64,000 bases of DNA, from the NCBI RefSeq assembly GCF_000316685.1, contig NC_019680.1:869501-933500 (forward strand), read 5' to 3'. Source of the stretch: Synechococcus sp. PCC 6312. Lineage in GTDB: Bacteria; Cyanobacteriota; Cyanobacteriia; Thermosynechococcales; Thermosynechococcaceae. The notes under the pieces were generated by a model. It saw nothing but the letters and a program-made list of their open reading frames with translations, made no database searches and was not told the DNA's origin. This document shows positions 1 through 64,000 of the stretch, one piece after another (position 1 is the stretch's first letter; each line of letters opens with the position of its first letter). The position numbers and the translations under genes were made by a program.

Positions 1-2383
1 CGGCTAAAGCAAAGGCTTTGGAGAGAGCTAAGACTGCATCCTGATAACGGCGGCGGGCCTGTTTTTGCTTGGTTGGTTCTGTTTCTTGGAGGGCAGCTTG
101 GTGTTGCTGGTCTAATATCCACTCCATCGCCTCAGCCATAACCACCAATCGCTCTTGGGGTGTTCCATCCAGGCCCCGCTGGTAATTAAACCCATGAAAC
201 ATAGCCCGGACAACATCGTATTTTTCCAGCATCAGGGCCACGGCTTCGGCTTCATCAATCCCGGTCTGGCGTTGGTCTTGGGCTGAATAATCACGGAGGG
301 CTTCCCGCAACCGTTGACCAATGCCGATATAGTCCACCACCAGGCCAGCAGGCTTATCCCGAAAGACGCGGTTCACACGGGCAATGGCTTGCATCAGACC
401 ATGGCCTTTCATCGGTTTATCCACATACATCGTGTGCAGGGCCGGGGCATCAAAGCCGGTTAGCCACATATCCCTGACAATCACCAGTTGCAAGGGGTCG
501 GTGGGGTCTTTCAGCCGTTTAGCCATCAAATCCCGGCGAGCTTTATTGCCAATGTGGGGTTGCCACTCGGGAGGGTCGGACGCTGCCCCGGTCATCACAA
601 TTTTGATGATTCCGGCTTGTTCATCGTCTGAGTGCCAATCGGGTCGCAGTTCAATAATATGGTTGTAGAGTTTGACGCAAATGGCCCGGCTCATGCAAAC
701 GATCATGGCCTTACCCTTCAGGGCGGTGATTCGGTTTTCAAAATGAGTGACTAAATCTCTGGCGACTTGTTTTAACCGTTTTTCGGCTCCGACGAGGGCT
801 TGCACGGTGGCCCATTTTTGACTGAGGCGGGCCTGGTCTGAATCCTCATCATCAATCAGGTCTTCAATTTCGGCATCAATTTTCGGTTTTTCATCCTCTG
901 GTAGCTCAATCCGGGCTAAACGGCTTTCATAGTAGATTGGCACGGTTGCCCCATCTTCTACAGCCCGGCTGATGTCGTAAATATCAATGTAGTTCCCAAA
1001 GACAGCGGGCGTATTCACATCACTGGCTTCGATGGGGGTTCCAGTAAAGCCAATAAAGGAGGCATGGGGTAGGGCATCCCGCAAATATTTGGCAAAGCCA
1101 TAGGCAATCACCCCACTTTTTTGATCCACTTTGGCCTTAAATCCATACTGGCTTCTGTGGGCTTCATCTGCGATGACGATGACGTTGCGCCGCTCGGTTA
1201 AAACGGGGTAGCGGGTTTCTCCAGTGGGGGGAGCGAATTTTTGGATTGTGGTAAAGATGACGCCGCCGGATACCTGATTAAGAAGGGTTTGCAGGTCTTC
1301 CCGGCTATTGGCCTGTTGGGGTGTTTGGCGAATCAAATCCCGGCACATGGCAAAGGTGGCAAAGAGTTGATCGTCTAGATCATTGCGATCTGTAATCACG
1401 ACAATGGTGGGGTTTTCTAGCTCAGGACGGCGAACCAGTTGCCCCACATAGAAGGCCATCAGTAAACTTTTGCCTGACCCTTGGGTATGCCAGATGACCC
1501 CCGCTTTGCGATCTCCGGTTTGATGGGTAGCGGCTATGGTTTTGGCGATGGCTTTCTGGACACCGTGGAATTGGTGATAGCCCGCAATGATTTTGGTAAT
1601 GCCTGTGCCATCGTCGCCAAAGACGGTGAAATTTTGGATCAGGTTCAGGAGGTGGCGTTTGGTAAATACCCCTTCGACTAAGGTGGACATTTCCGGTGTG
1701 CCTTTGGGGGCAATGGTTTCGCCATCCGTGGTACGCCAGGGCATGAACCGTTCTAAGTCTGCGGTTAGGGAGCCAATGCGAGCCATGAGGCCATCGGTTG
1801 TGACCAGAACGGCGTTGGTTCTGAACAGGGAGCTAATTTGGGCTTTGTAGGTTTGCAGTTGGTTATAGGCGGCGGCGAGGGTGGCGGTTTCGGTGCCAGG
1901 ATTTTTAATTTCAATCACTGCCAGGGGCAAGCCATTCACAAAGACCACGACATCTGAGCGGCGGTTCTGGCCTGCTTCGATGACGGTAAATTGGTTTAGC
2001 ACTAACCAGTCGTTTTGTTCAGGCTGGGCAAAGTCAATGGCATACACTTTATCGCCGCGAATGGTGCCATCGTCACTGTAGAACTCAACATCAATGCCTT
2101 CGATGAGGAGTTGATGCAGACGGCGGTTTTCTTCGATGAGGTTGGGCTTTTCGGTGGCAATTAGTTTTTTGAAGGCATCATCGCGGGCAGTGGCGGGAAT
2201 GGTAGGGTTTAGGCGATCTAGGGCATCCCGCAACCGTTGAGGCAGAATGACATCGGCATAGGATTCCCGCTCGGGGGCTGTGCCATCGGGGTTAGCAACA
2301 CTATCGGGCAGGTAATGATAACCGAGGTGTTGCAGTTGCTCGATGAGTACCTGTTCAATGTCGTCTTCGGTAACAAAACTCAT
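1..2383 (-). CDS. hsdR: Type I restriction enzyme, R (translocase/endonuclease) subunit, 3' end outside window
   Basis: This reading frame starts at the ATG at 2383 and stays open to the left edge (about 794 codons), so the C-terminus is missing. HsdR is the ATP-driven translocase and nuclease of the HsdR2M2S complex, cutting unmethylated DNA far from the recognition site. The N-terminal nuclease region shows [15 protein letters not shown], the E-x-K signature of the RecB-like fold. Next come Walker A ([11 protein letters not shown]), the DEAH-type box ([11 protein letters not shown]), the FTGTPI motif and a motif VI-like [11 protein letters not shown]. It is the last gene of the interleaved hsd locus, about 10 bp downstream of a small unknown ORF. 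Identity is very secure. Confidence 0.96.
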
Positions 2384-2396
2384 GGGATGGGCGGCT

Positions 2397-2582
2397 CTAT
2401 TTATTTATGGCAAACATTTTGGCGTTGGACAGAAGGCGATAATCAAGTTCGGGATGTTTTGATAGCCATTCTTGCTCTAATGATTTGAGTGCATTAGCCA
2501 TTAATCGCAGATCATGATTAAACTCAGCACTACGATTAGCCCGGATTTTGTGTAGTTCTTCAATAATCGGATCATTCCACAT
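2397..2582 (-). CDS. Small conserved hypothetical protein, antitoxin-like
   Basis: A 61-residue protein starting [14 protein letters not shown]. Short cyanobacterial proteins with this opening are common next to restriction and toxin-antitoxin genes; that comparison is from memory. It is charged and probably helical, with no catalytic motif visible. It lies 13 bp upstream of hsdR on the same strand and 43 bp downstream of the antitoxin-like gene at 2626. A role as a small antitoxin or regulator is inference from position only. Confidence 0.6.
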
Positions 2583-2625
2583 AGTTTTTTCCTAATACTT
2601 TTCAAGTAGTGAATGATTGCACAGT

Positions 2626-2856
2626 TCAGCCAGCATGGTTTTGTTGACTTTGGTTGAAGGCTTGGATTTTTTCAGATAAACTATCTACGGTTTCGTCAGC
2701 AAATAGTTCTTCTTTGGCTTGGAGATAGTCGCCACTCCCTAAACCACAAGAGGCAATAAATCGGGCAACTTTCCAGGGTTCCATTTCTTTAACTAAGACC
2801 TTTAAGGTTTCTTCTAAAATTTGTCGATCAGAGATCATGTTAATTTTCATTATCAA
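2626..2856 (-). CDS. Putative antitoxin partner of the PIN-domain toxin
   Basis: A 76-residue protein that overlaps the 3' end of the PIN toxin gene by 17 bases. It is small, acidic and has no enzyme motif, which suits an antitoxin for the upstream toxin. The order toxin-then-antitoxin is the reverse of classic vapBC but is seen in several PIN families. Several start codons are possible (residues 1, 3 and 7 are Met), so the exact start is uncertain. No DNA-binding fold is obvious in it. The pairing is inferred from the overlap. Confidence 0.6.
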   Translation of the reverse strand: MIMKINMISDRQILEETLKVLVKEMEPWKVARFIASCGLGSGDYLQAKEELFADETVDSLSEKIQAFNQSQQNHAG

Positions 2857-3277
2857 ACTCCAAAATAAAATCTACTGGGTTAATGACGGAAATAATTAAG
2901 TTTTTACAACGGTTAATTAGTCGTTTGTCACAAGTTAACATATAGCTACAGTTTGCAGCTTCGGCACAGGCCACGTGTAAGGCATCTAGTTCTTTAACTC
3001 CAATTTCTTGTAGGGTTTTAGCTCGATCTATAATTGATTGCGTGAGCGTTACTTTATGGATGGCAAACTGAGAGTAGGTCAAAACAAAAATTGCTTGTTC
3101 TTGTTTGGGATTGCGGCTACTTTCATATTCCAATACATCAGAGAAAACCAGTTCTATTTGTTGGCTCTCGATAGCTTGAAAGATTAAGATAACAGCTTGA
3201 GTTTCCAGAAAGATTTTGGCCTGGGATTGGTCGTCGAATGGGCGATTAAAAACACTGGTGTCAAGATAAACTCTCAT
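2840..3277 (-). CDS. PIN-domain ribonuclease toxin (VapC-like)
   Basis: A 145-residue PIN-domain protein. The opening MRVYLDTSVFNRPF carries the first acidic residue (D6). Further acidic residues lie near E50/E52, at D98 (ELDALHVACAEA) and at D117 (LTCDKRL), giving the usual metal-binding quartet of an RNA-cleaving toxin. Its start overlaps the hsdS stop by one base (TAATG), so it is probably translated by reinitiation after HsdS. It overlaps its presumed antitoxin downstream. Coupling a PIN toxin to a restriction specificity gene may make loss of the hsd locus costly; that is inference. Confidence 0.85.
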   Translation of the reverse strand: MRVYLDTSVFNRPFDDQSQAKIFLETQAVILIFQAIESQQIELVFSDVLEYESSRNPKQEQAIFVLTYSQFAIHKVTLTQSIIDRAKTLQEIGVKELDALHVACAEAANCSYMLTCDKRLINRCKNLIISVINPVDFILEFDNEN

Positions 3278-4611
3278 TACATCACCTCTTCAACCATTTT
3301 TTCAGCTTCTTTTACCCGGATTTCACCAGACATGAGCCTAGGTAAGAGTCGATCTCGTAGTTCAGCTAGCGTGCTAGAAATCACCTGATTACATAAAACA
3401 GTATCCATAAAGGGGACAACCTGATCTTCAAATTTTTGAACCATCATCTTCGATGGCTTAGTGCAAGTGGTATTTAAGAAAGTTTTTGTTGTTATTGTGT
3501 CAAAAATAGTGCCGTATGATTGCTGTCGTAACTCTTCTATTAAATTTTTGAGCATAAAATAGATGAAATAATCTCCAAAATGATCCTTTGCCTTAAGACC
3601 ATAATTAGTCTGATTCATTGTCATTGGGCGACCTAGTATTCGATGCTCTCCGACTGTGCCACGGGCTGTAATAATAGTGGTTTTTGGTGGTAACAGCTTA
3701 GTACTGCTTTTATCAATTCCTGTTTGAGTGATTTTCTTTTCTGTCTCTAATAAGAAAGACCCATTAGCATTTTTTACATCTTTTGCTGAGACCCAATCAA
3801 TATCACCGTCCCAATAGCTAGGTTCAGATGTTTTTGGCGTGCCACCACTTAGTAAATCAGCAAATTCTAAAATATTGCCTACATTCCACCCCTGCGGTAA
3901 GCCTGTTTCTTCATCAATCGTGTCTGGAAAAAGTGACCACACCTGGCCTGGGAGATAAGGGGGGCGGCCTGCCATCTTTGCGCGGGTGGGGCCAAAATCT
4001 ATAAACCAATCTTTGAAAATTGCCCTGGCCATAGCCTCTAGGGTTTCGTTCATCTGCCGATTCAGTTCGATTTTGTCATCAAGAGAGCCGAGGATATTAG
4101 TGATTGCCTTTTGCTCATAGAGCGGGGGAACAGGCAGAGAAGCTTGCCTCAAAGTAGTTAGCGGTTGTTGAATTTGAGGAACGCCAACTTGAGATACTCG
4201 ACTGAAAAGATAATGTTGTCCTTCAGAGGAAGAAAGCCAGTAATAAAGATATTCAGGTAATAGTTTTTCTGGATCGCATTTAACACGCAACATACTATTG
4301 CCCATTATGTAGCGATCAAACTTTCTATTCTTGGGCATTAAACCTATCTGACCAAGTGTTCCTTTGTGAACAAGTAATACATCGCCAGGGAAAGACTCAA
4401 ATTTAGACAGTCTGTCAGCAGTCTCTTCACTTATAAAGACAAAGCCATCGTCATAAAATCTTCCGCTATTTACATTTACTCCTCGCAAAAGTGGTACGCC
4501 TGATGATGTGTACTCCTGAGGAGTTAAAGCTTTTCCAAATGGGCCAATTTGTGTAGAGTATGGCTCATCAGCAGCACACTGAGCAATTGTTTTTCGTGTC
4601 CATTCACTCAT
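3277..4611 (-). CDS. hsdS: Type I restriction-modification specificity subunit
   Basis: HsdS recognises the bipartite DNA target for both methylation and restriction. The 444-residue protein has the normal two-half layout. Target-recognition domain 1 covers about residues 1-170. A conserved helical spacer follows (VPPLYEQKAITNILGSLDD), then domain 2 (about 240-400) and a closing helix (LRDRLLPRLMSGEIRV). Its start overlaps hepT by 8 bases and its end overlaps the PIN toxin by one base, so it sits inside a translationally chained toxin-antitoxin string. hsdM lies 1.6 kb upstream rather than adjacent. Intact; no sign of phase variation repeats. Confidence 0.94.
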   Translation of the reverse strand: MSEWTRKTIAQCAADEPYSTQIGPFGKALTPQEYTSSGVPLLRGVNVNSGRFYDDGFVFISEETADRLSKFESFPGDVLLVHKGTLGQIGLMPKNRKFDRYIMGNSMLRVKCDPEKLLPEYLYYWLSSSEGQHYLFSRVSQVGVPQIQQPLTTLRQASLPVPPLYEQKAITNILGSLDDKIELNRQMNETLEAMARAIFKDWFIDFGPTRAKMAGRPPYLPGQVWSLFPDTIDEETGLPQGWNVGNILEFADLLSGGTPKTSEPSYWDGDIDWVSAKDVKNANGSFLLETEKKITQTGIDKSSTKLLPPKTTIITARGTVGEHRILGRPMTMNQTNYGLKAKDHFGDYFIYFMLKNLIEELRQQSYGTIFDTITTKTFLNTTCTKPSKMMVQKFEDQVVPFMDTVLCNQVISSTLAELRDRLLPRLMSGEIRVKEAEKMVEEVM

Positions 4612-4957
4612 CGATTGCCACCTCCCCTAGCTGAGTCAAAAGCTCTACAATTTGCGGTTTTAAATTAGGAATATCTACCTGCACAGCCTCCCAAACAATA
4701 TCCAGATCGATCTCAAAATAGAGATGAACCAGAATAGTTCGCATTCCGATAATTTTTGACCAAGGAACTTCTGGGGCTAGGTCTCGTATATCCTGCGGCA
4801 GAGTTCGGGTGGCTTCTCCAATAATTTGTAGATGCCTCAGAAACCAAACCTGAACCAGTTCATTATCCTCATAGTCTTCACGACTCAGATGTTGATAACG
4901 CTCGATTGCTTCGATTGCCAAGAGAATATCTTTTACCTTTTTTTGAGGTTCTCTCAT
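4604..4957 (-). CDS. hepT: HepT-family HEPN toxin (MNT/HepT system)
   Basis: A 117-residue HEPN protein (DUF86 family), the ribonuclease toxin of MNT-HepT systems. The signature R-x4-H-x-Y is visible as R73-TILV-H78-L-Y80; in characterised pairs the tyrosine is AMPylated by the partner nucleotidyltransferase, which neutralises the toxin. It overlaps the MNT gene upstream by 4 bases and hsdS downstream by 8 bases. The motif reads RTILVHLY, not the commoner RNxxxHxY, so residue 74 (T for N) is a small deviation that might affect RNase activity. Confidence 0.88.
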   Translation of the reverse strand: MREPQKKVKDILLAIEAIERYQHLSREDYEDNELVQVWFLRHLQIIGEATRTLPQDIRDLAPEVPWSKIIGMRTILVHLYFEIDLDIVWEAVQVDIPNLKPQIVELLTQLGEVAIDE

Positions 4958-5262
4958 AGGACAATTGATTCACTTAAAACTCGATCCCGAATGCTTTTTT
5001 TTAGCCCCTTTTGGCTCACTACATCCACTTGCAAGCCCAATAAAATTTCTAAATCATATTGCAATCCACCCAGATCGAATAAGCTTCTGCCTACTTCCAT
5101 CTCCACCAGAAAATCAATATCGCTTTTCTCGTCTGCATCCCCCCGCGCTATAGACCCAAAAACTCTTATATTCTTGGCTCCATGTTTTTGGGCAATAGCA
5201 AGAATATCCTCACGCTTCTGTTGGAGAAACCTAAGATTTAATTTTTCCTTTATATTGCTCAT
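4954..5262 (-). CDS. mntA: MNT-type minimal nucleotidyltransferase antitoxin
   Basis: A 102-residue minimal nucleotidyltransferase. The family motif GS-x10-D-x-D is present as G36-S37 followed by D48-I-D50, and a later acidic strand (QVDVVSQKGL) supplies the third carboxylate. In MNT-HepT pairs this enzyme transfers AMP to the HepT tyrosine. It is the first gene of the pair and overlaps hepT by 4 bases. Homologues are often chromosomal addiction or defence modules. Confidence 0.88.
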   Translation of the reverse strand: MSNIKEKLNLRFLQQKREDILAIAQKHGAKNIRVFGSIARGDADEKSDIDFLVEMEVGRSLFDLGGLQYDLEILLGLQVDVVSQKGLKKSIRDRVLSESIVL

Positions 5263-5323
5263 TGACTGCCTCCTTCGTCAGACGTTAAGCGATTGATCAG
5301 TTTTGGGTATTCCTCCAGAACAA

Positions 5324-5581
5324 TCACTTCAGACACTCCCAGTCTTCTTCTTCAACAATCGGACTAACAATATCGCCGATAGTTTTGATTGTTCCTGCCA
5401 GTTCTGGAATAGGGAATTGACGTTTAGGGGTAATTAGCTGCTCAGTCTCGTTATCAACTGTGGCATCAAAAGAAGGCGTTAGTAACGTTAAGATTGCCCT
5501 AGTTGAGACCTGAACACTCAAAGGTTCTAAGATGCGAATTGTCCCATCCGGTTCAATAATGGCTTCAACTGCTTTTAGCAT
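5324..5581 (-). CDS. Orphan antitoxin-like protein
   Basis: An 85-residue protein beginning MLKAVEAIIEPDGTIRILEP. The pattern of a short beta-hairpin reading (I)xPDGxIxxLEP is shared by many cyanobacterial antitoxin-like proteins that precede PIN toxins. The C-terminal part is acidic. No toxin gene follows directly: the next gene downstream is mntA, 61 bp away. It may be the survivor of a lost toxin-antitoxin pair. Assignment by pattern only. Confidence 0.6.
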   Translation of the reverse strand: MLKAVEAIIEPDGTIRILEPLSVQVSTRAILTLLTPSFDATVDNETEQLITPKRQFPIPELAGTIKTIGDIVSPIVEEEDWECLK

Positions 5582-5633
5582 GATGATTCACCTGCAACAA
5601 AAATCTAGGACTTGAAACTCTTCCGAAATATTC

Positions 5634-6212
5634 CTATTTCTGAGACTCGAAAATAACATCCTCATAGAACTGCTCAATAGGAAGGGACAAGCCAATACTT
5701 TTAAGCTCTACTTGATCACCAGGTCTATAACTCAAAATTAGCCATTCCCCCGCATCATTCTTGTGATAAATATCAATCGCTATCTCATCTGAACTGACTA
5801 AAACATAATCCGTCAAATTTGGATTGTGGCGATAATGTTCAAACTTTTTGCCCCGATCATAGGCTTCGGTGCTGGGGGAAAGCACCTCAACAATCAGGCA
5901 GGGGTAGCTGATGTAATACTGATTCTGGCGATCTCGCTCATCACAAGTCACACTCAAATCGGGGTAAGTATAGTTCGAGGTATAAAGAATATTGACTTTT
6001 AAATCTGAATCAAAAACTCTACACTGACTTCCCCGCATCTGCGCCCTAATGAGGCTACCAATATTCAGCTTGATCGCACTATGATTTTGCGTGCCACCCG
6101 TCATCGCATACACACGACCATCAATCAATTCGTGCCTTTCTAACTGCCCTTCCTCCCAAATGAAATACTCATCCGGTGAAAAATACGGCTCTCTCTCTTG
6201 GGCTGCAACCAT
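5634..6212 (-). CDS. Uma2-family (DUF820) putative endonuclease
   Basis: A 192-residue protein of the Uma2 family, very abundant in cyanobacteria and predicted to have a PD-(D/E)xK nuclease fold. Visible landmarks are YFSPDEYFIWEE near the N-terminus, HELIDGRVYAMTGG, the core strand YTYPDLSVTCDER, and PCLIVEVLSPSTEAYDRGKK, which contains the E-V-L-S-P-S-T signature. Length is normal. It sits 33 bp downstream of hsdM and 52 bp upstream of the orphan antitoxin. The biological role of Uma2 proteins is not established; some families travel with transposons. Confidence 0.88.
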   Translation of the reverse strand: MVAAQEREPYFSPDEYFIWEEGQLERHELIDGRVYAMTGGTQNHSAIKLNIGSLIRAQMRGSQCRVFDSDLKVNILYTSNYTYPDLSVTCDERDRQNQYYISYPCLIVEVLSPSTEAYDRGKKFEHYRHNPNLTDYVLVSSDEIAIDIYHKNDAGEWLILSYRPGDQVELKSIGLSLPIEQFYEDVIFESQK

Positions 6213-6245
6213 GACCTTACCCTCCCTTATCCAAACGGTAACAAA

Positions 6246-7814
6246 TCAAAAGTCATACCCCAGACCCTGCAAATTTTCCCGAATCACGGATTCTAAACGG
6301 GCTGACTCTTGGAACTGTTGCCCCAGCTTGGTTGTGAGTTGCTGCATGACTTCGGCAAAGGGGGTGTCGTCTTCCTCGGCGGCGGCGGCTCCCACATACC
6401 GGCCTGGGGTTAAAACGTAGCCATGCCCCCGGATTTCCTCTAAATTGGCAGACTTGCAAAATCCCGGTATATCCTCATAGCCTGCCCCTTCCCGCCAGCA
6501 ATGGTAAGTTTCTGCAATTTTAGCCACATCTTCATCACTGAACTCTCGCCGGGTTCTGTCCACCATGTAGCCCAACTTCCGAGCATCAATAAACAGAATC
6601 TCGCCACGCCGGTCTCTTAGTTTTTTATCTCGGGCAATGCCGTTGGACTTATCCTTGGCCAAAAACCATAAACAGGCCGGAATCTGGGTGGAATAAAAAA
6701 GCTGGCCTGGTAAGGCAATCATGCAGTCAATCGCATCTCCCTCAATCATGGCCTGGCGAATGTCCCCTTCCCCACTCTGTTGCGATGACATGGAGCCATT
6801 GGCTAAGACCACCCCCGCTGTTCCTGTCGGAGCCAGATGGTGCCAAATATGTTGTAACCAGGCATAGTTGGCATTGCCTACGGGCGGAATCCCAAACTTC
6901 CAGCGGGCATCCTCTCGAATCCGATCCCCACCCCAATCCGAGATATTAAACGGTGGATTCGCCAGAATAAAATTGGCTCGCAAATCTGGCAACTCGTTTT
7001 TATGAAAGGTTCCTTCAGAGTTCCAGCGAATATCCGAATCAATCCCCCGCACGGCCAAGTTCATCTTGCATAACCGCCAAGTGGTGTAATTGCTTTCTTG
7101 ACCGTAAATAGCAATATCACCAATCCGCCCGGCGTGATCTTCGACAAACTTTTCCGACTGAACAAACATCCCACCGGAGCCACAACAGGGGTCATAGACA
7201 CGCCCTTGGTAGGGTTGCAGCATTTCCACCATCACCCGCACCACTGACCGGGGGGTATAAAATTCACCGCCACGCTTACCCTCTGACCCGGCAAATTGAC
7301 CTAGGAAATATTCATAGACTCGCCCCAACACATCCCTGGCATTATCGTGGCTAGTCCCAAAGGCAATATTGGAAATCAGGTCAATCAGTTCGCCCAACAT
7401 GACAGCATTTAACGCTGGCCTGGCATATTCTTTGGGTAACACCCCCTTGAGCGAATCGTTAACCTTCTCCAGGCCCAGCATGGCTTCATCAATTAACTTC
7501 CCGATAGTTGGTTGCTTGGCATTGGCCTGGAGATAAGACCAGCGGGACTCTTTCGGCACCCAAAAGACGTTCTCGGCGGTGTATTCGTCCTTGTCCTCTA
7601 GAATTTCGGGATCATCGGGGAATTCTGCGGCCAGTTCCTGCTGCTTTGCCTCAAACCGATCTGAGATGTGCTTCAGAAAAATCAGCCCCAAGACAACGTG
7701 CTTATAGTCTGATGGCTCCATGTTGCCTCTCAGTTTGTCCGCTGCTTTGAATAGCTCCGCTTCGTAACCGAGGTTAGCTCCAGCAGGGGTAGGGGTAACA
7801 GCAGAACGAGGCAT
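6246..7814 (-). CDS. hsdM: Type I restriction-modification DNA methyltransferase subunit
   Basis: A 522-residue N6-adenine methyltransferase that methylates the site chosen by HsdS. The N-terminal HsdM helical domain ([20 protein letters not shown]) is followed by the SAM-binding motif I DPCCGSGG (residues 208-215) and the catalytic NPPF (286-289). It is first in the minus-strand locus, so expression of all downstream toxin, hsdS and hsdR genes may start upstream of it at about 7.85 kb. Five other genes separate it from hsdS and hsdR in total, which is unusual for an hsd operon but common in cyanobacterial genomes. Confidence 0.96.
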
Positions 7815-8025
7815 GACAACTCCGAGAAAGCTCTGAAAGTCTCAATATTTCTGAAGGATAGCTCAAAGTGCTTTGAGTCTTGAAGCATCTGGGCCTGGGC
7901 AAGTAGAGAAGGCGATCACTCAGTTGGCCTGGTAACAACCCCATCGAGTGGTTATTAAAAGCCTTTGGTTTACGATTTTAAAGTTTCTCAAAAACCCGCT
8001 CCAACCGGATTGTTAGCTCGTTCTG
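7815..8025. other. Intergenic region upstream of hsdM
   Basis: About 210 bp between hsdM and the degraded gene at 8026. It should contain the hsdM promoter. I see no clear hairpin, repeat or open frame with a start, only copies of the genome-wide GGCCTGG heptamer. Confidence 0.4.
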
Positions 8026-8344
8026 CTAAACAAGATTATCTTTATCAAAAATGCCAGGATTTTGATTCTTAACAATCTTTGCTATTTGTAAAGCCAAGTC
8101 CCTATCTTCTACCTCAAATAAATATGCAATGACGCGAATACCGTCTTCTTGATACTCAGAACGATTAACAACAAGAGCATTGAAGTCTATGTAGTGCCCC
8201 TGCCCCTCGTACCTAAGAGTGCTTCTTTCTCCTTTGAGAAAATTAGGATCTGATTCAAAGACTATTAATGGTATAGCCTACAGGGTTAGTTCCAGTGTCC
8301 TTAATGGTAAGGGGAAGTAAAACAACGCCTCGATATTTGTCCAT
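8026..8344 (-). pseudogene. Frameshifted hypothetical gene
   Basis: Two adjoining frames look like one broken gene. A start at 8344 gives MDKYRGVVLLPLTIKDTG and continues to about codon 29, where TGA (8255-8257) stops it. A second frame open from 8277 to the TAG at 8026-8028 has no start codon but reads like protein: PLIVFESDPNFLKGERSTL, then HYIDFNALVVN and VIAYLFEVEDRDLALQIAK. One indel near 8265-8280 would join them into a protein of about 105 residues. The family is not recognised. Confidence 0.5.
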
Positions 8345-8566
8345 GCTCAGATCGATTGTCTAGAAAATCTGTGAGTGAATGATAATTCATTAAAATTACC
8401 AATATCTGCTTCTTTAACATTAATTTATGAGAAATAATTTTCACTAATCTTTGATAAAAACTTGGATGAAGTTGTAACTCAACTAGAATCTGTGGCCACT
8501 CCATCTGGGTAATTACCCACTTCCAGGCCTGGTTAGGATAGAAATGCAGCTTAGAACACCGGAACA

Positions 8567-8995
8567 ATGCCCACTCTCAGCAAAGCGATTGAGATTGCCA
8601 CCCAGGCCCACCACGGGCAAGTAGATAAAGCGGGCAAACCCTATATTTCCCACCCCTTAGCAGTCATGGGCCTGGTCGAGGGAGAGTCTGAAAAGATTGT
8701 GGCTGTTCTACATGATGTTGTAGAAGATACCCCGATCAGCTTGAATGACTTAGCGGCTGAGGGCTTTAGTGCAGAGTGTTTAGCGGCGGTTGATGCCATC
8801 ACCAAGCGAGATGGTGAACCCCTGGACGATTACCTAGAACGGGTGAAATCTAACCCCATTGCCATCAGGGTCAAACTGGCAGACTTAAGTCACAACATGG
8901 ATTTGCGCCGGATTGCAGAACCCACAGCGAAGGACTATGCCCGGATTGAACGGTACAAACAAACCTATGAAACACTCCAAGCCATATCTGGGTAA
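8567..8995 (+). CDS. Small alarmone hydrolase-like HD-domain protein
   Basis: A 142-residue HD-domain phosphohydrolase resembling the hydrolase half of RelA/SpoT, without the synthetase, TGS or ACT domains. Metal-site residues are visible: H15/H16, H29 (YISHP), H49-D50 (VLHDVVEDT), E53-D54 and D106 with N110 (KLADLSHN). Such small hydrolases degrade (p)ppGpp or related alarmones. It stands alone on the plus strand between two minus-strand groups. In an accessory region it could act as an immunity or antitoxin enzyme for an alarmone-making toxin; no such toxin is visible nearby, so that is speculation. Confidence 0.85.
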   Translation: MPTLSKAIEIATQAHHGQVDKAGKPYISHPLAVMGLVEGESEKIVAVLHDVVEDTPISLNDLAAEGFSAECLAAVDAITKRDGEPLDDYLERVKSNPIAIRVKLADLSHNMDLRRIAEPTAKDYARIERYKQTYETLQAISG

Positions 8996-9041
8996 TTTCC
9001 CACTTAACCTAGGCCTGGACTTAATCAACCTTGTAAAGTGT

Positions 9042-9626
9042 CTAGCCCACTACAGAAGTTCCAGGTTTTAGGGTGACAAGCTCTGTGTTATCGGCTACAA
9101 CCACATCAAACCCACGCCGTCTGAGGATAGCTGCTGCCTTGTGTAAATCCTCATACTCCAGGCCTGCAGCTTTGCGTTCTCCCTCAACCGCCCTGTCAAT
9201 AACCATACTCAACTGGTTAATGTTACCCACATGGAGAAAAAGTTGTTTAACGGTTTCTTGCAACTGTTCCGGGTCAACTAACTCAGGATGATTGGATTGA
9301 ACTTGTTGGGCTTTATCCTCAATGATTCCCAGTAAACATTGAGCGACCCGCCTGGCCTGGCGATGGGATTCAAAATGCTCAACGCTTAACTCAGCCCGAC
9401 TCATGGCTAACTTAGACTCAACCCTCTTATCGGTTTGTGTCCTGAGATTGTCCTGAAACTGTTGCCGTTGTCCCGGCCAATCATCTTTGGCACTCCATTC
9501 ACTTAATGTCTTAAACGATACGCCCGACTCAACTGCCAACGCCCGTAATCCAATCTTGGAGTCATGCACATAGCGGTTACGGCATTGCTCTTTTGACCAA
9601 GGAGTTTGATTCGACATAATTTTCAC
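9042..9626 (-). CDS. Phage terminase small-subunit-like DNA-binding protein
   Basis: A 194-residue protein with an N-terminal helix-turn-helix: WSKEQCRNRYVHDSKIGL followed by LRALAVESGVSFKTLSEWSA, the layout of small terminase and related homeodomain-like proteins that bind packaging sites. The rest is charged and helical. No large terminase, portal or capsid gene is present, so a packaging role in this locus is doubtful. It is the last of three closely spaced minus-strand genes with the RuvC-like gene. The family assignment is moderate. Confidence 0.6.
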   Translation of the reverse strand: MKIMSNQTPWSKEQCRNRYVHDSKIGLRALAVESGVSFKTLSEWSAKDDWPGQRQQFQDNLRTQTDKRVESKLAMSRAELSVEHFESHRQARRVAQCLLGIIEDKAQQVQSNHPELVDPEQLQETVKQLFLHVGNINQLSMVIDRAVEGERKAAGLEYEDLHKAAAILRRRGFDVVVADNTELVTLKPGTSVVG

Positions 9627-9671
9627 CTCGCTAACTTGAATTTACCAAAACAGTCTTGAATACCTGGCGAA

Positions 9672-10145
9672 TTATCCAGATAGTTGCCCAACTAAAACAC
9701 GCCGCCCATATTCCAAAATGCACAAGCTATCGGCCAGGCCATCATGCGGTTTTCTGCACCTGGGGCCTGGGAGTAATGACACTTGCGGAAACATCCTCCG
9801 GCAATAATCAATCGCTGCATCCTTATCCTTGGCTGTACCCGCTAAAACGGTTTTCTTCCAGGCCTGGGGAGTTACCAACTCAGTCGGAATGGATAGAGCT
9901 GCGGCAATGCCCAGAATGGCTCCATAGCCTTGCCCAAATTTAAATGTGCTGCTTACTCCCTGGCCTGGCATACTATGAACTTTCTCGATCACTAACAGGC
10001 CTGGGGATGCTGACTTAAGCCAATCTGCCAAGGTAGCCAAGTCTAAATCTTTCCCGCCAATGGGCAATGGTTTGGCTGTTACTTCCCCATCTTGGAGAAT
10101 GGCCATTGCCCCACTTAAGCCAGGGTCAACTGCACAGATGTTCAT
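9672..10145 (-). CDS. RuvC-like Holliday junction resolvase of phage/plasmid type
   Basis: A 157-residue RNase H-fold protein. The first catalytic aspartate is D7 (MNICAVDPGLSGAMAI), the second acidic site is E54 (LLVIEKVHSMPGQG) and the last are D135 and D139 (KPHDGLADSLCI), matching RuvC. Lysine- and alanine-rich strands in between (TPQAWKKTVLAG) resemble phage resolvases. It would resolve branched DNA during replication or recombination of the element. It overlaps the small ORF upstream by 20 bases and precedes the terminase-like gene by 45 bases. Confidence 0.85.
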   Translation of the reverse strand: MNICAVDPGLSGAMAILQDGEVTAKPLPIGGKDLDLATLADWLKSASPGLLVIEKVHSMPGQGVSSTFKFGQGYGAILGIAAALSIPTELVTPQAWKKTVLAGTAKDKDAAIDYCRRMFPQVSLLPGPRCRKPHDGLADSLCILEYGRRVLVGQLSG

Positions 10146-10317
10146 TTTTTGCCACCCATCTATCTGTTGTCACATCTAGCCATTCAGAGAATGAACCATC
10201 CAGGCATACCTGAACCTGTTCGCGTGTAAGGTCGCACTGGACTATCAGGCAAGTTTGATGGGAGGGCTGCCCTAAACGCATGAAACCCCCACGGAGTGCC
10301 ATCTGTGAGGGCTTCAA
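10126..10317 (-). CDS. Small hypothetical protein of the mobile segment
   Basis: A 63-residue protein overlapping the RuvC-like gene by 20 bases. It has two Met residues early (1 and 6) and an internal one at 13, so the start is uncertain. No family is recognised. Position and overlap suggest that it is the first gene of the resolvase/terminase-like transcript, reading away from the inverted repeat at 10326-10375. Confidence 0.5.
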   Translation of the reverse strand: MKPSQMALRGGFMRLGQPSHQTCLIVQCDLTREQVQVCLDGSFSEWLDVTTDRWVAKNEHLCS

Positions 10318-10325
10318 AAATCTTT

Positions 10326-10375
10326 GCCAAAGGCGGCAAAAACCTCATGTACAAAAGAGTTTAACCGCCTTTGGC
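10326..10375. promoter_or_regulatory. 11-bp inverted repeat between divergent gene groups
   Basis: GCCAAAGGCGG at 10326-10336 is repeated as its exact complement CCGCCTTTGGC at 10365-10375, with 28 bases between. It sits precisely between the minus-strand resolvase group and the plus-strand primase gene. A shared operator is the likeliest reading; a transcribed hairpin in the primase leader is the alternative. Confidence 0.55.
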
Positions 10376-10406
10376 TCCAAGTAAAAATTACAAGGAGCAA
10401 AAAACT

Positions 10407-12835
10407 ATGCATCTAACAAAAACCAAGTCCTATCTGGCAAATCGGGGTCTAACCTCTGAAGACTGTGAGTTACTCGGAATCCGTCACCTGTCCTACGATG
10501 AAGCTACAAGCAAGGCTTACGGCTTTGGTAAAGTGGCTGCCAGTCCCGATGGAGTTCTTTTTTCCCCTTTTCTAAAGGGGGAACGCTCGGAATTGCCCGG
10601 AACTGGTATGACTCTAAAGAATCTGAGCAGGCACACCTAACCAAGATCAATGAACATCGGGCATCTAAAGACCTTCCACCTCTCACTCACACTGGTAAGT
10701 ACATTCTGCCTTTACGTGATAAGGCAAAGGGTCTGGTCTATGACCCCACAACAGTTTTAGACCCTGACACTGAGCAGCCTGTCATTCTAGGCACTGAGGA
10801 CGTGATTGGTGCGGCAAAGGCAGCACTTCGGGGGATTCGGGTTGTCTCAACATTTGGTGTTTGGCTAGGAACGAAGGCAGATATTGAGGCCGGCCAAAAA
10901 ACGGGTTTTAAGCACCCACTCGCAGGTAAATTCCAAGAGTACCTAACCGACTCTGACGGTATTGAAAAGCCCTCTGTTGCTGCTGCTCTGGTTCGTACAG
11001 GTATTTTACTCAAGGTGAGGATTGGTGGCTTTCCTTCTACCAGTAAAGAAAAAGTCGGATTTGATGAGTGGTTGGATCAGAATCCTCTTGCCACGGCAGA
11101 AGCCCTAGCTGCTCTTGTTTCTGAGAATGCAATGGGGGTGTTTGAATGGCTGGCTACCTTGCTCCCTAATCATGTGGACTGGCTGAAAGAGCGGGGTCAT
11201 ATTGATACCGAAGCAACGAAAATTGCTGGCATCGTCAAGGAAGCAATTCTCTCTGAACTGTTGAAGCACTTTAGCGTTGCTGATCTTCGGAACAACGGTT
11301 TTTATGACAAGGTGCTCAAGCCAACTGGGACAGACTTGAGCGCACTGAAAAAGTACCAATCCCAGGCCGGGCAACAGAAGAAGGAGTCATCTGTCGCTGA
11401 GTTGGTGGTAAACCTGTGCAAGAAGGAGTGCTACTTGTTCCATGACTCTGTAAAGGTAGCCTATGTCGATGTGATTGTGGAGGATTGCCGTCACACCTAC
11501 CCTTTGCGCTCGCCTGAATTTAAGCGATGGGTCGCTCGGCGGATATACGAAATGAGTGGTAAATGCCTCAACTCTGACGGCTTTACCGCTGCCCGCACCA
11601 CGTTGGAAGCCTTGGCGAACCATGAAGGGCCTGAGATTAAAGTCTGGCTCCGAGTTGCCGAGCATGAAGGCAAAATCTATTTGGACTTGGGCAATGATAA
11701 ATGGCAAGCCGTGGAGATTGATGCTCAAGGCTGGCGCATTGTGGATCGTCCTCCTGTGCGTTTTTGGCGGCCATCCTCCATGCTGCCATTACCCATTCCT
11801 GTCGAAGGTGGCGACCTCAATGACTTCAAAACCCTAATGGGCTTAGATGCTCAGACTCCCGAGGCTAAAAGGACTTGGCTCATGATCGTTACCTTCTGGA
11901 TTTACTGTTTGACCCCATTTGGCGACTATCCAGTGTTGCTGTTGGTAGCGTGTCGGGGTAGTGGGAAAACAACCCTGGCAGAGTTTCTGAAAAGCACCAT
12001 TGACCCTTCCAAAGCTTCCCTGATTCATATTTCTGGGGATGCTCATAAGGTTGGGATCACAGGGTCTCGGCGGTGGCTCATGGGCTACGATAACGTCTCC
12101 TTTATCTCTGAAGCAGAGTCGGACATCGTCTGCCGGGTTGCGACAGGCTTTGGACACGTAACCCGTACCTTATTCGAGACGGACGGCGAAACTAACTTCG
12201 AGTTTTCCAGGCCCCAAATCATTACCGCTATTGATCATGTGGTCACCCGTGATGACCTTGCAGACCGTCTCTTGATGGTGCAGTTGCCAGAGATTGACAA
12301 GTCCAAGCGACTGACCAAGCAGCAGCTTAAAGCCAAGCTAGAAGCCATGCAGCCTGCAATTCTAGGCGCATTGCTTACCCTTCCCTCTCAATCCTTAGCG
12401 ATTCGGGAAACGTTGCCTGATAAGGACTTACCCCGACTGGCTGATTACGGCAAGCTGGCCATGGCAGCAGAACAGGCACTAGGGATTAACCCTGCTAAAG
12501 ATGAGGGTTTCTTGGAAGTGTTTGAGAAAAACCGTGAACTCTCTCGGCAAGTAGTCTTAGAGGCTTCGCCCCTGGCAGAGGCAATTTCGCTGATGGTTGC
12601 GGATCAGGGCAACTTCAAGGGAACGGCCACTGAACTTTTGAGGCAGTTGGAAAACTACGTTGAGGATTCAGTTGTCAGGTCACGGGTCTGGCCCAAGGCG
12701 ACAAACTCTCTATCCCGCCAACTGAATCGCCTCAAGCCTGACTTGGCTGCTGTTGGCATTTTGATTTCTGCCGAACGGGGAGCTGGAACTGGGACTCGTT
12801 TGATTGAAATCAAGGTGCGCCTCAACGAGTTCTAG
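10407..12835 (+). CDS. Primase/helicase-like replication protein of mobile element, split by a -1 frameshift
   Basis: The gene starts at ATG 10407 behind AAGGAG (10392-10397), but this frame ends at 10640. The sense of the protein moves to the -1 frame at the run CTAAAGGGGG (10572-10581): downstream it reads GTLGIARNWYDSKESEQ and runs without a break through 10802 to 12835, roughly 810 residues in all. The N-terminal part resembles plasmid primases with a DUF3854-type domain. The middle carries a Walker A motif, LLLVACRGSGKTTLAEFL, coded around 11940-11990, suggesting a helicase. Either programmed frameshifting or a one-base loss explains the break. It is followed by an iteron-like array. The exact family is not certain. 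Confidence 0.75.
10574..10580 (+). other. Candidate -1 slippery heptamer A AAG GGG
   Basis: In the zero frame the codons are CTA AAG GGG GAA. The heptamer A-AAG-GGG fits the X-XXY-YYZ rule for simultaneous -1 slippage, and re-reading gives GGA ACG CTC, exactly the downstream frame. One extra G in the run would also restore the frame, so simple mutation cannot be excluded. Confidence 0.5.
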
Positions 12836-12877
12836 CACCCTCTTTCAGCATCCCTAACCAGAAAGTTTGATGAAAGT

Positions 12878-13097
12878 ATCGTCACAATCGTCACATCTTC
12901 TATCTCTGTTGGGAGAATCCCTGCTTGGTAAGGATTGTGGCTGTGACGATATTTCAAAGAGTATCGTCACGTCATCGTCACAAACTGCTCAAGTATCGTC
13001 ACGGATTATGAGTATCGTCACAAATATCGTCACAGCTACAAGTGCCTCCAGACAAGGCTTTTAGGCATTCTGTGACGGTTGTGACGATTGTGACGAT
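12878..13097. repeat. Iteron-like array of ATCGTCAC octamers
   Basis: Ten exact copies of ATCGTCAC or its complement occur in 220 bp. Plus-orientation copies start at 12878, 12887, 12963, 12974, 12995, 13014 and 13026. Complement copies start at 12943, 13081 and 13090. A degenerate copy (GTGACG) lies at 13072. Several copies are preceded by GT or AT. Such clustering directly behind a primase/helicase gene is what plasmid and phage origins look like. A 65-codon open frame over the array is a by-product of the repeats. Confidence 0.75.
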
Positions 13098-13150
13098 ATT
13101 TTTCCCTTCTATCTGTTCCGCCAATTCTAAAGGTTGTTCTGGAGGTCTTT

Positions 13151-13579
13151 ATGGAAAATCTTCATCTTGTTGGTTCTATGGTTTACGGAAAGTTAGGGGT
13201 AGCTTATCGGGTTGTAGATGTGAGCAAAGGCTCCATTACCGTAGAGAACCACAATGGTATTTTGTTTGATGTCAATCCTTCTGCAATCTGTAGGTGGGAG
13301 ACTTCCGAGGAAGTGGCAATGTCTCAGATGCCAGGCTCAAAGAGGCTCTTTCGGCCAAGAGCCAGTTACACCGAGGGACAGAGAGTGGAGGTGTGGATAA
13401 CATCAAAAAGACGCTGGCTTCCTGACTATTACTATTGCAAACCCCATGAAACACCTCTACTTCATTGGGTGCGGACTGAGGATGCACCGGCTGAAACCAG
13501 TGTTGTTGAAGACACCTGCTTGAGACCGTATGGTTCCATGCTCTTTCCGCCTATGCGAAAGCAGGTGAAACTAACTTAA
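13151..13579 (+). CDS. Hypothetical protein
   Basis: A 142-residue protein starting at an ATG with a good ribosome site (CTGGAGG, ending about 7 bases upstream). The first half (LVGSMVYGKLGVAYRVVDV and following) reads as short beta strands around a small barrel-like domain. The second half is basic with aromatic residues (KRRWLPDYYYCKPH). No family is recognised. It lies just after the iteron array, so it may belong to the replicon. Confidence 0.6.
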   Translation: MENLHLVGSMVYGKLGVAYRVVDVSKGSITVENHNGILFDVNPSAICRWETSEEVAMSQMPGSKRLFRPRASYTEGQRVEVWITSKRRWLPDYYYCKPHETPLLHWVRTEDAPAETSVVEDTCLRPYGSMLFPPMRKQVKLT

Positions 13580-13704
13580 ATAGTTCCTGGGGTTTAGTTC
13601 CCACTAAGGGATGTGGTCACACTTAGTTTGCTGTTGTTACTAGGATTAACTCTAAATGGGGGGCGAAGAAGGGGACTTAGATGGTGTGCTAAGAGCTGAA
13701 ACAG

Positions 13705-14053
13705 ATGCAGGTGCCTAAATCTCAGCAGTGTGAGTCTTGTCAGATGAACGCCCACAGCCAGTATTTGGTCTGTGCTATTCATCCCTGTGGGCCGAGCAGT
13801 GATGCCTGCCCAGATTATGCCCCGGAGCCAGGTTATGACACCGATCTATGGGAACCTGTTGGGGCTGCCTACTACAACGGGGAGTTGGTTGTCACTCGCC
13901 GTGTCGTGTCCGCTGAAAACCGCCTCCACTTATTAGAGTCACATCCATTATTTCGGGCTGTTGTCCCAGATGTGATGACGTTTTCCCCCTGCATCTTCGC
14001 CTCCAGCTCACTGGGATTGCCCGAAGTGTGAGTGGATGAATGATTCTGTCTAG
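13705..14053 (+). pseudogene. Cys-rich (zinc-ribbon-like) cyanobacterial protein, two frameshifts
   Basis: The open frame from ATG 13705 begins MQVPKSQQCESCQMNAHS and stays sensible up to HPLF, then loses sense. Moving to the -1 frame at GGG (13955-13957) restores GCCPRCDDVF. A second -1 move at CCCCC (13985-13989) restores PAHWDCPKCEWMNDSV and the TAG at 14051-14053. The restored protein has CESC, CPRC and CPKC pairs, the expected zinc-ribbon pattern of a common small cyanobacterial family (possibly DUF6464). As read here the product would end at 14031 without its second and third cysteine pairs. Confidence 0.65.
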
Positions 14054-14185
14054 GGGGGCTTCTTTTCTGAATTGCGGGCGACAGCAATAGCCTCACCTTG
14101 TTACCCATAGACCGTAGATGGTGCTTGCGGGTCTGGCTATTACTGCTGCTGCGGTTAGTCCATGCTCCGTTAGGTAGCGCCGGAG

Positions 14186-14491
14186 TTACCGAGAAGTCTG
14201 GAGGTCGTGCATAACACCCATACTTTATGAAGTGAATGTTCGTAGTTTCGCCCTTCCTTGCCTTGGTAAGCAGCTACCTCTGACTTGAAGTTGTCGTAGT
14301 CTGTCCTGCTTCCTTCCACAATACTCACCGACCCGATTGAATCTGGAAACCGCTGCTTTAGGTTCTCCAAATGCTTATGAACCCTGGCCCGGATCATGAT
14401 CCGAGCCAAGGTTAACGGGCTGGTAATACTCTCCCTCGCCCTGACGGGCGCAGACTGCGCTAAAAAATCCATACTTCGTAAAAATCCACAT
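14186..14491 (-). pseudogene. Broken small gene of the MWIF...DYDNFK family
   Basis: The start at 14491 has an excellent ribosome site (AAGGAGG, 7 bases upstream) and reads MWIFTKYGFFSAVCARQ. The frame then shifts near 14410 (VNL followed in another frame by ARIMIRARVHKHLENLK). It continues with TDYDNFKSEVAAYQGKEG and shifts again at CCC 14217-14219, giving GVMHDLQTSR and a stop at 14186-14188. From memory, family members have about 30 more residues between the two DY motifs, so an internal deletion is also likely. Function of the family is unknown. Confidence 0.6.
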
Positions 14492-14615
14492 GGCTTGCCT
14501 CCTTTTTGACTTCGTAAGTCCTGCCCTGCCACTGCCGAGATTTGCTGTCCCGCTGAGTCCCATCCTCCCCTATAGACAGATGAATCGCCCCTAAACTGCC
14601 CGCATCTAGATTAGT

Positions 14616-14798
14616 CTATGGTTTTCTGTACTGTTCTCGATGTCCATTCTTGTCAATCTCAAGTGCTTCTGTTTCTTTCCACTGCTTGACAGGAGATAGT
14701 GGGGGAACTTCCCTAAAAGGTGACACTGTAGCTGATAGATTCAGGATATTAGCGACTAGCTCTGCCATGACTTTGCAGCAGCTATCGGATTGATCCAT
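14616..14798 (-). CDS. Small hypothetical protein
   Basis: A 60-codon frame starting MDQSDSCCKVMAELVANI with AGAGGTG spaced 5 bases before the ATG. The same frame is open further upstream to 14933, but that part is low in coding character. No family is recognised. It lies among broken genes, so it may itself be a remnant. Confidence 0.4.
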   Translation of the reverse strand: MDQSDSCCKVMAELVANILNLSATVSPFREVPPLSPVKQWKETEALEIDKNGHREQYRKP

Positions 14799-14889
14799 GA
14801 CTTCACCTCTGCCCAGACAATAGACGCACGCCTCAGTCCTCGAAGAAATAGATCTCAGGCTGTCTTTATTCCTTGCCCTACTCGCTATA

Positions 14890-15150
14890 CTAAGCCCACT
14901 TGCCAATGACGACTCCGACGGTGCCATCTTCAAGGGTTTCTTCGGTTTCTAGATCAAAGCCGAGGGTCTCAACTTGTTGGAGATAGAGAGTGAGAGTGAA
15001 ACACCAAAAGCTGGCATACTTTCTCTGTGCCCCCTTAAGCACTACCATTGTATTCTCAATGCTTTCGGAGATAGGATTGCCAAAAAAACAAGTATTGATG
15101 ATTACAAAAAAACGAGTTACTCCTTTAATTTTGGTTGAAATTAAGTAACG
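14890..15150 (-). pseudogene. Truncated gene fragment at the left BREX boundary
   Basis: An 86-codon frame ends at TAG 14890-14892 and is open up to 15150 with no good start before a TAA. Segments such as GVTRFFVIINTCFFGNP, TMVVLKGAQRKYASFW and LYLQQVETLGFDLE read like real protein, and the sequence ends in VGVVIGKWA. An internal Met at 15048 would give only 52 residues. It looks like the C-terminal part of a gene whose 5' end was replaced when the BREX island arrived. The family is not recognised. Confidence 0.45.
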
Positions 15151-15281
15151 TTACAACATAAAATAACAAACGAATGAGAGAAATTTTAAAATCAATTTAT
15201 ATGAAAATTCTTCTATCATCAGGTCGCTCTGATATCAGTGATTGCGATGTTCATGAAATTGAGAATACTGGATTATAGAAA
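15145..15281 (+). promoter_or_regulatory. AT-rich leader of the BREX operon with two palindromes
   Basis: This stretch should hold the BREX promoter. It contains the palindromes GTAACGTTAC (15145-15154) and CTGATATCAG (15229-15238). A 25-codon open frame (ATG 15201 to TAG 15278) ends three bases before the brxA start and might be a leader peptide. No gene for a BrxR-type WYL regulator lies upstream. Confidence 0.4.
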
Positions 15282-16079
15282 ATGACTTTCAATCATCAGT
15301 ATCAACCCAAGGCTCAATATTCCTCAAGAATTATTAAAGCTGGTGCATTAGTGGCAGACACTAAAAAACTCCTTTGTAGTTGGAATTTATCTGTCTCGAC
15401 AGCCGAGAATATAAAACAATTCCATCGAGAGAACATATTTGGAAAATCCTCTCGCTCTCGGGTGGCTGACATACTAGCAATTTTTAGGCAGCGATATCTT
15501 TCAAATGAGTCTGTCACTAAAGCATTAATATTATTTGCAAGAAGTAAGTTTTCAACTAGTTCACTTATTCCTTTGTTGTATTTCCATTCATCACTTGCCG
15601 ATAGATTACTTTTTGATGTTGCAACAAATATTATATTTCCAATGTATAAAAGAGGTTTAGTAGATATAAATCGACGAGAATTTCAATATTCCTTAACGAA
15701 AATGGTTAAGGAAGGAAAGATGGCGAGCCTCTGGTCTGAAAATACATTTAACCGTCTTTCAAGTGGGTTGCTCTCAACGCTCCGAGATTTTGGAGTGCTT
15801 CAAGGATGCGTTAACAAGAAAATTTCTCCTGCCTACTTGCCAATAGAGTCCTTTGCATATATTATTTTCTACCTAAAGCAGAGTCAAGCATCTGGAGTAA
15901 AACTTCTAGAGCTCGCCGATTGGAGGCTTTTCCTATTGTTCCAAGATGATGTCGAGAGACTCCTCTTTGAATGTCACCAGAGGAAAATGCTGGAGTATCA
16001 TGTTGCTGGAAGTGTCACCCGGTTAACATTCCCTGCGAAAACACTTGAAGAGTATGCGGATGTCCTCGCTCAAAGATAG
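15282..16079 (+). CDS. brxA: BREX protein BrxA (DUF1819)
   Basis: A 265-residue DUF1819 protein and first gene of the type 1 BREX operon. BrxA is a small helical DNA-binding protein required for phage exclusion in characterised systems. Typical stretches are SSRIIKAGALVADTKKLL near the N-terminus and LTKMVKEGKMASLWSENTF in the middle, with the closing RLTFPAKTLEEYADVLAQR. The gene is AT-richer than pglX and lacks the genome's CCAGGCC heptamer, consistent with transfer. Its end overlaps the brxB start. Intact and normal length. Confidence 0.92.
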   Translation: MTFNHQYQPKAQYSSRIIKAGALVADTKKLLCSWNLSVSTAENIKQFHRENIFGKSSRSRVADILAIFRQRYLSNESVTKALILFARSKFSTSSLIPLLYFHSSLADRLLFDVATNIIFPMYKRGLVDINRREFQYSLTKMVKEGKMASLWSENTFNRLSSGLLSTLRDFGVLQGCVNKKISPAYLPIESFAYIIFYLKQSQASGVKLLELADWRLFLLFQDDVERLLFECHQRKMLEYHVAGSVTRLTFPAKTLEEYADVLAQR

Positions 16080-16659
16080 CATTGCTCCTCTCGAAAGCGA
16101 CTTTAAGTCTGATCCCCCGCGTATCAATGTTTACCATGATCTCCCATTTGCGATCTTTAGATACAACCCAACCGACGAATGGGAGCTTCGTCGGGAAATT
16201 AAGTTGCTAGCCACTCGCCTTGAAGCATTTGGCAAGACAGTCCACACAATCTCGATGTCTGAATTGTTCTGGACTGCGATGGAAAGGGTTAATCAGAAAG
16301 ATGAAGACGAGGGTTTGGATGCGATCTTCAGCTTAGAAAAAGATCGGGGATACGTTGAGGCTCAACAGCAGGTCACAACATACCTCTCAAACAAAGTCTG
16401 GATACCGCTCTGGGACTTATTGGCTGAACAGCTTACACCCATCAACCCTGATAACTCTGTGGTCTTTCTCACTCGCATTGCAGTCATGTCCCCAGGTATT
16501 TTCCATATGTCAACGCTGCTCGATAAAATGCATGGCAAGACCAGAGTTCCAACCATCCTGTTCTACCCTGGCTCCATTGACGGCACAACGGGGCTTCGGT
16601 TTATGGAACTGAAAGATCATGATGCATTAGGTAACTACCGGGTAAAAATATACGGCTGA
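16054..16659 (+). CDS. brxB: BREX protein BrxB (DUF1788)
   Basis: About 200 residues, DUF1788 family, of unknown biochemical role but essential in type 1 BREX. Characteristic stretches are INVYHDLPFAIFRYNP near the N-terminus and TRIAVMSPGIFHMSTLLDK followed by VPTILFYPGSIDGTTGLRF near the end. I choose the ATG at 16054; a TTG at 16045 and an ATG at 16060 are alternatives. The gene overlaps brxA by 26 bases and precedes brxC by 16 bases. Confidence 0.92.
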   Translation: MRMSSLKDSIAPLESDFKSDPPRINVYHDLPFAIFRYNPTDEWELRREIKLLATRLEAFGKTVHTISMSELFWTAMERVNQKDEDEGLDAIFSLEKDRGYVEAQQQVTTYLSNKVWIPLWDLLAEQLTPINPDNSVVFLTRIAVMSPGIFHMSTLLDKMHGKTRVPTILFYPGSIDGTTGLRFMELKDHDALGNYRVKIYG

Positions 16660-16675
16660 GATAAGGAATAGTTTT

Positions 16676-19600
16676 ATGAAAACCATTGGCGACCTGCTGA
16701 CTCGCGACCTCACCCGTAAGATCGAGGAAATCATTCAAGTCGATCAGGCGGATGAGCAATCCGTTTACGCTGAAATCTCTGAGTATGTCGCCACTGATAG
16801 TATTCGTGAGCAATACCACGACTTACTCAAAGCTATGGCGGAGGCTCCGTCTGAACCACACGAAAGTATTGGCGTTTGGATATCTGGCTTCTTTGGTTCT
16901 GGTAAGAGTTCATTCGCTAAAAACCTAGGCTATGCTCTGCAAAACCGTAGTGTTATGAGTCGGAGCTTTGCTGATTTCTTTAAACAGCAGATTGACGACA
17001 ATCGAATAAGCGACCTTCTTGATCTCATCAACGTTAAGACACCCACTGAAGTCATTTTGTTTGAGGTAGCGAAAGAGGTTGATACGCGCAAGGTCACACA
17101 GCGGATTGCCGAGTTGATTTACACAGTTCTACTGCGAGAGCTTAGCTACGCGGAAGATTTCGATGTAGCTGAATTGGAAATAGAGCTTGAGGCTGAGGGA
17201 AAGCTTGATCAATTCATTGAAATTTGCAAGTTGGAATTGAAAAAGGACTGGGAAACAGTGCGTGCCGGTGCACAGAAAATTTCTCGTGCTAGTTTAATCT
17301 TGCACAATCTTGACCCGAAGACATATCCTTCGGCCGACTCTTGGGCACACTCTCAACGTAATCGGGATGCTTCAATCTCTGTCAGCAAGGTTGTGGAGCG
17401 AACCTTCGATCTGTGGGGACGTCGTCGCCCTGGGAAGGGACTGGTATTCATCATTGACGAAGTGGGTCAGCACGTTGCCCGTAGCGGCGACAAGATCGAA
17501 GACCTCCGGGCAACCATCGAAGAGTTCGGCAAGGCTAGCAAGAACTTGCTCAAGGCCCGCAAGATCACGGCTCCTTGCTGGATCGTTGTCACATCTCAAG
17601 AAAAGCTCGATGAAGTCGTTGCTGCCATCGACTCCAAACGGGTCGAATTGGCCAAGCTGCAAGATCGTTTCCGTTACCGGGTAGACCTCGCGCCGTCTGA
17701 CATTCGGGAAGTTGCTACCAAGCGTGTGTTGGCCAAGAAGGCAGAAGCCGAAACCCCACTCAAGGAGTTGTTCAAGAAGAATGAAGGCCAGCTAAACACT
17801 GCATTGCGGTTGGAACGTACCACCCGCCGTACCGACATCAGCGAGAGCGACTTCATTCACTTCTATCCCTATCCGCCGCACTACATCGACCTGTGCATTG
17901 GCATCATGTCGGGCATACGGCTTCAACCAGGTGCGCCTCGTCATTACGGGGGCAGCAACCGCACCATCATCAAGCAGGCTTATGAGATGCTTGTTTCGGA
18001 ACGCACAGCTTTTGCCAATAAGCTCATTGGGGCAATGGTGACGCTGGATAAAGTATTCGAACTGGTAGAAGGCAACCTCTCAAACGAGAAACGCACCGAC
18101 ATCCATCAGATTGCTGAACGATTCAAGAATGAGCCTGAAGACCATGGCTGGGCGCTCCGGGTTTCCAAGGCGATCTGCTTGTTGGAGTTCATTCGCGATC
18201 TCCCACGCACCGAAGCTAATCTCGCCGCCGTGCTGGTGGATGAAGTCGGTAAGGCTACGCCACTCGCTGAGGTTAAAGCTGCGGTACAACGGTTGGAAGC
18301 CGCCAAGTTTATTCGCAATACCGAAGAAGGCTGGAAGCTTCAAACAGCCCAAGAAAAGAACTGGACAAACGAACGCAGCGGTTACCTTGATCCCAAGCCC
18401 CGAGAACGGAACGAACTCACCCGTGCCGCCCTTCAGCAAATCTTCAATGAGCCAGATTTTAAGACCTACCGCTACCAGAACCGCTCTTTTCGCATTGGTA
18501 TCAGTATTGATGGCAGTAGCATCGGAGATGAAGGGGAATTGCTGCTGAGCTTATGTGTTTCCGACGATGCCGACGAACTCACCAATCGCATTGAGCAGAT
18601 TCGTACCGAAAGCCAGCAGAAGTTACACGAGAACGATTTGTACTGGCTGTTTTGCCTCACACCTGAAATTGATGATCTGGTTGCCCAGCTTCATGCATCA
18701 CGAAAGATGGTAGACAAGTACAACCAGTTGAGTGCTCAACAAAAGATCAGCCCCGATGAGGCAACCTGCCTGCAAGATGAAAAGAACTCTAAGGTCATCT
18801 ACGAAAACCGCCTGCGAGACAAGCTTACTCAGGGCATGGAGCGAGGCACTGGCATGTTCCGAGGCGTACAGAATGATGCATCAGCATTGGGCAAATCACT
18901 AGGTGAAATCCTTAAGAAGCTCTTTGGGCAGATTGTGCCGGATTTATATCCCAAGCTACAAATGGGTTCTTCCTCACTCAAGGGCGATGAAGCTGAACAA
19001 ATCCTCAAGACTGCTGATCTAAAGGTGCTACCTAAGGTCTTCTACGAAGGAGAACAGGGGCTGGCTCTGGTGGTGAAGGATGGGGCTAAACTTGTCATCC
19101 ACACCAATGCCGAAGTGTCCAAAGAAGTACTGGACTACCTCAAGAGCGAACATAGCTACGGCAACAAAGACACGCGCATGGGCAAGGCCCTGGAAAAACG
19201 CTTTGGCGGCACGCCTTATGGTTGGGAACGTGACATGCTGCGGTTGGTCCTCGCCACGCTGTTCCGAGCAGGCGAAATTGAAGTCACTTACCAAGGCAAC
19301 CGCTACCACAATTACCAAGACCCAACTTCTCGCACACCTTTTACTAACAACCCGGCATTCCGCACCTCGCTATTTTCGCCTCGGCAATCGGTTGGTCTAA
19401 AGACACTCACACAAGCCGTCCAAAAACTAGAAGACCTAACTGGGGAAGAAGTTGATGTCGAAGAAGGAGCCATCGCCACGGCGTTTAAGAAGGTTGCTGC
19501 CGATGAGCTTGAAAAGCTCCACCCGCTCAAGGCTACTGCCCAGGCTCATCAGTTGCCGATACTAACAATGCTCTCCGAGTACCAGCAAACCTTAGTGGGC

Positions 19601-20341
19601 ATTCAGTCTTCGACATCCGACGATTGTGTTCGCATCCTTACCGAAAATGGAGAAGATTTTGGAGAAACACGGGACAAAGTTCGCAAGTTGCGAGAATCGT
19701 TTGGTACTGAGACTATTGACCTTCTTCGACAAGCTCGACAAGCCACTGAACAAGTCTGGCAGTCCTTATTGACTTACGCTCCTTCCCCGGAACTGGAAAC
19801 TACGGTTGCAGAACTAAAAACGCTGCTGACCTCTGAGCAGTTTATCGACTCATGGGATGAGATCGCAGCCAGTACAGAAATGGTGTTGGATGCCTATCGC
19901 ACCACCTATTGCGAACTATTTGAGCGCCGCAAAAAATCCTACGAATCAGCCATTGACGAGATTCAGAACCGATCCGAATGGGCTCCCCTAAAAGTTAATA
20001 ACCCCGGTATGGCCTCGTCGCTCCTGTCGCAGATGCAAGCACGGGTGGGCTCCGATGAGGACAAAGAAGCCGTCGAGCAAGGGCATTCACTTGGTAAAGC
20101 CAGCCTGTCCCAAATGGAGTCAGACCTCGCCGCTGTTGATGGGTTGAAATCATCGGTACTAGTCAAGTTGCAGGAACTCTCCATTGGCAGCGATAAGAAA
20201 GCCCCCGTGCGAAAGGTGCGGGTATCGGAATTCTTTAATCGGCCCATTCAGACTCAGGATGATCTGAAAACAGCAATAAAACTAATTGAAGAAACACTTC
20301 AAAAGTGCATCGACGAAGGTGCCATCATCATTTTGGAGTGA
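16676..20341 (+). CDS. brxC: BREX ATPase BrxC (PglY-like, DUF499)
   Basis: A 1221-residue ATPase. Walker A is GFFGSGKSS at residues 71-79 and Walker B is LVFIIDEVGQHV near residue 255. The remainder is helical with long charged segments, as in BrxC/PglY. It is thought to power or gate recognition of phage DNA together with PglX. Full length for the family and uninterrupted. It ends 3 bases before the HEPN gene, so the two are probably cotranslated. Confidence 0.95.
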   Translation: MKTIGDLLTRDLTRKIEEIIQVDQADEQSVYAEISEYVATDSIREQYHDLLKAMAEAPSEPHESIGVWISGFFGSGKSSFAKNLGYALQNRSVMSRSFADFFKQQIDDNRISDLLDLINVKTPTEVILFEVAKEVDTRKVTQRIAELIYTVLLRELSYAEDFDVAELEIELEAEGKLDQFIEICKLELKKDWETVRAGAQKISRASLILHNLDPKTYPSADSWAHSQRNRDASISVSKVVERTFDLWGRRRPGKGLVFIIDEVGQHVARSGDKIEDLRATIEEFGKASKNLLKARKITAPCWIVVTSQEKLDEVVAAIDSKRVELAKLQDRFRYRVDLAPSDIREVATKRVLAKKAEAETPLKELFKKNEGQLNTALRLERTTRRTDISESDFIHFYPYPPHYIDLCIGIMSGIRLQPGAPRHYGGSNRTIIKQAYEMLVSERTAFANKLIGAMVTLDKVFELVEGNLSNEKRTDIHQIAERFKNEPEDHGWALRVSKAICLLEFIRDLPRTEANLAAVLVDEVGKATPLAEVKAAVQRLEAAKFIRNTEEGWKLQTAQEKNWTNERSGYLDPKPRERNELTRAALQQIFNEPDFKTYRYQNRSFRIGISIDGSSIGDEGELLLSLCVSDDADELTNRIEQIRTESQQKLHENDLYWLFCLTPEIDDLVAQLHASRKMVDKYNQLSAQQKISPDEATCLQDEKNSKVIYENRLRDKLTQGMERGTGMFRGVQNDASALGKSLGEILKKLFGQIVPDLYPKLQMGSSSLKGDEAEQILKTADLKVLPKVFYEGEQGLALVVKDGAKLVIHTNAEVSKEVLDYLKSEHSYGNKDTRMGKALEKRFGGTPYGWERDMLRLVLATLFRAGEIEVTYQGNRYHNYQDPTSRTPFTNNPAFRTSLFSPRQSVGLKTLTQAVQKLEDLTGEEVDVEEGAIATAFKKVAADELEKLHPLKATAQAHQLPILTMLSEYQQTLVGIQSSTSDDCVRILTENGEDFGETRDKVRKLRESFGTETIDLLRQARQATEQVWQSLLTYAPSPELETTVAELKTLLTSEQFIDSWDEIAASTEMVLDAYRTTYCELFERRKKSYESAIDEIQNRSEWAPLKVNNPGMASSLLSQMQARVGSDEDKEAVEQGHSLGKASLSQMESDLAAVDGLKSSVLVKLQELSIGSDKKAPVRKVRVSEFFNRPIQTQDDLKTAIKLIEETLQKCIDEGAIIILE

Positions 20342-20344
20342 ACG

Positions 20345-21163
20345 ATGCTCAGTCCTCGTCAAATCTTTGAAGACAACATCCGTCCAGCGGACTTACTACT
20401 AAAGGTCTATCGGTTGCTGGAACACGATGCACCTAACACCGAGGAAGGGATGGTTCGGACACTCCGTGATCTGGTCCATGCTGAACATGATGAAGGACTG
20501 ATGGTTATCTACAACGAAGTCTTTTTGGGGCTGATTCGGGAACGGGCTGAAGTTCCACCAGCTTCTATCAAGCGAAGTGCTTTATGCAACCTGCTGCGTC
20601 AATCAGTGGTCACAGCAAGCACTGCCTTGGAGACGTACTTGCCGATCCTCTTGCGGGACAATCTGCCGGAGGTAATTCGGTTACGGGGCAAGGATTTCGT
20701 GCCCAAGAATGATGAAGAAATCAAGAATCAATTCAAGAGCCTCACGTTCGATCTGGGTGATGCGGTTCGGATACTAGCAGACCCAGACCCACTGTTCGTT
20801 GCTAACAAGATGATTAGGAGCCTCAACTTCTCCTACCTCAGTGGCAAGCGGGGTATTCACGTCACGGGAGCGTTGTTAGCCCTCGACAACCCCTGGAGAT
20901 TAATCGCCATGCAACTAGGTCGCGATGAGAGCGAAATCAAGAAGTTCCTTGACTCCACGGTAAAACGCCGGAACGACATCGTACATCGGGCTGACCGCTC
21001 ACAGGATGATCCCAGTGGCTGTGCCCAAGAAATCAGGTATCCGTGGGCCAAGCAAGCAGTTGAAACGATTCGGGTTGTGTGTCTTGCGCTCGATGATTTA
21101 GTGACGAGTCGACTTAAGGAGCTTCAATCTCAAGCAGCGGTGGTGCCGCAGGGAGTGAACTGA
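20345..21163 (+). CDS. HEPN-domain protein embedded in the BREX operon
   Basis: A 272-residue protein not among the six core BREX components. The C-terminal half carries a HEPN-type R-x4-H motif, R209-NDIV-H214, within KFLDSTVKRRNDIVHRADR. An N-terminal helical region (CNLLRQSVVTASTALETYL) precedes it, like the RiboL-PSP-HEPN group of predicted RNases. Gaps of 3 bases to brxC and 1 base to pglX bind it tightly into the operon. It could be an RNA-cleaving effector fired when BREX is overcome, or a structural adaptor; both are inference. The motif itself is clear. Confidence 0.82.
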   Translation: MLSPRQIFEDNIRPADLLLKVYRLLEHDAPNTEEGMVRTLRDLVHAEHDEGLMVIYNEVFLGLIRERAEVPPASIKRSALCNLLRQSVVTASTALETYLPILLRDNLPEVIRLRGKDFVPKNDEEIKNQFKSLTFDLGDAVRILADPDPLFVANKMIRSLNFSYLSGKRGIHVTGALLALDNPWRLIAMQLGRDESEIKKFLDSTVKRRNDIVHRADRSQDDPSGCAQEIRYPWAKQAVETIRVVCLALDDLVTSRLKELQSQAAVVPQGVN

Positions 21164-21164
21164 C

Positions 21165-24100
21165 ATGGATCAGGAGATTCGCAATAAGCTTCGTAATGTT
21201 GTAACGAAGTGCCGAAAGCTGCTCGAAGACTCCATTTCACAGGAGCTTGAGGGTAAGTACAACATCTTCGCTAGGAAGGAGAAGGTGACTGCCGACCCAG
21301 ATGCTCCCATGAATCACTTGATGGAAGAGGATCGGGCGGCGCGCAGGGATATTCTCGATCACTTTGCCCACATTAAGGCCCGTGGGTTTAAGCCCAAAGA
21401 TGCCCTTGACCAGTTGATTCGGGAAATTGCCTTCACGCATCTCAATCGGCTTTGTGCCTACAAGATGATGGAGGCGCGTGAGGTCTACGTTGGTGGACAG
21501 AAATTTCGGGAAGCGGTCAGTCGGGGGGTGAACTCTAATGGTGTGAAGTTCTATCTGGCCGAGCATGAGGAGGACGAACGACTCTTTAACACCGGCCATC
21601 AAGATATTGCTTATCGGCACTTCTTGGACTGGCTGGGTGGGGCACTATCCGAAGAGATCGGTGTGTTGTTCAATCCCAACGATCCGGCCAATCGCCTCTA
21701 CCCTCGGCAGAAGACGCTCGATGAAGTTCTCGATTTGCTCAACGGCGGCGGGATCAAGACCGAGGAAACAGAACTCCGGGAGCAATGGCCACAGATTTGG
21801 TCGCAGGACGAAACTATTGGCTGGGTCTACCAGTATTTCACGCCTAAAGAACTCCGGGACAAGGCTCGTAAGGAAAGTCAAGCTCCCCGTAACTCCTACG
21901 AACTGGCCTTTCGCAACCAGTTCTTCACGCCTCGCTATGTGGTCGAGTTCCTCACCGACAACACACTGGGCCGCATTTGGTATGAAATGCGGAAGGGAGA
22001 CACCACGATTAAAGACCAGTGCCGGTATATGGTTCGCCGCCCTACCGAAATTTTTCTGAAGGAAGGCGAGCAGTCGCCCAATAATGCAGCCGAAGGAAAG
22101 GATGATCTTTCCCAGGAAGAACTGCTCAAGCTTCCAGTTCACATTCCGCACCGCCCGAAGAAAGACCCACGGGAACTCAAGATTCTCGACCCAGCCTGTG
22201 GTAGTGGTCACTTCTTGCTGTACTGCTTCGACCTGTTGCTCACGATTTACGAGGAAGCTTATTCCGACCCCGACCTCGGCCCAGCGCTCAAAAAGGACTA
22301 CCCAACGCTCGATGCCCTCAAGCGAGATGTTCCCCGGCTGATCCTCGCCTACAATCTGCACGGCATTGATATTGACTTACGGGCCAGCCAAATTGCGGCC
22401 CTCGCCTTGTGGCTGCGTTGCCAGCGGGCCTATCAAGAGATGGGGCTGAAGAAGGATCGCCCTAAGATCACCCGGTCGAACTTTGTTTGTGCCGAACCAA
22501 TGCCGGGTGAAGAGCCGATGCGCAAGGAGTTCGTTGACCAGCTTGAGCCAAAAGTCCTCGGCCAGGTGGTGGAGGTCGTCTTTGACAAGATGAAGCTGGC
22601 GGGGGAAGCTGGTTCGCTGCTCAAAATCGAGGAGGAGATTCGGGATGCCGTGGCCGCTGCCAAGAAGCAGTATGTCAGAGAGACGACCCAAGCCACGGAT
22701 CGCAAAGGCCAGCCACTTCTGTTTACTCAGGTGGCAATGGATCGCATCACCGGGAAGCCCGATCAACCCTCCCTCTTTGATCTCTCCGACATCACGGACA
22801 ACCAGTTCTTCGAGCAGGCGGAAGGGCGAGTGATCGAAGCACTGCGTTTCTATGCGGAGAAGGCTCAGAATGGTCAACGTCTGCAACGGCGGCTTTTTAC
22901 CGAAGACGCTGTTCGAGGGTTTTCCTTCGTAGACCTTTGCCGAAACCGTTATGACGTAGTGCTGATGAATCCGCCATTTGGAGAATGCTCTCAACTTACC
23001 GCTTCTATCCTTGCTTCATATTACCCGGACTGGAACACCAACCTGCTGTGCGCATTTGTTGCTCGTGCATGGGCAATCACGTGCGGCAACGGATCGGTTG
23101 GGGTAATTTATGACAGAACCGCCGCCATTAAAAGCACCTATGAAGATTTTCGCCGGTGTTCACTCTTGCCCGATAATCGCCTTTTGGCAGTTGCTGATCT
23201 TGGCTGGGGCGTGCTAGATGCGAATGTGGAAGTCACGACCGCTGTACTGCATCGTTCCACGTCCGATCCATCGTGTTTTGTTGACGCAAGGGCCGTAGGT
23301 GTTGAGGAGAAAGGCGGCTTCATTGAGCAGTCTCTTAAGTCAGCCAGCGATGTCCCCACTTCTACATGGGTTCGACCCAAGACCTTCCTGCACTTGCCTA
23401 ATGCCGTGTTGGCTTATGATTTCCCTGAATATCTACGCCGGGCCTTTACGGCATATTCATCATTGGAGAAATCGGGAATCACTGCAGCTCAAGGACACGC
23501 ACTGAAATCAGAAGTCCACTACCGAGCGTTCTGGGAGGTCAGTCCTCTTGAGCCAATTGGCCCAAACCGTCGATGGATCGGTGCATTTAAGGGCGGTGAT
23601 TACAGCCCATTCTTCCTGAAGACGCATCACATTGCGCTATACGGGCGAGACGGATCGCTAGTACCGAAAAGCACTGCAAATGTCTTGCGCAACAAATCGT
23701 TGCACACACTGCCCGGAATCGCTTATGGCAAGCGAGGAGAATACCTCGACTCGCAAGTGTTGCTGGCTGGACAAATCTTTACACACGAAGGACATGCCTT
23801 CCCTAATCTGGGACGCCATGTTGCATGGGCTGCGCTCTGCCTGATGAACTCCCGGCTATTTCAGCATGGGGTCAATTGCTATTGTGGACAGCACAAGCAC
23901 TCAGGTTATGTGAATCTCTTTCCATTCGCTCCGGCCTTGCTCAAGTCTGGCGATGAACTGTCGCACCTTGCGAAGCGAATTTACAGCCTGAAAGAAATGT
24001 GGGCTAGAGGAGACGAGACGCACTTTCTCTTCGTCGCGCCGCACGTCATGCTTTGTGAGCGAACCGACTCTTTCGCCAAGTCAGTCAACAGCATCTTCAA

Positions 24101-25139
24101 TCAATTGGAGGCGTGGGACACAGAGATTCAGGCTGCAGATGCTCGGATAGAAGAGATCGTCTCAGACGCCTACAAGGTCACAGATTCTGACGTGCGAGAA
24201 CTTGTAGCACGAACGGCAAATCGCCCGGTGGATAGGACTGCTTATGACACGTCGATCAGGTCACTGAAAGAGATGGGCATGAGGTTGTCCCTTGAGATGA
24301 CTTCCTATTGCGTTGGAATCGTGTATGGGAGATGGGATGTCCGTTTCGCCATTGGTAGTAAAGTCGCTTGCGTTCCTGAGCCATTTGGGGAGCTTCCTCA
24401 ACATCCGTTAGCAACGCTTTTGGAAGTGAACGAAGTAGGAACAGGTGGCGACTATCCAATTGCTGTGTGTACCAGCGGCATTCTTGTAGACGACCCAGAA
24501 TCTGACAACGACATCGTGACCGCTATCCAGCGGTGCCTAGACGTACTCTTCGATAAAGGGTCAGAAAACGCACTGGAAGAGATGACGCAGCGATTGGGGA
24601 CTGACAGCCTCAGAGACTACTTGCGAAAAGCGCCCACGGGTGGATTCTGGCAGGCTCATGTAGACACATATTCACAAAGTAGCCGCAAGGCGCCGATCTA
24701 CTGGCTACTGCAATCCTCGAAGAAGAACTACGCCATTTGGCTCTACTACCACCGGCTCGACAAAGACCTGCTGTTCAAGGCGCTGGTGAACTACGTCGAG
24801 CCGAAGATTCGCTTGGAAACCAGCCGCCTCGAATCGCTCCAGTCCCAGAAGGCCGCAGCGGGTGACAGCGGCAAAGAGGCCAAGCGACTTGCGAAAGAAG
24901 TCGAAAAGCAGGAAGACTTCCTCTCCGAACTGCAAGACTTCGAGGACAAACTACGGAGGGCGGCGAACCTGCATCTCGAACCTGACCTCAACGATGGCGT
25001 CGTCCTGAACATTGCCCCACTTCACGAACTTGTGCCGTGGAAAGAAGCCAAGAAATACTGGGATGAATTAATGGCAGGCAAATACGAGTGGTCATCCATC
25101 GGCAAGCAACTGCGGGAAAAAGGATTAGTGGAAGGCTAG
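21165..25139 (+). CDS. pglX: BREX adenine methyltransferase PglX
   Basis: A 1324-residue N6-adenine methyltransferase that marks host DNA at a non-palindromic site and guides exclusion of unmodified phage. Motif I is DPACGSGHF (from residue 342) and the catalytic motif NPPF is at residues 602-605. Before these are FRNQFFTPRYVVEFLTDNT and a long N-terminal helical region; after them come the target-recognition regions and a coiled C-terminal segment (SLQSQKAAAGDSGKEAKR). Length matches type 1 PglX. No phase-variable repeat tract is seen. The recognition sequence cannot be read from the protein. Confidence 0.96.
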   Translation: MDQEIRNKLRNVVTKCRKLLEDSISQELEGKYNIFARKEKVTADPDAPMNHLMEEDRAARRDILDHFAHIKARGFKPKDALDQLIREIAFTHLNRLCAYKMMEAREVYVGGQKFREAVSRGVNSNGVKFYLAEHEEDERLFNTGHQDIAYRHFLDWLGGALSEEIGVLFNPNDPANRLYPRQKTLDEVLDLLNGGGIKTEETELREQWPQIWSQDETIGWVYQYFTPKELRDKARKESQAPRNSYELAFRNQFFTPRYVVEFLTDNTLGRIWYEMRKGDTTIKDQCRYMVRRPTEIFLKEGEQSPNNAAEGKDDLSQEELLKLPVHIPHRPKKDPRELKILDPACGSGHFLLYCFDLLLTIYEEAYSDPDLGPALKKDYPTLDALKRDVPRLILAYNLHGIDIDLRASQIAALALWLRCQRAYQEMGLKKDRPKITRSNFVCAEPMPGEEPMRKEFVDQLEPKVLGQVVEVVFDKMKLAGEAGSLLKIEEEIRDAVAAAKKQYVRETTQATDRKGQPLLFTQVAMDRITGKPDQPSLFDLSDITDNQFFEQAEGRVIEALRFYAEKAQNGQRLQRRLFTEDAVRGFSFVDLCRNRYDVVLMNPPFGECSQLTASILASYYPDWNTNLLCAFVARAWAITCGNGSVGVIYDRTAAIKSTYEDFRRCSLLPDNRLLAVADLGWGVLDANVEVTTAVLHRSTSDPSCFVDARAVGVEEKGGFIEQSLKSASDVPTSTWVRPKTFLHLPNAVLAYDFPEYLRRAFTAYSSLEKSGITAAQGHALKSEVHYRAFWEVSPLEPIGPNRRWIGAFKGGDYSPFFLKTHHIALYGRDGSLVPKSTANVLRNKSLHTLPGIAYGKRGEYLDSQVLLAGQIFTHEGHAFPNLGRHVAWAALCLMNSRLFQHGVNCYCGQHKHSGYVNLFPFAPALLKSGDELSHLAKRIYSLKEMWARGDETHFLFVAPHVMLCERTDSFAKSVNSIFNQLEAWDTEIQAADARIEEIVSDAYKVTDSDVRELVARTANRPVDRTAYDTSIRSLKEMGMRLSLEMTSYCVGIVYGRWDVRFAIGSKVACVPEPFGELPQHPLATLLEVNEVGTGGDYPIAVCTSGILVDDPESDNDIVTAIQRCLDVLFDKGSENALEEMTQRLGTDSLRDYLRKAPTGGFWQAHVDTYSQSSRKAPIYWLLQSSKKNYAIWLYYHRLDKDLLFKALVNYVEPKIRLETSRLESLQSQKAAAGDSGKEAKRLAKEVEKQEDFLSELQDFEDKLRRAANLHLEPDLNDGVVLNIAPLHELVPWKEAKKYWDELMAGKYEWSSIGKQLREKGLVEG

Positions 25140-25187
25140 AGCCTTTGGGCAGGTTTCTCAGAGCTATAGCCGTCAAGTTGTTGCTGG

Positions 25188-25223
25188 ACTTTCCTAAAAT
25201 ATGCTATTTTCCTGATCAGGAAA
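25188..25223. promoter_or_regulatory. Palindromic operator in front of the AbiEi-like gene
   Basis: A perfect 16-bp palindrome TTTCCTGATCAGGAAA lies at 25208-25223, and a further half-site ACTTTCCT at 25188-25195. Its right arm (AGGAAAG) doubles as the ribosome site of the ATG at 25227. AbiEi antitoxins are known to repress their own promoters through inverted repeats, so this is a likely autoregulatory operator inside the BREX operon. Confidence 0.65.
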
Positions 25224-25226
25224 GTT

Positions 25227-26333
25227 ATGAAAAATAGGAAACCACCCTCTAAGAATGAAGTCATACGCTGGCTGAAAGACGACCAGCTTAGCCTACCCCC
25301 GCTTAGTTTTAAACTTCGGGAAGTGAAGCCAACATACTTGAGCGGTCAGGGGTGGGACTTTGAGATTGAGACTCGATGGGATGATCAAATTGTCAGCTTC
25401 GCTGTAGGGTACAAGCCCCTGTTCACTCCCAAGGCTTTTTACGCAGCCCTTATTCTATGCCGCATCGGTATGTCAAAGCTTCCCAAAAATTGCTATCCGC
25501 TTGTCATGCTGCCTTTCTTAAGCGCATCACACCTTGAGGAACTAGAAGCCAGTGGAATCAGTGGTGTGGATTGGTGCGGGAACGGCGTGGTGATCGTGCC
25601 GAACAAATTCTGCGTCTTTCGCAGCGGTGCCTCGAATCAGTTTGCCACCTCGTCACCAATCAAAAACATCTACCGTAAGAACACATCAATGGTGGCCCGA
25701 GTGTTTTTGGTGCTGCCTAAATTTAACGATCTCAATGCTATCGAGGCTGAAGTAAATCGTCGTGATGTTTTAGCTCAGTTTGCCGGGAAAACCCCAGTGA
25801 GGATGGGAACCATTTCCAAAGCCCTCAAACAACTTGAAGAGGACTTGATCATTGAGCGCGGACAAAATACCCGACTCCTTCAAGCCGATAAGTTACTTGA
25901 CCTGCTCCAACAAAACTACGAACCGCCAAAATCTCAGCCGATACGCCTCAAGGTTGACTGTGCATTTGACCAGTTACCGCAATTAATCAGTGCAAAAGTC
26001 GAAATGAAAGCAGGGCCATGGGTCGCGACTGGTCTGTCGTCAGTCTCCCGCTATGCGTCAATGCAGCGAGAGGAAATCCTGAGCCTTTACTGTCCAGACG
26101 CAAGGCGTATCCAATCCCTCTTGAATGGTCGAGAAACTGACCGCTTTCCCAACGTGAAGCTCATTGAAACCACTGATCAACCACTGTACTTCGATGCCCG
26201 TCCAAAGGATGGATTCTATTGGGCATCACCTGTGCAAACTTGGTTGGAATTGATGCATGGGGACAAACGGGATCGCGAGACTGCCGATCAAGTTAGAAGT
26301 TACATTCTCCGCCATACCCGGGAGAGTCAATGA
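25227..26333 (+). CDS. AbiEi-like antitoxin/transcriptional regulator within BREX
   Basis: A 368-residue protein. A winged-helix segment is visible around residues 185-215 (RMGTISKALKQLEEDLIIERG). The C-terminal part has WVATGLSSVSRYASM and ends in FYWASPVQTWLELMHGDKR, the arrangement of the AbiEi antitoxin C-terminal domain. It overlaps the next gene by 4 bases (ATGA), as AbiEi-AbiEii pairs do. It is preceded by 87 bp containing a palindromic operator, the only sizeable gap in the BREX operon. Likely jobs are to repress its promoter and neutralise the nucleotidyltransferase. Family assignment is by architecture and partner. Confidence 0.72.
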   Translation: MKNRKPPSKNEVIRWLKDDQLSLPPLSFKLREVKPTYLSGQGWDFEIETRWDDQIVSFAVGYKPLFTPKAFYAALILCRIGMSKLPKNCYPLVMLPFLSASHLEELEASGISGVDWCGNGVVIVPNKFCVFRSGASNQFATSSPIKNIYRKNTSMVARVFLVLPKFNDLNAIEAEVNRRDVLAQFAGKTPVRMGTISKALKQLEEDLIIERGQNTRLLQADKLLDLLQQNYEPPKSQPIRLKVDCAFDQLPQLISAKVEMKAGPWVATGLSSVSRYASMQREEILSLYCPDARRIQSLLNGRETDRFPNVKLIETTDQPLYFDARPKDGFYWASPVQTWLELMHGDKRDRETADQVRSYILRHTRESQ

Positions 26334-27220
26334 TGAACACAATGCCCACTCTTCACACGGCGCTGCTTGATCTGCTCTTTGAGATACGGAACGAGAACCT
26401 ATCGCTTATTATCGGGGGTGGCTATGGGATTTACTTAAAACAGCAACACATCCGAAAACTTGGAATGCGAACACTGTTAACAGAGTGGCCCGAAGCGCGT
26501 TCCACTAACGACCTTGATCTCTTCCTGCGCCCTGAGTTACTCATTGACTCTGCAAAGTTGAAGCCTTTGTCGAAGACGCTTCGCCGTTTGGGATATCAGG
26601 TCATTCCAGGAGCAGAAAAATACCAGTTTGCAAGGCCTGGCCCGGATGGTGGCCCAGAGGGAAGTCTAAAAATCGACCTACTGACTGGGCCACAAAGCCG
26701 ATTTCAGAATACTACTGTGCAGGTGAATAACCGTCGGGTACGCCCGAATCCGTCAATCGATCTCCATGCCCATCCGGTCGATGAAGCCTTCACACTAGAG
26801 GATGATCTGTTGCCGATCACGATTGATGGAACAACCAGCAACGGTTCACCATTTGAAGCGGAAGTCTACCTCCCGCATCCGTTGACCTTCACTATGATGA
26901 AACTGTTTGCCTTTCGGGATCGGATTGACGACATGAATAAAGAGTTCGGCAGCTACCATGCACTGGATATCTATACGATCCTGGCACTGACTAGCGAGGA
27001 GGAATGGCTTCGCGCCTGCCAACTCCGAGAACTACATCAAAATAATGGGTATATCTTGGAAGCGGCTCAAATTACGAAGCAATATTTCTCAACGTTGAGC
27101 AGTAAAGGAATGCTCCGTATGCGTGAAAGCCCATACTGTCGCCCAGAACTCCAACTCAACGACTTCTGCAACGTACTGTGTGAGCTTTTTCCAGAGCACT
27201 TAATGGTGGAGGCTCGTTAA
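26330..27220 (+). CDS. AbiEii-like nucleotidyltransferase toxin within BREX
   Basis: A 296-residue nucleotidyltransferase of the AbiEii/AbiGii type. The N-terminal motif is IIGGGYGIYLK (residues 27-37), followed by the metal-binding STNDLDLFL with D61 and D63, and a third acidic strand LKIDLLTG. The conserved FTMMKLFAFRDR helix follows. AbiEii proteins act as GTP-using toxins in type IV toxin-antitoxin systems. The stop overlaps the pglZ start by one base (TAATG), so pglZ translation is probably coupled to it. Its presence between pglX and pglZ is not part of the standard type 1 operon. Confidence 0.8.
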   Translation: MMNTMPTLHTALLDLLFEIRNENLSLIIGGGYGIYLKQQHIRKLGMRTLLTEWPEARSTNDLDLFLRPELLIDSAKLKPLSKTLRRLGYQVIPGAEKYQFARPGPDGGPEGSLKIDLLTGPQSRFQNTTVQVNNRRVRPNPSIDLHAHPVDEAFTLEDDLLPITIDGTTSNGSPFEAEVYLPHPLTFTMMKLFAFRDRIDDMNKEFGSYHALDIYTILALTSEEEWLRACQLRELHQNNGYILEAAQITKQYFSTLSSKGMLRMRESPYCRPELQLNDFCNVLCELFPEHLMVEAR

Positions 27221-29811
27221 TGGTGGGAGTTGTCAGTGACTATCTGGTGCAATTGATCACCAAGCAGGTTGATGAAAAGGGTCTAGTTGTCTGGTATGAC
27301 CCGGAGCAAGCTTATGAATCGGTTGCGGTAGAACTCTCACTCCCCAATACCACTGTGGCTCTCTTCGAGGGTAGCTTCTTCAAATTACGCGAGGACATTG
27401 ATCACTTGCTCAACGATAACCATCCCCCACGTCTGGTCGTGTATGTGCCAATGGATCGAATGGAGACACATCATGCATTGATTGAACTTGATTGTGCTGG
27501 TGTCATTATGCAACCCAAACAACAACCTCCATCATGCAATACCCGTTTGTCAGTCGTGGCCCGAAACGCTCTGAAGCCTATTCTGGGAGATGAACAGGTT
27601 TCTGAAATCGAACACCAAGTGGAGGCAGGAAAGCTATCCTTAGATGATCTCAACTCCTTAGCAGATAAAGGTAAGGATATTTCAACGGGTATCCTAACCC
27701 TGATTTTCGGTACAGCAAACCCCCAAGAAGTAGCTTTAGACTTTTTGCATAGTGATCGGCATGATAACAATGTGGTCAAGAAAGCTGCTGAACAGGAATT
27801 ACAACATCTCTTTCAAGTTAGTTTTGACGTTGAATTATCTGCTAGTCAGTCCTTAGCAAGTTGGCGAAAAAAGTTGGGACAATATATATTGTTGACTGAT
27901 TTGTTTGCCAGCCTCAAGCAATTACCCTCATCTCTTGCTTCAGTTCCCATTGCCAATACGAAAAGCAGCATCGATGCTTGTGTACGGTTGACACAAACAT
28001 GGCGGAACAGCCGAAACATGCGAGACAGCTATGTCACTGTATCTAAGCAGATTGAGAAGGAGCTAGCCCTCAATCAACTACAACTTCCAGTCGAGTCTCT
28101 CCAGGAAAATGAAACCTTCTTGTGTGTTGAACTTGCATTGCTGGAGTATGTCGAAAGTGAATTGATCAAGGCTGCAAATTTAGCTTTAGTCGAACTTGCC
28201 AAGTATCGACTATCCAGTTTCTGGTCTAACGTGATACCCGAGATTCAAGCTCGGTGGGCACTTATCTTATCTGCGGCTGAAGTCTTAATTGAAGCTGATC
28301 GGGTGGGTCGGGCTATTAAGAAAGCGCCAAGTTCGGTTTTGGATCTAGTTAAATCCTACTCTGATGACGATGAACCTTGGTGTGCATTAGATACCCACCA
28401 TCGACACATGGAGAGTCGGAAGTATAACTTTGAGTTTGCCGGTAGCAACGATCACGAGTGTTTAGAAAAGCTGCTCATTAGGGCAGAACAACGTTACACC
28501 GAAGTTGGCTCAGAATTAGCTAAACACTTTATCACCCACTACCAACAAGCAGAACATCCCATCAAAGGATTATTGCAGCAGAGAGAAGTTTTTAAGAAAA
28601 GAGTCAAACCTCATCTTAGTGATGGCAAGGTAGCCTACCTATGGGTTGATGCATTGCGTTTCGAGATGGCCAGTGAGCTATGTCGAGTACTTAAAGAAGA
28701 CTTCACTTTCGAGATCCAGCCAGCCATTGCTATGATGCCAACCATCACCGAGATTGGAATGGCAGCTTTATTACCAAATGCTGATGAATCAGCCAAAGTC
28801 GTATCAGTGGGAGGGGGCAAGCTTGGGCTGGAGATCGCAGGCAAAGTAATTAAAGATCGCAAGGATCGAATCAAATTTCTAAGAGAGCAAGCTGGTGTAT
28901 CCGTCTTCGATGCCAAGCTAGATGATCTTCTTCCTAAACCGACTAAGAAAGTGAGAGACAGTATTCAAAATGCCGAATTGATCCTGATAACCTCTCAGGA
29001 AATTGATGAACTGGGCGAGCAGGACAACATCTCACAAGCTCGTCTTCAAATTGATGGTGTGTTAAGCCAACTGCGTCGGGGAATACGGTTGCTAGCCGAC
29101 CTCGGCATAAAAACCATTGTGCTCACAGCAGATCACGGACACATATTTGCGGATGAACTTGGGGAAGATATGAAAATCGAGGCTCCAGGGGGCGAAGTAA
29201 AAGACCTCCACCGCCGAGTGTGGGTTGGGCTGGGAGGGACATCAGAGCTCTCCTATCTTCGGACTTCTTTAGCCTCTCTGGGAGTAGACAGCGAATTCGA
29301 CATCGCAACTCCGTGGACATTTGCTTGTTTCAAGTCAAAAGGAGGCGGGCGGGCCTATTTCCACGGCGGGTTATCTCCCCAAGAACTGATTGTTCCTGTT
29401 GTGGTTCTGAATTCGATAGTAAAACCCCAACTCCAATCAACAGGCGTGCAGTGGATACTAACCCCCGGTACACCAAAGTTAACGACACGATTTTTCTCCG
29501 TTCAGATATCTGGGATACAGAGTGAGCTAAGTTTGTTTGGATTTACCCCACCCAACGTAAAGCTTGAATTACGTGCCAATAAGAAATGTGTCTCATGCCC
29601 TGTTAGTGCCTCCTATGGATTTGAAGATGCCACAGGCGAAGTGAAGCTAAAGATTGCAGATCATGACAACAAACAAATTGAGCCGAATACAATCACACTA
29701 ATGTTATTGGAAGAGATTTCTCAGAAGACAGTAGGGGTCTACTTGCTAGATGCTACATCAGGAGTAGAATTGGCAGAACCCCTGACGATAGACGTTGCTA
29801 TTTCAATGTGA
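27220..29811 (+). CDS. pglZ: BREX phosphatase-fold protein PglZ
   Basis: An 863-residue protein with the PglZ alkaline-phosphatase-like domain in its second half. Metal-binding residues are seen in YLWVDALRFEMASEL (D477) and TADHGHIF (from residue 637), preceded by the MMPTITEIGMAALL loop. PglZ is the marker gene of all BREX types and is needed for methylation and exclusion. Start overlaps the AbiEii-like gene by one base; brxL follows after 9 bases. Its codon 1 context suggests dependence on upstream translation. Confidence 0.94.
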   Translation: MVGVVSDYLVQLITKQVDEKGLVVWYDPEQAYESVAVELSLPNTTVALFEGSFFKLREDIDHLLNDNHPPRLVVYVPMDRMETHHALIELDCAGVIMQPKQQPPSCNTRLSVVARNALKPILGDEQVSEIEHQVEAGKLSLDDLNSLADKGKDISTGILTLIFGTANPQEVALDFLHSDRHDNNVVKKAAEQELQHLFQVSFDVELSASQSLASWRKKLGQYILLTDLFASLKQLPSSLASVPIANTKSSIDACVRLTQTWRNSRNMRDSYVTVSKQIEKELALNQLQLPVESLQENETFLCVELALLEYVESELIKAANLALVELAKYRLSSFWSNVIPEIQARWALILSAAEVLIEADRVGRAIKKAPSSVLDLVKSYSDDDEPWCALDTHHRHMESRKYNFEFAGSNDHECLEKLLIRAEQRYTEVGSELAKHFITHYQQAEHPIKGLLQQREVFKKRVKPHLSDGKVAYLWVDALRFEMASELCRVLKEDFTFEIQPAIAMMPTITEIGMAALLPNADESAKVVSVGGGKLGLEIAGKVIKDRKDRIKFLREQAGVSVFDAKLDDLLPKPTKKVRDSIQNAELILITSQEIDELGEQDNISQARLQIDGVLSQLRRGIRLLADLGIKTIVLTADHGHIFADELGEDMKIEAPGGEVKDLHRRVWVGLGGTSELSYLRTSLASLGVDSEFDIATPWTFACFKSKGGGRAYFHGGLSPQELIVPVVVLNSIVKPQLQSTGVQWILTPGTPKLTTRFFSVQISGIQSELSLFGFTPPNVKLELRANKKCVSCPVSASYGFEDATGEVKLKIADHDNKQIEPNTITLMLLEEISQKTVGVYLLDATSGVELAEPLTIDVAISM

Positions 29812-29820
29812 GGATAAACT

Positions 29821-31848
29821 GTGTCTGAGCTAGATCGTAAAGTAGCATCTGTATTTGCAGGCAAGGTAGTTCGCAAGGACTTGGTTCGTAAGGTAAAAGT
29901 CGGAGCAAATATCCCTGTCTTTGTACTTGAGTATTTGCTGGGAAAATATTGCGCTACGGATGACCCTGTAGCGATTGAAGCCGGGTTAAAAGTTGTGAAT
30001 AACACTTTATCATCTAACTTTGTCCGACCCGATGAATCTAACAAAGCACAATCGATGGTCAAAGATAAGGGAAGATATACCTTAATCGATAAAGTGCAGG
30101 TACGTTACCTCTCTGAAGATGACAAACATTGGGCTGAACTGAAGAACTTTGGCCATAAGTTCGTCCATATCCCTGAACATTACTTGCGGGACTACGACCG
30201 CTTACTGATGGGGGGAGTTTGGGCACAACTGGATATTCGGCACCAGTACGACGAGGAGCAAAAGGGCAAACGCAGCCCCTTTTGGATTGACAACCTCAAG
30301 CCGATTCAACTAGCCACATTTGATCTTGATGATTACCGTTCTTGCAGAGCAGAGTTCACCTCTGAAGAGTGGATTGACCTTCTGCTTCGTAGTATTGGAC
30401 TGGAGCCGTCGCACTTTGATAAACGGAGTAAGCTACTATTCCTTGCAAGGTTAATACCTTTATGCGAGCAGAATTTTAACCTAGTAGAACTGGGCCCCCG
30501 AGGAACGGGCAAAAGTTATGGGTATCAGGAATTGACTCCTTACTCCATTCTTCTTACTGGCCCTACAACAGCGGCTAACCTCTTCTACAACATAGCTAGT
30601 GGCAAGATGGGTCTAGTTGGTATTTGGGATGCGGTAGCTTTTGACGAGGTGGCTGATCTACAAAAAATGCCTAAAGAAGTGGTTACCACATTGAAGACCT
30701 ACTGCGAGTCTGGCACTTTTGCCCGTGGCAAAGATTCGCTTTCAGGTATGGCATCGATAGCAATGTTTGGTAACACTAATCAACCCGTCGATGTCATGGT
30801 TCGGTCATCACACCTGTTTATGCCAATGCCCGAAGTAATCAGGGAAGATATGGCATTCCTCGACCGCATTCACTTCTACATTCCGGGTTGGGAACTCCCA
30901 AAAATGCGCATGGAGTTCTTCACAAATAGCTATGGCTTTGTAGTCGATTATTTAGCAGAGGCCTTAAGGGAACTCCGCAAGCACAATTTTACCGAGATAA
31001 TCGACCGCTATTTTTCACTTGGATCCCACTTAAATGCTCGAGATGTCAAAGCGGTACGAAAATCAGTATCAGGGTTAATTAAGTTGATTTATCCCCACGG
31101 AGAAGTGCCCAAGAGTGAGCTAGGCGAACTTCTGGAATTAGCAATTGAAGGTCGACGACGAGTGAAAGAACAACTTAAAAAAATGGGTTCATTTGAGTAC
31201 CACCAAACATCCTTCTCTTATATAAATGGAGAAACCTGTGAGGAGCGATTTGTTGGGGTTCCTGAACAGGGGGGGCGGGATATGATTGCTACTGATCCGC
31301 TCGCGCCTGGCTCCGTCTATACTGCTTCCGTTGATGACCAAGGTAAGGTGGGACTATACCGCTTTGAAGTTGGCTGCTCTCCTGGAACGGGGAAGTTAAA
31401 GCTGTCAGGAGGGATAGAAGGTTTGATGAAAGAATCTCTCCAGAGAGCTTTTGCCTACTTACAAAGCCAGAAAGGAAAGATAGGCATCGGGCAGCAGTTT
31501 GATACTACTGATTTTTATGTTGAAGCCATAGATCTATTAAGCAACCATATTCCCTGTGAAGCAGGAATTGCTTTGGTGGTGGCAATCTATTCGGCCCTCA
31601 AAAAGCAATCAGTCTTGGCGAGTCTAGTCGTTCTTGGTGACTTGAGCATTCAAGGAAATATTAAAGCAGTACGAACACTTGTCGAACCATTACAGGTAAG
31701 CATGGATAATGGGGCGCGTCGAGCATTAGTTCCCCTTGAGAATAAGCGTAATTTTCTAGAAGTAGCCGGTGAGATTATGGAGAGGGTTGACCCAATATTT
31801 TTCTCAGATCCGATGACCGCAGCTATGAAAGCTTTAGGGATGAGCTAA
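29821..31848 (+). CDS. brxL: BREX Lon-like AAA+ protein BrxL
   Basis: A 675-residue AAA+ protein starting at GTG 29821 behind TGAGGAT. Walker A is GPRGTGKS (residues 225-232) and the C-terminal Lon-like protease domain region includes GEVPKSELGELLEL and VVLGDLSIQGNIKAVRTLVEP. BrxL forms DNA-binding oligomers needed for phage exclusion in type 1 systems. It completes the six-gene core set. Its stop lies about 45 bp from a cut-off integrase fragment, the right end of the island. Confidence 0.94.
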   Translation: MSELDRKVASVFAGKVVRKDLVRKVKVGANIPVFVLEYLLGKYCATDDPVAIEAGLKVVNNTLSSNFVRPDESNKAQSMVKDKGRYTLIDKVQVRYLSEDDKHWAELKNFGHKFVHIPEHYLRDYDRLLMGGVWAQLDIRHQYDEEQKGKRSPFWIDNLKPIQLATFDLDDYRSCRAEFTSEEWIDLLLRSIGLEPSHFDKRSKLLFLARLIPLCEQNFNLVELGPRGTGKSYGYQELTPYSILLTGPTTAANLFYNIASGKMGLVGIWDAVAFDEVADLQKMPKEVVTTLKTYCESGTFARGKDSLSGMASIAMFGNTNQPVDVMVRSSHLFMPMPEVIREDMAFLDRIHFYIPGWELPKMRMEFFTNSYGFVVDYLAEALRELRKHNFTEIIDRYFSLGSHLNARDVKAVRKSVSGLIKLIYPHGEVPKSELGELLELAIEGRRRVKEQLKKMGSFEYHQTSFSYINGETCEERFVGVPEQGGRDMIATDPLAPGSVYTASVDDQGKVGLYRFEVGCSPGTGKLKLSGGIEGLMKESLQRAFAYLQSQKGKIGIGQQFDTTDFYVEAIDLLSNHIPCEAGIALVVAIYSALKKQSVLASLVVLGDLSIQGNIKAVRTLVEPLQVSMDNGARRALVPLENKRNFLEVAGEIMERVDPIFFSDPMTAAMKALGMS

Positions 31849-31892
31849 GTAAAACATTCAAAGAATTAAACTCATCTTTTTGGCGATCAGGA

Positions 31893-32143
31893 TACCTGTG
31901 CGGAATGGTCAACCCTGTCAGTACCGCCTTCCAGGTAATACTGAACCGCCGAATGTCTAATGCCCCGCCCTGATGCCCAGGAAAGACTAAGGCACTGGGT
32001 TTAGGATGCTCCAGTTCCTGACCCCAGAATTTCGCCTTGGCAAAGGGTTCTTTGTACTGCTTTTCCAGGGCAGCCCGAATCGTAGGCATCAACGGCAGCC
32101 AGTTCACTTCGCCTGTCTTGGTTTGCTTCACAATAGGGCGTTC
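31893..32143 (-). pseudogene. Tyrosine recombinase (integrase) fragment
   Basis: About 80 codons of a tyrosine integrase on the minus strand: TGEVNWLPLMPTIRAAL, ALVFPGHQGGALDIRRF and SITWKAVLTGLTIPHRYP. In this family HRYP is followed by the catalytic RHT box; here it runs into unrelated sequence instead. A TAA at 32144 cuts the upstream side. Both ends are thus missing and the protein is dead. The break after HRYP marks where BREX-side DNA begins, so the BREX island probably landed in, or recombined with, this integrase gene. Confidence 0.8.
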
Positions 32144-32208
32144 TTATCCTTGATCGGAAAATAGGACTAAGTTGTTCAGTGGTTGTCGTCACCCGCAACC
32201 ATCACGGT

Positions 32209-34401
32209 ATGGCCTCCCCAACAGTCGAAGAAATCCAAGGCACAGTAGAGCGAGTTACCTTTCACTCACCGGATAGTGGGTACACCATAGCTCGGCTCGA
32301 TGTGAAGGGGTATCAAGAGCTAGTCACTATCATTGGCAGCTTTCCACAACTTCAGGCAGGAACCACCATCCGACTCTGGGGGCAGTGGCGAGAGTATCCC
32401 AAGTACGGCTCCCAACTCCAGGTGCAACGATATGAAGAACTGAAGCCCGCCACCCTCAACGGCATCGAAAAATATTTGGGCAGTGGCTTGATTAAGGGAG
32501 TTGGACAGAAAACCGCTCGCAAAATCGTCAACCACTTCGGGCTAGAAACCCTAGAAATCATTGAAAGTCAAGTTGACCGATTAATTGAAGTCCCTGGCCT
32601 GGGTGAAAGACGGGTCAAGCAAATCCAAGGGGCCTGGAATGACCAGCGGACAATTCGAGATGTCATGGTTTTCTTACAGGGCCATGGGGTGAGTCCCACC
32701 CATGCCGTCAAAATCTTCAAGCAGTATGGGGAGCAGTCAGTCACGGTCGTCACTGACAACCCCTATCGGCTGGCGACCGACATCTACGGCATTGGCTTTG
32801 TCACCGCTGATGCCATTGCCCGCAAGATTGGGATTACCCCGAACAGCGAGTATCGCTACCAGGCCGGGATTCGTCATGTCTTAGATACGGCGGGAGAAGA
32901 CGGGCATTGCTTCTTACCCCTCAGCCAACTTGTCAGCACCGTGATTGAACGCCTCACCCTGGATGACCACGTTCCTAAGGCAGACCAGGTTGAATTTCTG
33001 CTCAATGAAATGGTCAGAGGGAAACAGATCATGCGAGCCGAGGTGAACGGAGAAGGAGTCTATTATGCGCCCCCCTTCTACCGAGCCGAGATGGGATTAG
33101 CCAAAGCGATTCAAGCCTTGACTGCCAGCAGCGTCAGTGTGGATATGGAACGAGTCGATAACTGGCTGAGGCGATACAGCGAGCGGGTGGGACTGCCCCT
33201 GGCCCCGAAGCAACTCGAAGCGGTGCGCCAAGCCGTGAGTCAACGACTACTTATCCTCACAGGTGGGCCAGGCACAGGTAAAACCTTCACCACCCGCACG
33301 ATTGCCACCCTCTGGCGGGCCATGGGCAAAAAGGTATTACTCGCTTCCCCCACGGGACGGGCCGCCCAACGTCTGAGTGAAGTCACCGGACAAGAGGCGA
33401 TTACGTTGCACCGGCTCCTAGAGTTTTCGCCCAAGAGCATGCAGTTCCAACGGAATGAGGATAACCCCTTAGAGGCTGATGCCGTCATTGTGGATGAGGT
33501 CTCGATGTTAGACCTGTTCTTGGCCTACAGCTTGATGCGAGCCATTCCCTTAACAGTCCAAGTCCTTCTAGTTGGGGATGCAGACCAACTACCCAGCGTG
33601 GGAGCAGGAGCCGTCTTACGAGATTTGATTAACTCTCAAGCCGTACCAGTCGTCCGACTGACTGAAGTCTTCCGTCAGGCCCAGACCAGTGCCATTGTCA
33701 CGGAAGCCCACCGGATCAACCAGGGGCAGTATCCTAAGCTGGAGCCGATGTCAGATACGCCAGAGTCAGACTGCCTGTGGCATGGGGCAGAAGAAGCCGA
33801 GCAAGGCGTGATTGCCATCACCAGCATCGTCTCGGAGTTTATCCCCACCCTGGGCTTTGACCCCAGACGAGATGTGCAAGTTCTCTGCCCAATGACCCGC
33901 AGTGTTGTGGGTACTCGCAACCTCAATGCTGTACTTCAGTCGGTGCTGAACCCGTCAGACCTAACGAAGCCTGCACTTCAACGGGGCGGGCAAATCTTAC
34001 GGGTTGGCGACCGAGTCTTGCAGCGAGTGAATGACTATGACCGTGACGTATTCAACGGCGACCTGGGCTGGATTGAGGCGATTGACCCGGAGGAACAAGA
34101 AACCACCGTCTGCTTTGGTAATCGTTCTGTCACCTATGACTGGGCAGACCTCGATGAAATTACCTTGGCCTGGCCCTGCACGATCCACAAGTCCCAAGGG
34201 AGTGAGTTTCCGGTTGTGATTCTGCCGATGTATATGCAGCACTATCTGATGCTCTCCCGCAACTTGCTTTACACAGGACTGACCAGGGCCAGGAAGCTGG
34301 CGATCTTAGTTGGCCCCAAAAAAGCAATCGGGCTGGCAGTCCGAGAAACGAAAGACAAGCTCCGGTTTACTCGCCTCAAGGAATTACTGATAACACCTTA
34401 A
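32209..34401 (+). CDS. recD2: RecD2-like superfamily 1 DNA helicase
   Basis: A 730-residue RecD2 (RecD/TraA family) 5'-3' helicase. The N-terminal OB-like region (VEEIQGTVERVTFHSPDSGY) precedes helix-hairpin-helix repeats (LIKGVGQKTARKIV; VPGLGERRVKQIQ). The helicase core follows, with Walker A LTGGPGTGKTFTT from residue 350, DEVSMLD and GDADQLPSVG, and ends in LTRARKLAILVG. I use the ATG at 32209; a GTG at 32179 is possible. It contains a few GGCCTGG heptamers, unlike the BREX genes, so it probably belongs to a different, older segment. Confidence 0.92.
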   Translation: MASPTVEEIQGTVERVTFHSPDSGYTIARLDVKGYQELVTIIGSFPQLQAGTTIRLWGQWREYPKYGSQLQVQRYEELKPATLNGIEKYLGSGLIKGVGQKTARKIVNHFGLETLEIIESQVDRLIEVPGLGERRVKQIQGAWNDQRTIRDVMVFLQGHGVSPTHAVKIFKQYGEQSVTVVTDNPYRLATDIYGIGFVTADAIARKIGITPNSEYRYQAGIRHVLDTAGEDGHCFLPLSQLVSTVIERLTLDDHVPKADQVEFLLNEMVRGKQIMRAEVNGEGVYYAPPFYRAEMGLAKAIQALTASSVSVDMERVDNWLRRYSERVGLPLAPKQLEAVRQAVSQRLLILTGGPGTGKTFTTRTIATLWRAMGKKVLLASPTGRAAQRLSEVTGQEAITLHRLLEFSPKSMQFQRNEDNPLEADAVIVDEVSMLDLFLAYSLMRAIPLTVQVLLVGDADQLPSVGAGAVLRDLINSQAVPVVRLTEVFRQAQTSAIVTEAHRINQGQYPKLEPMSDTPESDCLWHGAEEAEQGVIAITSIVSEFIPTLGFDPRRDVQVLCPMTRSVVGTRNLNAVLQSVLNPSDLTKPALQRGGQILRVGDRVLQRVNDYDRDVFNGDLGWIEAIDPEEQETTVCFGNRSVTYDWADLDEITLAWPCTIHKSQGSEFPVVILPMYMQHYLMLSRNLLYTGLTRARKLAILVGPKKAIGLAVRETKDKLRFTRLKELLITP

Positions 34402-35029
34402 ACATGAGGGATGCCTAATTTGTCGCTGACTTTTGGAGGAAAGCTACCTTTTACGACCCATATCTTGCAGATTTTAGGACGTTTTATCCATGCACTTGAT
34501 ACCCAAAACTTCTCAAATGTAACGCTTCTTGAATATAAAAATAGGGACTCCCGACAGCTTAATGAGCTTTGTTACTAGAATGTCCTATTTTTTTATGATT
34601 AGTAGCAAAATCTAATCTCAGCAGACCTGTAAGATTAGTCCTCAGTTCATATCGCCTCTCACGGAAGGTTTAGGACAATTACGACACTCAATAACTCAGC
34701 CTTAAACACTTCCTATCATGTTCACCCCTAAGACGTTATGAGTGAGACTATGTGGCGTTCTTAGCTAATAAGAACTCCTCACACCACGGATTTATGGTGA
34801 AGGACACAGCTTGCAACTACAGTTAGCAAGAATTGCTACGCCTAAGCAGTCAGACGATAAGGCTCGAATCTCAATAGAAGAATGAGACAAACAAGAGCTA
34901 CTTCAGACATCCCAAAGCCCTGAACCAGAAGACTTTTGGATAAATTTTCGATATTTTGCTTTCTACGTACATATTTGGCTTTTAATATGCTTCGATAAAA
35001 GTATATATAACTCCTTGGGAGGAATTGCT
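34402..35029. other. Long non-coding stretch
   Basis: About 630 bp without a convincing gene. An imperfect hairpin, AAAATAGGGAC (34538-34548) with GTCCTATTTTTTT (from 34582), could end recD2 transcription. An AT-rich promoter-like segment (TATATATAA near 35002) precedes the gene at 35030. The middle, 34600-34900, has no repeat or frame I can interpret; a small RNA is possible. Confidence 0.4.
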
Positions 35030-35440
35030 ATGACTCAAAATAAGCAAGTAGGCAGTGGAGAGATTCACGCTGTCATCAACGGGCGGAAGTTACTGACGCA
35101 TCGAGAAGCATTCAAGCAGACGATTGAGTTCTATAACATTCCGCAAGCGGAAATCTGTCAGCGGGTCACGTTCTTGAATATGTACGGCCATGGTCGTGTA
35201 ATGGACTCAGCCCAGCTTTCTCGGTGGCTACAAGGTAAACGGGACATGGAGGTTACGACTCTTGAAACACTAGAGCTAACTTTGGCGTTTCCCGATCAGC
35301 CTCATGCCTACCTCTACTACCGTCAGCTTCGGGGAGAGGCGGATCTTTCCATCTTGGTGAGTACCGTCTTGAAAACTGCAAGTTTGAAAATGTCGGTGGT
35401 TGGCCCTCAACGGCTTCGGAAGCGGAGGCGGCATCCCTAG
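35030..35440 (+). CDS. Putative DNA-binding protein with helix-turn-helix
   Basis: A 136-residue protein starting MTQNKQVGSGEIHAVING; the ATG at 35030 has GGGAGG 8 bases upstream. A phage-repressor-like helix-turn-helix is suggested by QAEICQRVTFLN and MDSAQLSRWLQGKRDM. The C-terminus is very basic (QRLRKRRRHP). It is followed by a strong hairpin terminator at 35500. No precise family is recognised. It could regulate the accessory region around it. Confidence 0.65.
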   Translation: MTQNKQVGSGEIHAVINGRKLLTHREAFKQTIEFYNIPQAEICQRVTFLNMYGHGRVMDSAQLSRWLQGKRDMEVTTLETLELTLAFPDQPHAYLYYRQLRGEADLSILVSTVLKTASLKMSVVGPQRLRKRRRHP

Positions 35441-35499
35441 GGGTTTGCTTCTGTCCCAGGTGGTAAGGTGAAACCGTTTTAGTTCCCGATTTCAAACGG

Positions 35500-35536
35500 A
35501 GGGGAATGTCAGACTCCATGCTGGACTTCCCCTTTT
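35500..35536 (+). terminator. Rho-independent-type terminator
   Basis: AGGGGAATGTC pairs with GGACTTCCCCT across a short loop and is followed by TTTT. It lies 60 bp after the helix-turn-helix gene on the plus strand. Confidence 0.6.
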
Positions 35537-35663
35537 ATGCTTCAGGTCATTGTTATTATGTTGGCCGGCTAATCACCGCTGACGAGCATCAGGCAGGAAC
35601 AAGGTGGGGAATCCAGATAAAATCTGAGTAGAATTTATATTTACCTACTTCTGTTTCGACAAA

Positions 35664-36161
35664 ATGACGAGCAAGACCGTGACTTCGACTCATGCCTTTG
35701 CAATCCTAGCTCCTGTACCTGAAATGCACCTAGCTTCTGGGTTAGAGGCTGTTTCAATACAACTTGATGCTGACTTGAAGCCAAAGATAGCCTTTGGTAG
35801 CAACGCCTTTGAGGTTTTCAGGGAAGTTGACAAGTTAAGGGATGGCAAGTTAGTTGATGTCTTCATCTATGCCTCACATTCCCAGGAAGATCAGTCCTTA
35901 GACCGGATGGTGACGTGGAAGGCCACCTATATCGGTCATGTTGAGTCACGGCGGGGACACTACCCAGGTAATAAAAAGTACCGCCCAGAGTCAACGAAGA
36001 CTGACTCACCACAATGGGCCATCTTTTGGGAGGTCGAAGGACTAGAGAAACTAAGAACTTCAATTCCGATTGGAACCCTGATGGGGCTGAACTCTACAAG
36101 GCTTTATGCCCCCCAGTTTGCTCCAGAGGGGCCTGTTCTCATCGAACATCCCATGCCGTAG
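35664..36161 (+). CDS. Hypothetical protein
   Basis: A 165-residue protein with regularly spaced beta-strand-like segments: LVDVFIYASHSQEDQS, WKATYIGHVESRRGHY and WAIFWEVEGLEKLRT. The aromatic and glycine spacing is reminiscent of EVE/ASCH-like RNA-binding folds, but I cannot confirm it. It has a weak ribosome site. It lies 500 bp from the palindrome-flanked gene in the accessory tail. Confidence 0.55.
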   Translation: MTSKTVTSTHAFAILAPVPEMHLASGLEAVSIQLDADLKPKIAFGSNAFEVFREVDKLRDGKLVDVFIYASHSQEDQSLDRMVTWKATYIGHVESRRGHYPGNKKYRPESTKTDSPQWAIFWEVEGLEKLRTSIPIGTLMGLNSTRLYAPQFAPEGPVLIEHPMP

Positions 36162-36207
36162 TTACCCAGATTAACAATAACGAGTAACTCAGACTACAAG
36201 AACCACC

Positions 36208-36227
36208 GATTGCGGTTAACCGCAATC
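36208..36227. repeat. 20-bp perfect palindrome, copy 1
   Basis: GATTGCGGTTAACCGCAATC is fully self-complementary. An 18-bp core of it recurs at 36577. This copy lies 39 bp upstream of the small gene at 36266, a fitting place for an operator. Confidence 0.75.
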
Positions 36228-36265
36228 CAACTTAAGCTATATGGATCAAGAAAAGGAAAAATATT

Positions 36266-36571
36266 ATGGAAGGGAGCATTATTGTCACCGACCGTCATCG
36301 GGCAATGGTCAAAGAGGCTATGGAATACCTGATGGACGAGCCGATCAGTGATGCCGAGGTAGAGCGGTTAGCCTACTCGTATGTCAAGTCGGATAAGCCC
36401 GATGAGAGCTATTTCAAAGACGTTGACACCCTGATCTGGGTGATGGGTCATGTGGAATTTACGCCCAGTGAAGAAGCGAAGAAAGAATATATTGACCGTC
36501 AGGCTCAGGTCTTGGGTGAAGACAGCCAGACGGTGAAGGATTTGCGGTCTGGCAAGTCGTTCATCCCCTAA
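36266..36571 (+). CDS. Small acidic hypothetical protein between two palindromes
   Basis: A 101-residue protein with GGAAAAA upstream of its ATG. It is acidic and helical (KEAMEYLMDEPISDAEVE; EEAKKEYIDRQAQVLGED), without enzyme motifs. Such size and charge fit an antitoxin, anti-defence or regulatory protein, but I recognise no family. Identical palindromes flank it 39 bp upstream and 5 bp after the stop, suggesting a gene cassette or self-regulation. Confidence 0.6.
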   Translation: MEGSIIVTDRHRAMVKEAMEYLMDEPISDAEVERLAYSYVKSDKPDESYFKDVDTLIWVMGHVEFTPSEEAKKEYIDRQAQVLGEDSQTVKDLRSGKSFIP

Positions 36572-36576
36572 GCCAA

Positions 36577-36594
36577 ATTGCGGTTAACCGCAAT
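36577..36594. repeat. 18-bp perfect palindrome, copy 2
   Basis: ATTGCGGTTAACCGCAAT, identical to the core of the copy at 36208-36227. It begins 5 bases after the stop of the small gene. It could act as a hairpin, an operator or the edge of a cassette. Confidence 0.75.
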
Positions 36595-36807
36595 CGACTC
36601 TTGATATACAGATTAAATTTGTGGAGTGAATATTCTAGTTTGTTCACCGAATATTCAACATAGGGATGAAAGTTTAGGCAAACGCTGATAGAGCCAGTCG
36701 AAATACACCTTACTCGTACCTACACCCATAGTTCATTAGCTATTTCTAGCTATAGAATGCGTGCAAGTTACGTGCAAGACAGAATCAGGGAAACCCTGAA
36801 ACCCTTA

Positions 36808-36881
36808 TGGACACAACTGGACTCGAACCAGTGACCCCCACGATGTCAACGTGGTGCTCTAACCAACTGAGCTATGCGTCC
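36808..36881 (-). tRNA. tRNA-Val (GAC anticodon)
   Basis: Read on the minus strand this is a 74-base tRNA with an acceptor stem GGACGCA/TGTGTCC (one G-T pair), D-loop AGCTCAGTTGGTTAGAGC, anticodon stem-loop CCACG-TTGACAT-CGTGG with anticodon GAC, variable loop and TTCGAGT in the T-arm. The discriminator is A and CCA is not encoded. Its 3' end faces the accessory region, as expected of an integrase target. Confidence 0.95.
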
Positions 36882-36936
36882 AACTTTATAAGTTTATCTC
36901 GAGATTAGGCCCAACGACAAACAAATCTTAACCAGA

Positions 36937-37983
36937 TCAACTAGCTGAGTACAGAGAGTTAACTTGAGTCAACGCTAGACGAGACTGACTGCTCAGATTT
37001 AACCCAGAGACTTGATTGTTTTGGTAGTGTTCAGCCGCTGCTGCTGCAATCATCGCTGCATTATCTGTACAGAGCGCTAAAGGGGGAAAGGTAACGTCCA
37101 GACCATGAACCGTGGTTGCCGCCATCAATTGCATCCGCAGTTCTGAGTTTGCCGCAACTCCACCCCCAATCACAATTTGCCCCAGGCCCCGATCTAGCGC
37201 TGCCTTAATCACCCGTTTTGTTAATGCCCGAGCCACAGTTGCTTGAAAACTGGCCGCCAAGTCAGCCGTTGGTAATGAACCGTTCTCGTCCTGAAGTTTT
37301 GTCATTAAGCGGGCCATGGCAGTTTTCAGACCACTAAAACTGGTGTCATAGGGATGAATTTTGCCCTCTGGGGTAGATACATTCCCTTCTGGAAGAACAA
37401 AGGCCTGTGAATTACCCTCTTGGGCAACTCGATCGATCGCTGGCCCACCCGGATAACCCAACTGCAAAAGGCGCGCCACCTTATCAAACGCCTCCCCTGC
37501 TGCATCATCCCGCGTTTGTCCAAGAATTTCATACTCGCCACAGCCATAGACGTGAATCAAGCTGGTATGCCCCCCGGAAACTAAGAGACATAAGAAGGGT
37601 GGCTCCAGGCCTGGGTTCGCCAAATAAGAAGCGTAAATATGACCCTCAAGATGATGCACCCCAATCAAGGGTTTGTGATGGACAAGGGCTAAAGTTTTGG
37701 CAGCCATCACCCCAATCAGCAAAGAACCCACCAGGCCGGGCGCGCAGGTGACCCCAATCCCATCAAGTTCTGCCCAAGTCAATCCGGCCTTATCGAGGGC
37801 TTCTTCAATGACGAGGTTGATGGTTTCTAAATGGCAGCGCGAGGCCACCTCTGGTACAACTCCCCCATAGGGTTGATGGGCAAGGACTTGAGATGCGACC
37901 ACATTGCTGAGAATGTAACGATTGTTTACGACAGCTGCTGCAGTTTCATCACAACTCGTTTCAATTCCTAAAATAATCGCCAT
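36937..37983 (-). CDS. tsaD: tRNA N6-adenosine threonylcarbamoyltransferase
   Basis: A 348-residue TsaD (Gcp/Kae1) protein, which transfers threonylcarbamoyl to A37 of tRNAs reading ANN codons, together with TsaB, TsaC and TsaE. The iron-binding H-x-E-G-H motif appears in [14 protein letters not shown]. The opening [19 protein letters not shown] and the ATP-site [12 protein letters not shown] are typical. Full length. It is divergent from psaF, an arrangement conserved in many cyanobacteria. Confidence 0.97.
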
Positions 37984-38134
37984 TAGCTGCTAAGGTTCTA
38001 AACAGTTATTGCCTCAGAGTAAACTCATTGGCAGAGAATTACGGGCTGAAATTGATATAGCCGTTCCCTTTGTCAAGTCTAACCGTTACTTTGATGCACC
38101 CCATGTTCTGTATTGAATTGAGGAAAACAATTTC

Positions 38135-38629
38135 ATGCGCCGATTGTTTGCCCTTGTGCTGGTTCTTTGCCTCTGGATTGGCTTTACTCCGATTGCGTCT
38201 GCTGATGTCGCTGGTTTAGTGCCGTGCAAAGATTCACCGGCCTTCCAAAAACGGGCCGCGACTGCCCGCAACACCACCGCTGATCCCACCTCTGGGCAGC
38301 AACGTTTTGAACGCTATAGCCAGGCCCTGTGTGGCGAAGACGGCTTACCCCATTTAATCGTTGATGGTCGGTTAGATCGGGCCGGTGACTTTTTAATTCC
38401 CAGTGCTCTGTTCTTGTATATCGCCGGTTGGATTGGCTGGGTTGGTCGGGCTTATCTGATTGCAGCCCGGAAGAGTGGAGAAGCAACTCAAAAAGAAATC
38501 GTTATTGATGTCCCTTTAGCAATCAAATGCATGTTACCCGGTGTTCTCTGGCCCCTCTTGGCCGTCAAAGAACTCTTGTCTGGGGAACTAACTGCGGCTG
38601 ATAGCGACATTACGGTTTCTCCTCGTTAA
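38135..38629 (+). CDS. psaF: Photosystem I subunit III
   Basis: A 164-residue PsaF precursor. A signal peptide ([19 protein letters not shown], cleavage after ASA) sends the N-terminal domain to the lumen, where it helps docking of plastocyanin or cytochrome c6 in plants. Mature protein starts [19 protein letters not shown] single membrane helix ([19 protein letters not shown]) and the conserved end follow. Cotranscribed with psaJ 36 bp downstream. Confidence 0.97.
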
Positions 38630-38665
38630 TTCCTCACGTATTCCGACTATAAAGGACAAACACCC

Positions 38666-38797
38666 ATGCAAGTGAAATATTTACTTACCTATCTTTCCAC
38701 AGCTCCAGTGTTGGCTGCTGTTTGGATGGCATTTACCGCTGGCTTGTTAATTGAATTTAATCGCTTTTTCCCGGATTTACTGTTTCATCCCCTTTAA
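38666..38797 (+). CDS. psaJ: Photosystem I subunit IX
   Basis: A 43-residue single-helix protein starting [18 protein letters not shown] and ending [13 protein letters not shown]. This is the standard PsaJ sequence and length. It packs next to PsaF in photosystem I. GGACAAA precedes the ATG. It follows psaF by 36 bp and a hairpin terminator lies 116 bp downstream. Confidence 0.95.
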
Positions 38798-38912
38798 GTA
38801 TCCAGGGTGTAGTCATCGAAGACAATTTAGCCTAATCTTTTTTGCTCTTTGATAGACTTGTCCATTGCTTAGTGAGAATCGTAAATCAAGATCACTTAAT
38901 TGTTGTTGTCTC

Positions 38913-38941
38913 AGGGTGGAACTTAATTTCTACCCTTTTTT
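38913..38941 (+). terminator. Terminator after psaFJ
   Basis: AGGGTGGAA (38913-38921) pairs with TTCTACCCT (38928-38936), one G-T pair and a 6-base loop, followed by a T run. It is positioned to end psaF-psaJ transcription. The remaining 170 bp up to the antitoxin gene hold nothing else that I recognise. Confidence 0.8.
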
Positions 38942-39136
38942 AATATCTTAATTTATAGTCATTTGTACCAAAACTGAGACATTCAAACATTCTATTCAAA
39001 CGGGTTTCAAGTATTTTCCTGTTTCATTCCTAAGTGAAATGACTATATCCTTCATCACGTGATTATTCTATATAATTAATCTATAAATGCCCTCTCGGTC
39101 GAGAAAGAACAAATTGTGACTGCAAGAACAAAAAAG

Positions 39137-39379
39137 ATGTCTAACTTATCTTTAGTTGATGCCCAGACCAACCTACCTGAATTGATTGATCAGATTGCTC
39201 AGTCCCAGGAAACACTCGTTATTTCAGGAGAAATCGGCAATGCTGTGTTGATTTCGGCAGATTATTGGCAAGCCATTCAAGAAACAATTTACCTACTCTC
39301 CATCCCACAATTAGGACAGTCAATCCAGGATGGCCTCTTAACTCCTGTCAGTGAGTGCAGTCAGACTTTGGAGTGGTAA
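39137..39379 (+). CDS. Phd/YefM-family antitoxin
   Basis: An 80-residue antitoxin starting MSNLSLVDAQTNLPELID. The N-terminal Phd/YefM DNA-binding fold continues with TLVISGEIGNAVLISADYW, and a C-terminal tail would wrap the toxin. I choose ATG 39137; a GTG at 39116 would add 7 residues. One base separates it from the toxin gene, which is broken (see 39381). The antitoxin looks intact and may still regulate its promoter. Confidence 0.85.
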   Translation: MSNLSLVDAQTNLPELIDQIAQSQETLVISGEIGNAVLISADYWQAIQETIYLLSIPQLGQSIQDGLLTPVSECSQTLEW

Positions 39380-39380
39380 G

Positions 39381-39646
39381 GTGTCTGAGTGGAGACTTGT
39401 CTATACAAAGCAGGCTTAAAAAGATGCCAAGAAAATTGCAGCAAGTCATTTGAAAAAAATGTTTGTGAGTTACTAAATATCATTAAAGAGAATCCATTTC
39501 AGAGTCCACCTCGGTATGAAAAATTAGCTGGTGACCTGGTTGGAGCATATTCACGCAGAATTAATATTCAACACCGCTTAATCTATCAAGTACTTGAATC
39601 CGAGAAGATTATTAAAGCTATAAGAATGTGGACACATTATGAATAA
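39381..39646 (+). pseudogene. YoeB/Txe-family RNase toxin, inactivated
   Basis: The true frame starts at GTG 39381 and reads VSEWRLVYTKQA, then hits TAA at 39417-39419 where the family has a codon for Q. It then continues KDAKKIAASHLKK. At the A7 run (39453-39459) one base is missing; the next frame goes on NVCELLNIIKENPFQSPPRY and ends RLIYQVLESEKII...MWTHYE, the YoeB C-terminus. An apparent 85-codon frame from 39389 only joins part of this in the wrong N-terminal frame. Two independent lesions show that the toxin is dead. Confidence 0.85.
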
Positions 39647-39688
39647 GAATAACTCTCTACTGTAGTCAGTCGGAGGCAGGGTAAGTCT

Positions 39689-40918
39689 GTGGTTCGCTTA
39701 TTGTGTTTGAGTAATGGTCATGGTGAAGACCTGAATACGGGATTGATTTTAGATGCTCTCCAAGAACTAGCTCCAGATGTTGAAATATTAGCAATGCCCA
39801 TTGCCGGAGCCGGAACAGCCTATCAAGCCCGAAAAATTCCCATTATTGGGCCAACTCAAACCATGCCATCAGGAGGAATTTTTTATATGAATCCTCTCTT
39901 TTTTCTGCGGGATATTGTTTCGGGTTTAATTCTGCTGACGTGGCGACAACTCCAGGCCACCCTAAAGGCTGCGCCTACCTGTGAGTTGATTCTAGCTACG
40001 GGGGATATTGTGGTCTTGGGTTTGGCCTGGTTGACGGGGCGACCGTTTTGCGGGTTTATTGTCTCAACGTCTAGCTATTATGAAGGACATCTGAAAATTC
40101 CCGTCTTGGCCTGGGCTTGCTTGCGTTCTCAGCGTTGTCAAGCAATTTATACCCGCGATGCCTTTACCGCCAAGGAATTACAAAGCAAAGGAATTACAAA
40201 AGCTAAATTCTTGGGGTATCCGATTATGGATGCGATTCAACCCCAGAGCCTAGTCGTTACCCGTGAGGATCATGCCAGCAATCAACCCCTTATTGCCCTC
40301 TTTCCGGGAAGTCGTGTCCCAGAAGCGGCTCATAATTTGAAACAACTATTGAGTTTATGTTTTGGTGTAGGCAGCATAACTCCGGCTCAGTTTTTAGTCG
40401 CTTTAGTTGCGGTACTAACCCCGAAAATGCTGGAGGAGATCAGTCAACTTGAAGGATGGCATCTACAGTTCGATCTAAAGAATCTCCACCATCTGACGCT
40501 CTCTAAAAGCAACGTGACAGTTCATTGCTACTACCAGGCCTTTGCCGATATTCTCCAATCCTGTGACCTCATTTGGGGGATGGCGGGGACAGCCGTTGAA
40601 CAAGCAGTTGGCCTGGGGAAACCTGTGTTACAAATTCCTGGGCCTGGGCCTCAATTCACGTATCGCTTTGCTGAGGCTCAAAACCGACTTCTTGGTTTCT
40701 CTGTCCAAACCCTAGCTCCAAATTTAGACCGGGATGAGCAAATTAAGCAGGTCGGGGCCTGGGTCAAAGCAACCTGGAATAACCCCACCTATCTCCAGGC
40801 CTGTCAGGTGAATGGGCGAGAACGAGTCGGTCACTCTGGGGGGAGCCAGGCCATTGCCCGAGATTTACTGCAACAGCTTAGAAAACTAGAGCGATCCAGG
40901 CCGTTTCAGCAGGGGTGA
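39689..40918 (+). CDS. Lipid-A-disaccharide synthase-related protein
   Basis: A 409-residue glycosyltransferase-B-like protein of the cyanobacterial LpxB-related family. The opening MVRLLCLSNGHGEDLNTGLI and the SGGIFYMNP stretch are typical; the nucleotide-sugar side shows LIALFPGSRVPEA and a late WGMAGTAVEQAVGLGKPVLQ. Cyanobacteria lack normal lipid A, so the true substrate is unknown. It is not part of an obvious operon; rbp follows 170 bp downstream. Confidence 0.9.
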   Translation: MVRLLCLSNGHGEDLNTGLILDALQELAPDVEILAMPIAGAGTAYQARKIPIIGPTQTMPSGGIFYMNPLFFLRDIVSGLILLTWRQLQATLKAAPTCELILATGDIVVLGLAWLTGRPFCGFIVSTSSYYEGHLKIPVLAWACLRSQRCQAIYTRDAFTAKELQSKGITKAKFLGYPIMDAIQPQSLVVTREDHASNQPLIALFPGSRVPEAAHNLKQLLSLCFGVGSITPAQFLVALVAVLTPKMLEEISQLEGWHLQFDLKNLHHLTLSKSNVTVHCYYQAFADILQSCDLIWGMAGTAVEQAVGLGKPVLQIPGPGPQFTYRFAEAQNRLLGFSVQTLAPNLDRDEQIKQVGAWVKATWNNPTYLQACQVNGRERVGHSGGSQAIARDLLQQLRKLERSRPFQQG

Positions 40919-41090
40919 ACTCCGTCCCGCACAAGCTATCGTCTCTAAGATTTTATAGTTAAGAATAAATTAAGAATCAATGATCTTAAACTAAAACTCT
41001 GTTCCAAGAAACTGATTTTGTAGCATGGAACGCATGGTAATCAAAGTGGTCAAGCTATGATCTTCTTCAAGGATGCTTCTGGTCTGGGCT

Positions 41091-41336
41091 ATGACTCTTT
41101 ATGTAGGCAATTTATCATACGATGCAACCGAAGAAAACTTACGGGAAATCTTTGCCAAGCACGGTACGGTTAAGCGGGTTGTTCTACCTGTCGATCGGGA
41201 AACTGGAAAGCGGCGCGGATTTGCCTTTGTAGAACTCGCAGCCGATGCGGAAGAAGAAGCCGCTATTGCCGAATTTGACGGGGCGATGTGGTTAGGACGG
41301 ACGCTGAAAGTTAACAAGGCTAAGCCTCGGCAATAA
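41091..41336 (+). CDS. rbp: RRM RNA-binding protein (cyanobacterial Rbp)
   Basis: An 81-residue single-RRM protein. RNP2 is LYVGNL (residues 3-8) and RNP1 is KRRGFAFVEL. I take the ATG at 41091 (MTLYVGNLSYDATEENL); an upstream in-frame start at 41073 would add residues not seen in the family. Cyanobacterial Rbp proteins help cold adaptation and membrane-associated mRNA location. The roughly 170-base leader could be regulated by temperature. Confidence 0.93.
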   Translation: MTLYVGNLSYDATEENLREIFAKHGTVKRVVLPVDRETGKRRGFAFVELAADAEEEAAIAEFDGAMWLGRTLKVNKAKPRQ

Positions 41337-41403
41337 ATTCCCACCGCTTAATTGGGATATATCTCCTAACAACTCTCTCGCACCGGGCCGTCAATCCCTT
41401 GGT

Positions 41404-41949
41404 CTAGCTAGAGGGTAATTGGGGCGCGTGTTCCCGATTGGGGGGTAAATTTGCCGTCGTTCCAGCCAGTCCCTGTTGGAGTTGTTTCATTAAGCTGGCC
41501 ATTTCCAAGGCATTCAGGGCATAATCCCAGCCTTTATTGCTCTTAATTCCAGCCCGCTCTAGGGCCTGCTGCATCGTATCCGCCGTCAAAATCCCATAAA
41601 TAATTGGAACCCCGGTTTGCATACTGGCCGTGGCAATCCCTTTGGTGACTTCTGCCGCAACATAATCAAAGTGGGGGGTTTGCCCGCGAATCACGGCTCC
41701 CAAGCAAATGACGGCGGCATATCTGCGACTAGCTGCGGTTTGGGCTGCAACGAGGGGCACTTCAAAACTTCCCGGAACCCAAATGTAGTCCACCTGAGTC
41801 CCATTTGGATCTGGATCGACCCCATGCCGCCGTAAACAATCCTGACAGCCTTCCAATAACTTGGCACTGATTAGATCATTAAACCGGGCAATAATAATGG
41901 CAAACCGAGAGCCACTAAGTTGATGGAATGTCCCCTCAAAAACAGCCAT
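41404..41949 (-). CDS. ribH: 6,7-dimethyl-8-ribityllumazine synthase
   Basis: A 181-residue lumazine synthase, the penultimate step of riboflavin biosynthesis, condensing the ribityl-aminouracil with dihydroxybutanone phosphate. Typical stretches are [19 protein letters not shown], the substrate loop [14 protein letters not shown] and [17 protein letters not shown] with its catalytic histidine. It follows psbZ by 6 bp, a pairing conserved in cyanobacteria. Confidence 0.97.
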
Positions 41950-41955
41950 GAACGC

Positions 41956-42144
41956 TTAAACCACTAAAAAGTTAAGGGCACCGACCAAAAGCACTAAAAC
42001 AATCCAGGCCCCGGAGCCAATGTAGAGTAACTGTTTAGACCGATCCCAATCTTGAGGTGAAGCATAGGCTACCGGCACACCCACCACCATGACAAAGGAC
42101 AAAATGACTAACGCCGCTAAAGCCAGTTGAAACAAAATAGACAT
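41956..42144 (-). CDS. psbZ: Photosystem II protein Z
   Basis: A 62-residue protein with two membrane helices: [20 protein letters not shown] and [20 protein letters not shown], joined by the conserved [11 protein letters not shown] loop. PsbZ (Ycf9) stabilises photosystem II supercomplexes. First gene of the psbZ-ribH pair, divergent from aroC with about 170 bp between. Confidence 0.96.
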
Positions 42145-42316
42145 AATTATAACTCCGTCAATCTCCTAAACTTCGGTAGCAATAAAACCAGCGGTATCCA
42201 AGGGGATGGGGAATCTAACCCAAATTGGCTAGAACCTGTTAAGCATTATCCCTCAATCTGAGAAGCTAGAAAAGCACAATATTCCAGTCATTTATCCTGA
42301 CGCATCTTTATCTATC

Positions 42317-43423
42317 ATGGGCAACACCTTTGGACATCTATTTCGGATCACCACCTTTGGCGAATCACACGGGGGAGGGGTTGGTGTTGTCATAGATGGC
42401 TGTCCACCAAAACTAGCCCTAGATGTGACTGATATTCAGTTTGAGTTAGATCGCCGCCGCCCCGGCCAGAGCCGGATTACCACCCCGCGCCAAGAAGCCG
42501 ATACCTGTGAAATTCTCTCCGGTGTTTTTCAAGGGCAAACCCTGGGAACCCCGATTACGATCCTGGTACGCAATAAAGATACAAGGGCCCAGGACTATGC
42601 CGAGATGGCCCAAGTGTACCGTCCTTCCCATGCCGATGCTACCTATGACGCAAAATATGGGATTCGCAACTGGCAGGGGGGTGGCCGGTCTTCGGCGCGG
42701 GAAACCATTGGTCGGGTGGCGGCGGGGGCGATTGCCAAGAAAATTCTCAAACAAGTCGCTGGCGTAGAAGTTTTGGCCTATGTTTGCCGGATTAGAGAGT
42801 TAGAAGCCCACATTGATCCGGCCACGGTGACCCTGGAGCAAATTGAAAGTAATATCCTCCGTTGCCCAGATGCCAATGCGGCCGCGAAAATGATTGCTCT
42901 GATTGATGAAATTCGGCGGCAGGCTAATTCCGTGGGGGGGGTGATTGAATGTGTGGCGCGTCATGTTCCGCGGGGCCTGGGTGAACCCGTCTTTGACAAG
43001 TTAGAAGCGGATTTAGCCAAGGCTGTGATGTCACTCCCTGCCACTAAAGGGTTTGAAATTGGCTCAGGATTTGCGGGAACGTTGTTGACAGGCCTGGAAC
43101 ATAACGATGAGTTTTATACCGATCCAGAGGGCAATATTCGGACTACCACTAATCGCTCTGGGGGGATACAAGGGGGTATTTCTAACGGTGAAAATATCAT
43201 TATCCGGGTTGCTTTTAAGCCTACAGCGACTATCGGTAAACCTCAAAACACCGTCAACCAGGCCGGGGAAGCAACGGTTTTAGCCGCTAAAGGTCGTCAT
43301 GATCCCTGTGTTTTGCCGCGGGCTGTCCCAATGGTAGAAGCGATGGTGGCATTGGTTTTGTGTGATCATCTGCTACGAGATCAGGCCCAATGTCATATTC
43401 TCTCTTCCAATCCAGTTGACTAG
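42317..43423 (+). CDS. aroC: Chorismate synthase
   Basis: A 368-residue chorismate synthase, making chorismate from EPSP with reduced FMN. Signatures present: [21 protein letters not shown] at the start (the family's first signature), [19 protein letters not shown] in the middle, and the late [20 protein letters not shown]. Full length. It stands alone; a stretch of degraded genes follows. Confidence 0.97.
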
Positions 43424-43457
43424 GCTAAAATCAGGTTACTTCCAGATAGTTGTGTGA

Positions 43458-43610
43458 AAATTCAGCATATTAGAAATCCATCAAGAAATCTATGATGATG
43501 CTCGACAAATTACCAGCTTAAAGACTGGCTTAGACATAGAAATATTTCCGCAAGTTTCTATTGCAACAATTGAGCAAGTGTTAGATGAAAGTTGGTTGCT
43601 TGATTACTAA
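43458..43610 (+). pseudogene. DUF29-like C-terminal fragment
   Basis: A 50-codon frame between TGA (43455) and TAA (43608), without a start codon. It reads SILEIHQEIYDDARQITSL and IATIEQVLDESWLLDY, matching the end of DUF29 proteins (ARxxxxxETGL...EQxLDExWLP). The first two thirds of the gene are missing. Confidence 0.6.
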
Positions 43611-43652
43611 AGTCCTTGTTGGGGATATAAGGTCTGAGTTGATTCCCTGGGT

Positions 43653-43826
43653 GTGGTTAATGTCATTCGGTTTATTCAACATTTCAGGCCTGGCTGTGGA
43701 AACTACACCAAAGACCGCTATGAACGGCGTGACAAACCTTCCATGAATGATTTTCTGACTGAAATGCGGAATCACAAAGAAGCTGACGATCAAAATAATA
43801 TGAATATTGATGAAATTATCCAATAG
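43653..43826 (+). pseudogene. Remnant of a short cyanobacterial gene
   Basis: A 57-codon frame from GTG 43653 to TAG 43824. The central CGNYTKDRYERRDKPSMND resembles the GCGxYTKDRHxW motif of a small cyanobacterial family, from memory. No ribosome site is visible. It is probably a remnant, although a functional short protein cannot be excluded. Confidence 0.4.
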
Positions 43827-43852
43827 TCGCTACAGATCATCACCAAGACAGC

Positions 43853-43978
43853 TCAATTTTTATGGCCACATTTTTGATTGAACGGCATCAGGATCAATCG
43901 TAGAGTTTGAAGGATTTCAGCCACAGTTTCTTAGGTTAAGAGCTTAATTTCCTCAACCGTTAAATCTTTGACTTCTAC
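43853..43978 (-). pseudogene. Antitoxin-like remnant with internal stop
   Basis: On the minus strand the frame reads VEVKDLTVEEIKLLT, then TAA (43931-43933), then ETVAEILQTLRLIL. Many cyanobacterial antitoxins have DLTVEEFxxLIQETVAEIL, so the TAA stands where a Gln codon is expected. The start is also missing. The rest of the gap to 44159 shows no gene. Confidence 0.5.
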
Positions 43979-44159
43979 ATGGTTAGGATGGGATGCAGAC
44001 CCTTATATCTATGACACCATTAAAAGCGACCATATAAGATGACAAGGCGATATTGGAGGTAGTAAGACAGGCTATATTCATTGGGTAGATTCTCCTGTAG
44101 GCTGGATCATAAAGTCCATGAATTCCAGGCCCAAAAGTCGCTCCACCGCAATTTTTCCT

Positions 44160-44756
44160 ATGTCCCATGCTACTGATGTTCTGACCTTAGCCCGCTGGAT
44201 GGCCGCTGATTTTAGTAACCAGGCCCAGGCCTTTGAAAACCCACCCTTTTTTGCTCACATTCGGGTTTGTATGCGCCCCTTGCCCAAAGGAGTCGTCCCT
44301 GGCCTGGGGTTATATGTCGAACAAGCCTATGACTATTTACTCTCTGTGCCCTATCGGGTGCGGGTTTTAGAGTTGTTGGTGAGGTCGGATCAGATTGCGA
44401 TTAAGAACTACACCCTCAAGGATGAGAAAAAATTCTACGGAGCCGCCCGCAATCCCCATCGTCTCCAAGAGCTAACAGAAGTTGATTTAGAGCTTTTGCC
44501 GGGCTGTAACATGATCGTGGCCTGGACAGGGACAGGGTTTCAGGGGCAAGTCGAACCGGGCAAGGCCTGTACTGTAATTCGCAAAGGGAAAACCACCTAC
44601 TTAGACAGCACCTTTGAGATCGATGCTGAAAAATTCATTAGCCATGACCGGGGTCGGGATCCGCAAACCGATGAGCATATTTGGGGTTCTGTAGCTGGGC
44701 CGTTTTATTTTACCCGTACCGAAAGCTTTGCCGCTGAGATTCCCAATTCACTCTAG
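44160..44756 (+). CDS. cpcT: CpcT/CpeT-type phycobiliprotein chromophore lyase
   Basis: A 198-residue CpcT/CpeT family lyase, which attaches phycocyanobilin to Cys-153-type sites of phycobiliprotein beta subunits. Typical stretches are DVLTLARWMAADFSNQAQA, PLPKGVVPGLGLYVEQAYDY and YRVRVLELLV, with the late WGSVAGPFYFTR. I use ATG 44160; an in-frame upstream ATG at 44118 would add 14 unconserved residues. Whether it is CpcT or another paralogue is not decided by the sequence alone. Confidence 0.88.
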   Translation: MSHATDVLTLARWMAADFSNQAQAFENPPFFAHIRVCMRPLPKGVVPGLGLYVEQAYDYLLSVPYRVRVLELLVRSDQIAIKNYTLKDEKKFYGAARNPHRLQELTEVDLELLPGCNMIVAWTGTGFQGQVEPGKACTVIRKGKTTYLDSTFEIDAEKFISHDRGRDPQTDEHIWGSVAGPFYFTRTESFAAEIPNSL

Positions 44757-44882
44757 GCTAATGGTGCTGATGTCTGAGAGTTGAGGGTTTCTCTGGATTT
44801 CCCAGGCCTTGGTAGCATAGGAAAGCGCAGATATTCAGCTTTTGAGATTCGCCCACCTTAACTAAAGTTCTTTGACTAACCT

Positions 44883-45203
44883 ATGCAGACCTACTATTAT
44901 GTCCTCGCCAGTCGTAAATTTCTCGTCGAGGAAGAACCTTTAGAAGAAGTGTTGAAGGAACGGCGGCGGCATTATCAAGAAACAGGGAAAGAAATTGACT
45001 TTTGGCTGGTGTCAGAACCCGCATTTTTAACTGCTCCTGAGTTATCTCCCCAGCGCAATCAATGCCCCCAACCCGCCGCAGCCATTATTTCTACTAATCC
45101 CCAATTTATTCAGTGGTTGAAGCTACGTTTGGAGTTTGTGATCACCGGAGAGTTCCAGGCCCCCAGTGCCACCATTCCTGATCCGATTGCGACTGCCTCA
45201 TAA
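44883..45203 (+). CDS. ycf54: Ycf54 (DUF2488), aerobic cyclase subunit
   Basis: A 106-residue protein starting MQTYYYVLASRKFLVEEEP, then LEEVLKERRRHYQE and IDFWLVSEPAFL, the Ycf54 pattern. Ycf54 is needed for the oxidative Mg-protoporphyrin IX monomethyl ester cyclase in chlorophyll synthesis. It follows the CpcT-like gene by 126 bp on the same strand. Confidence 0.93.
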   Translation: MQTYYYVLASRKFLVEEEPLEEVLKERRRHYQETGKEIDFWLVSEPAFLTAPELSPQRNQCPQPAAAIISTNPQFIQWLKLRLEFVITGEFQAPSATIPDPIATAS

Positions 45204-45211
45204 CCCGTTGC

Positions 45212-46399
45212 TTAAAGGGAACTAACCCAAGCATTCTCTAGTTGACGTTCCAGTTGGGGCTGGAGGGGTAATCCGGGGTTAATGAGTCGGCCGGGAGTTA
45301 GCTGATTCATCGGGAGGTTATTGATTCCCTCGACTGGATCCAGGCCAGGCCAAAGCAACCAACTACTGCCTGGGGATAACTGAGATAAGCTGGCCGCATT
45401 AGTGGTGAGCCAAAGAATTGGAGTCTGGACAGAAGGGGGGGAGCCGGGGCGGATAGACTGGGGTTGAATGGCGGCTAAGGCCCGGAGAATGGCGGTTTCG
45501 TTCCTCAAATGCTCCACATCCCCCAGGGAAAGCTCAACGGGAATATTTTGTTTACGAGCATAGAAATAAATAGCCGCCGCCGCCATGACGGCCTGTTCAA
45601 ATTCATCGGGAATCCAGGCCCTGCTGACATCCAGGCCAACCATCACTGCTATACCACCACTCAAGGCATCCAACTCTCGCACCCGTAATTCCCCATACCT
45701 GGCACTCGTCCGCCAATGCACCAAGCGCAGAGCATCTCCCCAACGATAGGGCCGGAGGGAACGGGTTAAGCCTTCCGTGGCCAATTGCCGTTGATATTGA
45801 CGGTCAACCCAGCGTTGGGAGGTTTCTTGACCCAGTTGATCCAAAAGCGGACAGGTCTGCAGGGGTAAAACAATCGGATAAACTACGGCTGTTGCTGGCA
45901 CATCCCAGGCCCGCTGACACCAAAATAAACCCAGGGGGGCCGCCGTGCGGAGAGTTACTTTTTCCCAATGATAAATGCCGCGCCGGGTCGGAGTTATTTT
46001 GTGGACATAGCGACTCTGGGTTTGGGTGGGCAAGTCGGCAATGACATGGGGCGGTGGGGTTTGACTGGCCAGGCCTGGGGGCAGATGATCCTCAAGGGTG
46101 ATCAGGGCGCGCGGGGTTTGGCTGGGATTAGAGAGTTCTAGCTCTAGGGTGAGGGCATCCCCAACACTGACGGGTCGGATCGGCAAGCGCGTGATCACCA
46201 GGCCCCGAATCATTCCTACGGGTGTTAATGCCCCGACCATCAGCAAGGCCAGCATAATCCCAGTGATCACATAGAGCCAGCCGGACATCGAATTGACTGC
46301 CGCCCCAAAGAAGAACAAGGCCAGGCCGCCCAGCAGTAATGCCCCAAAGGCCGGAGTCACCCATTGCTGCTCTAACCACCGATTCAAACGTTGAATCAT
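45212..46399 (-). CDS. DUF58 domain-containing membrane protein
   Basis: A 395-residue protein with two adjacent membrane helices at the N-terminus (FGALLLGGLALFFFGAAVN; GWLYVITGIMLALLMVGAL). A beta-sandwich region follows, then the DUF58 signature, here SLRPYRWGDALRLVHWRTSA, and a VWA-like IAVMVGLDVSRAWIPDEF. DUF58 proteins usually pair with MoxR ATPases; none is adjacent here. Convergent with ycf54. Confidence 0.88.
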   Translation of the reverse strand: MIQRLNRWLEQQWVTPAFGALLLGGLALFFFGAAVNSMSGWLYVITGIMLALLMVGALTPVGMIRGLVITRLPIRPVSVGDALTLELELSNPSQTPRALITLEDHLPPGLASQTPPPHVIADLPTQTQSRYVHKITPTRRGIYHWEKVTLRTAAPLGLFWCQRAWDVPATAVVYPIVLPLQTCPLLDQLGQETSQRWVDRQYQRQLATEGLTRSLRPYRWGDALRLVHWRTSARYGELRVRELDALSGGIAVMVGLDVSRAWIPDEFEQAVMAAAAIYFYARKQNIPVELSLGDVEHLRNETAILRALAAIQPQSIRPGSPPSVQTPILWLTTNAASLSQLSPGSSWLLWPGLDPVEGINNLPMNQLTPGRLINPGLPLQPQLERQLENAWVSSL

Positions 46400-46582
46400 C
46401 TCCGCGCCATTCCCATCGCCAACCGCTATCCTTTACGTTACTCTAAGTGGATTTTGATAACTCGGGGCCGGAGAGGACTAGATTTCGCTTTCAAAATATA
46501 AAAAGAGACTTTTCGGATCAATCGCCCGATATATGGCTGGCAGATTTAAGATAGACGTGATCCTTGTACCCGGCCCCTGATC

Positions 46583-48901
46583 ATGGTGAATACATTAGTC
46601 ACTCCTGTGCCGAGTTTAGGGGAATTGGAGCTTGGCCTGGCCAAACTGCGGCACACTCTCCGACCGGGGCAGCGGGAATTAGCAAATTGGTTAGATGGCC
46701 CCTTGGCTGTTTCAGCGGTTCCGGGAGCGGGAAAATCCCACGGGATGGCCATTGGAGCCGTGATGACCTTGGCCCAGGCCCAACTCCATCGTCAAAAGCA
46801 ACTGGTGATTGTCACCTTTACCCGCTCGGCCACAGCGAATATTAAGAGTCGAATTCGCCAGCATCTCAATAATTTGGGCCTACCTCGCTATGGTTTTTCG
46901 GTGCAAACTCTCCATGGTCTAGCCCTGAACATTGCTGCTAGTAACATCCGCCACGGCCTGGATTTATCCCAAGCAACTCTGATTACTGATGTCCAGAAAA
47001 GTCGGATTTTGCGGCGGTGTGCCCAAGAGTGGCAGCAGGATAACCCCCAGGCCTGGCAGATCTTATTAGATGGCCAAGCGACTGAATACGAGGAAACAGA
47101 ACTGATCCGCCGCCGGACGACCCTTTTGAGTGAAGTCTTACCCAAACTCGCCCAAACCAGTATTGCCGCGGCAAAAAGTTCTAACCTGAGTCCGGCAGAT
47201 TTGGCTAACCTGGCCGCCGGCCATCCCGATGCCTACCCCATTTTAGAAATTGCCGCCGACCTCTATGGCCGTTATCAAACCCATCTCAGCGCGCGCGGAC
47301 TCATTGACTATGATGAAATGATTTTAGCTGCCTTACGGGTGCTAGAGGATCCCGAGTCCCGCAGCCACTGGCAAACTCAAGTTTATGGGGTTTTTGAAGA
47401 TGAAGCCCAGGATTCCACCCCCCTGCAAACGGAACTTCTCAAAATCCTAGCCACAGACCCGCTTGATCCCGATCTGGTGAATCTTGTCCGGGTGGGGGAT
47501 CCAAACCAGGCCATCAACTCCACCTTTACCCCGGCTGACCCGATCTTCTTTGCCCAATTCTGCCAGGCCTGTGCGGATCAATCCCGATTCTTTACGATGA
47601 GCCAGGCCGGTCGCTCTAGTCAGATCATTATTGACGCCGCAAACTATCTCGTAGCCTGGGCCAATGGGACACAAGTGGCTGGGCCAGAATTGCCGTTTCA
47701 ACCCCAGAAAATTGAGCTAGTTTCTCCCGCCGACCCCCAACCCGATGCCAATCCACCTGCGACCGGCCGGGGCCTGGAAATTTACGCGCCCAGAGATGTG
47801 ATCCATACGGTGGCCTTGATTGGGGCACGGGTGGGACAACTGCTAACGGAAAATCCCCAGGCCAATGCCGCTGTCTTGGTGCGGGAAAATAAGCAGGGGC
47901 GATTTGTGACCGATGTTCTAGCCCAGCCGGAAAAGTTTGGCTTAAAAACCAATTTGGCAGGCCTGGGGATTACGGTTTACGACACAGGCAGCGAGGCCCG
48001 GCGTTCCCATGTTCCGGCTGAACTGCTGAATATTCTCCTCTTTTTGCATCGCCCCCATTCCCCTGGCTATTTCAAAGCAGCCCTGGATATTTTCACTGAA
48101 CGTCAACTCATCCGCCGCCAAGATTGGAATGCTCTCGTCAGTCAACCGGAATTATTTTTATTTCCCAGTCCAATCGATCCTGGCCCCCAACCCGATGAAC
48201 AAGCCGCCCAACAACTCTGTCAAAATCTCCTCCAGGCCCGTTTGAACCTAGCCCTCTATCCCCTGATTGCCTATGTGGCCAATGTGCTCCAATACGACCC
48301 AACCGAACTGGCCACCGCTGATAAGTTAATTAGCCAATTGGCACAACAGGCCGGCGGACAACAAACTTGGACCAGAATTAGCCCAATTTGGCAGGAGATT
48401 GTCAGTGAAGAAAAATTTGATGCGGTGGAGCTAGGGGATCCCGACAGTAACTTGATTCGACCACGGCAATTAACGATTATGACCATGCACAAAGCCAAGG
48501 GCCTGGATTGGGATTATGTCTTTCTGCCGTTTTTGCATGACACCGTCATTCCGGGTAATCCTTGGGTTCCGGGTTCGCTCAAGTTTCTCGGTCATGCCAA
48601 CCTAGAGGAAGTGGCGCGGGCCCAAATTCGCAGTGCCGTTCACCAACGCCCAATTCTAGATATTAACGGGGCCTGGGAACAGGCTAATCAGCTCAAAACC
48701 GCCGAAGCCTATCGTTTACTCTATGTGGCGATGACCCGGGCCAAACGTTTGTTATGGATGTCAGCGGCAATCAATGGCCCCTTCAGTTGGGCAAGTTTTA
48801 ATTGGCATCAAAGCTATAAATTCGATCTGAAAAAACCTTGTCCTGCCCTGGATCCCCTCCGCAAGCAATTTCCCCAATCACAAATGTCCATTACCTATTA
48901 G
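46583..48901 (+). CDS. UvrD/Rep-type superfamily 1 helicase
   Basis: A 772-residue SF1 helicase. Walker A is SAVPGAGKSHGMA near residue 53, motif Ia is VTFTRSATANIKSRI, Walker B is VFEDEAQD, and later motifs are VGDPNQAI, TMHKAKGLDWDYVF and LLYVAMTRAKRLLW. The layout is that of a cyanobacterial UvrD-like ATP-dependent helicase. Its role in repair is inferred. The following coiled-coil gene starts about 20 bp downstream. Confidence 0.92.
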   Translation: MVNTLVTPVPSLGELELGLAKLRHTLRPGQRELANWLDGPLAVSAVPGAGKSHGMAIGAVMTLAQAQLHRQKQLVIVTFTRSATANIKSRIRQHLNNLGLPRYGFSVQTLHGLALNIAASNIRHGLDLSQATLITDVQKSRILRRCAQEWQQDNPQAWQILLDGQATEYEETELIRRRTTLLSEVLPKLAQTSIAAAKSSNLSPADLANLAAGHPDAYPILEIAADLYGRYQTHLSARGLIDYDEMILAALRVLEDPESRSHWQTQVYGVFEDEAQDSTPLQTELLKILATDPLDPDLVNLVRVGDPNQAINSTFTPADPIFFAQFCQACADQSRFFTMSQAGRSSQIIIDAANYLVAWANGTQVAGPELPFQPQKIELVSPADPQPDANPPATGRGLEIYAPRDVIHTVALIGARVGQLLTENPQANAAVLVRENKQGRFVTDVLAQPEKFGLKTNLAGLGITVYDTGSEARRSHVPAELLNILLFLHRPHSPGYFKAALDIFTERQLIRRQDWNALVSQPELFLFPSPIDPGPQPDEQAAQQLCQNLLQARLNLALYPLIAYVANVLQYDPTELATADKLISQLAQQAGGQQTWTRISPIWQEIVSEEKFDAVELGDPDSNLIRPRQLTIMTMHKAKGLDWDYVFLPFLHDTVIPGNPWVPGSLKFLGHANLEEVARAQIRSAVHQRPILDINGAWEQANQLKTAEAYRLLYVAMTRAKRLLWMSAAINGPFSWASFNWHQSYKFDLKKPCPALDPLRKQFPQSQMSITY

Positions 48902-48921
48902 TCTGTTTGCCTGCCATCATC

Positions 48922-49704
48922 ATGCCCACACCTCAATCAGTCCCAAACATTCAAAGCACAAAAGAGCTCTTTGATTATTGGTATCACAAAGTTATCTTTC
49001 GCAATCATGATTTAATTGAATCTGATCATCATTTGCCTGCCTATGAAATCCGTCACGAATGCACAAATTATGATAGTTTGCTTAAGTTACCAGAAGTTGA
49101 AACACTGACGGGACTGGAACGAGATCGAGTTTACGCTATCATCAAGTATCAATGCACTAGCAAGGTTCTTCAACGCCGAGCCAGCTATTTTCGTCAAAAG
49201 TCTGTAGAAATTCGTCATGAACTCGATCAACTGAATCATCAAAATCAGGAAAACAAGAATTGGATTGAACAACTCAGACGGCTTTTGTTCAGCAAAGATA
49301 TTGAAATTAAACAACTTAAGGCACAGATTGCTTTGTTAGAAGCTGAAAAAGAAGTTCTCCAGGCCGAAAGTGATCAATCAAGTGCCTATGCAGAACTGTT
49401 AAAAGAAGTAGAAACACTCAGAAAGAAGTTTGAAAAGGAGAAAAAACGACGTGAGGAACTTGGAAAGAATAACCAAAGTTTAGGCGGCCGAGTAGCTCAT
49501 ACGGAGCGGTATAAGCGAGAACGTAATGAAGCCAGAGAGCAAGTAACTAAGCTAGAACAAATTAATCGGGCGTTACAAAATGAACTCAATCAGCTTAGGG
49601 GGGTACCTTTGCGCTCAGAACCCAATAAATCTCAACGCAGAGTGAAAAAATCTCCCCTCGCCACATCCGAGCTAGAGAGGGACACCCAAGCCAATGGCCA
49701 ATGA
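48922..49704 (+). CDS. Coiled-coil protein of unknown function
   Basis: A 260-residue protein starting MPTPQSVPNIQSTKELFDY. The N-terminal 80 residues are globular (FDYWYHKVIFRNHDLIESD). From about residue 95 to 235 it is a long charged coiled coil (KQLKAQIALLEAEKEVLQ; LRKKFEKEKKRREELGK), and the tail is basic. An in-frame ATG at 48838 lies inside the helicase gene and is less likely. Probably cotranscribed with the helicase and with the small gene after it. Function unknown. Confidence 0.75.
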   Translation: MPTPQSVPNIQSTKELFDYWYHKVIFRNHDLIESDHHLPAYEIRHECTNYDSLLKLPEVETLTGLERDRVYAIIKYQCTSKVLQRRASYFRQKSVEIRHELDQLNHQNQENKNWIEQLRRLLFSKDIEIKQLKAQIALLEAEKEVLQAESDQSSAYAELLKEVETLRKKFEKEKKRREELGKNNQSLGGRVAHTERYKRERNEAREQVTKLEQINRALQNELNQLRGVPLRSEPNKSQRRVKKSPLATSELERDTQANGQ

Positions 49705-49734
49705 CATCTTTATAGACCTGACGCAGTTAACGTG

Positions 49735-50139
49735 ATGAAACTTTCTGAACTTAAACAACTAGTTTATGACCAGGCCCAGGCCAGAACCCCGAAGGAACTT
49801 AAAGCCCAATACCCCAGCCTAAGATCCCTCGACTTTCGCCGCAAACAGGCCTGGCAAACCGCCTTAAAGTTACTCTCCCCCTTATCCAAACCAGCGGAAC
49901 CGAATCTCAGCTACGAAGAGTGGCGCGCCAATCCACCCCCAGAATATCGGGAATTGTTTGCCAACCTTGATGCCACCACCCAGGCCTTTGACCAACACTA
50001 TGCCACTGCCCAAGCCTTAAATGCAGAGTTAATCAATATAGCTGATGAGTTAGAGTCCCTCAGTTCAGAATTGGAGACCGAGGCTAAAACCTGGCCAAAT
50101 CAGCCCCCCAAGCCACCCAAACATGACCCGGCCCATTAG
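49735..50139 (+). CDS. Hypothetical protein
   Basis: A 134-residue, mainly helical protein starting MKLSELKQLVYDQAQARTP. The stretch ELKAQYPSLRSLDFRRKQAW suggests a small three-helix N-terminal domain; acidic helices follow. A GTG one codon earlier is an alternative start. It lies 30 bp after the coiled-coil gene on the same strand. No known family. Confidence 0.7.
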   Translation: MKLSELKQLVYDQAQARTPKELKAQYPSLRSLDFRRKQAWQTALKLLSPLSKPAEPNLSYEEWRANPPPEYRELFANLDATTQAFDQHYATAQALNAELINIADELESLSSELETEAKTWPNQPPKPPKHDPAH

Positions 50140-50148
50140 GCTGTAATA

Positions 50149-50247
50149 TAGCGTTACCCATGAGGGTCTGGTGATGAGCAAGCAGGAAAGCATCGAATCG
50201 TAACACATTTAGCATTCTATTTGTCCTAAGCTGCCTGTGTAACGCTA
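50149..50247. repeat. Possible small inverted-repeat element (99 bp)
   Basis: TAGCGTTAC at 50149-50157 and its complement GTAACGCTA at 50239-50247 bracket 81 bp with no gene. The similarity continues imperfectly inwards (CCCATG against ACAGG). It lies between two convergent genes. A miniature inverted-repeat transposon is possible; a clear target duplication is not visible. Confidence 0.35.
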
Positions 50248-50266
50248 CATCTCCTGAACCAAAAGG

Positions 50267-50812
50267 TTAGGCCTGGGCAATTAAAGCCACTTCCACCCGT
50301 TCGGCCTGGGGTTGAGTTAATTGAATGGCAATATTGGGGCCAAAAAACTTGGTGATCTTATCGTGCTTCTGCTGCCAAACCTCAAACTCAATCGCCGAGG
50401 AATCAAATTCTAGAATTAAGGCATAGGCTCCATGGATCAGTTCTTCCCGGATTGCCGCCAGGATCGGCCGCTCATCATCGGAAGGACTTAACCCCAACGC
50501 ATTCAGAGAACTATCCAAATGGGCATCTTGACCGTAACGATAGCGGGTGACATCTTTCCGGATTTGGGTTTGGATCGGCGTGGCCTGGGTCTCTCGCAAG
50601 GCCAGGACATCTGGGGCCGTGGGTTGACTGTAGGGGACGGGTTGCAGTTCAGCCGCTTTTAAGGCCAGGCCCCCCAACAATAAGGGAACGCCATAGAAAA
50701 ATCCTGCCAAGTTTAAGGTGGCATTACCCGTACCATAGGCAATAAATCCAATCACGGTCAAAATGGAACCCACCACCAGGCCCAGCGTACTTAAGGAAAA
50801 CCGACCAAACAT
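50267..50812 (-). CDS. DUF2854 membrane protein
   Basis: A 181-residue cyanobacterial DUF2854 protein. Two membrane helices lie near the start (LGLVVGSILTVIGFIAYG; LNLAGFFYGVPLLLGGLAL). The conserved cytoplasmic part follows, with RKDVTRYRYGQDAHLDSSL and SDDERPILAAIREELIHGAY. Its function is unknown; the family is found in cyanobacteria and plastids. yajQ lies immediately upstream, 60 bp away. Confidence 0.88.
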   Translation of the reverse strand: MFGRFSLSTLGLVVGSILTVIGFIAYGTGNATLNLAGFFYGVPLLLGGLALKAAELQPVPYSQPTAPDVLALRETQATPIQTQIRKDVTRYRYGQDAHLDSSLNALGLSPSDDERPILAAIREELIHGAYALILEFDSSAIEFEVWQQKHDKITKFFGPNIAIQLTQPQAERVEVALIAQA

Positions 50813-50872
50813 GAAGACCTCTCCCCACCGGGACTCTGAGATTTGCTCATACCAGCCACTAAGGGCCTAACA

Positions 50873-51364
50873 TTAACGATAGTTTACAAACTGTAAGGCG
50901 GCTGGATAATCCTCTTCCCTAAGCCGTTGAATCACCCCCTGCAAATCATCCTTAGATTTGGCCACAACCCGGACTGCATCCCCTTGAATACTCGGCTGTA
51001 CCTTTTTAAATTCTGTCCGAATTAACTTACTAATCTCCTTGGCCAACTCCGAACTTAGCCCCCGCCGCAGTTGGATATCTTGATGAACACGCCCCCCCGC
51101 TGCTGGATCAATGGGGCCATAGTCAAAAATCTTTAAGGATAAGTTGCGTTTAGCAGCCTTGGTTTGCAGGATTGTAGTAACCGCATCTAGAGTAAATTCA
51201 CTGTCGGTATTAATGGTAATTGTCTCTGCGCCCAACTCTACGATAGTTTTTGTGTCTTTGAGATCGTAGCGGCTTTTAATTTCTCGAACTGTTTGATCCA
51301 CGGCATTCACTAACTCCTGTCGATCAAAGTCGCTGACAATATCAAAGGAAAAACTACTGGCCAT
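50873..51364 (-). CDS. yajQ: YajQ-family nucleotide-binding protein
   Basis: A 163-residue YajQ (DUF520) protein: [20 protein letters not shown] at the start, then [12 protein letters not shown] and [13 protein letters not shown], ending [16 protein letters not shown]. YajQ proteins bind nucleotides, in some species cyclic di-GMP, and RNA. I take ATG 51364, since the upstream extension to 51412 is not conserved. Confidence 0.93.
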
Positions 51365-51412
51365 ATTGATTCCTAACGGGAGTATCCAAGATTTTAGTAT
51401 CAAGCAACACAA

Positions 51413-51767
51413 AGATAACCATTATAAAGCAATCTGTCCTCAATTACGAGAATATTATGTGCTGAAAGTCTAGGATAATCTCCGCTTTTGCCTCGGTTTG
51501 TTAGTATTGGGCGGCTCCTCAATCAGAATAGTGAGATTGTTTAGATCATCTAATGACTATTGCAACTACAAATGGCTATGTTAACCATCCAGAGTCAGAG
51601 AGCATAGAGCGACCAGAGGGAGAATTTCTGATGTTAGCACCAGGGGATAGGGTTTAATTTAGTTTTTAGCCAGCGGGCGAGATGATTTAAGTGGGTTGAC
51701 TCCCCGCCGATGAATCCTTTGACCAGGCCGGGTTGCCGTTAGAAAATAATGTGATAAAAACGAATCC
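51413..51767. other. Intergenic stretch with a 34-codon frame
   Basis: No clear gene. On the plus strand a short frame at 51553-51657 reads MTIATTNGYVNHPESESIER and ends FLMLAPGDRV. It has no strong ribosome site. It might be a small peptide gene or a scrap of a larger one. Otherwise the stretch appears empty. Confidence 0.3.
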
Positions 51768-52961
51768 TTAGTTTTCTGGCTGGACAGGCCAAAGGCCATA
51801 ACTGAGAACGTGGGCCAATAGTTGCTTCACCAAGGGCAATTTGAGCAGCAAGGGCAGCCTAACGCTTTGGCCAGGTTGGAGGGCAGGGGAGATAATTTGT
51901 TTTTGAATTACCGCTTGAAGGGTTTGAATTAGACGCACGGGGAGAAACCGCTGTTTTTGGATGGCCCCTAAGTCTTGGGTGGTAATCTGCCCAGATTTTA
52001 GGGGTTGAGTCAGGTATTTAGCACAGGCCATCGCATCTTGAATGGCGTAGTTAATCCCCACCCCTGCTACGGGAGACATGACATGGGCCGCATCCCCAAT
52101 TAAAACCAGGCCTGGGACATACCACTGTTTTAAGTAACTGGACTCAACGGCTAAAAAGGCAATATCCGACCAATTTTGTAAATCCTTTAAGCGGGCTCCA
52201 GCCAGTTCGGGGGCCAGTTGGTTAACGACATCATGAACCGCCCTAATCCCCTGATGTCGGAGGGCCTGATAGCTACCCTTAGGAATAGTTAAGCCCAGTT
52301 GCCAGTGATCCAGCCGCTCTAAAACCACTAGCATTTTGCCGCCACCTGTGCGAATTTCCACGCCAATCGCCTCATCCCCGGCCAGACGCGGTACCCGGAA
52401 CCAAAGCACATCCATCGGCGGAGAACTAACAAGCGGTTGCAGGCCCAATAACTGCCGGACTTGGGAAAACCGTCCATCCGCCGCCACGGTTAACAACGCT
52501 GTGATCTCATGACTCTGACCGGCCTGGCGATACTTCACCCCCTGAACCACTCCATCAGTTTGAATGAGTTCTTGCACATTAGCCCCTAATTCAAGGTGAA
52601 AGTTGGGATAGGCTCGGGCTTTTTGGATCAGAAAATCTAAGACCGTGGCCTGGGGAATCATCACCACAAAAGGGAACTGGGTCTTTAAATTGCGGAAACT
52701 AACCACCTCAATGGTGTGACCAGGGGTTTGCAAGGCGAGATGATCCAGCTTGCTATGGGGATGCTGCAACAATTCTGTCGCCAGGCCCAGGTGATCAAGC
52801 AGTTCCAGGGTGGGTGGATGAAGCGTATCCCCGCGAAAATCGCGGTCAAAGTCCCGTTGCTTTTCTAGGAGCGTCACATCTATTCCTTGGCGGGCCAAAA
52901 GTAAACTGAGAATTACCCCAGCCGGCCCACCGCCAACAATGCAGCAATCAGTTTTCATCAC
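51768..52961 (-). CDS. FAD-dependent monooxygenase
   Basis: A 397-residue flavoprotein hydroxylase of the PHBH/UbiH type. The FAD-binding GxGxxG region is CCIVGGGPAGVILSLLLAR, the DG motif is VAADGRFSQVRQLL, and the second FAD motif GD is VLIGDAAHVMSPVAGVGIN. The substrate is not evident. It stands alone on the minus strand. Confidence 0.92.
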   Translation of the reverse strand: MMKTDCCIVGGGPAGVILSLLLARQGIDVTLLEKQRDFDRDFRGDTLHPPTLELLDHLGLATELLQHPHSKLDHLALQTPGHTIEVVSFRNLKTQFPFVVMIPQATVLDFLIQKARAYPNFHLELGANVQELIQTDGVVQGVKYRQAGQSHEITALLTVAADGRFSQVRQLLGLQPLVSSPPMDVLWFRVPRLAGDEAIGVEIRTGGGKMLVVLERLDHWQLGLTIPKGSYQALRHQGIRAVHDVVNQLAPELAGARLKDLQNWSDIAFLAVESSYLKQWYVPGLVLIGDAAHVMSPVAGVGINYAIQDAMACAKYLTQPLKSGQITTQDLGAIQKQRFLPVRLIQTLQAVIQKQIISPALQPGQSVRLPLLLKLPLVKQLLAHVLSYGLWPVQPEN

Positions 52962-53037
52962 AGAACCTATACCAGCTTTATTCTAGTTAGGCAGGTTAGG
53001 ACTCAGAGTTGAGGGTTGTCAACGCAATTGGGAGAAA

Positions 53038-53523
53038 TTACTTACTACTGGCCTGGGCAAGGAGCATTTCCTTTAACTTGGCCAACTCACCAGCCCAACG
53101 GGGATCTGGCGCAAAATCACCTGTACTGCTACTGGTAAATTCCAGTTCTTGACCATTGTTGCCAGCTTGGGGACGACGATTTTTGCCCTTACTGTTGCTG
53201 GGGCGGCGATTACCACTGGGGCGAGGATTAGCAGAGGCTTCACTGGGTTGGGCAGAGTCTTCTTCCGCCTTGGGCTTGTCGTTGGCTTTCTCAAGCTTGA
53301 GGGTATTTTCCTTAAACACAAAACCATTCAACTTTTCAATCACCGTATCAGCTTGATCTTCCGTTTCGACGGTGACAAAGCCAAAGCCACGACATTTGCC
53401 TGTTTTGCGATCCGTAATCAACTTGGCAGAACCAATATCGCCCACTTCCGATGTGAGTAATGAATCTAACTCTTCCCGACTCGTTTCCCGGGGCAAATTA
53501 CCAACATATAAACGAATAGACAT
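53038..53523 (-). CDS. RRM RNA-binding protein with Gly/Ser-rich tail
   Basis: A 161-residue protein with an N-terminal RRM: RNP2 IRLYVGNLPRE and RNP1 CRGFGFVTVE. A low-complexity basic tail rich in N, P, R and S follows (NPRPSGNRRPSNSKG), then a short conserved C-terminal end (PRWAGELAKLKEMLLAQ). It is a second, longer relative of the Rbp at 41091. Probably involved in mRNA localisation or cold response. Confidence 0.92.
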   Translation of the reverse strand: MSIRLYVGNLPRETSREELDSLLTSEVGDIGSAKLITDRKTGKCRGFGFVTVETEDQADTVIEKLNGFVFKENTLKLEKANDKPKAEEDSAQPSEASANPRPSGNRRPSNSKGKNRRPQAGNNGQELEFTSSSTGDFAPDPRWAGELAKLKEMLLAQASSK

Positions 53524-53562
53524 GATTAAGAAACCTCCAAAAGTAAATCCTAAAGAATAAAT

Positions 53563-53796
53563 TTATCGCAAGTCGAACTTAACCTTGGCATTACCCCGGT
53601 CTGACCGCAGTAAACCGCCAGAACTATCCCAAAAACTATGGAACGATTCATAGATAAAAAAACCTGTGGCCGTGGTGTCTAAGCATGAATTGGCAAAACC
53701 ATCGGCATAAAATAGAAGTTCGGCATTAAGACAACTGAGTGAATCGGAAAAAATGCGTGATGCTTCATGTCTTAAGGTATCACTGAAGTTCACCAT
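53563..53796 (-). CDS. Small hypothetical protein upstream of the RRM gene
   Basis: A 77-residue frame starting MVNFSDTLRHEASRIFSDSL and ending GNAKVKFDLR. The codon pattern is plausible but no family is recognised. It lies 39 bp before the RRM gene start, in what could be the leader of that gene. Treat as tentative. Confidence 0.4.
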   Translation of the reverse strand: MVNFSDTLRHEASRIFSDSLSCLNAELLFYADGFANSCLDTTATGFFIYESFHSFWDSSGGLLRSDRGNAKVKFDLR

Positions 53797-53957
53797 TAGG
53801 GAAGTCAAACCCTATAAATTCTAACCTAAGTTTTAATCTCGGTGGCCTGGGTAACAATCAGCTAGTCTAATTTGATTTTATGATTCCGACCCGTACTGAC
53901 CATCTCTCGAAGACCGACCTGCCAATGATGGGACTCAACTGCTGTGGGGACAGGAGC

Positions 53958-54182
53958 TCAGGGCCAGATTGAGGGGAGAGAAATCCAGGCTGGTTCTGGC
54001 GGTAACCCCCGGAGAAGGAGCGTAATTTTATCCCCAGGTTGCGGCACAGGCTCCGTTTCCACCACTGGGGCTGGTTGAGACATATCCTCAGGTAGGAAAA
54101 TCCGGGCACTGACAATCACCAAGGCAAGGGCAAAAATCAGGACAGCAACAAAGGGCGCAATGTATTGACGAAAAAACTGCAT
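53958..54182 (-). CDS. Small single-helix membrane protein
   Basis: A 74-residue protein with one N-terminal helix (YIAPFVAVLIFALALVIVSA) followed by a proline-rich acidic region (PAPVVETEPVPQPGDK) and LLLRGLPPEPAW. It may be a lipid-linked or membrane-anchored small protein. It lies downstream of speA on the same strand, 119 bp away. No family is recognised. Confidence 0.55.
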   Translation of the reverse strand: MQFFRQYIAPFVAVLIFALALVIVSARIFLPEDMSQPAPVVETEPVPQPGDKITLLLRGLPPEPAWISLPSIWP

Positions 54183-54301
54183 TGGGGCGGCCGCAAACGG
54201 GGGGATTACTAAAATCCTAACTTAAGATTTCGCTGCTAAAACACACAAAACTTGACAATTCTTGCAGGTCTTTCGTCATCCTCCCAGGCCAGCCAATGCC
54301 C

Positions 54302-56305
54302 TTAAACCTCTGGGTTAACAACAATTGCCGGGGATGGGGCCTGGACTTTCAAATAGGTGTAGCTGCGTAAACTCTGGTCGTAATGTTCTAATAAATGCTG
54401 GGCTTCGGCTAAGGTAATTTGCTGGTCGGCCAGGGCTTGCTCGGTTTGGCGGCGAATTTGCTCCAAAAGGTCTTCCCCATCATATTGGACATAGCCAAGG
54501 ACTTCTTTCATCGTGTCGCCCCGGACGAGATGCTCAATTTCGTAGCCTTTCGGGGTTAACCGGATATGGATCGCATTGGTATCCCCAAAGAGATTGTGTA
54601 AGTTTCCCATGATTTCCTGATAGGCCCCATTTAAGAAAATTCCCAAATAGTAGGGCTGGTTTGGCTGAAACGGATGGAGTTCCAAGACGGATTTGACATC
54701 CCGCAGATCAATAAACTGATCAATCTTGCCATCGGAATCACAGGTGAGATCCGCGAGGATGCCCCGTTGAGTGGGTTCTTCGTCGAGGCGGTGGATCGGC
54801 ATAATTGGAAACAGTTGATCAATGGCCCAGCTATCGGGGACTGATTGAAACACAGAAAGATTGATGTAATAGATGGCAGCCATCATTTTTTCCAGGTCTT
54901 CCAGATCATCTGGCACATAGTCCTGTTGACGGGCAATGGCTAAAATTCGGGTACAACAGGCCCAAAATAAACATTCGGCCCGGCTGCGTTGCTCCAAACT
55001 GAGATAGCCAAAATTAAACAAACTAATGGCTTCGTCTTTAAATTGGAGGGCATCGTTATAGGCTTCTTGGTAGTTATTGACATCAATGGCCTGGTAGGTT
55101 TCATAAAGGTTGCGGATAATTAGATGCTCGGATTCTTGGGCAGGGGTGGGCGGGGCCTGGGGGACATGGCTGGTACCTAAAACATCAAAAATTAACACCG
55201 ATTGATGGGAGGCAATCGCCCGGCCGCTTTCACTAACGAGGGTAGGAACGGGGATATGCCGCTCTTGACAGGCCTCTTTAATTTCGGCCACAACATCATT
55301 GGCATAGTTTTGCATGTTGTAATTTTTCGAGGCATGGAAATTGGTTTTGGAGCCGTCATAATCGACTCCCAGGCCCCCACCGACATCGAGATACTGCATC
55401 CCGGCCCCCAGCTTGACCAATTCCACATAAACTTGTCCGGCTTCTCGGAGGGCATCTTTAACGACACTGATCGCTGAAATTTGGGAGCCAATGTGAAAAT
55501 GCAACAGTTGTAAACAGTCCAACATCCCGGCCTGGCGGAGTTGCTCGACCGCGGTGAGAATTTCTGGAATCGTTAAGCCAAATTTAGCCCGATCACCCGC
55601 CGAAGTTCCCCAGCGTCCAATCCCCTTGCTACTCAGTTTGGCCCGCACCCCCAAAATGGGCGGAATTCCCAAGGCCCGACTGGCGGCAATCACCATCTCC
55701 ACTTCTTCCGGTTGCTCACAGACAATAATCGGGGTATGGCCGAGACGGCGGGACAGAATGGCGGTTTCAATATAGGCCTGGTCTTTATAGCCGTTGCAAA
55801 TTAACAAGGCTCCGGGAGTATTCAAGGTGGCCAGGGCAATCATCAGTTCCGGCTTTGATCCTGCTTCCAGGCCAAATTGATGGGGCTGGCCAAAGCGCAC
55901 GAGGTCTTCAATTAAATGACGTTGCTGATTGACCTTAACCGGAAATACCCCTTTGTAAGTCCCAGAATACCCATACTTGGCCATGGCTCGGGCAAAACAA
56001 GCATTCAACCGTTCAATCCGGTCTTGGAGAATATCAGAAAAGCGCAGGAGCATCGGCAGGCCAATATTCCGTTGCTGGAGCGAGTTGACCAATTCAAATA
56101 GGTCTAAGGCCCCACCCCGATCACCTTTAGGGGACACGGTGACATGACCGGCCGAGTTGATGGTGAAATAAGGTTCCCCCCAGCCCGTAATCCGATAGAG
56201 ATTTTCACTGTCTTCCACTGTCCAGGCCGGGGCCGACTCCAACGATAGCTCTAGTTTGGGGGTGTCAGAGGTCTGCTTGATTTTTTCTGCAATTTTTCCC
56301 GCCAT
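54302..56305 (-). CDS. speA: Biosynthetic arginine decarboxylase
   Basis: A 667-residue PLP-dependent decarboxylase (fold III) that makes agmatine from arginine, the first step of polyamine synthesis. MAGKIAEKIKQTSDTP starts the protein; WTVEDSENLYRITGWGEPYF is the conserved entry. The PLP lysine lies in GVFPVKVNQQRHL, and LHFHIGSQISAI and YLDVGGGLGVDYDG follow. I use ATG 56305; the open frame reaches 56443 without conserved sequence. Confidence 0.95.
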   Translation of the reverse strand: MAGKIAEKIKQTSDTPKLELSLESAPAWTVEDSENLYRITGWGEPYFTINSAGHVTVSPKGDRGGALDLFELVNSLQQRNIGLPMLLRFSDILQDRIERLNACFARAMAKYGYSGTYKGVFPVKVNQQRHLIEDLVRFGQPHQFGLEAGSKPELMIALATLNTPGALLICNGYKDQAYIETAILSRRLGHTPIIVCEQPEEVEMVIAASRALGIPPILGVRAKLSSKGIGRWGTSAGDRAKFGLTIPEILTAVEQLRQAGMLDCLQLLHFHIGSQISAISVVKDALREAGQVYVELVKLGAGMQYLDVGGGLGVDYDGSKTNFHASKNYNMQNYANDVVAEIKEACQERHIPVPTLVSESGRAIASHQSVLIFDVLGTSHVPQAPPTPAQESEHLIIRNLYETYQAIDVNNYQEAYNDALQFKDEAISLFNFGYLSLEQRSRAECLFWACCTRILAIARQQDYVPDDLEDLEKMMAAIYYINLSVFQSVPDSWAIDQLFPIMPIHRLDEEPTQRGILADLTCDSDGKIDQFIDLRDVKSVLELHPFQPNQPYYLGIFLNGAYQEIMGNLHNLFGDTNAIHIRLTPKGYEIEHLVRGDTMKEVLGYVQYDGEDLLEQIRRQTEQALADQQITLAEAQHLLEHYDQSLRSYTYLKVQAPSPAIVVNPEV

Positions 56306-56704
56306 ACAATCATCCCTCTCATCAGCCGGATTTATCTTAATCCGAATTTGCTTAAGCAAGGGACTCGTTCCAATACCACCGCGAAAAACAAAATATGGCA
56401 AGAGCTTATCTTTTAATTTTATTTCCAATAGTAAATTACCCAATCTACATCTCCCTTGCGGGTCACCTCAGGTTCTCTCAGGCCTGGACAAACCTCATCA
56501 CTACTTTTTACTAAAAACATCAAGGAACTATTAACAGGTCTTGACATCTAAGTTAGGATCAGGGGGAAGATGCTTAACTTGAAGTCACTACCTACAAAAG
56601 CCAACGGATCGCAGCAACCTTTAATGTCCATTGCTATCTAAATGATACGGGTAGAGATTTTCATCAAAGCGGACGTGCAGACCTGGATGACAGAGGGATA
56701 GAGC

Positions 56705-58351
56705 GTGTTATATCTGGCAGAAGTGCAGAAAAAAACAGGTTTCATGGGCACTCGCACAGAACTTAAACTTTTAGCGCGCCAGCAAGCAGAGCATAGTTGG
56801 AATCCTGTTCCTGGTGATGATGTTGTCCCTGTGGACGGTGGTAATGAATATGCCCAAGGGGCCCTCGTCTTAGTTGAGGTGAGTGCGAACCGCCAAGTCC
56901 AGCATCTGCAAGAAGCGGGCCGACCCTTGGTGGGAATTCTCCAAAACTTTTCTCGCTTGCGGGAGCGGTTTCGGACTCAGGAAGAAGAAATTGAAGGGTG
57001 GAAACAGTCTTTGGTTTACCAGGCCCAGGAGCTAACCCGGCGGGAAGAAGAACTCTACGATCTCGAGCAGCAGGCCCAAGAATTTGTCCAACAACGGGAA
57101 GAACTGGATCGCCTCAGGGAAGAAATTACCCCCCTCCAGGAACAAATCAGCCGGGAACAGCAGGCCCTCGCCAATGCCCGTCAGGAGTTTCAAGCCGAGC
57201 GGCAACGCTGGGAAGAACTCAAAGCCAGTCAAGGAACCGGCCTATCTTCTGAGCAAATCCAACAGGTCGATCAGGTCGTGCAACAACTCCAGGCCAGTTT
57301 GACCAGTTCCCCCACCCTCAATAGCTGTTTAGAGATCATTCAACAGCAGCAGGATAAACTCACCCAGGCCTGGCAGTGGCTCGAAGAGAGTGCCCCCCCG
57401 GATCAGGCTCAAGGAGAACTTCACCATCGCAGCGAAGCCCTCAAGCAAGAATGGCGACGTTGGCATCAGGCCGAGGCGGAGCAGGTTAAACTCCAACAGC
57501 AAATCCACAGCCAAGGGGACTTCCTGCAACAACAGACTGATTGGCAACAGCGATTGCAAACTCAGGTACAAACCTTGGAGCAACTCAGTCAGGAATTACA
57601 GCAAGCCGCCGAGCAACAGGGGGGGACTGAATTTGCCGAACTCCTGCACATGCCGCTCCATGAACTTGAGGCCCTGGTGGAAGTCATCCGCAAAGAACTC
57701 AAAAACATGACCTCCTTTGTTGATGATCAGGAAGAAGAACTCGCCGTTGTCCGCCAAACCATTGAAGAACTACGCCTGAAAATGAGCCATGTCAGTGAGT
57801 TTGAACGCTTACAGTTGGCCGGGGATTTGGAATCGGAGGAGCAAAGCTATCAGCTCCTGAATCAAACTCTGATTGGCCAACGTCAACGCCTCTACGAAAA
57901 GCAATATAGCTTGAAAAAACACGAAGACATCCTCCATCGCCGCCAAGAGCAACCCAACTTCCATCAAGTCGATTTCCCTGCCCTGTTCCAGCAAGCGAAG
58001 GGGCAACTCCAGCAACTCCAGACCCTATTCGAGGCTGTTCATCAACAATGCCAAAGCAGCCACGCTCAGTTGGGGGAACTCCAAGCCCATTACGCCCAAC
58101 GCCAAGGAGAATTGGAACAATGGCATCATCACCTGCAAGAGCAGGAAAAGAATTTTCACCAGGATCAAACCACGTTTTGGGAACGGCAGGGACAGGCAAC
58201 AGTCTATCGCCAGATAGTGCCCGACATCCAAGCGCAAGTGAATCGGTTGCGAGAAATTCTTCAGCAGGAGCAGGAAAGCCGGAGTAACGGCCACTATAAG
58301 CACCTATTAGGGGAACTGCATCAGGTGGTGAACGCACTCACGGCCGCCTAA
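56705..58351 (+). CDS. hmpF: Pilus motility taxis protein HmpF
   Basis: A 548-residue coiled-coil protein. The short N-terminal domain (MLYLAEVQKKTGFMGTRTEL) and ALVLVEVSANRQVQHLQEAGR are diagnostic of HmpF. Residues about 80-530 are Gln- and Glu-rich coiled coil. HmpF controls type IV pili and phototaxis in cyanobacteria. The start is GTG 56705. The 261 bp to speA are a shared divergent promoter region with no other gene. Confidence 0.9.
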   Translation: MLYLAEVQKKTGFMGTRTELKLLARQQAEHSWNPVPGDDVVPVDGGNEYAQGALVLVEVSANRQVQHLQEAGRPLVGILQNFSRLRERFRTQEEEIEGWKQSLVYQAQELTRREEELYDLEQQAQEFVQQREELDRLREEITPLQEQISREQQALANARQEFQAERQRWEELKASQGTGLSSEQIQQVDQVVQQLQASLTSSPTLNSCLEIIQQQQDKLTQAWQWLEESAPPDQAQGELHHRSEALKQEWRRWHQAEAEQVKLQQQIHSQGDFLQQQTDWQQRLQTQVQTLEQLSQELQQAAEQQGGTEFAELLHMPLHELEALVEVIRKELKNMTSFVDDQEEELAVVRQTIEELRLKMSHVSEFERLQLAGDLESEEQSYQLLNQTLIGQRQRLYEKQYSLKKHEDILHRRQEQPNFHQVDFPALFQQAKGQLQQLQTLFEAVHQQCQSSHAQLGELQAHYAQRQGELEQWHHHLQEQEKNFHQDQTTFWERQGQATVYRQIVPDIQAQVNRLREILQQEQESRSNGHYKHLLGELHQVVNALTAA

Positions 58352-58369
58352 GCCATACCCTGACCATGA

Positions 58370-59101
58370 TTAATAGGGGGGATATAGATCCAACTCGGGT
58401 AAAGCAGTAACTTTGCTGAAAACCTCTGGGGGCGGCCCGGTCAAGGCAACCTGCCCCTGATGGAGAATCACCAACCAATCTGCCCACCGCTGGGCCAAGT
58501 GTAAATCATGGGTCGCCATCAGAATGGTCGTTCCGGCCTCGGCAATCCGGGTCAGTTCCCCTAGGAGGAGGCGGATTTGGCGGCTGTCTAAAAAGGCCGT
58601 GGGTTCGTCCAAGAGCAAAAGTTCCGGTTCTAAAGCCATCACCCCGGCCAAGGCGACCCGTCTTTTTTGTCCCAAACTCAGTTGATGTAAGGGCCGCTCA
58701 CTGAGGGCTTCCAGGCCAAAATCCTGCAAGGCCTGGGACAATCGGGATACAATCTGGGGTTTGGGCAGCTTGAGATTACAAAGACCATAGGAAATATCCT
58801 CTGCCACCGTGCCCGCGACCAATTGGTGTTCAGGGTTCTGAAAGGCTAGCCCTACCCGTTGTCGCCATTGCCGGAGTTCCTGTGAACCATATCCCAAGGG
58901 TTGCCCCCGCCAGAGCAGGATTCCCGTTTGCGGCCGATAAAGACCATTGGCCAGGCATAACAAGGTTGATTTACCGCAGCCATTATGGCCGAGAATGACC
59001 GTCTTTTTATGGGCAGGAATGTCCAAATTTAGGTGCTTGAGGATAACAGCCTCGGTACAGGGATAACGATAGGAGACATCCTGAAATGTCAAAAGTGCCA
59101 T
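58370..59101 (-). CDS. ABC transporter ATPase, CbiO/EcfA type
   Basis: A 243-residue ABC ATPase. Walker A is GHNGCGKSTLL, the signature LSLGQKRRVALA and Walker B LLLLDEPTAFLD are complete. The start at ATG 59101 (MALLTFQDVSYRYPC) gives normal length; upstream frame to 59329 lies within the permease gene. It overlaps the T-component gene by 13 bases. It likely powers uptake of a metal or vitamin; no substrate-binding S component is in the window, so the substrate is open. Confidence 0.9.
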   Translation of the reverse strand: MALLTFQDVSYRYPCTEAVILKHLNLDIPAHKKTVILGHNGCGKSTLLCLANGLYRPQTGILLWRGQPLGYGSQELRQWRQRVGLAFQNPEHQLVAGTVAEDISYGLCNLKLPKPQIVSRLSQALQDFGLEALSERPLHQLSLGQKRRVALAGVMALEPELLLLDEPTAFLDSRQIRLLLGELTRIAEAGTTILMATHDLHLAQRWADWLVILHQGQVALTGPPPEVFSKVTALPELDLYPPY

Positions 59102-59913
59102 CCGTACCCCCGATGATACCGATAGCCAATTTCCAGGCCAATCAAGATTAATCCACCCAAGCTTGCCTCCCAACCATAGCGGGCCGAAAACCGATACTGT
59201 CGCCCCGTCCAAACCTGAAATTCGCCCGTAAACCCCCGCGTGGCTAACCCCAAGGAAAAGGCCTGGTAATGCTGTAAAGAGCGAATGAGAAGTTGTCCCC
59301 CCAAGAGCTTGACACTGTGCCATTGGCAAGACCAGGAACCATAGCCGAGGCGGGCCTGTTGGGCCAGGGTTAGCTCCTCCAATGTCCGAAACATCAAAAA
59401 AATAAACCGATACATTAACAGCATTAAATCAGCCAGCACCACTGGTAAGTGCCAGGCCCGCCATAGCTGCAAAAGGTCGGTGATGGGAGTCGTACAGAGG
59501 ATAAATAAAAATGCGGCAATAGCGGCCAAGGCACGACAAAGAATGATCCAGGCCTGGACGATTCCCTCCTGGCTCAGATAACTATACCAACCGCCCCAAC
59601 GAATTCCCAATAGTTCATCTTGATGTATCTGACCGAGGGCCGTCAGCGGAACAACGTTAACCATCAAGGCCAATAGCCCCAGCAGCAAAAATCCTGAAGC
59701 GGTGATCAATAAGCGGTAATAAACCCGGCCGGGGACTCGACCATAAACCAGGATCCAAATACTGACCCAGGCCAGACTCAACAACTGCACCGGCCAATGG
59801 GAAAGGAGAACTAAGATTAAAATTCCCAGGCCAAACCCTAATTTTTGCTGGGGTGGTAAATAACGTAAACGATTTTGATAGGCCAGGGTATCGAGATGGA
59901 GATGGATTCCCAC
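59089..59913 (-). CDS. Energy-coupling factor transporter T component (CbiQ family)
   Basis: A 274-residue membrane protein with five or six hydrophobic helices, among them LGLGILILVLLSHWPVQLLS and LLITASGFLLLGLLALMVNV. The CbiQ motif region (MFRTLEELTLAQQARLGYG) couples to the ATPase. It forms the EcfT part of an ECF transporter with the overlapping ATPase gene. Substrate unknown. Confidence 0.88.
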   Translation of the reverse strand: MGIHLHLDTLAYQNRLRYLPPQQKLGFGLGILILVLLSHWPVQLLSLAWVSIWILVYGRVPGRVYYRLLITASGFLLLGLLALMVNVVPLTALGQIHQDELLGIRWGGWYSYLSQEGIVQAWIILCRALAAIAAFLFILCTTPITDLLQLWRAWHLPVVLADLMLLMYRFIFLMFRTLEELTLAQQARLGYGSWSCQWHSVKLLGGQLLIRSLQHYQAFSLGLATRGFTGEFQVWTGRQYRFSARYGWEASLGGLILIGLEIGYRYHRGYGWHF

Positions 59914-60077
59914 AGCAATAGTGTTTAAACCAAAAAGTGAAGTTATTGTAGTTTAGACCCCTAGGGGAGAGCCGCAACCCTCAAGCCAAAATTCTGATCG
60001 CCATCCCCAAGCTGCCGGAACCCAGCCGTGACTCACCGGATCATGCTAGATATGGGTAATTGCCTTCAACCGTTGCT

Positions 60078-60635
60078 ATGACCTCAGAACTGCGCCTAGA
60101 ACTGCTCCATCTTCTCCGCACCCAGGCCTATCGGGAGGGAGATTTCACCCTTTCTTCTGGGCAAAAAAGTAGCTACTACATCAACTGCAAACCCGTGACC
60201 CTCTCAGCCAGGGGAGCCTTATTAGTGGGGCGATTGCTGTTGGCAGAACTACCTCCCAGTACCCAGGCCGTGGCGGGGTTAACCCTTGGGGCAGATCCAA
60301 TTGTGACGGCGGTGAGTGTGGTTTCGGCCTATGAATATCCCCCAGCAGCCCAATTACCCGCATTGATTATTCGTAAAGAAACAAAATCCCACGGAACCCG
60401 CGCCTATATTGAAGGGCCGGTTTTGGCCGCGGGGACTGAAATTGCCGTGCTAGAGGATGTTGTCACCACCGGGGGTTCGGCACTGAAAGCAGTAGAGCGA
60501 CTCCGAGAGGCTGGCTATGGGGTGAAGGCGGTTTTGGGAATTGTGGACCGCGACTGTGGGGGAGAAGAGTTATTTGCCTCCTATGGCCTGGCCTTCAAGG
60601 CGTTGTTTACAATCCGGGATTTTCAAACCCGTTAA
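60078..60635 (+). CDS. pyrE: Orotate phosphoribosyltransferase
   Basis: A 185-residue PyrE, forming OMP from orotate and PRPP in pyrimidine synthesis. Motifs: FTLSSGQKSSYYINCKPVTL, RKETKSHGTRAYIEGP and the PRPP-binding VLEDVVTTGGSALKAVE. I take ATG 60078 (MTSELRLELL); a TTG at 60060 is less likely. It is monocistronic, with sufC 182 bp further on. Confidence 0.95.
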   Translation: MTSELRLELLHLLRTQAYREGDFTLSSGQKSSYYINCKPVTLSARGALLVGRLLLAELPPSTQAVAGLTLGADPIVTAVSVVSAYEYPPAAQLPALIIRKETKSHGTRAYIEGPVLAAGTEIAVLEDVVTTGGSALKAVERLREAGYGVKAVLGIVDRDCGGEELFASYGLAFKALFTIRDFQTR

Positions 60636-60817
60636 CGACCCATAACTCCATGAACTATTGACAGAACCTATGGATAGGCTGGGGAATTAACTAACCCGGC
60701 CGGGCGCAGGCTTCCCCCATCTCTTGGGATACACTAAGTGATCTAAGGGAAATGTATTATCGCTGACTTTAATTTGTGGGCCAAGTGATTTCCCAGGCCT
60801 GGTTTGGAGGTTAATCC

Positions 60818-61600
60818 GTGCTTCGTCCCGATAGTCCCGTCATTTTATCTGTGCGTGAGTTAACCGCAGATGTGGAAGATACCCCGATTCTCAAGGGCTT
60901 AAATCTGGAAATCCGAGCTGGGGAAGTCCATGCCATTATGGGGCCGAATGGCTCTGGGAAAAGCACCTTCTCCAAAATTCTTGCCGGGCATCCTGACTAT
61001 AAAGTGACGGGTGGCGAAGTCATTTATCAAGGGCAAAACCTCCTCGAACTGCCCCCGGAAGAACGGGCTAGGGCGGGGGTCTTTTTAGCCTTTCAATATC
61101 CCCTGGAAATTCCCGGAGTCAGTAACCTGGATTTCTTGCGGGTTGCCTATAATGCCAAGCGGAACCATCAGGGCCTGGAAGAATTAGACGTATTTGATTT
61201 TGATGACTTGGTGCGCCAACGCTTAGATGTGGTCAAATTGGATGCCAGTTTCCTCAATCGGGGCGTGAACGAAGGCTTTTCCGGGGGTGAGAAAAAACGC
61301 AATGAAATTCTCCAAATGGCTCTCCTGGAACCCACCTTGGCTATTTTGGATGAAACCGACTCCGGCCTGGATATTGATGCGCTGCGAATTGTCGCCAATG
61401 GCGTGAATCACCTGGCAACGGCAGAGAATGGCATTCTTTTGATTACCCACTATCAACGCTTACTGGACTACATTGTGCCTGACTACGTCCATGTCATGGA
61501 GGCCGGGCGGATTATCCTGACGGGGCCAAAAGAACTGGCCTTAGAACTAGAAGCGCGGGGTTACGATTGGGTGCGAGAAGAAGAGGCGGTGATGTCCTAA
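60818..61600 (+). CDS. sufC: Fe-S cluster assembly ATPase SufC
   Basis: A 260-residue ABC-type ATPase of the SufBCD scaffold complex. Walker A is [12 protein letters not shown], signature [16 protein letters not shown] and Walker [15 protein letters not shown], the last with the D-E-T-D-S-G-L-D typical of SufC. It begins at GTG 60818 with TTTGGAGG upstream. sufD overlaps it by one base. sufB is not upstream here; pyrE is, so the suf genes are split in this genome. Confidence 0.96.
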
Positions 61601-62946
61601 TGCTGCACGTTATCGCTAATTCCGACAGTCCGGTGACAACGGCCCATAAAACCGTGACCCAATTAGGGGACTTGTTAAAACTTCGGCAAGAGCTAGATGA
61701 AGTTGTTTTGGGGCAAGCAGGCCTGGCCACCCTCGGGCAATTACGCCAAACTGCGGCGGATGCCTTACACGAGCAATTTATCCCCACAACCCGACAAGAA
61801 GAATGGCGGTTTACGGATTTGAGCTTGATCACCCAGGCCCCGTTTTCCCCCCCGGCCCACCCCCCAGATTTAGCCACATTACCCACCCAGCGGATTGCTG
61901 AGAAACATCTGCGGATGGTGCTAGTGAATGGAGTTTATGCGCCGGACTTGTCGGATGTGGGGAATTCCCATGCTGGAGTGATGGTCGGTAATCTAGCCCA
62001 AGCCCGCCCAGAAACCCTCGCTCTTTTGGGACAACTCCCCGGCCGTGAGGAAGTCTTTACCGCCCTAAATACGGCCTCCTGCCGCGATGTGTTAACCATT
62101 GAAGTCGGTGCAAAAGTCTGTCCAGGATTTGTGATTCATCTAGTATTTTTGACGACTGCCCCCCAGGCCACGCTGATCAGTCCACGGGTTTTAGTGGTTC
62201 TCCAGCCTGGCAGTTCCTTGACCCTTGTGGAAGATTATATTTCTGGGGAAATGGATACCGCCTTAACCAATGCAGTCACAGAAATTTATTTGGGCAACCA
62301 GGCCGAACTGGATCACACTCGCATCCAACGCCAGGCTCCAACCGCTCTCCACATCGGTAAAACAGTGATCTCCCAGGCCCAGCACAGTCAATACAGCGGC
62401 CATGCCATCACCTGGGGCGGCCAACTCTCACGGCACAATTGGGATGTCAACAGCAATGGCCCCGAAACGACAACCATTTTGGAAGGCCTGACAGTCGCCA
62501 CCGCTAACCAACTGGCTGATACCCATTCCTCTTTGATCTTTTCTGCACCCCATTGCAGTAGCCAACAGGTCAATAAGTACATTGTCGGGGGGCGGGCCCG
62601 GGCCGTGTTCAATGGCAAAATTGTTGTTCCTCAAGCTGCCCAGATGACCGATGCTTCACAGTTAAGCCGAAACTTGCTCCTGTCCCCTAAAGCCCGGATT
62701 GATACCAAACCCCAACTGGAGATTGTGGCCGATAATGTCAAATGCTCCCATGGGGCCACTGTGAGTCAATTAGCGGAAGATGATGTGTTTTATCTACAAA
62801 GTCGGGGCTTAGATTTACAACAAGCCAGAGATTTGCTGATCCGAGCCTTTGCGGTGGAATTGCTGGATGGGTTCCAAATTCCCTCCCTGGCCAAAGAGTT
62901 AGCTCAGAATATTTTGAGCCATATTCATCAAGCCAATGGGGATTAA
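61600..62946 (+). CDS. sufD: Fe-S cluster assembly protein SufD
   Basis: A 448-residue SufD. Its start overlaps the sufC stop (TAATG), so translation is coupled. Typical regions: TTRQEEWRFTDLSLI, the beta-helix core repeats, and FNGKIVVPQAAQMTDASQLS and IVADNVKCSHGATVSQLAEDD with the conserved Cys and His. It partners SufB in the scaffold. sufS does not follow; ycf36 is convergent and overlaps by 4 bases. Confidence 0.96.
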   Translation: MLHVIANSDSPVTTAHKTVTQLGDLLKLRQELDEVVLGQAGLATLGQLRQTAADALHEQFIPTTRQEEWRFTDLSLITQAPFSPPAHPPDLATLPTQRIAEKHLRMVLVNGVYAPDLSDVGNSHAGVMVGNLAQARPETLALLGQLPGREEVFTALNTASCRDVLTIEVGAKVCPGFVIHLVFLTTAPQATLISPRVLVVLQPGSSLTLVEDYISGEMDTALTNAVTEIYLGNQAELDHTRIQRQAPTALHIGKTVISQAQHSQYSGHAITWGGQLSRHNWDVNSNGPETTTILEGLTVATANQLADTHSSLIFSAPHCSSQQVNKYIVGGRARAVFNGKIVVPQAAQMTDASQLSRNLLLSPKARIDTKPQLEIVADNVKCSHGATVSQLAEDDVFYLQSRGLDLQQARDLLIRAFAVELLDGFQIPSLAKELAQNILSHIHQANGD

Positions 62947-63440
62947 GGATACAGCCAGATCACCAGGCCAATTTCGGTTAAAGTCACCCCGCCGATGCCC
63001 AGTAACACCTGCCCTAACCGCTTCAGAATCGGACTGACTTGATAGGTGACAATCAGACGATCCTTAGCCAGTTCTTCCGGCGGCTTCTCCCAGGCCTGGC
63101 AGTCATACCAACCTGTTTCTTCATAGATAACCGTTTCCCCCCAGAGCCGCTGACCCACGTAGCCCCAGCCTAAATAGAGCCGTAAGACCACCAAACTCAA
63201 GGCAACATTGGCCCCTGCTGCTGCTGTTAACAGAAAGATCAACGGATAATCTTCCCAGGGGAAACTACTGGCGGCTACGGGCGCGGAAATTAACCAAGGC
63301 AATACCCAAAGCAAGAGCATCCACCGCCAAAATTTCCAATCTCCCGTGGTTGACCAACCAAAGAACCAGGACTCCTGGAGGGCCTGGAATTCGTTGATCG
63401 GGCGTTGATCCGGGGGGACAGGGCAGATAGTGACAGACAC
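62943..63440 (-). CDS. ycf36: Ycf36/CGLD27 (DUF1230) membrane protein
   Basis: A 165-residue protein of the Ycf36/CGLD27 family. MSVTICPVPPDQRPINEFQA precedes two hydrophobic segments (WMLLLWVLPWLISAPVAAS; IFLLTAAAGANVALSLVVL). The conserved LGWGYVGQRLWGETVIYEET and a C-terminal helix follow. The family is restricted to cyanobacteria and plastids; plant and algal members are linked to growth under metal limitation. Convergent with sufD. Confidence 0.85.
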   Translation of the reverse strand: MSVTICPVPPDQRPINEFQALQESWFFGWSTTGDWKFWRWMLLLWVLPWLISAPVAASSFPWEDYPLIFLLTAAAGANVALSLVVLRLYLGWGYVGQRLWGETVIYEETGWYDCQAWEKPPEELAKDRLIVTYQVSPILKRLGQVLLGIGGVTLTEIGLVIWLYP

Positions 63441-63646
63441 AGATGATTTCCTAGAATACTAAAGTTGATGCAGGGGTTACTTTAGTTGTATCGGTTCGGC
63501 TCCAGGCCTGGCAATCTGGTTACAGATCGCCCCTAGCCAAAGGACCACCGAGTTGGAGCAGACTGTCATAAAATATTCCTACAAATTTCAGGGTTGCTTG
63601 CTGCTAATCAACTGGAATCTTGGCTTTATCGAGGGAGTTTACGGAC

Positions 63647-64000
63647 ATGGACAAGTTTATGGCCGCCGCAATTGACCAGGCCCGGCAGGGATTAGCAACA
63701 GGGGGGATTCCCATTGGCTCAGTCCTCGTCCGGCAGGGGGAAATCATTGGCCAGGGGCATAATCAACGGGTGCAGGGGGGCAATCCGATTATTCATGCGG
63801 AAATTGACTGTCTCCAAAATGCGGGGCGGATTGGCCATTATCGAGATACGGTTTTGTACTCCACGCTGATGCCCTGTTATCTCTGTGCGGGGGCCGTTGT
63901 CCAGTTTGGGATTAAAAAAGTCATCGCCGGAGAATCAGCCACCTTTCCGGGAGCCAGAGAGTTTATGGAAGCCCACGGGGTTGAGGTGATTGATTTGGAC
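63647..64000 (+). CDS. Cytosine deaminase-like protein (Fcy1 type), C-terminus outside window
   Basis: The start at ATG 63647 opens MDKFMAAAIDQARQGLATGG and 118 codons lie in the window. The zinc site is present: HAEIDCLQN with catalytic Glu, and MPCYLCAGAVVQFGI with both cysteines. The arrangement is closer to yeast-type cytosine deaminase than to the tRNA deaminase TadA, which has PCxMC. It would hydrolyse cytosine to uracil in pyrimidine salvage. The exact substrate is inferred. Confidence 0.85.
   Translation, partial: MDKFMAAAIDQARQGLATGGIPIGSVLVRQGEIIGQGHNQRVQGGNPIIHAEIDCLQNAGRIGHYRDTVLYSTLMPCYLCAGAVVQFGIKKVIAGESATFPGAREFMEAHGVEVIDLD

Follow-up and report, generated by a model that had tools for sequence, protein, structure and literature searches.

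Does a small inverted-repeat element inside the BREX operon of Synechococcus sp. PCC 6312 control only the toxin-antitoxin-like pair that it precedes, or does its influence reach the defence genes pglZ and brxL behind that pair? We addressed this question in a stretch of 64,000 nucleotides (contig NC_019680.1, positions 869,501 to 933,500), hereafter the window. The operon displays the Type 1 BREX gene order brxA, brxB, brxC, pglX, pglZ, brxL, with a HEPN-domain gene and the pair interposed. The relevant features, in window coordinates, are the following:

15282..20341, + strand: brxA, brxB and brxC
20345..21163, + strand: HEPN-domain gene (PF18735, E 7e-7) between brxC and pglX
21165..25139, + strand: pglX (NF033452, E 1.2e-186), the last BREX gene before the putative internal operator
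25181..25186, + strand: -35-like hexamer TTGCTG of a conserved promoter-like sequence, a putative promoter
25190..25195, + strand: half-site 1, TTTCCT, between the -35-like and -10-like hexamers; the extra half-site of the original prediction
25205..25210, + strand: -10-like hexamer TATTTT, overlapping half-site 2
25208..25223, no strand: inner perfect palindrome TTTCCTGATCAGGAAA, 16 bp, centre 25215/25216
25208..25213, + strand: half-site 2, TTTCCT, overlapped by the -10-like hexamer
25218..25223, + strand: half-site 3, AGGAAA, doubling as the probable ribosome-binding site
25227..26333, + strand: abiEi-like gene, 368 aa, with a restriction-endonuclease-like N domain, a CRP-like winged helix at about 150-230 and a C-terminal domain
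25236..25241, + strand: half-site 4, AGGAAA, within the abiEi-like coding sequence (codons Arg-Lys)
26330..27220, + strand: abiEii-like gene, 296 aa, a candidate toxin of nucleotidyltransferase fold
27220..29811, + strand: pglZ (PF08665, E 1.1e-20)
29821..31848, + strand: brxL (PF13337, E 1.2e-131)

A four-part dyad in the gap before the AbiEi-like gene

The original prediction was that a 16-bp perfect palindrome with an extra half-site covers the ribosome site of the AbiEi-like gene, in the only sizeable gap of an otherwise tightly coupled operon. The letters of the window bear this out. The palindrome is exact at 25208-25223 and the extra TTTCCT at 25190-25195, and the palindrome overlaps the Shine-Dalgarno-like AGGA upstream of the ATG at 25227. 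The two genes of the pair share an ATGA (26330-26333), the abiEii-like gene and pglZ share a TAATG and overlap at 27220, and in the list of open reading frames the 87 nt before the abiEi-like gene are the sole gap of more than 20 nt between brxA and brxL. A gap of 330 nt follows brxL. What the prediction had missed is a fourth half-site, the mirror image of the first. The full dyad reads TTTCCT-N12-TTTCCT-N4-AGGAAA-N12-AGGAAA and spans 25190-25241, with the inner half-sites at +/-5 and the outer ones at +/-23 from its centre.

The palindrome by itself is weak evidence, because 20 Markov simulations lead one to expect about 1.05 perfect palindromes of at least 16 bp per 64 kb, and the window contains three, at 25208, 36208 and 36577. 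The chance of finding one in a 90-bp stretch of local composition is 0.0019. The four-part element matches at every set position (24 of 24), and the best of 20,000 Markov-simulated 120-nt regions reached 19. A chance match, or merely a ribosome site next to a promoter, would agree with the expectation of about one 16-bp palindrome per 64 kb, but it would leave unexplained the four half-sites at fixed spacing in 33 loci, the AGG codon bias at half-site 4 and the single site per genome that are described below. We rejected this explanation on the simulation score, the conserved spacing and the comparison of the four half-sites, and give it next to no chance of being correct.

A promoter-like sequence, TTGNNN-17-TATTTT, surrounds half-sites 1 and 2 and is conserved in an alignment of 33 loci, where the TTG columns agree in 28-31 and the TATTTT columns in 31-33 of the 33 sequences per base. 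The window has a spacer of 18 bp, against 17 in the consensus, its TTG being placed one base further upstream. A transcript starting about 7 nt past the -10-like hexamer would fall near the dyad centre. A consensus promoter scan of the window listed no promoter at 25181-25210; the promoter-like sites that it did list are at background level (19 versus 17.4 in shuffles). The same scan displayed a terminator-like stem within the abiEi-like gene (26198-26212), such sites being likewise at background level (12 versus 16.4). From 26213 to the start of pglZ it listed neither a promoter-like nor a terminator-like site on the + strand.

Conservation of the dyad among relatives

A species-genome collection was scanned with the AbiEi-like protein, which yielded 36 loci. 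This search was unbiased toward the operator because its peptide patterns exclude the N-terminal end. Groups named in the locus titles include Planctomycetes, delta-proteobacterial groups, Spirochaetales, Acidobacteria, Fibrobacteres, Opitutales and Lentisphaerae; 35 of the 36 are labelled MAG, so binning errors are possible. The dyad alignment comprised 33 sequences, namely the window and 32 of the 36 relatives, with the DNA anchored on the inner dyad; L030, which starts at a contig end, and the partial matches L040, L041 and L042 were excluded. These 33 loci are not 33 independent cases, since L008 and L009 come from the same MAG and L018 nearly duplicates L021. The AbiEi-like proteins of 21 relatives are 43-65% identical to that of the window.

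The outer half-sites were allowed to lie 8-25 nt away on the left and 8-29 nt on the right, and ties were recounted without preference for 18. A spacing of 18 nt was best or tied best on the left in all 33 loci (sole best in 31, with 19 tied in L023 and L026) and on the right in 32 (sole best in 29, with 19 tied in L024 and L034 and 11 in L038). In L029 a right half-site at 9 nt fits better, and the one at 18 nt is CAGAAA (4/6). The match at 18 nt is complete over all six bases in 27 of 33 loci on the left and 29 of 33 on the right. At -23, -5, +5 and +23, the central C or G of the four half-sites is invariant in all 33 loci. Pairwise identity averages 0.88-0.95 over the half-sites (0.94 for half-site 1) and 0.50-0.62 over the centre and spacers, and drops to about 0.25 beyond -46 on the upstream side. 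The antitoxin stop overlaps the next start by ATGA or GTGA in 25 of the 33 loci (window and L007-L038); L007 displays TAATG.

Half-site 4 lies within the gene, and its codons indicate which level the constraint acts on. Arg-Lys occurs in the first seven codons of 24 of the 27 genes tested (27 of the 33 loci entered this test). The Arg codon at half-site 4 is AGG in all 24 of these Arg-Lys genes, and among their other Arg codons AGG has a share of 13.5%, a bias with a naive log10 P of -22 when relatedness is ignored. The start codon, by comparison, moves: the ATG lies +6, +9 or +12 nt from the start of half-site 3, with codons lost accordingly, and in 5 of the 33 loci no in-frame ATG precedes half-site 4, three of these five having an in-frame TTG upstream. 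In L028 half-site 4 is out of frame. A half-site that stays fixed while the start codon shifts, and that persists out of frame, is constrained as DNA.

The dyad might alternatively act as RNA. A hairpin in the message would hide the ribosome site, and read-through BREX mRNA would yield no AbiEi-like or AbiEii-like protein and, via coupling, less PglZ too; this effect may coexist with a DNA operator. Read-through RNA of the window is predicted to fold at -15.6 kcal/mol (z -2.74) into nested stems in which half-site 3 is paired, and the other two of the three loci folded gave z -3.0 (L017) and -5.65 (L032). The combination C-A at +/-4 occurs in 0 of 10 C-bearing loci versus 10 of 23 T-bearing loci (Fisher p 0.015); this is the only pair of positions with a hint of coupling, and 7 of 500 shuffles were equally high. 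Any DNA dyad is able to fold as RNA, however, and an RNA started near the dyad centre cannot fold likewise (-1.6 kcal/mol). Spacer positions +/-12 to +/-20 pair no better than in shuffles, whereas the outer half-sites are nearly invariant. We judge the RNA reading improbable and take the DNA operator as primary; the dyad may in addition shield read-through mRNA from translation.

The number of sites indicates how many targets this operator would have. The exact palindrome TTTCCTGATCAGGAAA occurs once in the genome of the organism, as does the four-half-site pattern at up to one mismatch; none of the remaining 385 genomes in the phylum sample matched that pattern at this stringency. At up to two mismatches, a search in the genomes of 19 of the 36 loci found one site each in 18 of them, and two in the genome of L038, where the second lies directly behind the toxin gene. 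No four-half-site operator precedes brxA, and the dyad is the sole such site in the window. With one site in nearly every searched genome that carries the pair, and none before brxA, the expected target is the pair plus whatever shares its transcript. The dyad lies over a putative promoter region and is conserved together with the gene, as is expected of an autoregulatory operator, and we consider it very probable that it serves as the single-target autoregulatory operator of the pair.

The pair, its known counterparts and its neighbours

The predicted structures suggest what kind of pair this is. The model of the AbiEii-like protein (pLDDT 92.2) has its best match in MenT1 (8an5_A; Z 11.9, rmsd 3.7, 182 residues aligned) and also matches MenT3 (6y5u; Z 10.0, rmsd 4.8, 229 aligned), at 10-16% identity in these fold alignments. 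The AbiEi of Streptococcus agalactiae (6y8q_A) is also among its matches, at Z 7.2. In Pfam it displays only NTP_transf_8, below cut-off (E 0.022); the PADLOC AbiEii model matches it at E 0.0043, and the AbiEii model is found in 5 of 22 family members (best E 0.0016). The model of the AbiEi-like protein is of middling confidence (pLDDT 75.6). Its N-terminal domain resembles a Pyrococcus repair endonuclease (Z 9.0 over 87 residues) and EndoMS (Z 8.4), and residues 148-231 match a CRP-like winged helix at a modest Z of 5.2. HTH_Crp_2 reaches E 0.0058 in the window protein, below cut-off, and is found in 20 of 22 family members at E up to 0.5. The window protein matches no AbiEi model at E 0.5 or better, and AbiEi_2 matches weakly in 15 of 22 family members (best E 0.00027). 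The motif ExK/R, possibly of nuclease type, is present in 18 of 21 readable rows of the family and absent in the window, L007 (VGYK) and L018 (IKCK). Foldseek with the antitoxin model gave no match at E 0.001, and a sequence search of solved structures found none; that S. agalactiae AbiEi is not among the 50 matches listed for the antitoxin model is no evidence of a different fold. The pair is most likely a type IV-like (AbiE-like) toxin-antitoxin cassette, with the AbiEii-like protein as candidate toxin; AbiE-like is used here as a label without formal membership, because both window proteins fall below every Pfam cut-off.

The arrangement has counterparts in characterised systems. In the AbiE system of S. 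agalactiae, the antitoxin gene likewise comes first and the nucleotidyltransferase toxin gene second (PMC3985639, PMC7319586), the antitoxin has a winged helix and inverted repeats lie over the promoter. Autorepression through these promoter repeats was demonstrated experimentally there (PMC3985639), and offers the precedent for what we infer here. The S. agalactiae operator consists of two repeats, IR1 and IR2, given as TGTTGCTTTTA-N27-TAAAAGCAACA, whereas the element described here has four 6-bp half-sites, the last of them inside the gene; in addition, the winged helix is N-terminal in S. agalactiae AbiEi but mid-protein here, behind the restriction-endonuclease-like domain. Rv2827c of the Mycobacterium tuberculosis MenAT group is reported to have four promoter repeats as well (PMC7319586, PMC11375011), although these measure 23 bp and lie upstream of the start codon. 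BrxR, a WYL protein, is also a winged-helix protein of a BREX operon with a palindromic site over a promoter (PMC9122589); it is described at the head of its operon, whereas the present site is internal and its presumed ligand a putative antitoxin.

In 5 of the 36 loci the pair has BREX genes or fragments of them beside it: pglZ pieces only in L013 and L033, and pglX and pglZ pieces in L017, L020 and L027. In each of these five, BREX is broken, fragmentary or truncated by a contig end, so that among the six BREX-linked loci pair and BREX are both intact in the window alone. The distance from toxin stop to pglZ start is -1 to +16 nt in all six, the pglZ start of L033 being degenerate. In the other 31 fetched loci no BREX gene was found beside the pair, with short flanks in 15; some links may be missed, because flanks of at least 1.5 kb on the upstream side and about 1 kb on the downstream side are available for only 21 of the 36. 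Four weak BREX-like signals were not counted: those of L025 and L010 are a Lon protease and an MgsA-type ATPase, that of L015 comprises three upstream ORFs without a Pfam match at E 0.01, and that of L021 is a 15-residue piece resembling the pglX end (E 0.57). On the tree, BREX linkage requires 4 changes, at least 3 of which are imposed by supported branches; as few changes were seen in 24 of 500 shuffles, and the bootstrap is not settled. This history may reflect repeated gain, or an old linkage followed by losses. Among 388 genomes, the AbiEi-like protein was matched only in its own genome. Relatives of it were absent from the plasmids and viral contigs searched, and a near-match DNA search found none in E. 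coli.

These observations divide the idea of an AbiEi-controlled BREX switch. The part that stands is a conserved operator-promoter-like element tied to the AbiEi-like gene, with or without BREX. Since the element is native to the pair, and in most of the fetched loci no BREX gene was found beside it, an origin as a BREX switch is not required.

Possible reach of the operator into pglZ and brxL

We propose that the antitoxin occupies the DNA in units, on the inner palindrome and on each outer half-site (+/-23). Bound antitoxin would cover the region from the spacer between the -35-like and -10-like hexamers to the first codons, including the -10-like hexamer itself, the probable start of transcription and the ribosome site, and would thereby shut off the cassette promoter. 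A falling antitoxin level would reopen it and refill the pair. The toxin gene leads directly on into pglZ, so internal transcripts should reach pglZ and would probably continue into brxL, and antitoxin level would tune the share of PglZ and BrxL made from them. Sequence, geometry, conservation, site number and gene order are observed, binding, repression, the transcript start, toxin activity and any effect on pglZ-brxL are inferred, and the anatomy of the dyad would fit a repressor and an activator alike. We put the probability of autoregulation with pglZ and brxL as at least partial passengers at roughly 0.8. Gating of pglZ-brxL by the operator is plausible; that its effect on them is physiologically important we hold to be slightly short of an even bet.

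The main competitor of this reading is that the operator controls the pair only, an addiction or backup module parked in BREX, with pglZ and brxL expressed from the long brxA transcript and the internal promoter contributing nothing of consequence to BREX. The same operator is present in relatives where no BREX gene was found beside the pair (31 of 36, flanks short in 15), and in L017, L020 and L033 the pair stays open while BREX has decayed or is cut; both points favour a self-contained module. BREX from a single transcript also exists: in Acinetobacter it is described as one long transcript from one start (PMC9122589), and if the same applied here, the internal promoter may matter little. 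The junction of toxin gene and pglZ speaks against such a separation, at -1 to +16 nt in 6 of 6 loci, as does the lack of any listed + strand promoter-like or terminator-like site from 26213 to the pglZ start. A second transcript serving the pglZ side is also reported elsewhere. The B. cereus system is described as two operons divided at the pglX-pglZ junction (as told in PMC9122589), and in Salmonella the insert, pglZ and most likely brxL appear on their own transcript (PMC9009780). We consider a module acting on the pair alone a serious contender whose odds fall a little below one half.

The same junction holds other modules in related operons. The closest BREX relatives in our samples (G044, G088 and G062; PglZ 70, 70 and 49% identical) have no AbiEi-like match. 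Between its pglX and pglZ, G044 carries two Phd/YefM-PIN pairs, recognised by PF02604 and PF01850 above cut-off, with a duplicate of the pglX 3' end lying between the two pairs. By eye, the G088 junction resembles that of G044, including the duplicated pglX end, and G062 displays a Phd-like start beside masked letters. DNA similarity of the window to G044 and G088 ends at about 25129 and restarts at about 27229, so it is the whole cassette that differs. These cases count as one or two events, since G044, G088 and G062 share one genus. G062 also has a relative (73%) of the HEPN-domain gene after brxC. The material also included eight pglZ loci at a greater distance (L066-L073; 24-29% identity), with 1.5-kb flanks. 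The Type 1 BREX of Salmonella Typhimurium, StySA, similarly has a two-gene cassette between pglX and pglZ, although the insert described there is an ATPase with a DUF4435 protein and not a toxin-antitoxin pair with a dyad operator (PMC9009780). HEPN and PIN RNases are named as BREX backup effectors in PMC12839542, the main text of which does not mention AbiE. Among the titles and abstract openings of open-licence PMC articles we found no AbiE-like or Phd/PIN pair at this junction; 16 papers mention BREX together with AbiEii, and we make no firm claim that such pairs are unpublished.

From these cases we tentatively derive a broader and rather speculative idea, namely that the pglX-pglZ junction repeatedly docks autoregulated toxin-antitoxin or effector modules, the repressor and operator of which then control the PglZ-BrxL half. 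The docked modules would be AbiE/MenT-like here and in several phyla, of Phd/PIN type in related BREX operons, and ATPase-DUF4435 in Salmonella. If this were true, depletion of a labile antitoxin would free the toxin and raise PglZ and BrxL together, and the PglZ-BrxL half would be inducible, with brxABC-pglX under their own promoter.

For the family of the pair, these findings provide an exactly defined operator in a toxin-antitoxin-like group whose members in the window reach no curated model cut-off, and the half-site pattern can be used as a handle to search for it. For BREX, they suggest a concrete route by which toxin-antitoxin control may be wired into a defence operon.

The four-half-site pattern in viral contigs
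When Y or R was permitted at one base per half-site, the putative operator pattern (TTTCCT-N12-TTTCCT-N4-AGGAAA-N12-AGGAAA) was found in nine viral-contig stretches (L043-L051), some of which are near-copies, while the backwards control gave 0. One example is the following:
L046, 4016-4067: four-half-site pattern, viral contig

The pattern sites of L043 and L047 fall within reading frames. An AbiEi-like protein was sought in the nine viral stretches and in eight whole records, with no match. It is possible that these viral sites act as decoys or as the operator of another regulator.

Additional features of AbiEi-like loci
Several loci encoding AbiEi-like relatives displayed further elements. 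In L007, a second, partial AbiEi-like reading frame (15449-15823) shares 73% identity with the window protein, and L038 carries a second, slightly degenerate operator after the toxin gene (about 4339-4400). L033 (9843-12120) has two pglZ starts: the first precedes the operator, and the other, which is degenerate, comes immediately 3' of the toxin gene. A gene for a WYL+WCX-domain protein, a regulator type associated with defence systems, occupies 8684-9946 of L034, ending just upstream of the AbiEi-like gene.

Other genes and modules of BREX loci
Two further genes of the window lie in or beside its BREX operon:
20345-21163: HEPN_RiboL-PSP gene, between brxC and pglX
32179-34401: gene for a RecD2-like helicase, 330 nt past the 3' end of brxL

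Among the genomes of the three closest BREX relatives, G062 encodes a 73% relative of the HEPN_RiboL-PSP gene after brxC; G044 and G088 yielded no match to it. Elsewhere in the window, two copies of a long palindrome with the core ATTGCGGTTAACCGCAAT (36208-36227 and 36577-36594) flank a 101-aa reading frame.

At the pglX-pglZ junction of two other BREX loci, L074 and L077 (reverse strand), the 3' end of pglX is present in two copies, the second of which sits between two Phd/PIN-type pairs. This duplication suggests that the Phd/PIN-type modules entered the junction via recombination at the pglX end.
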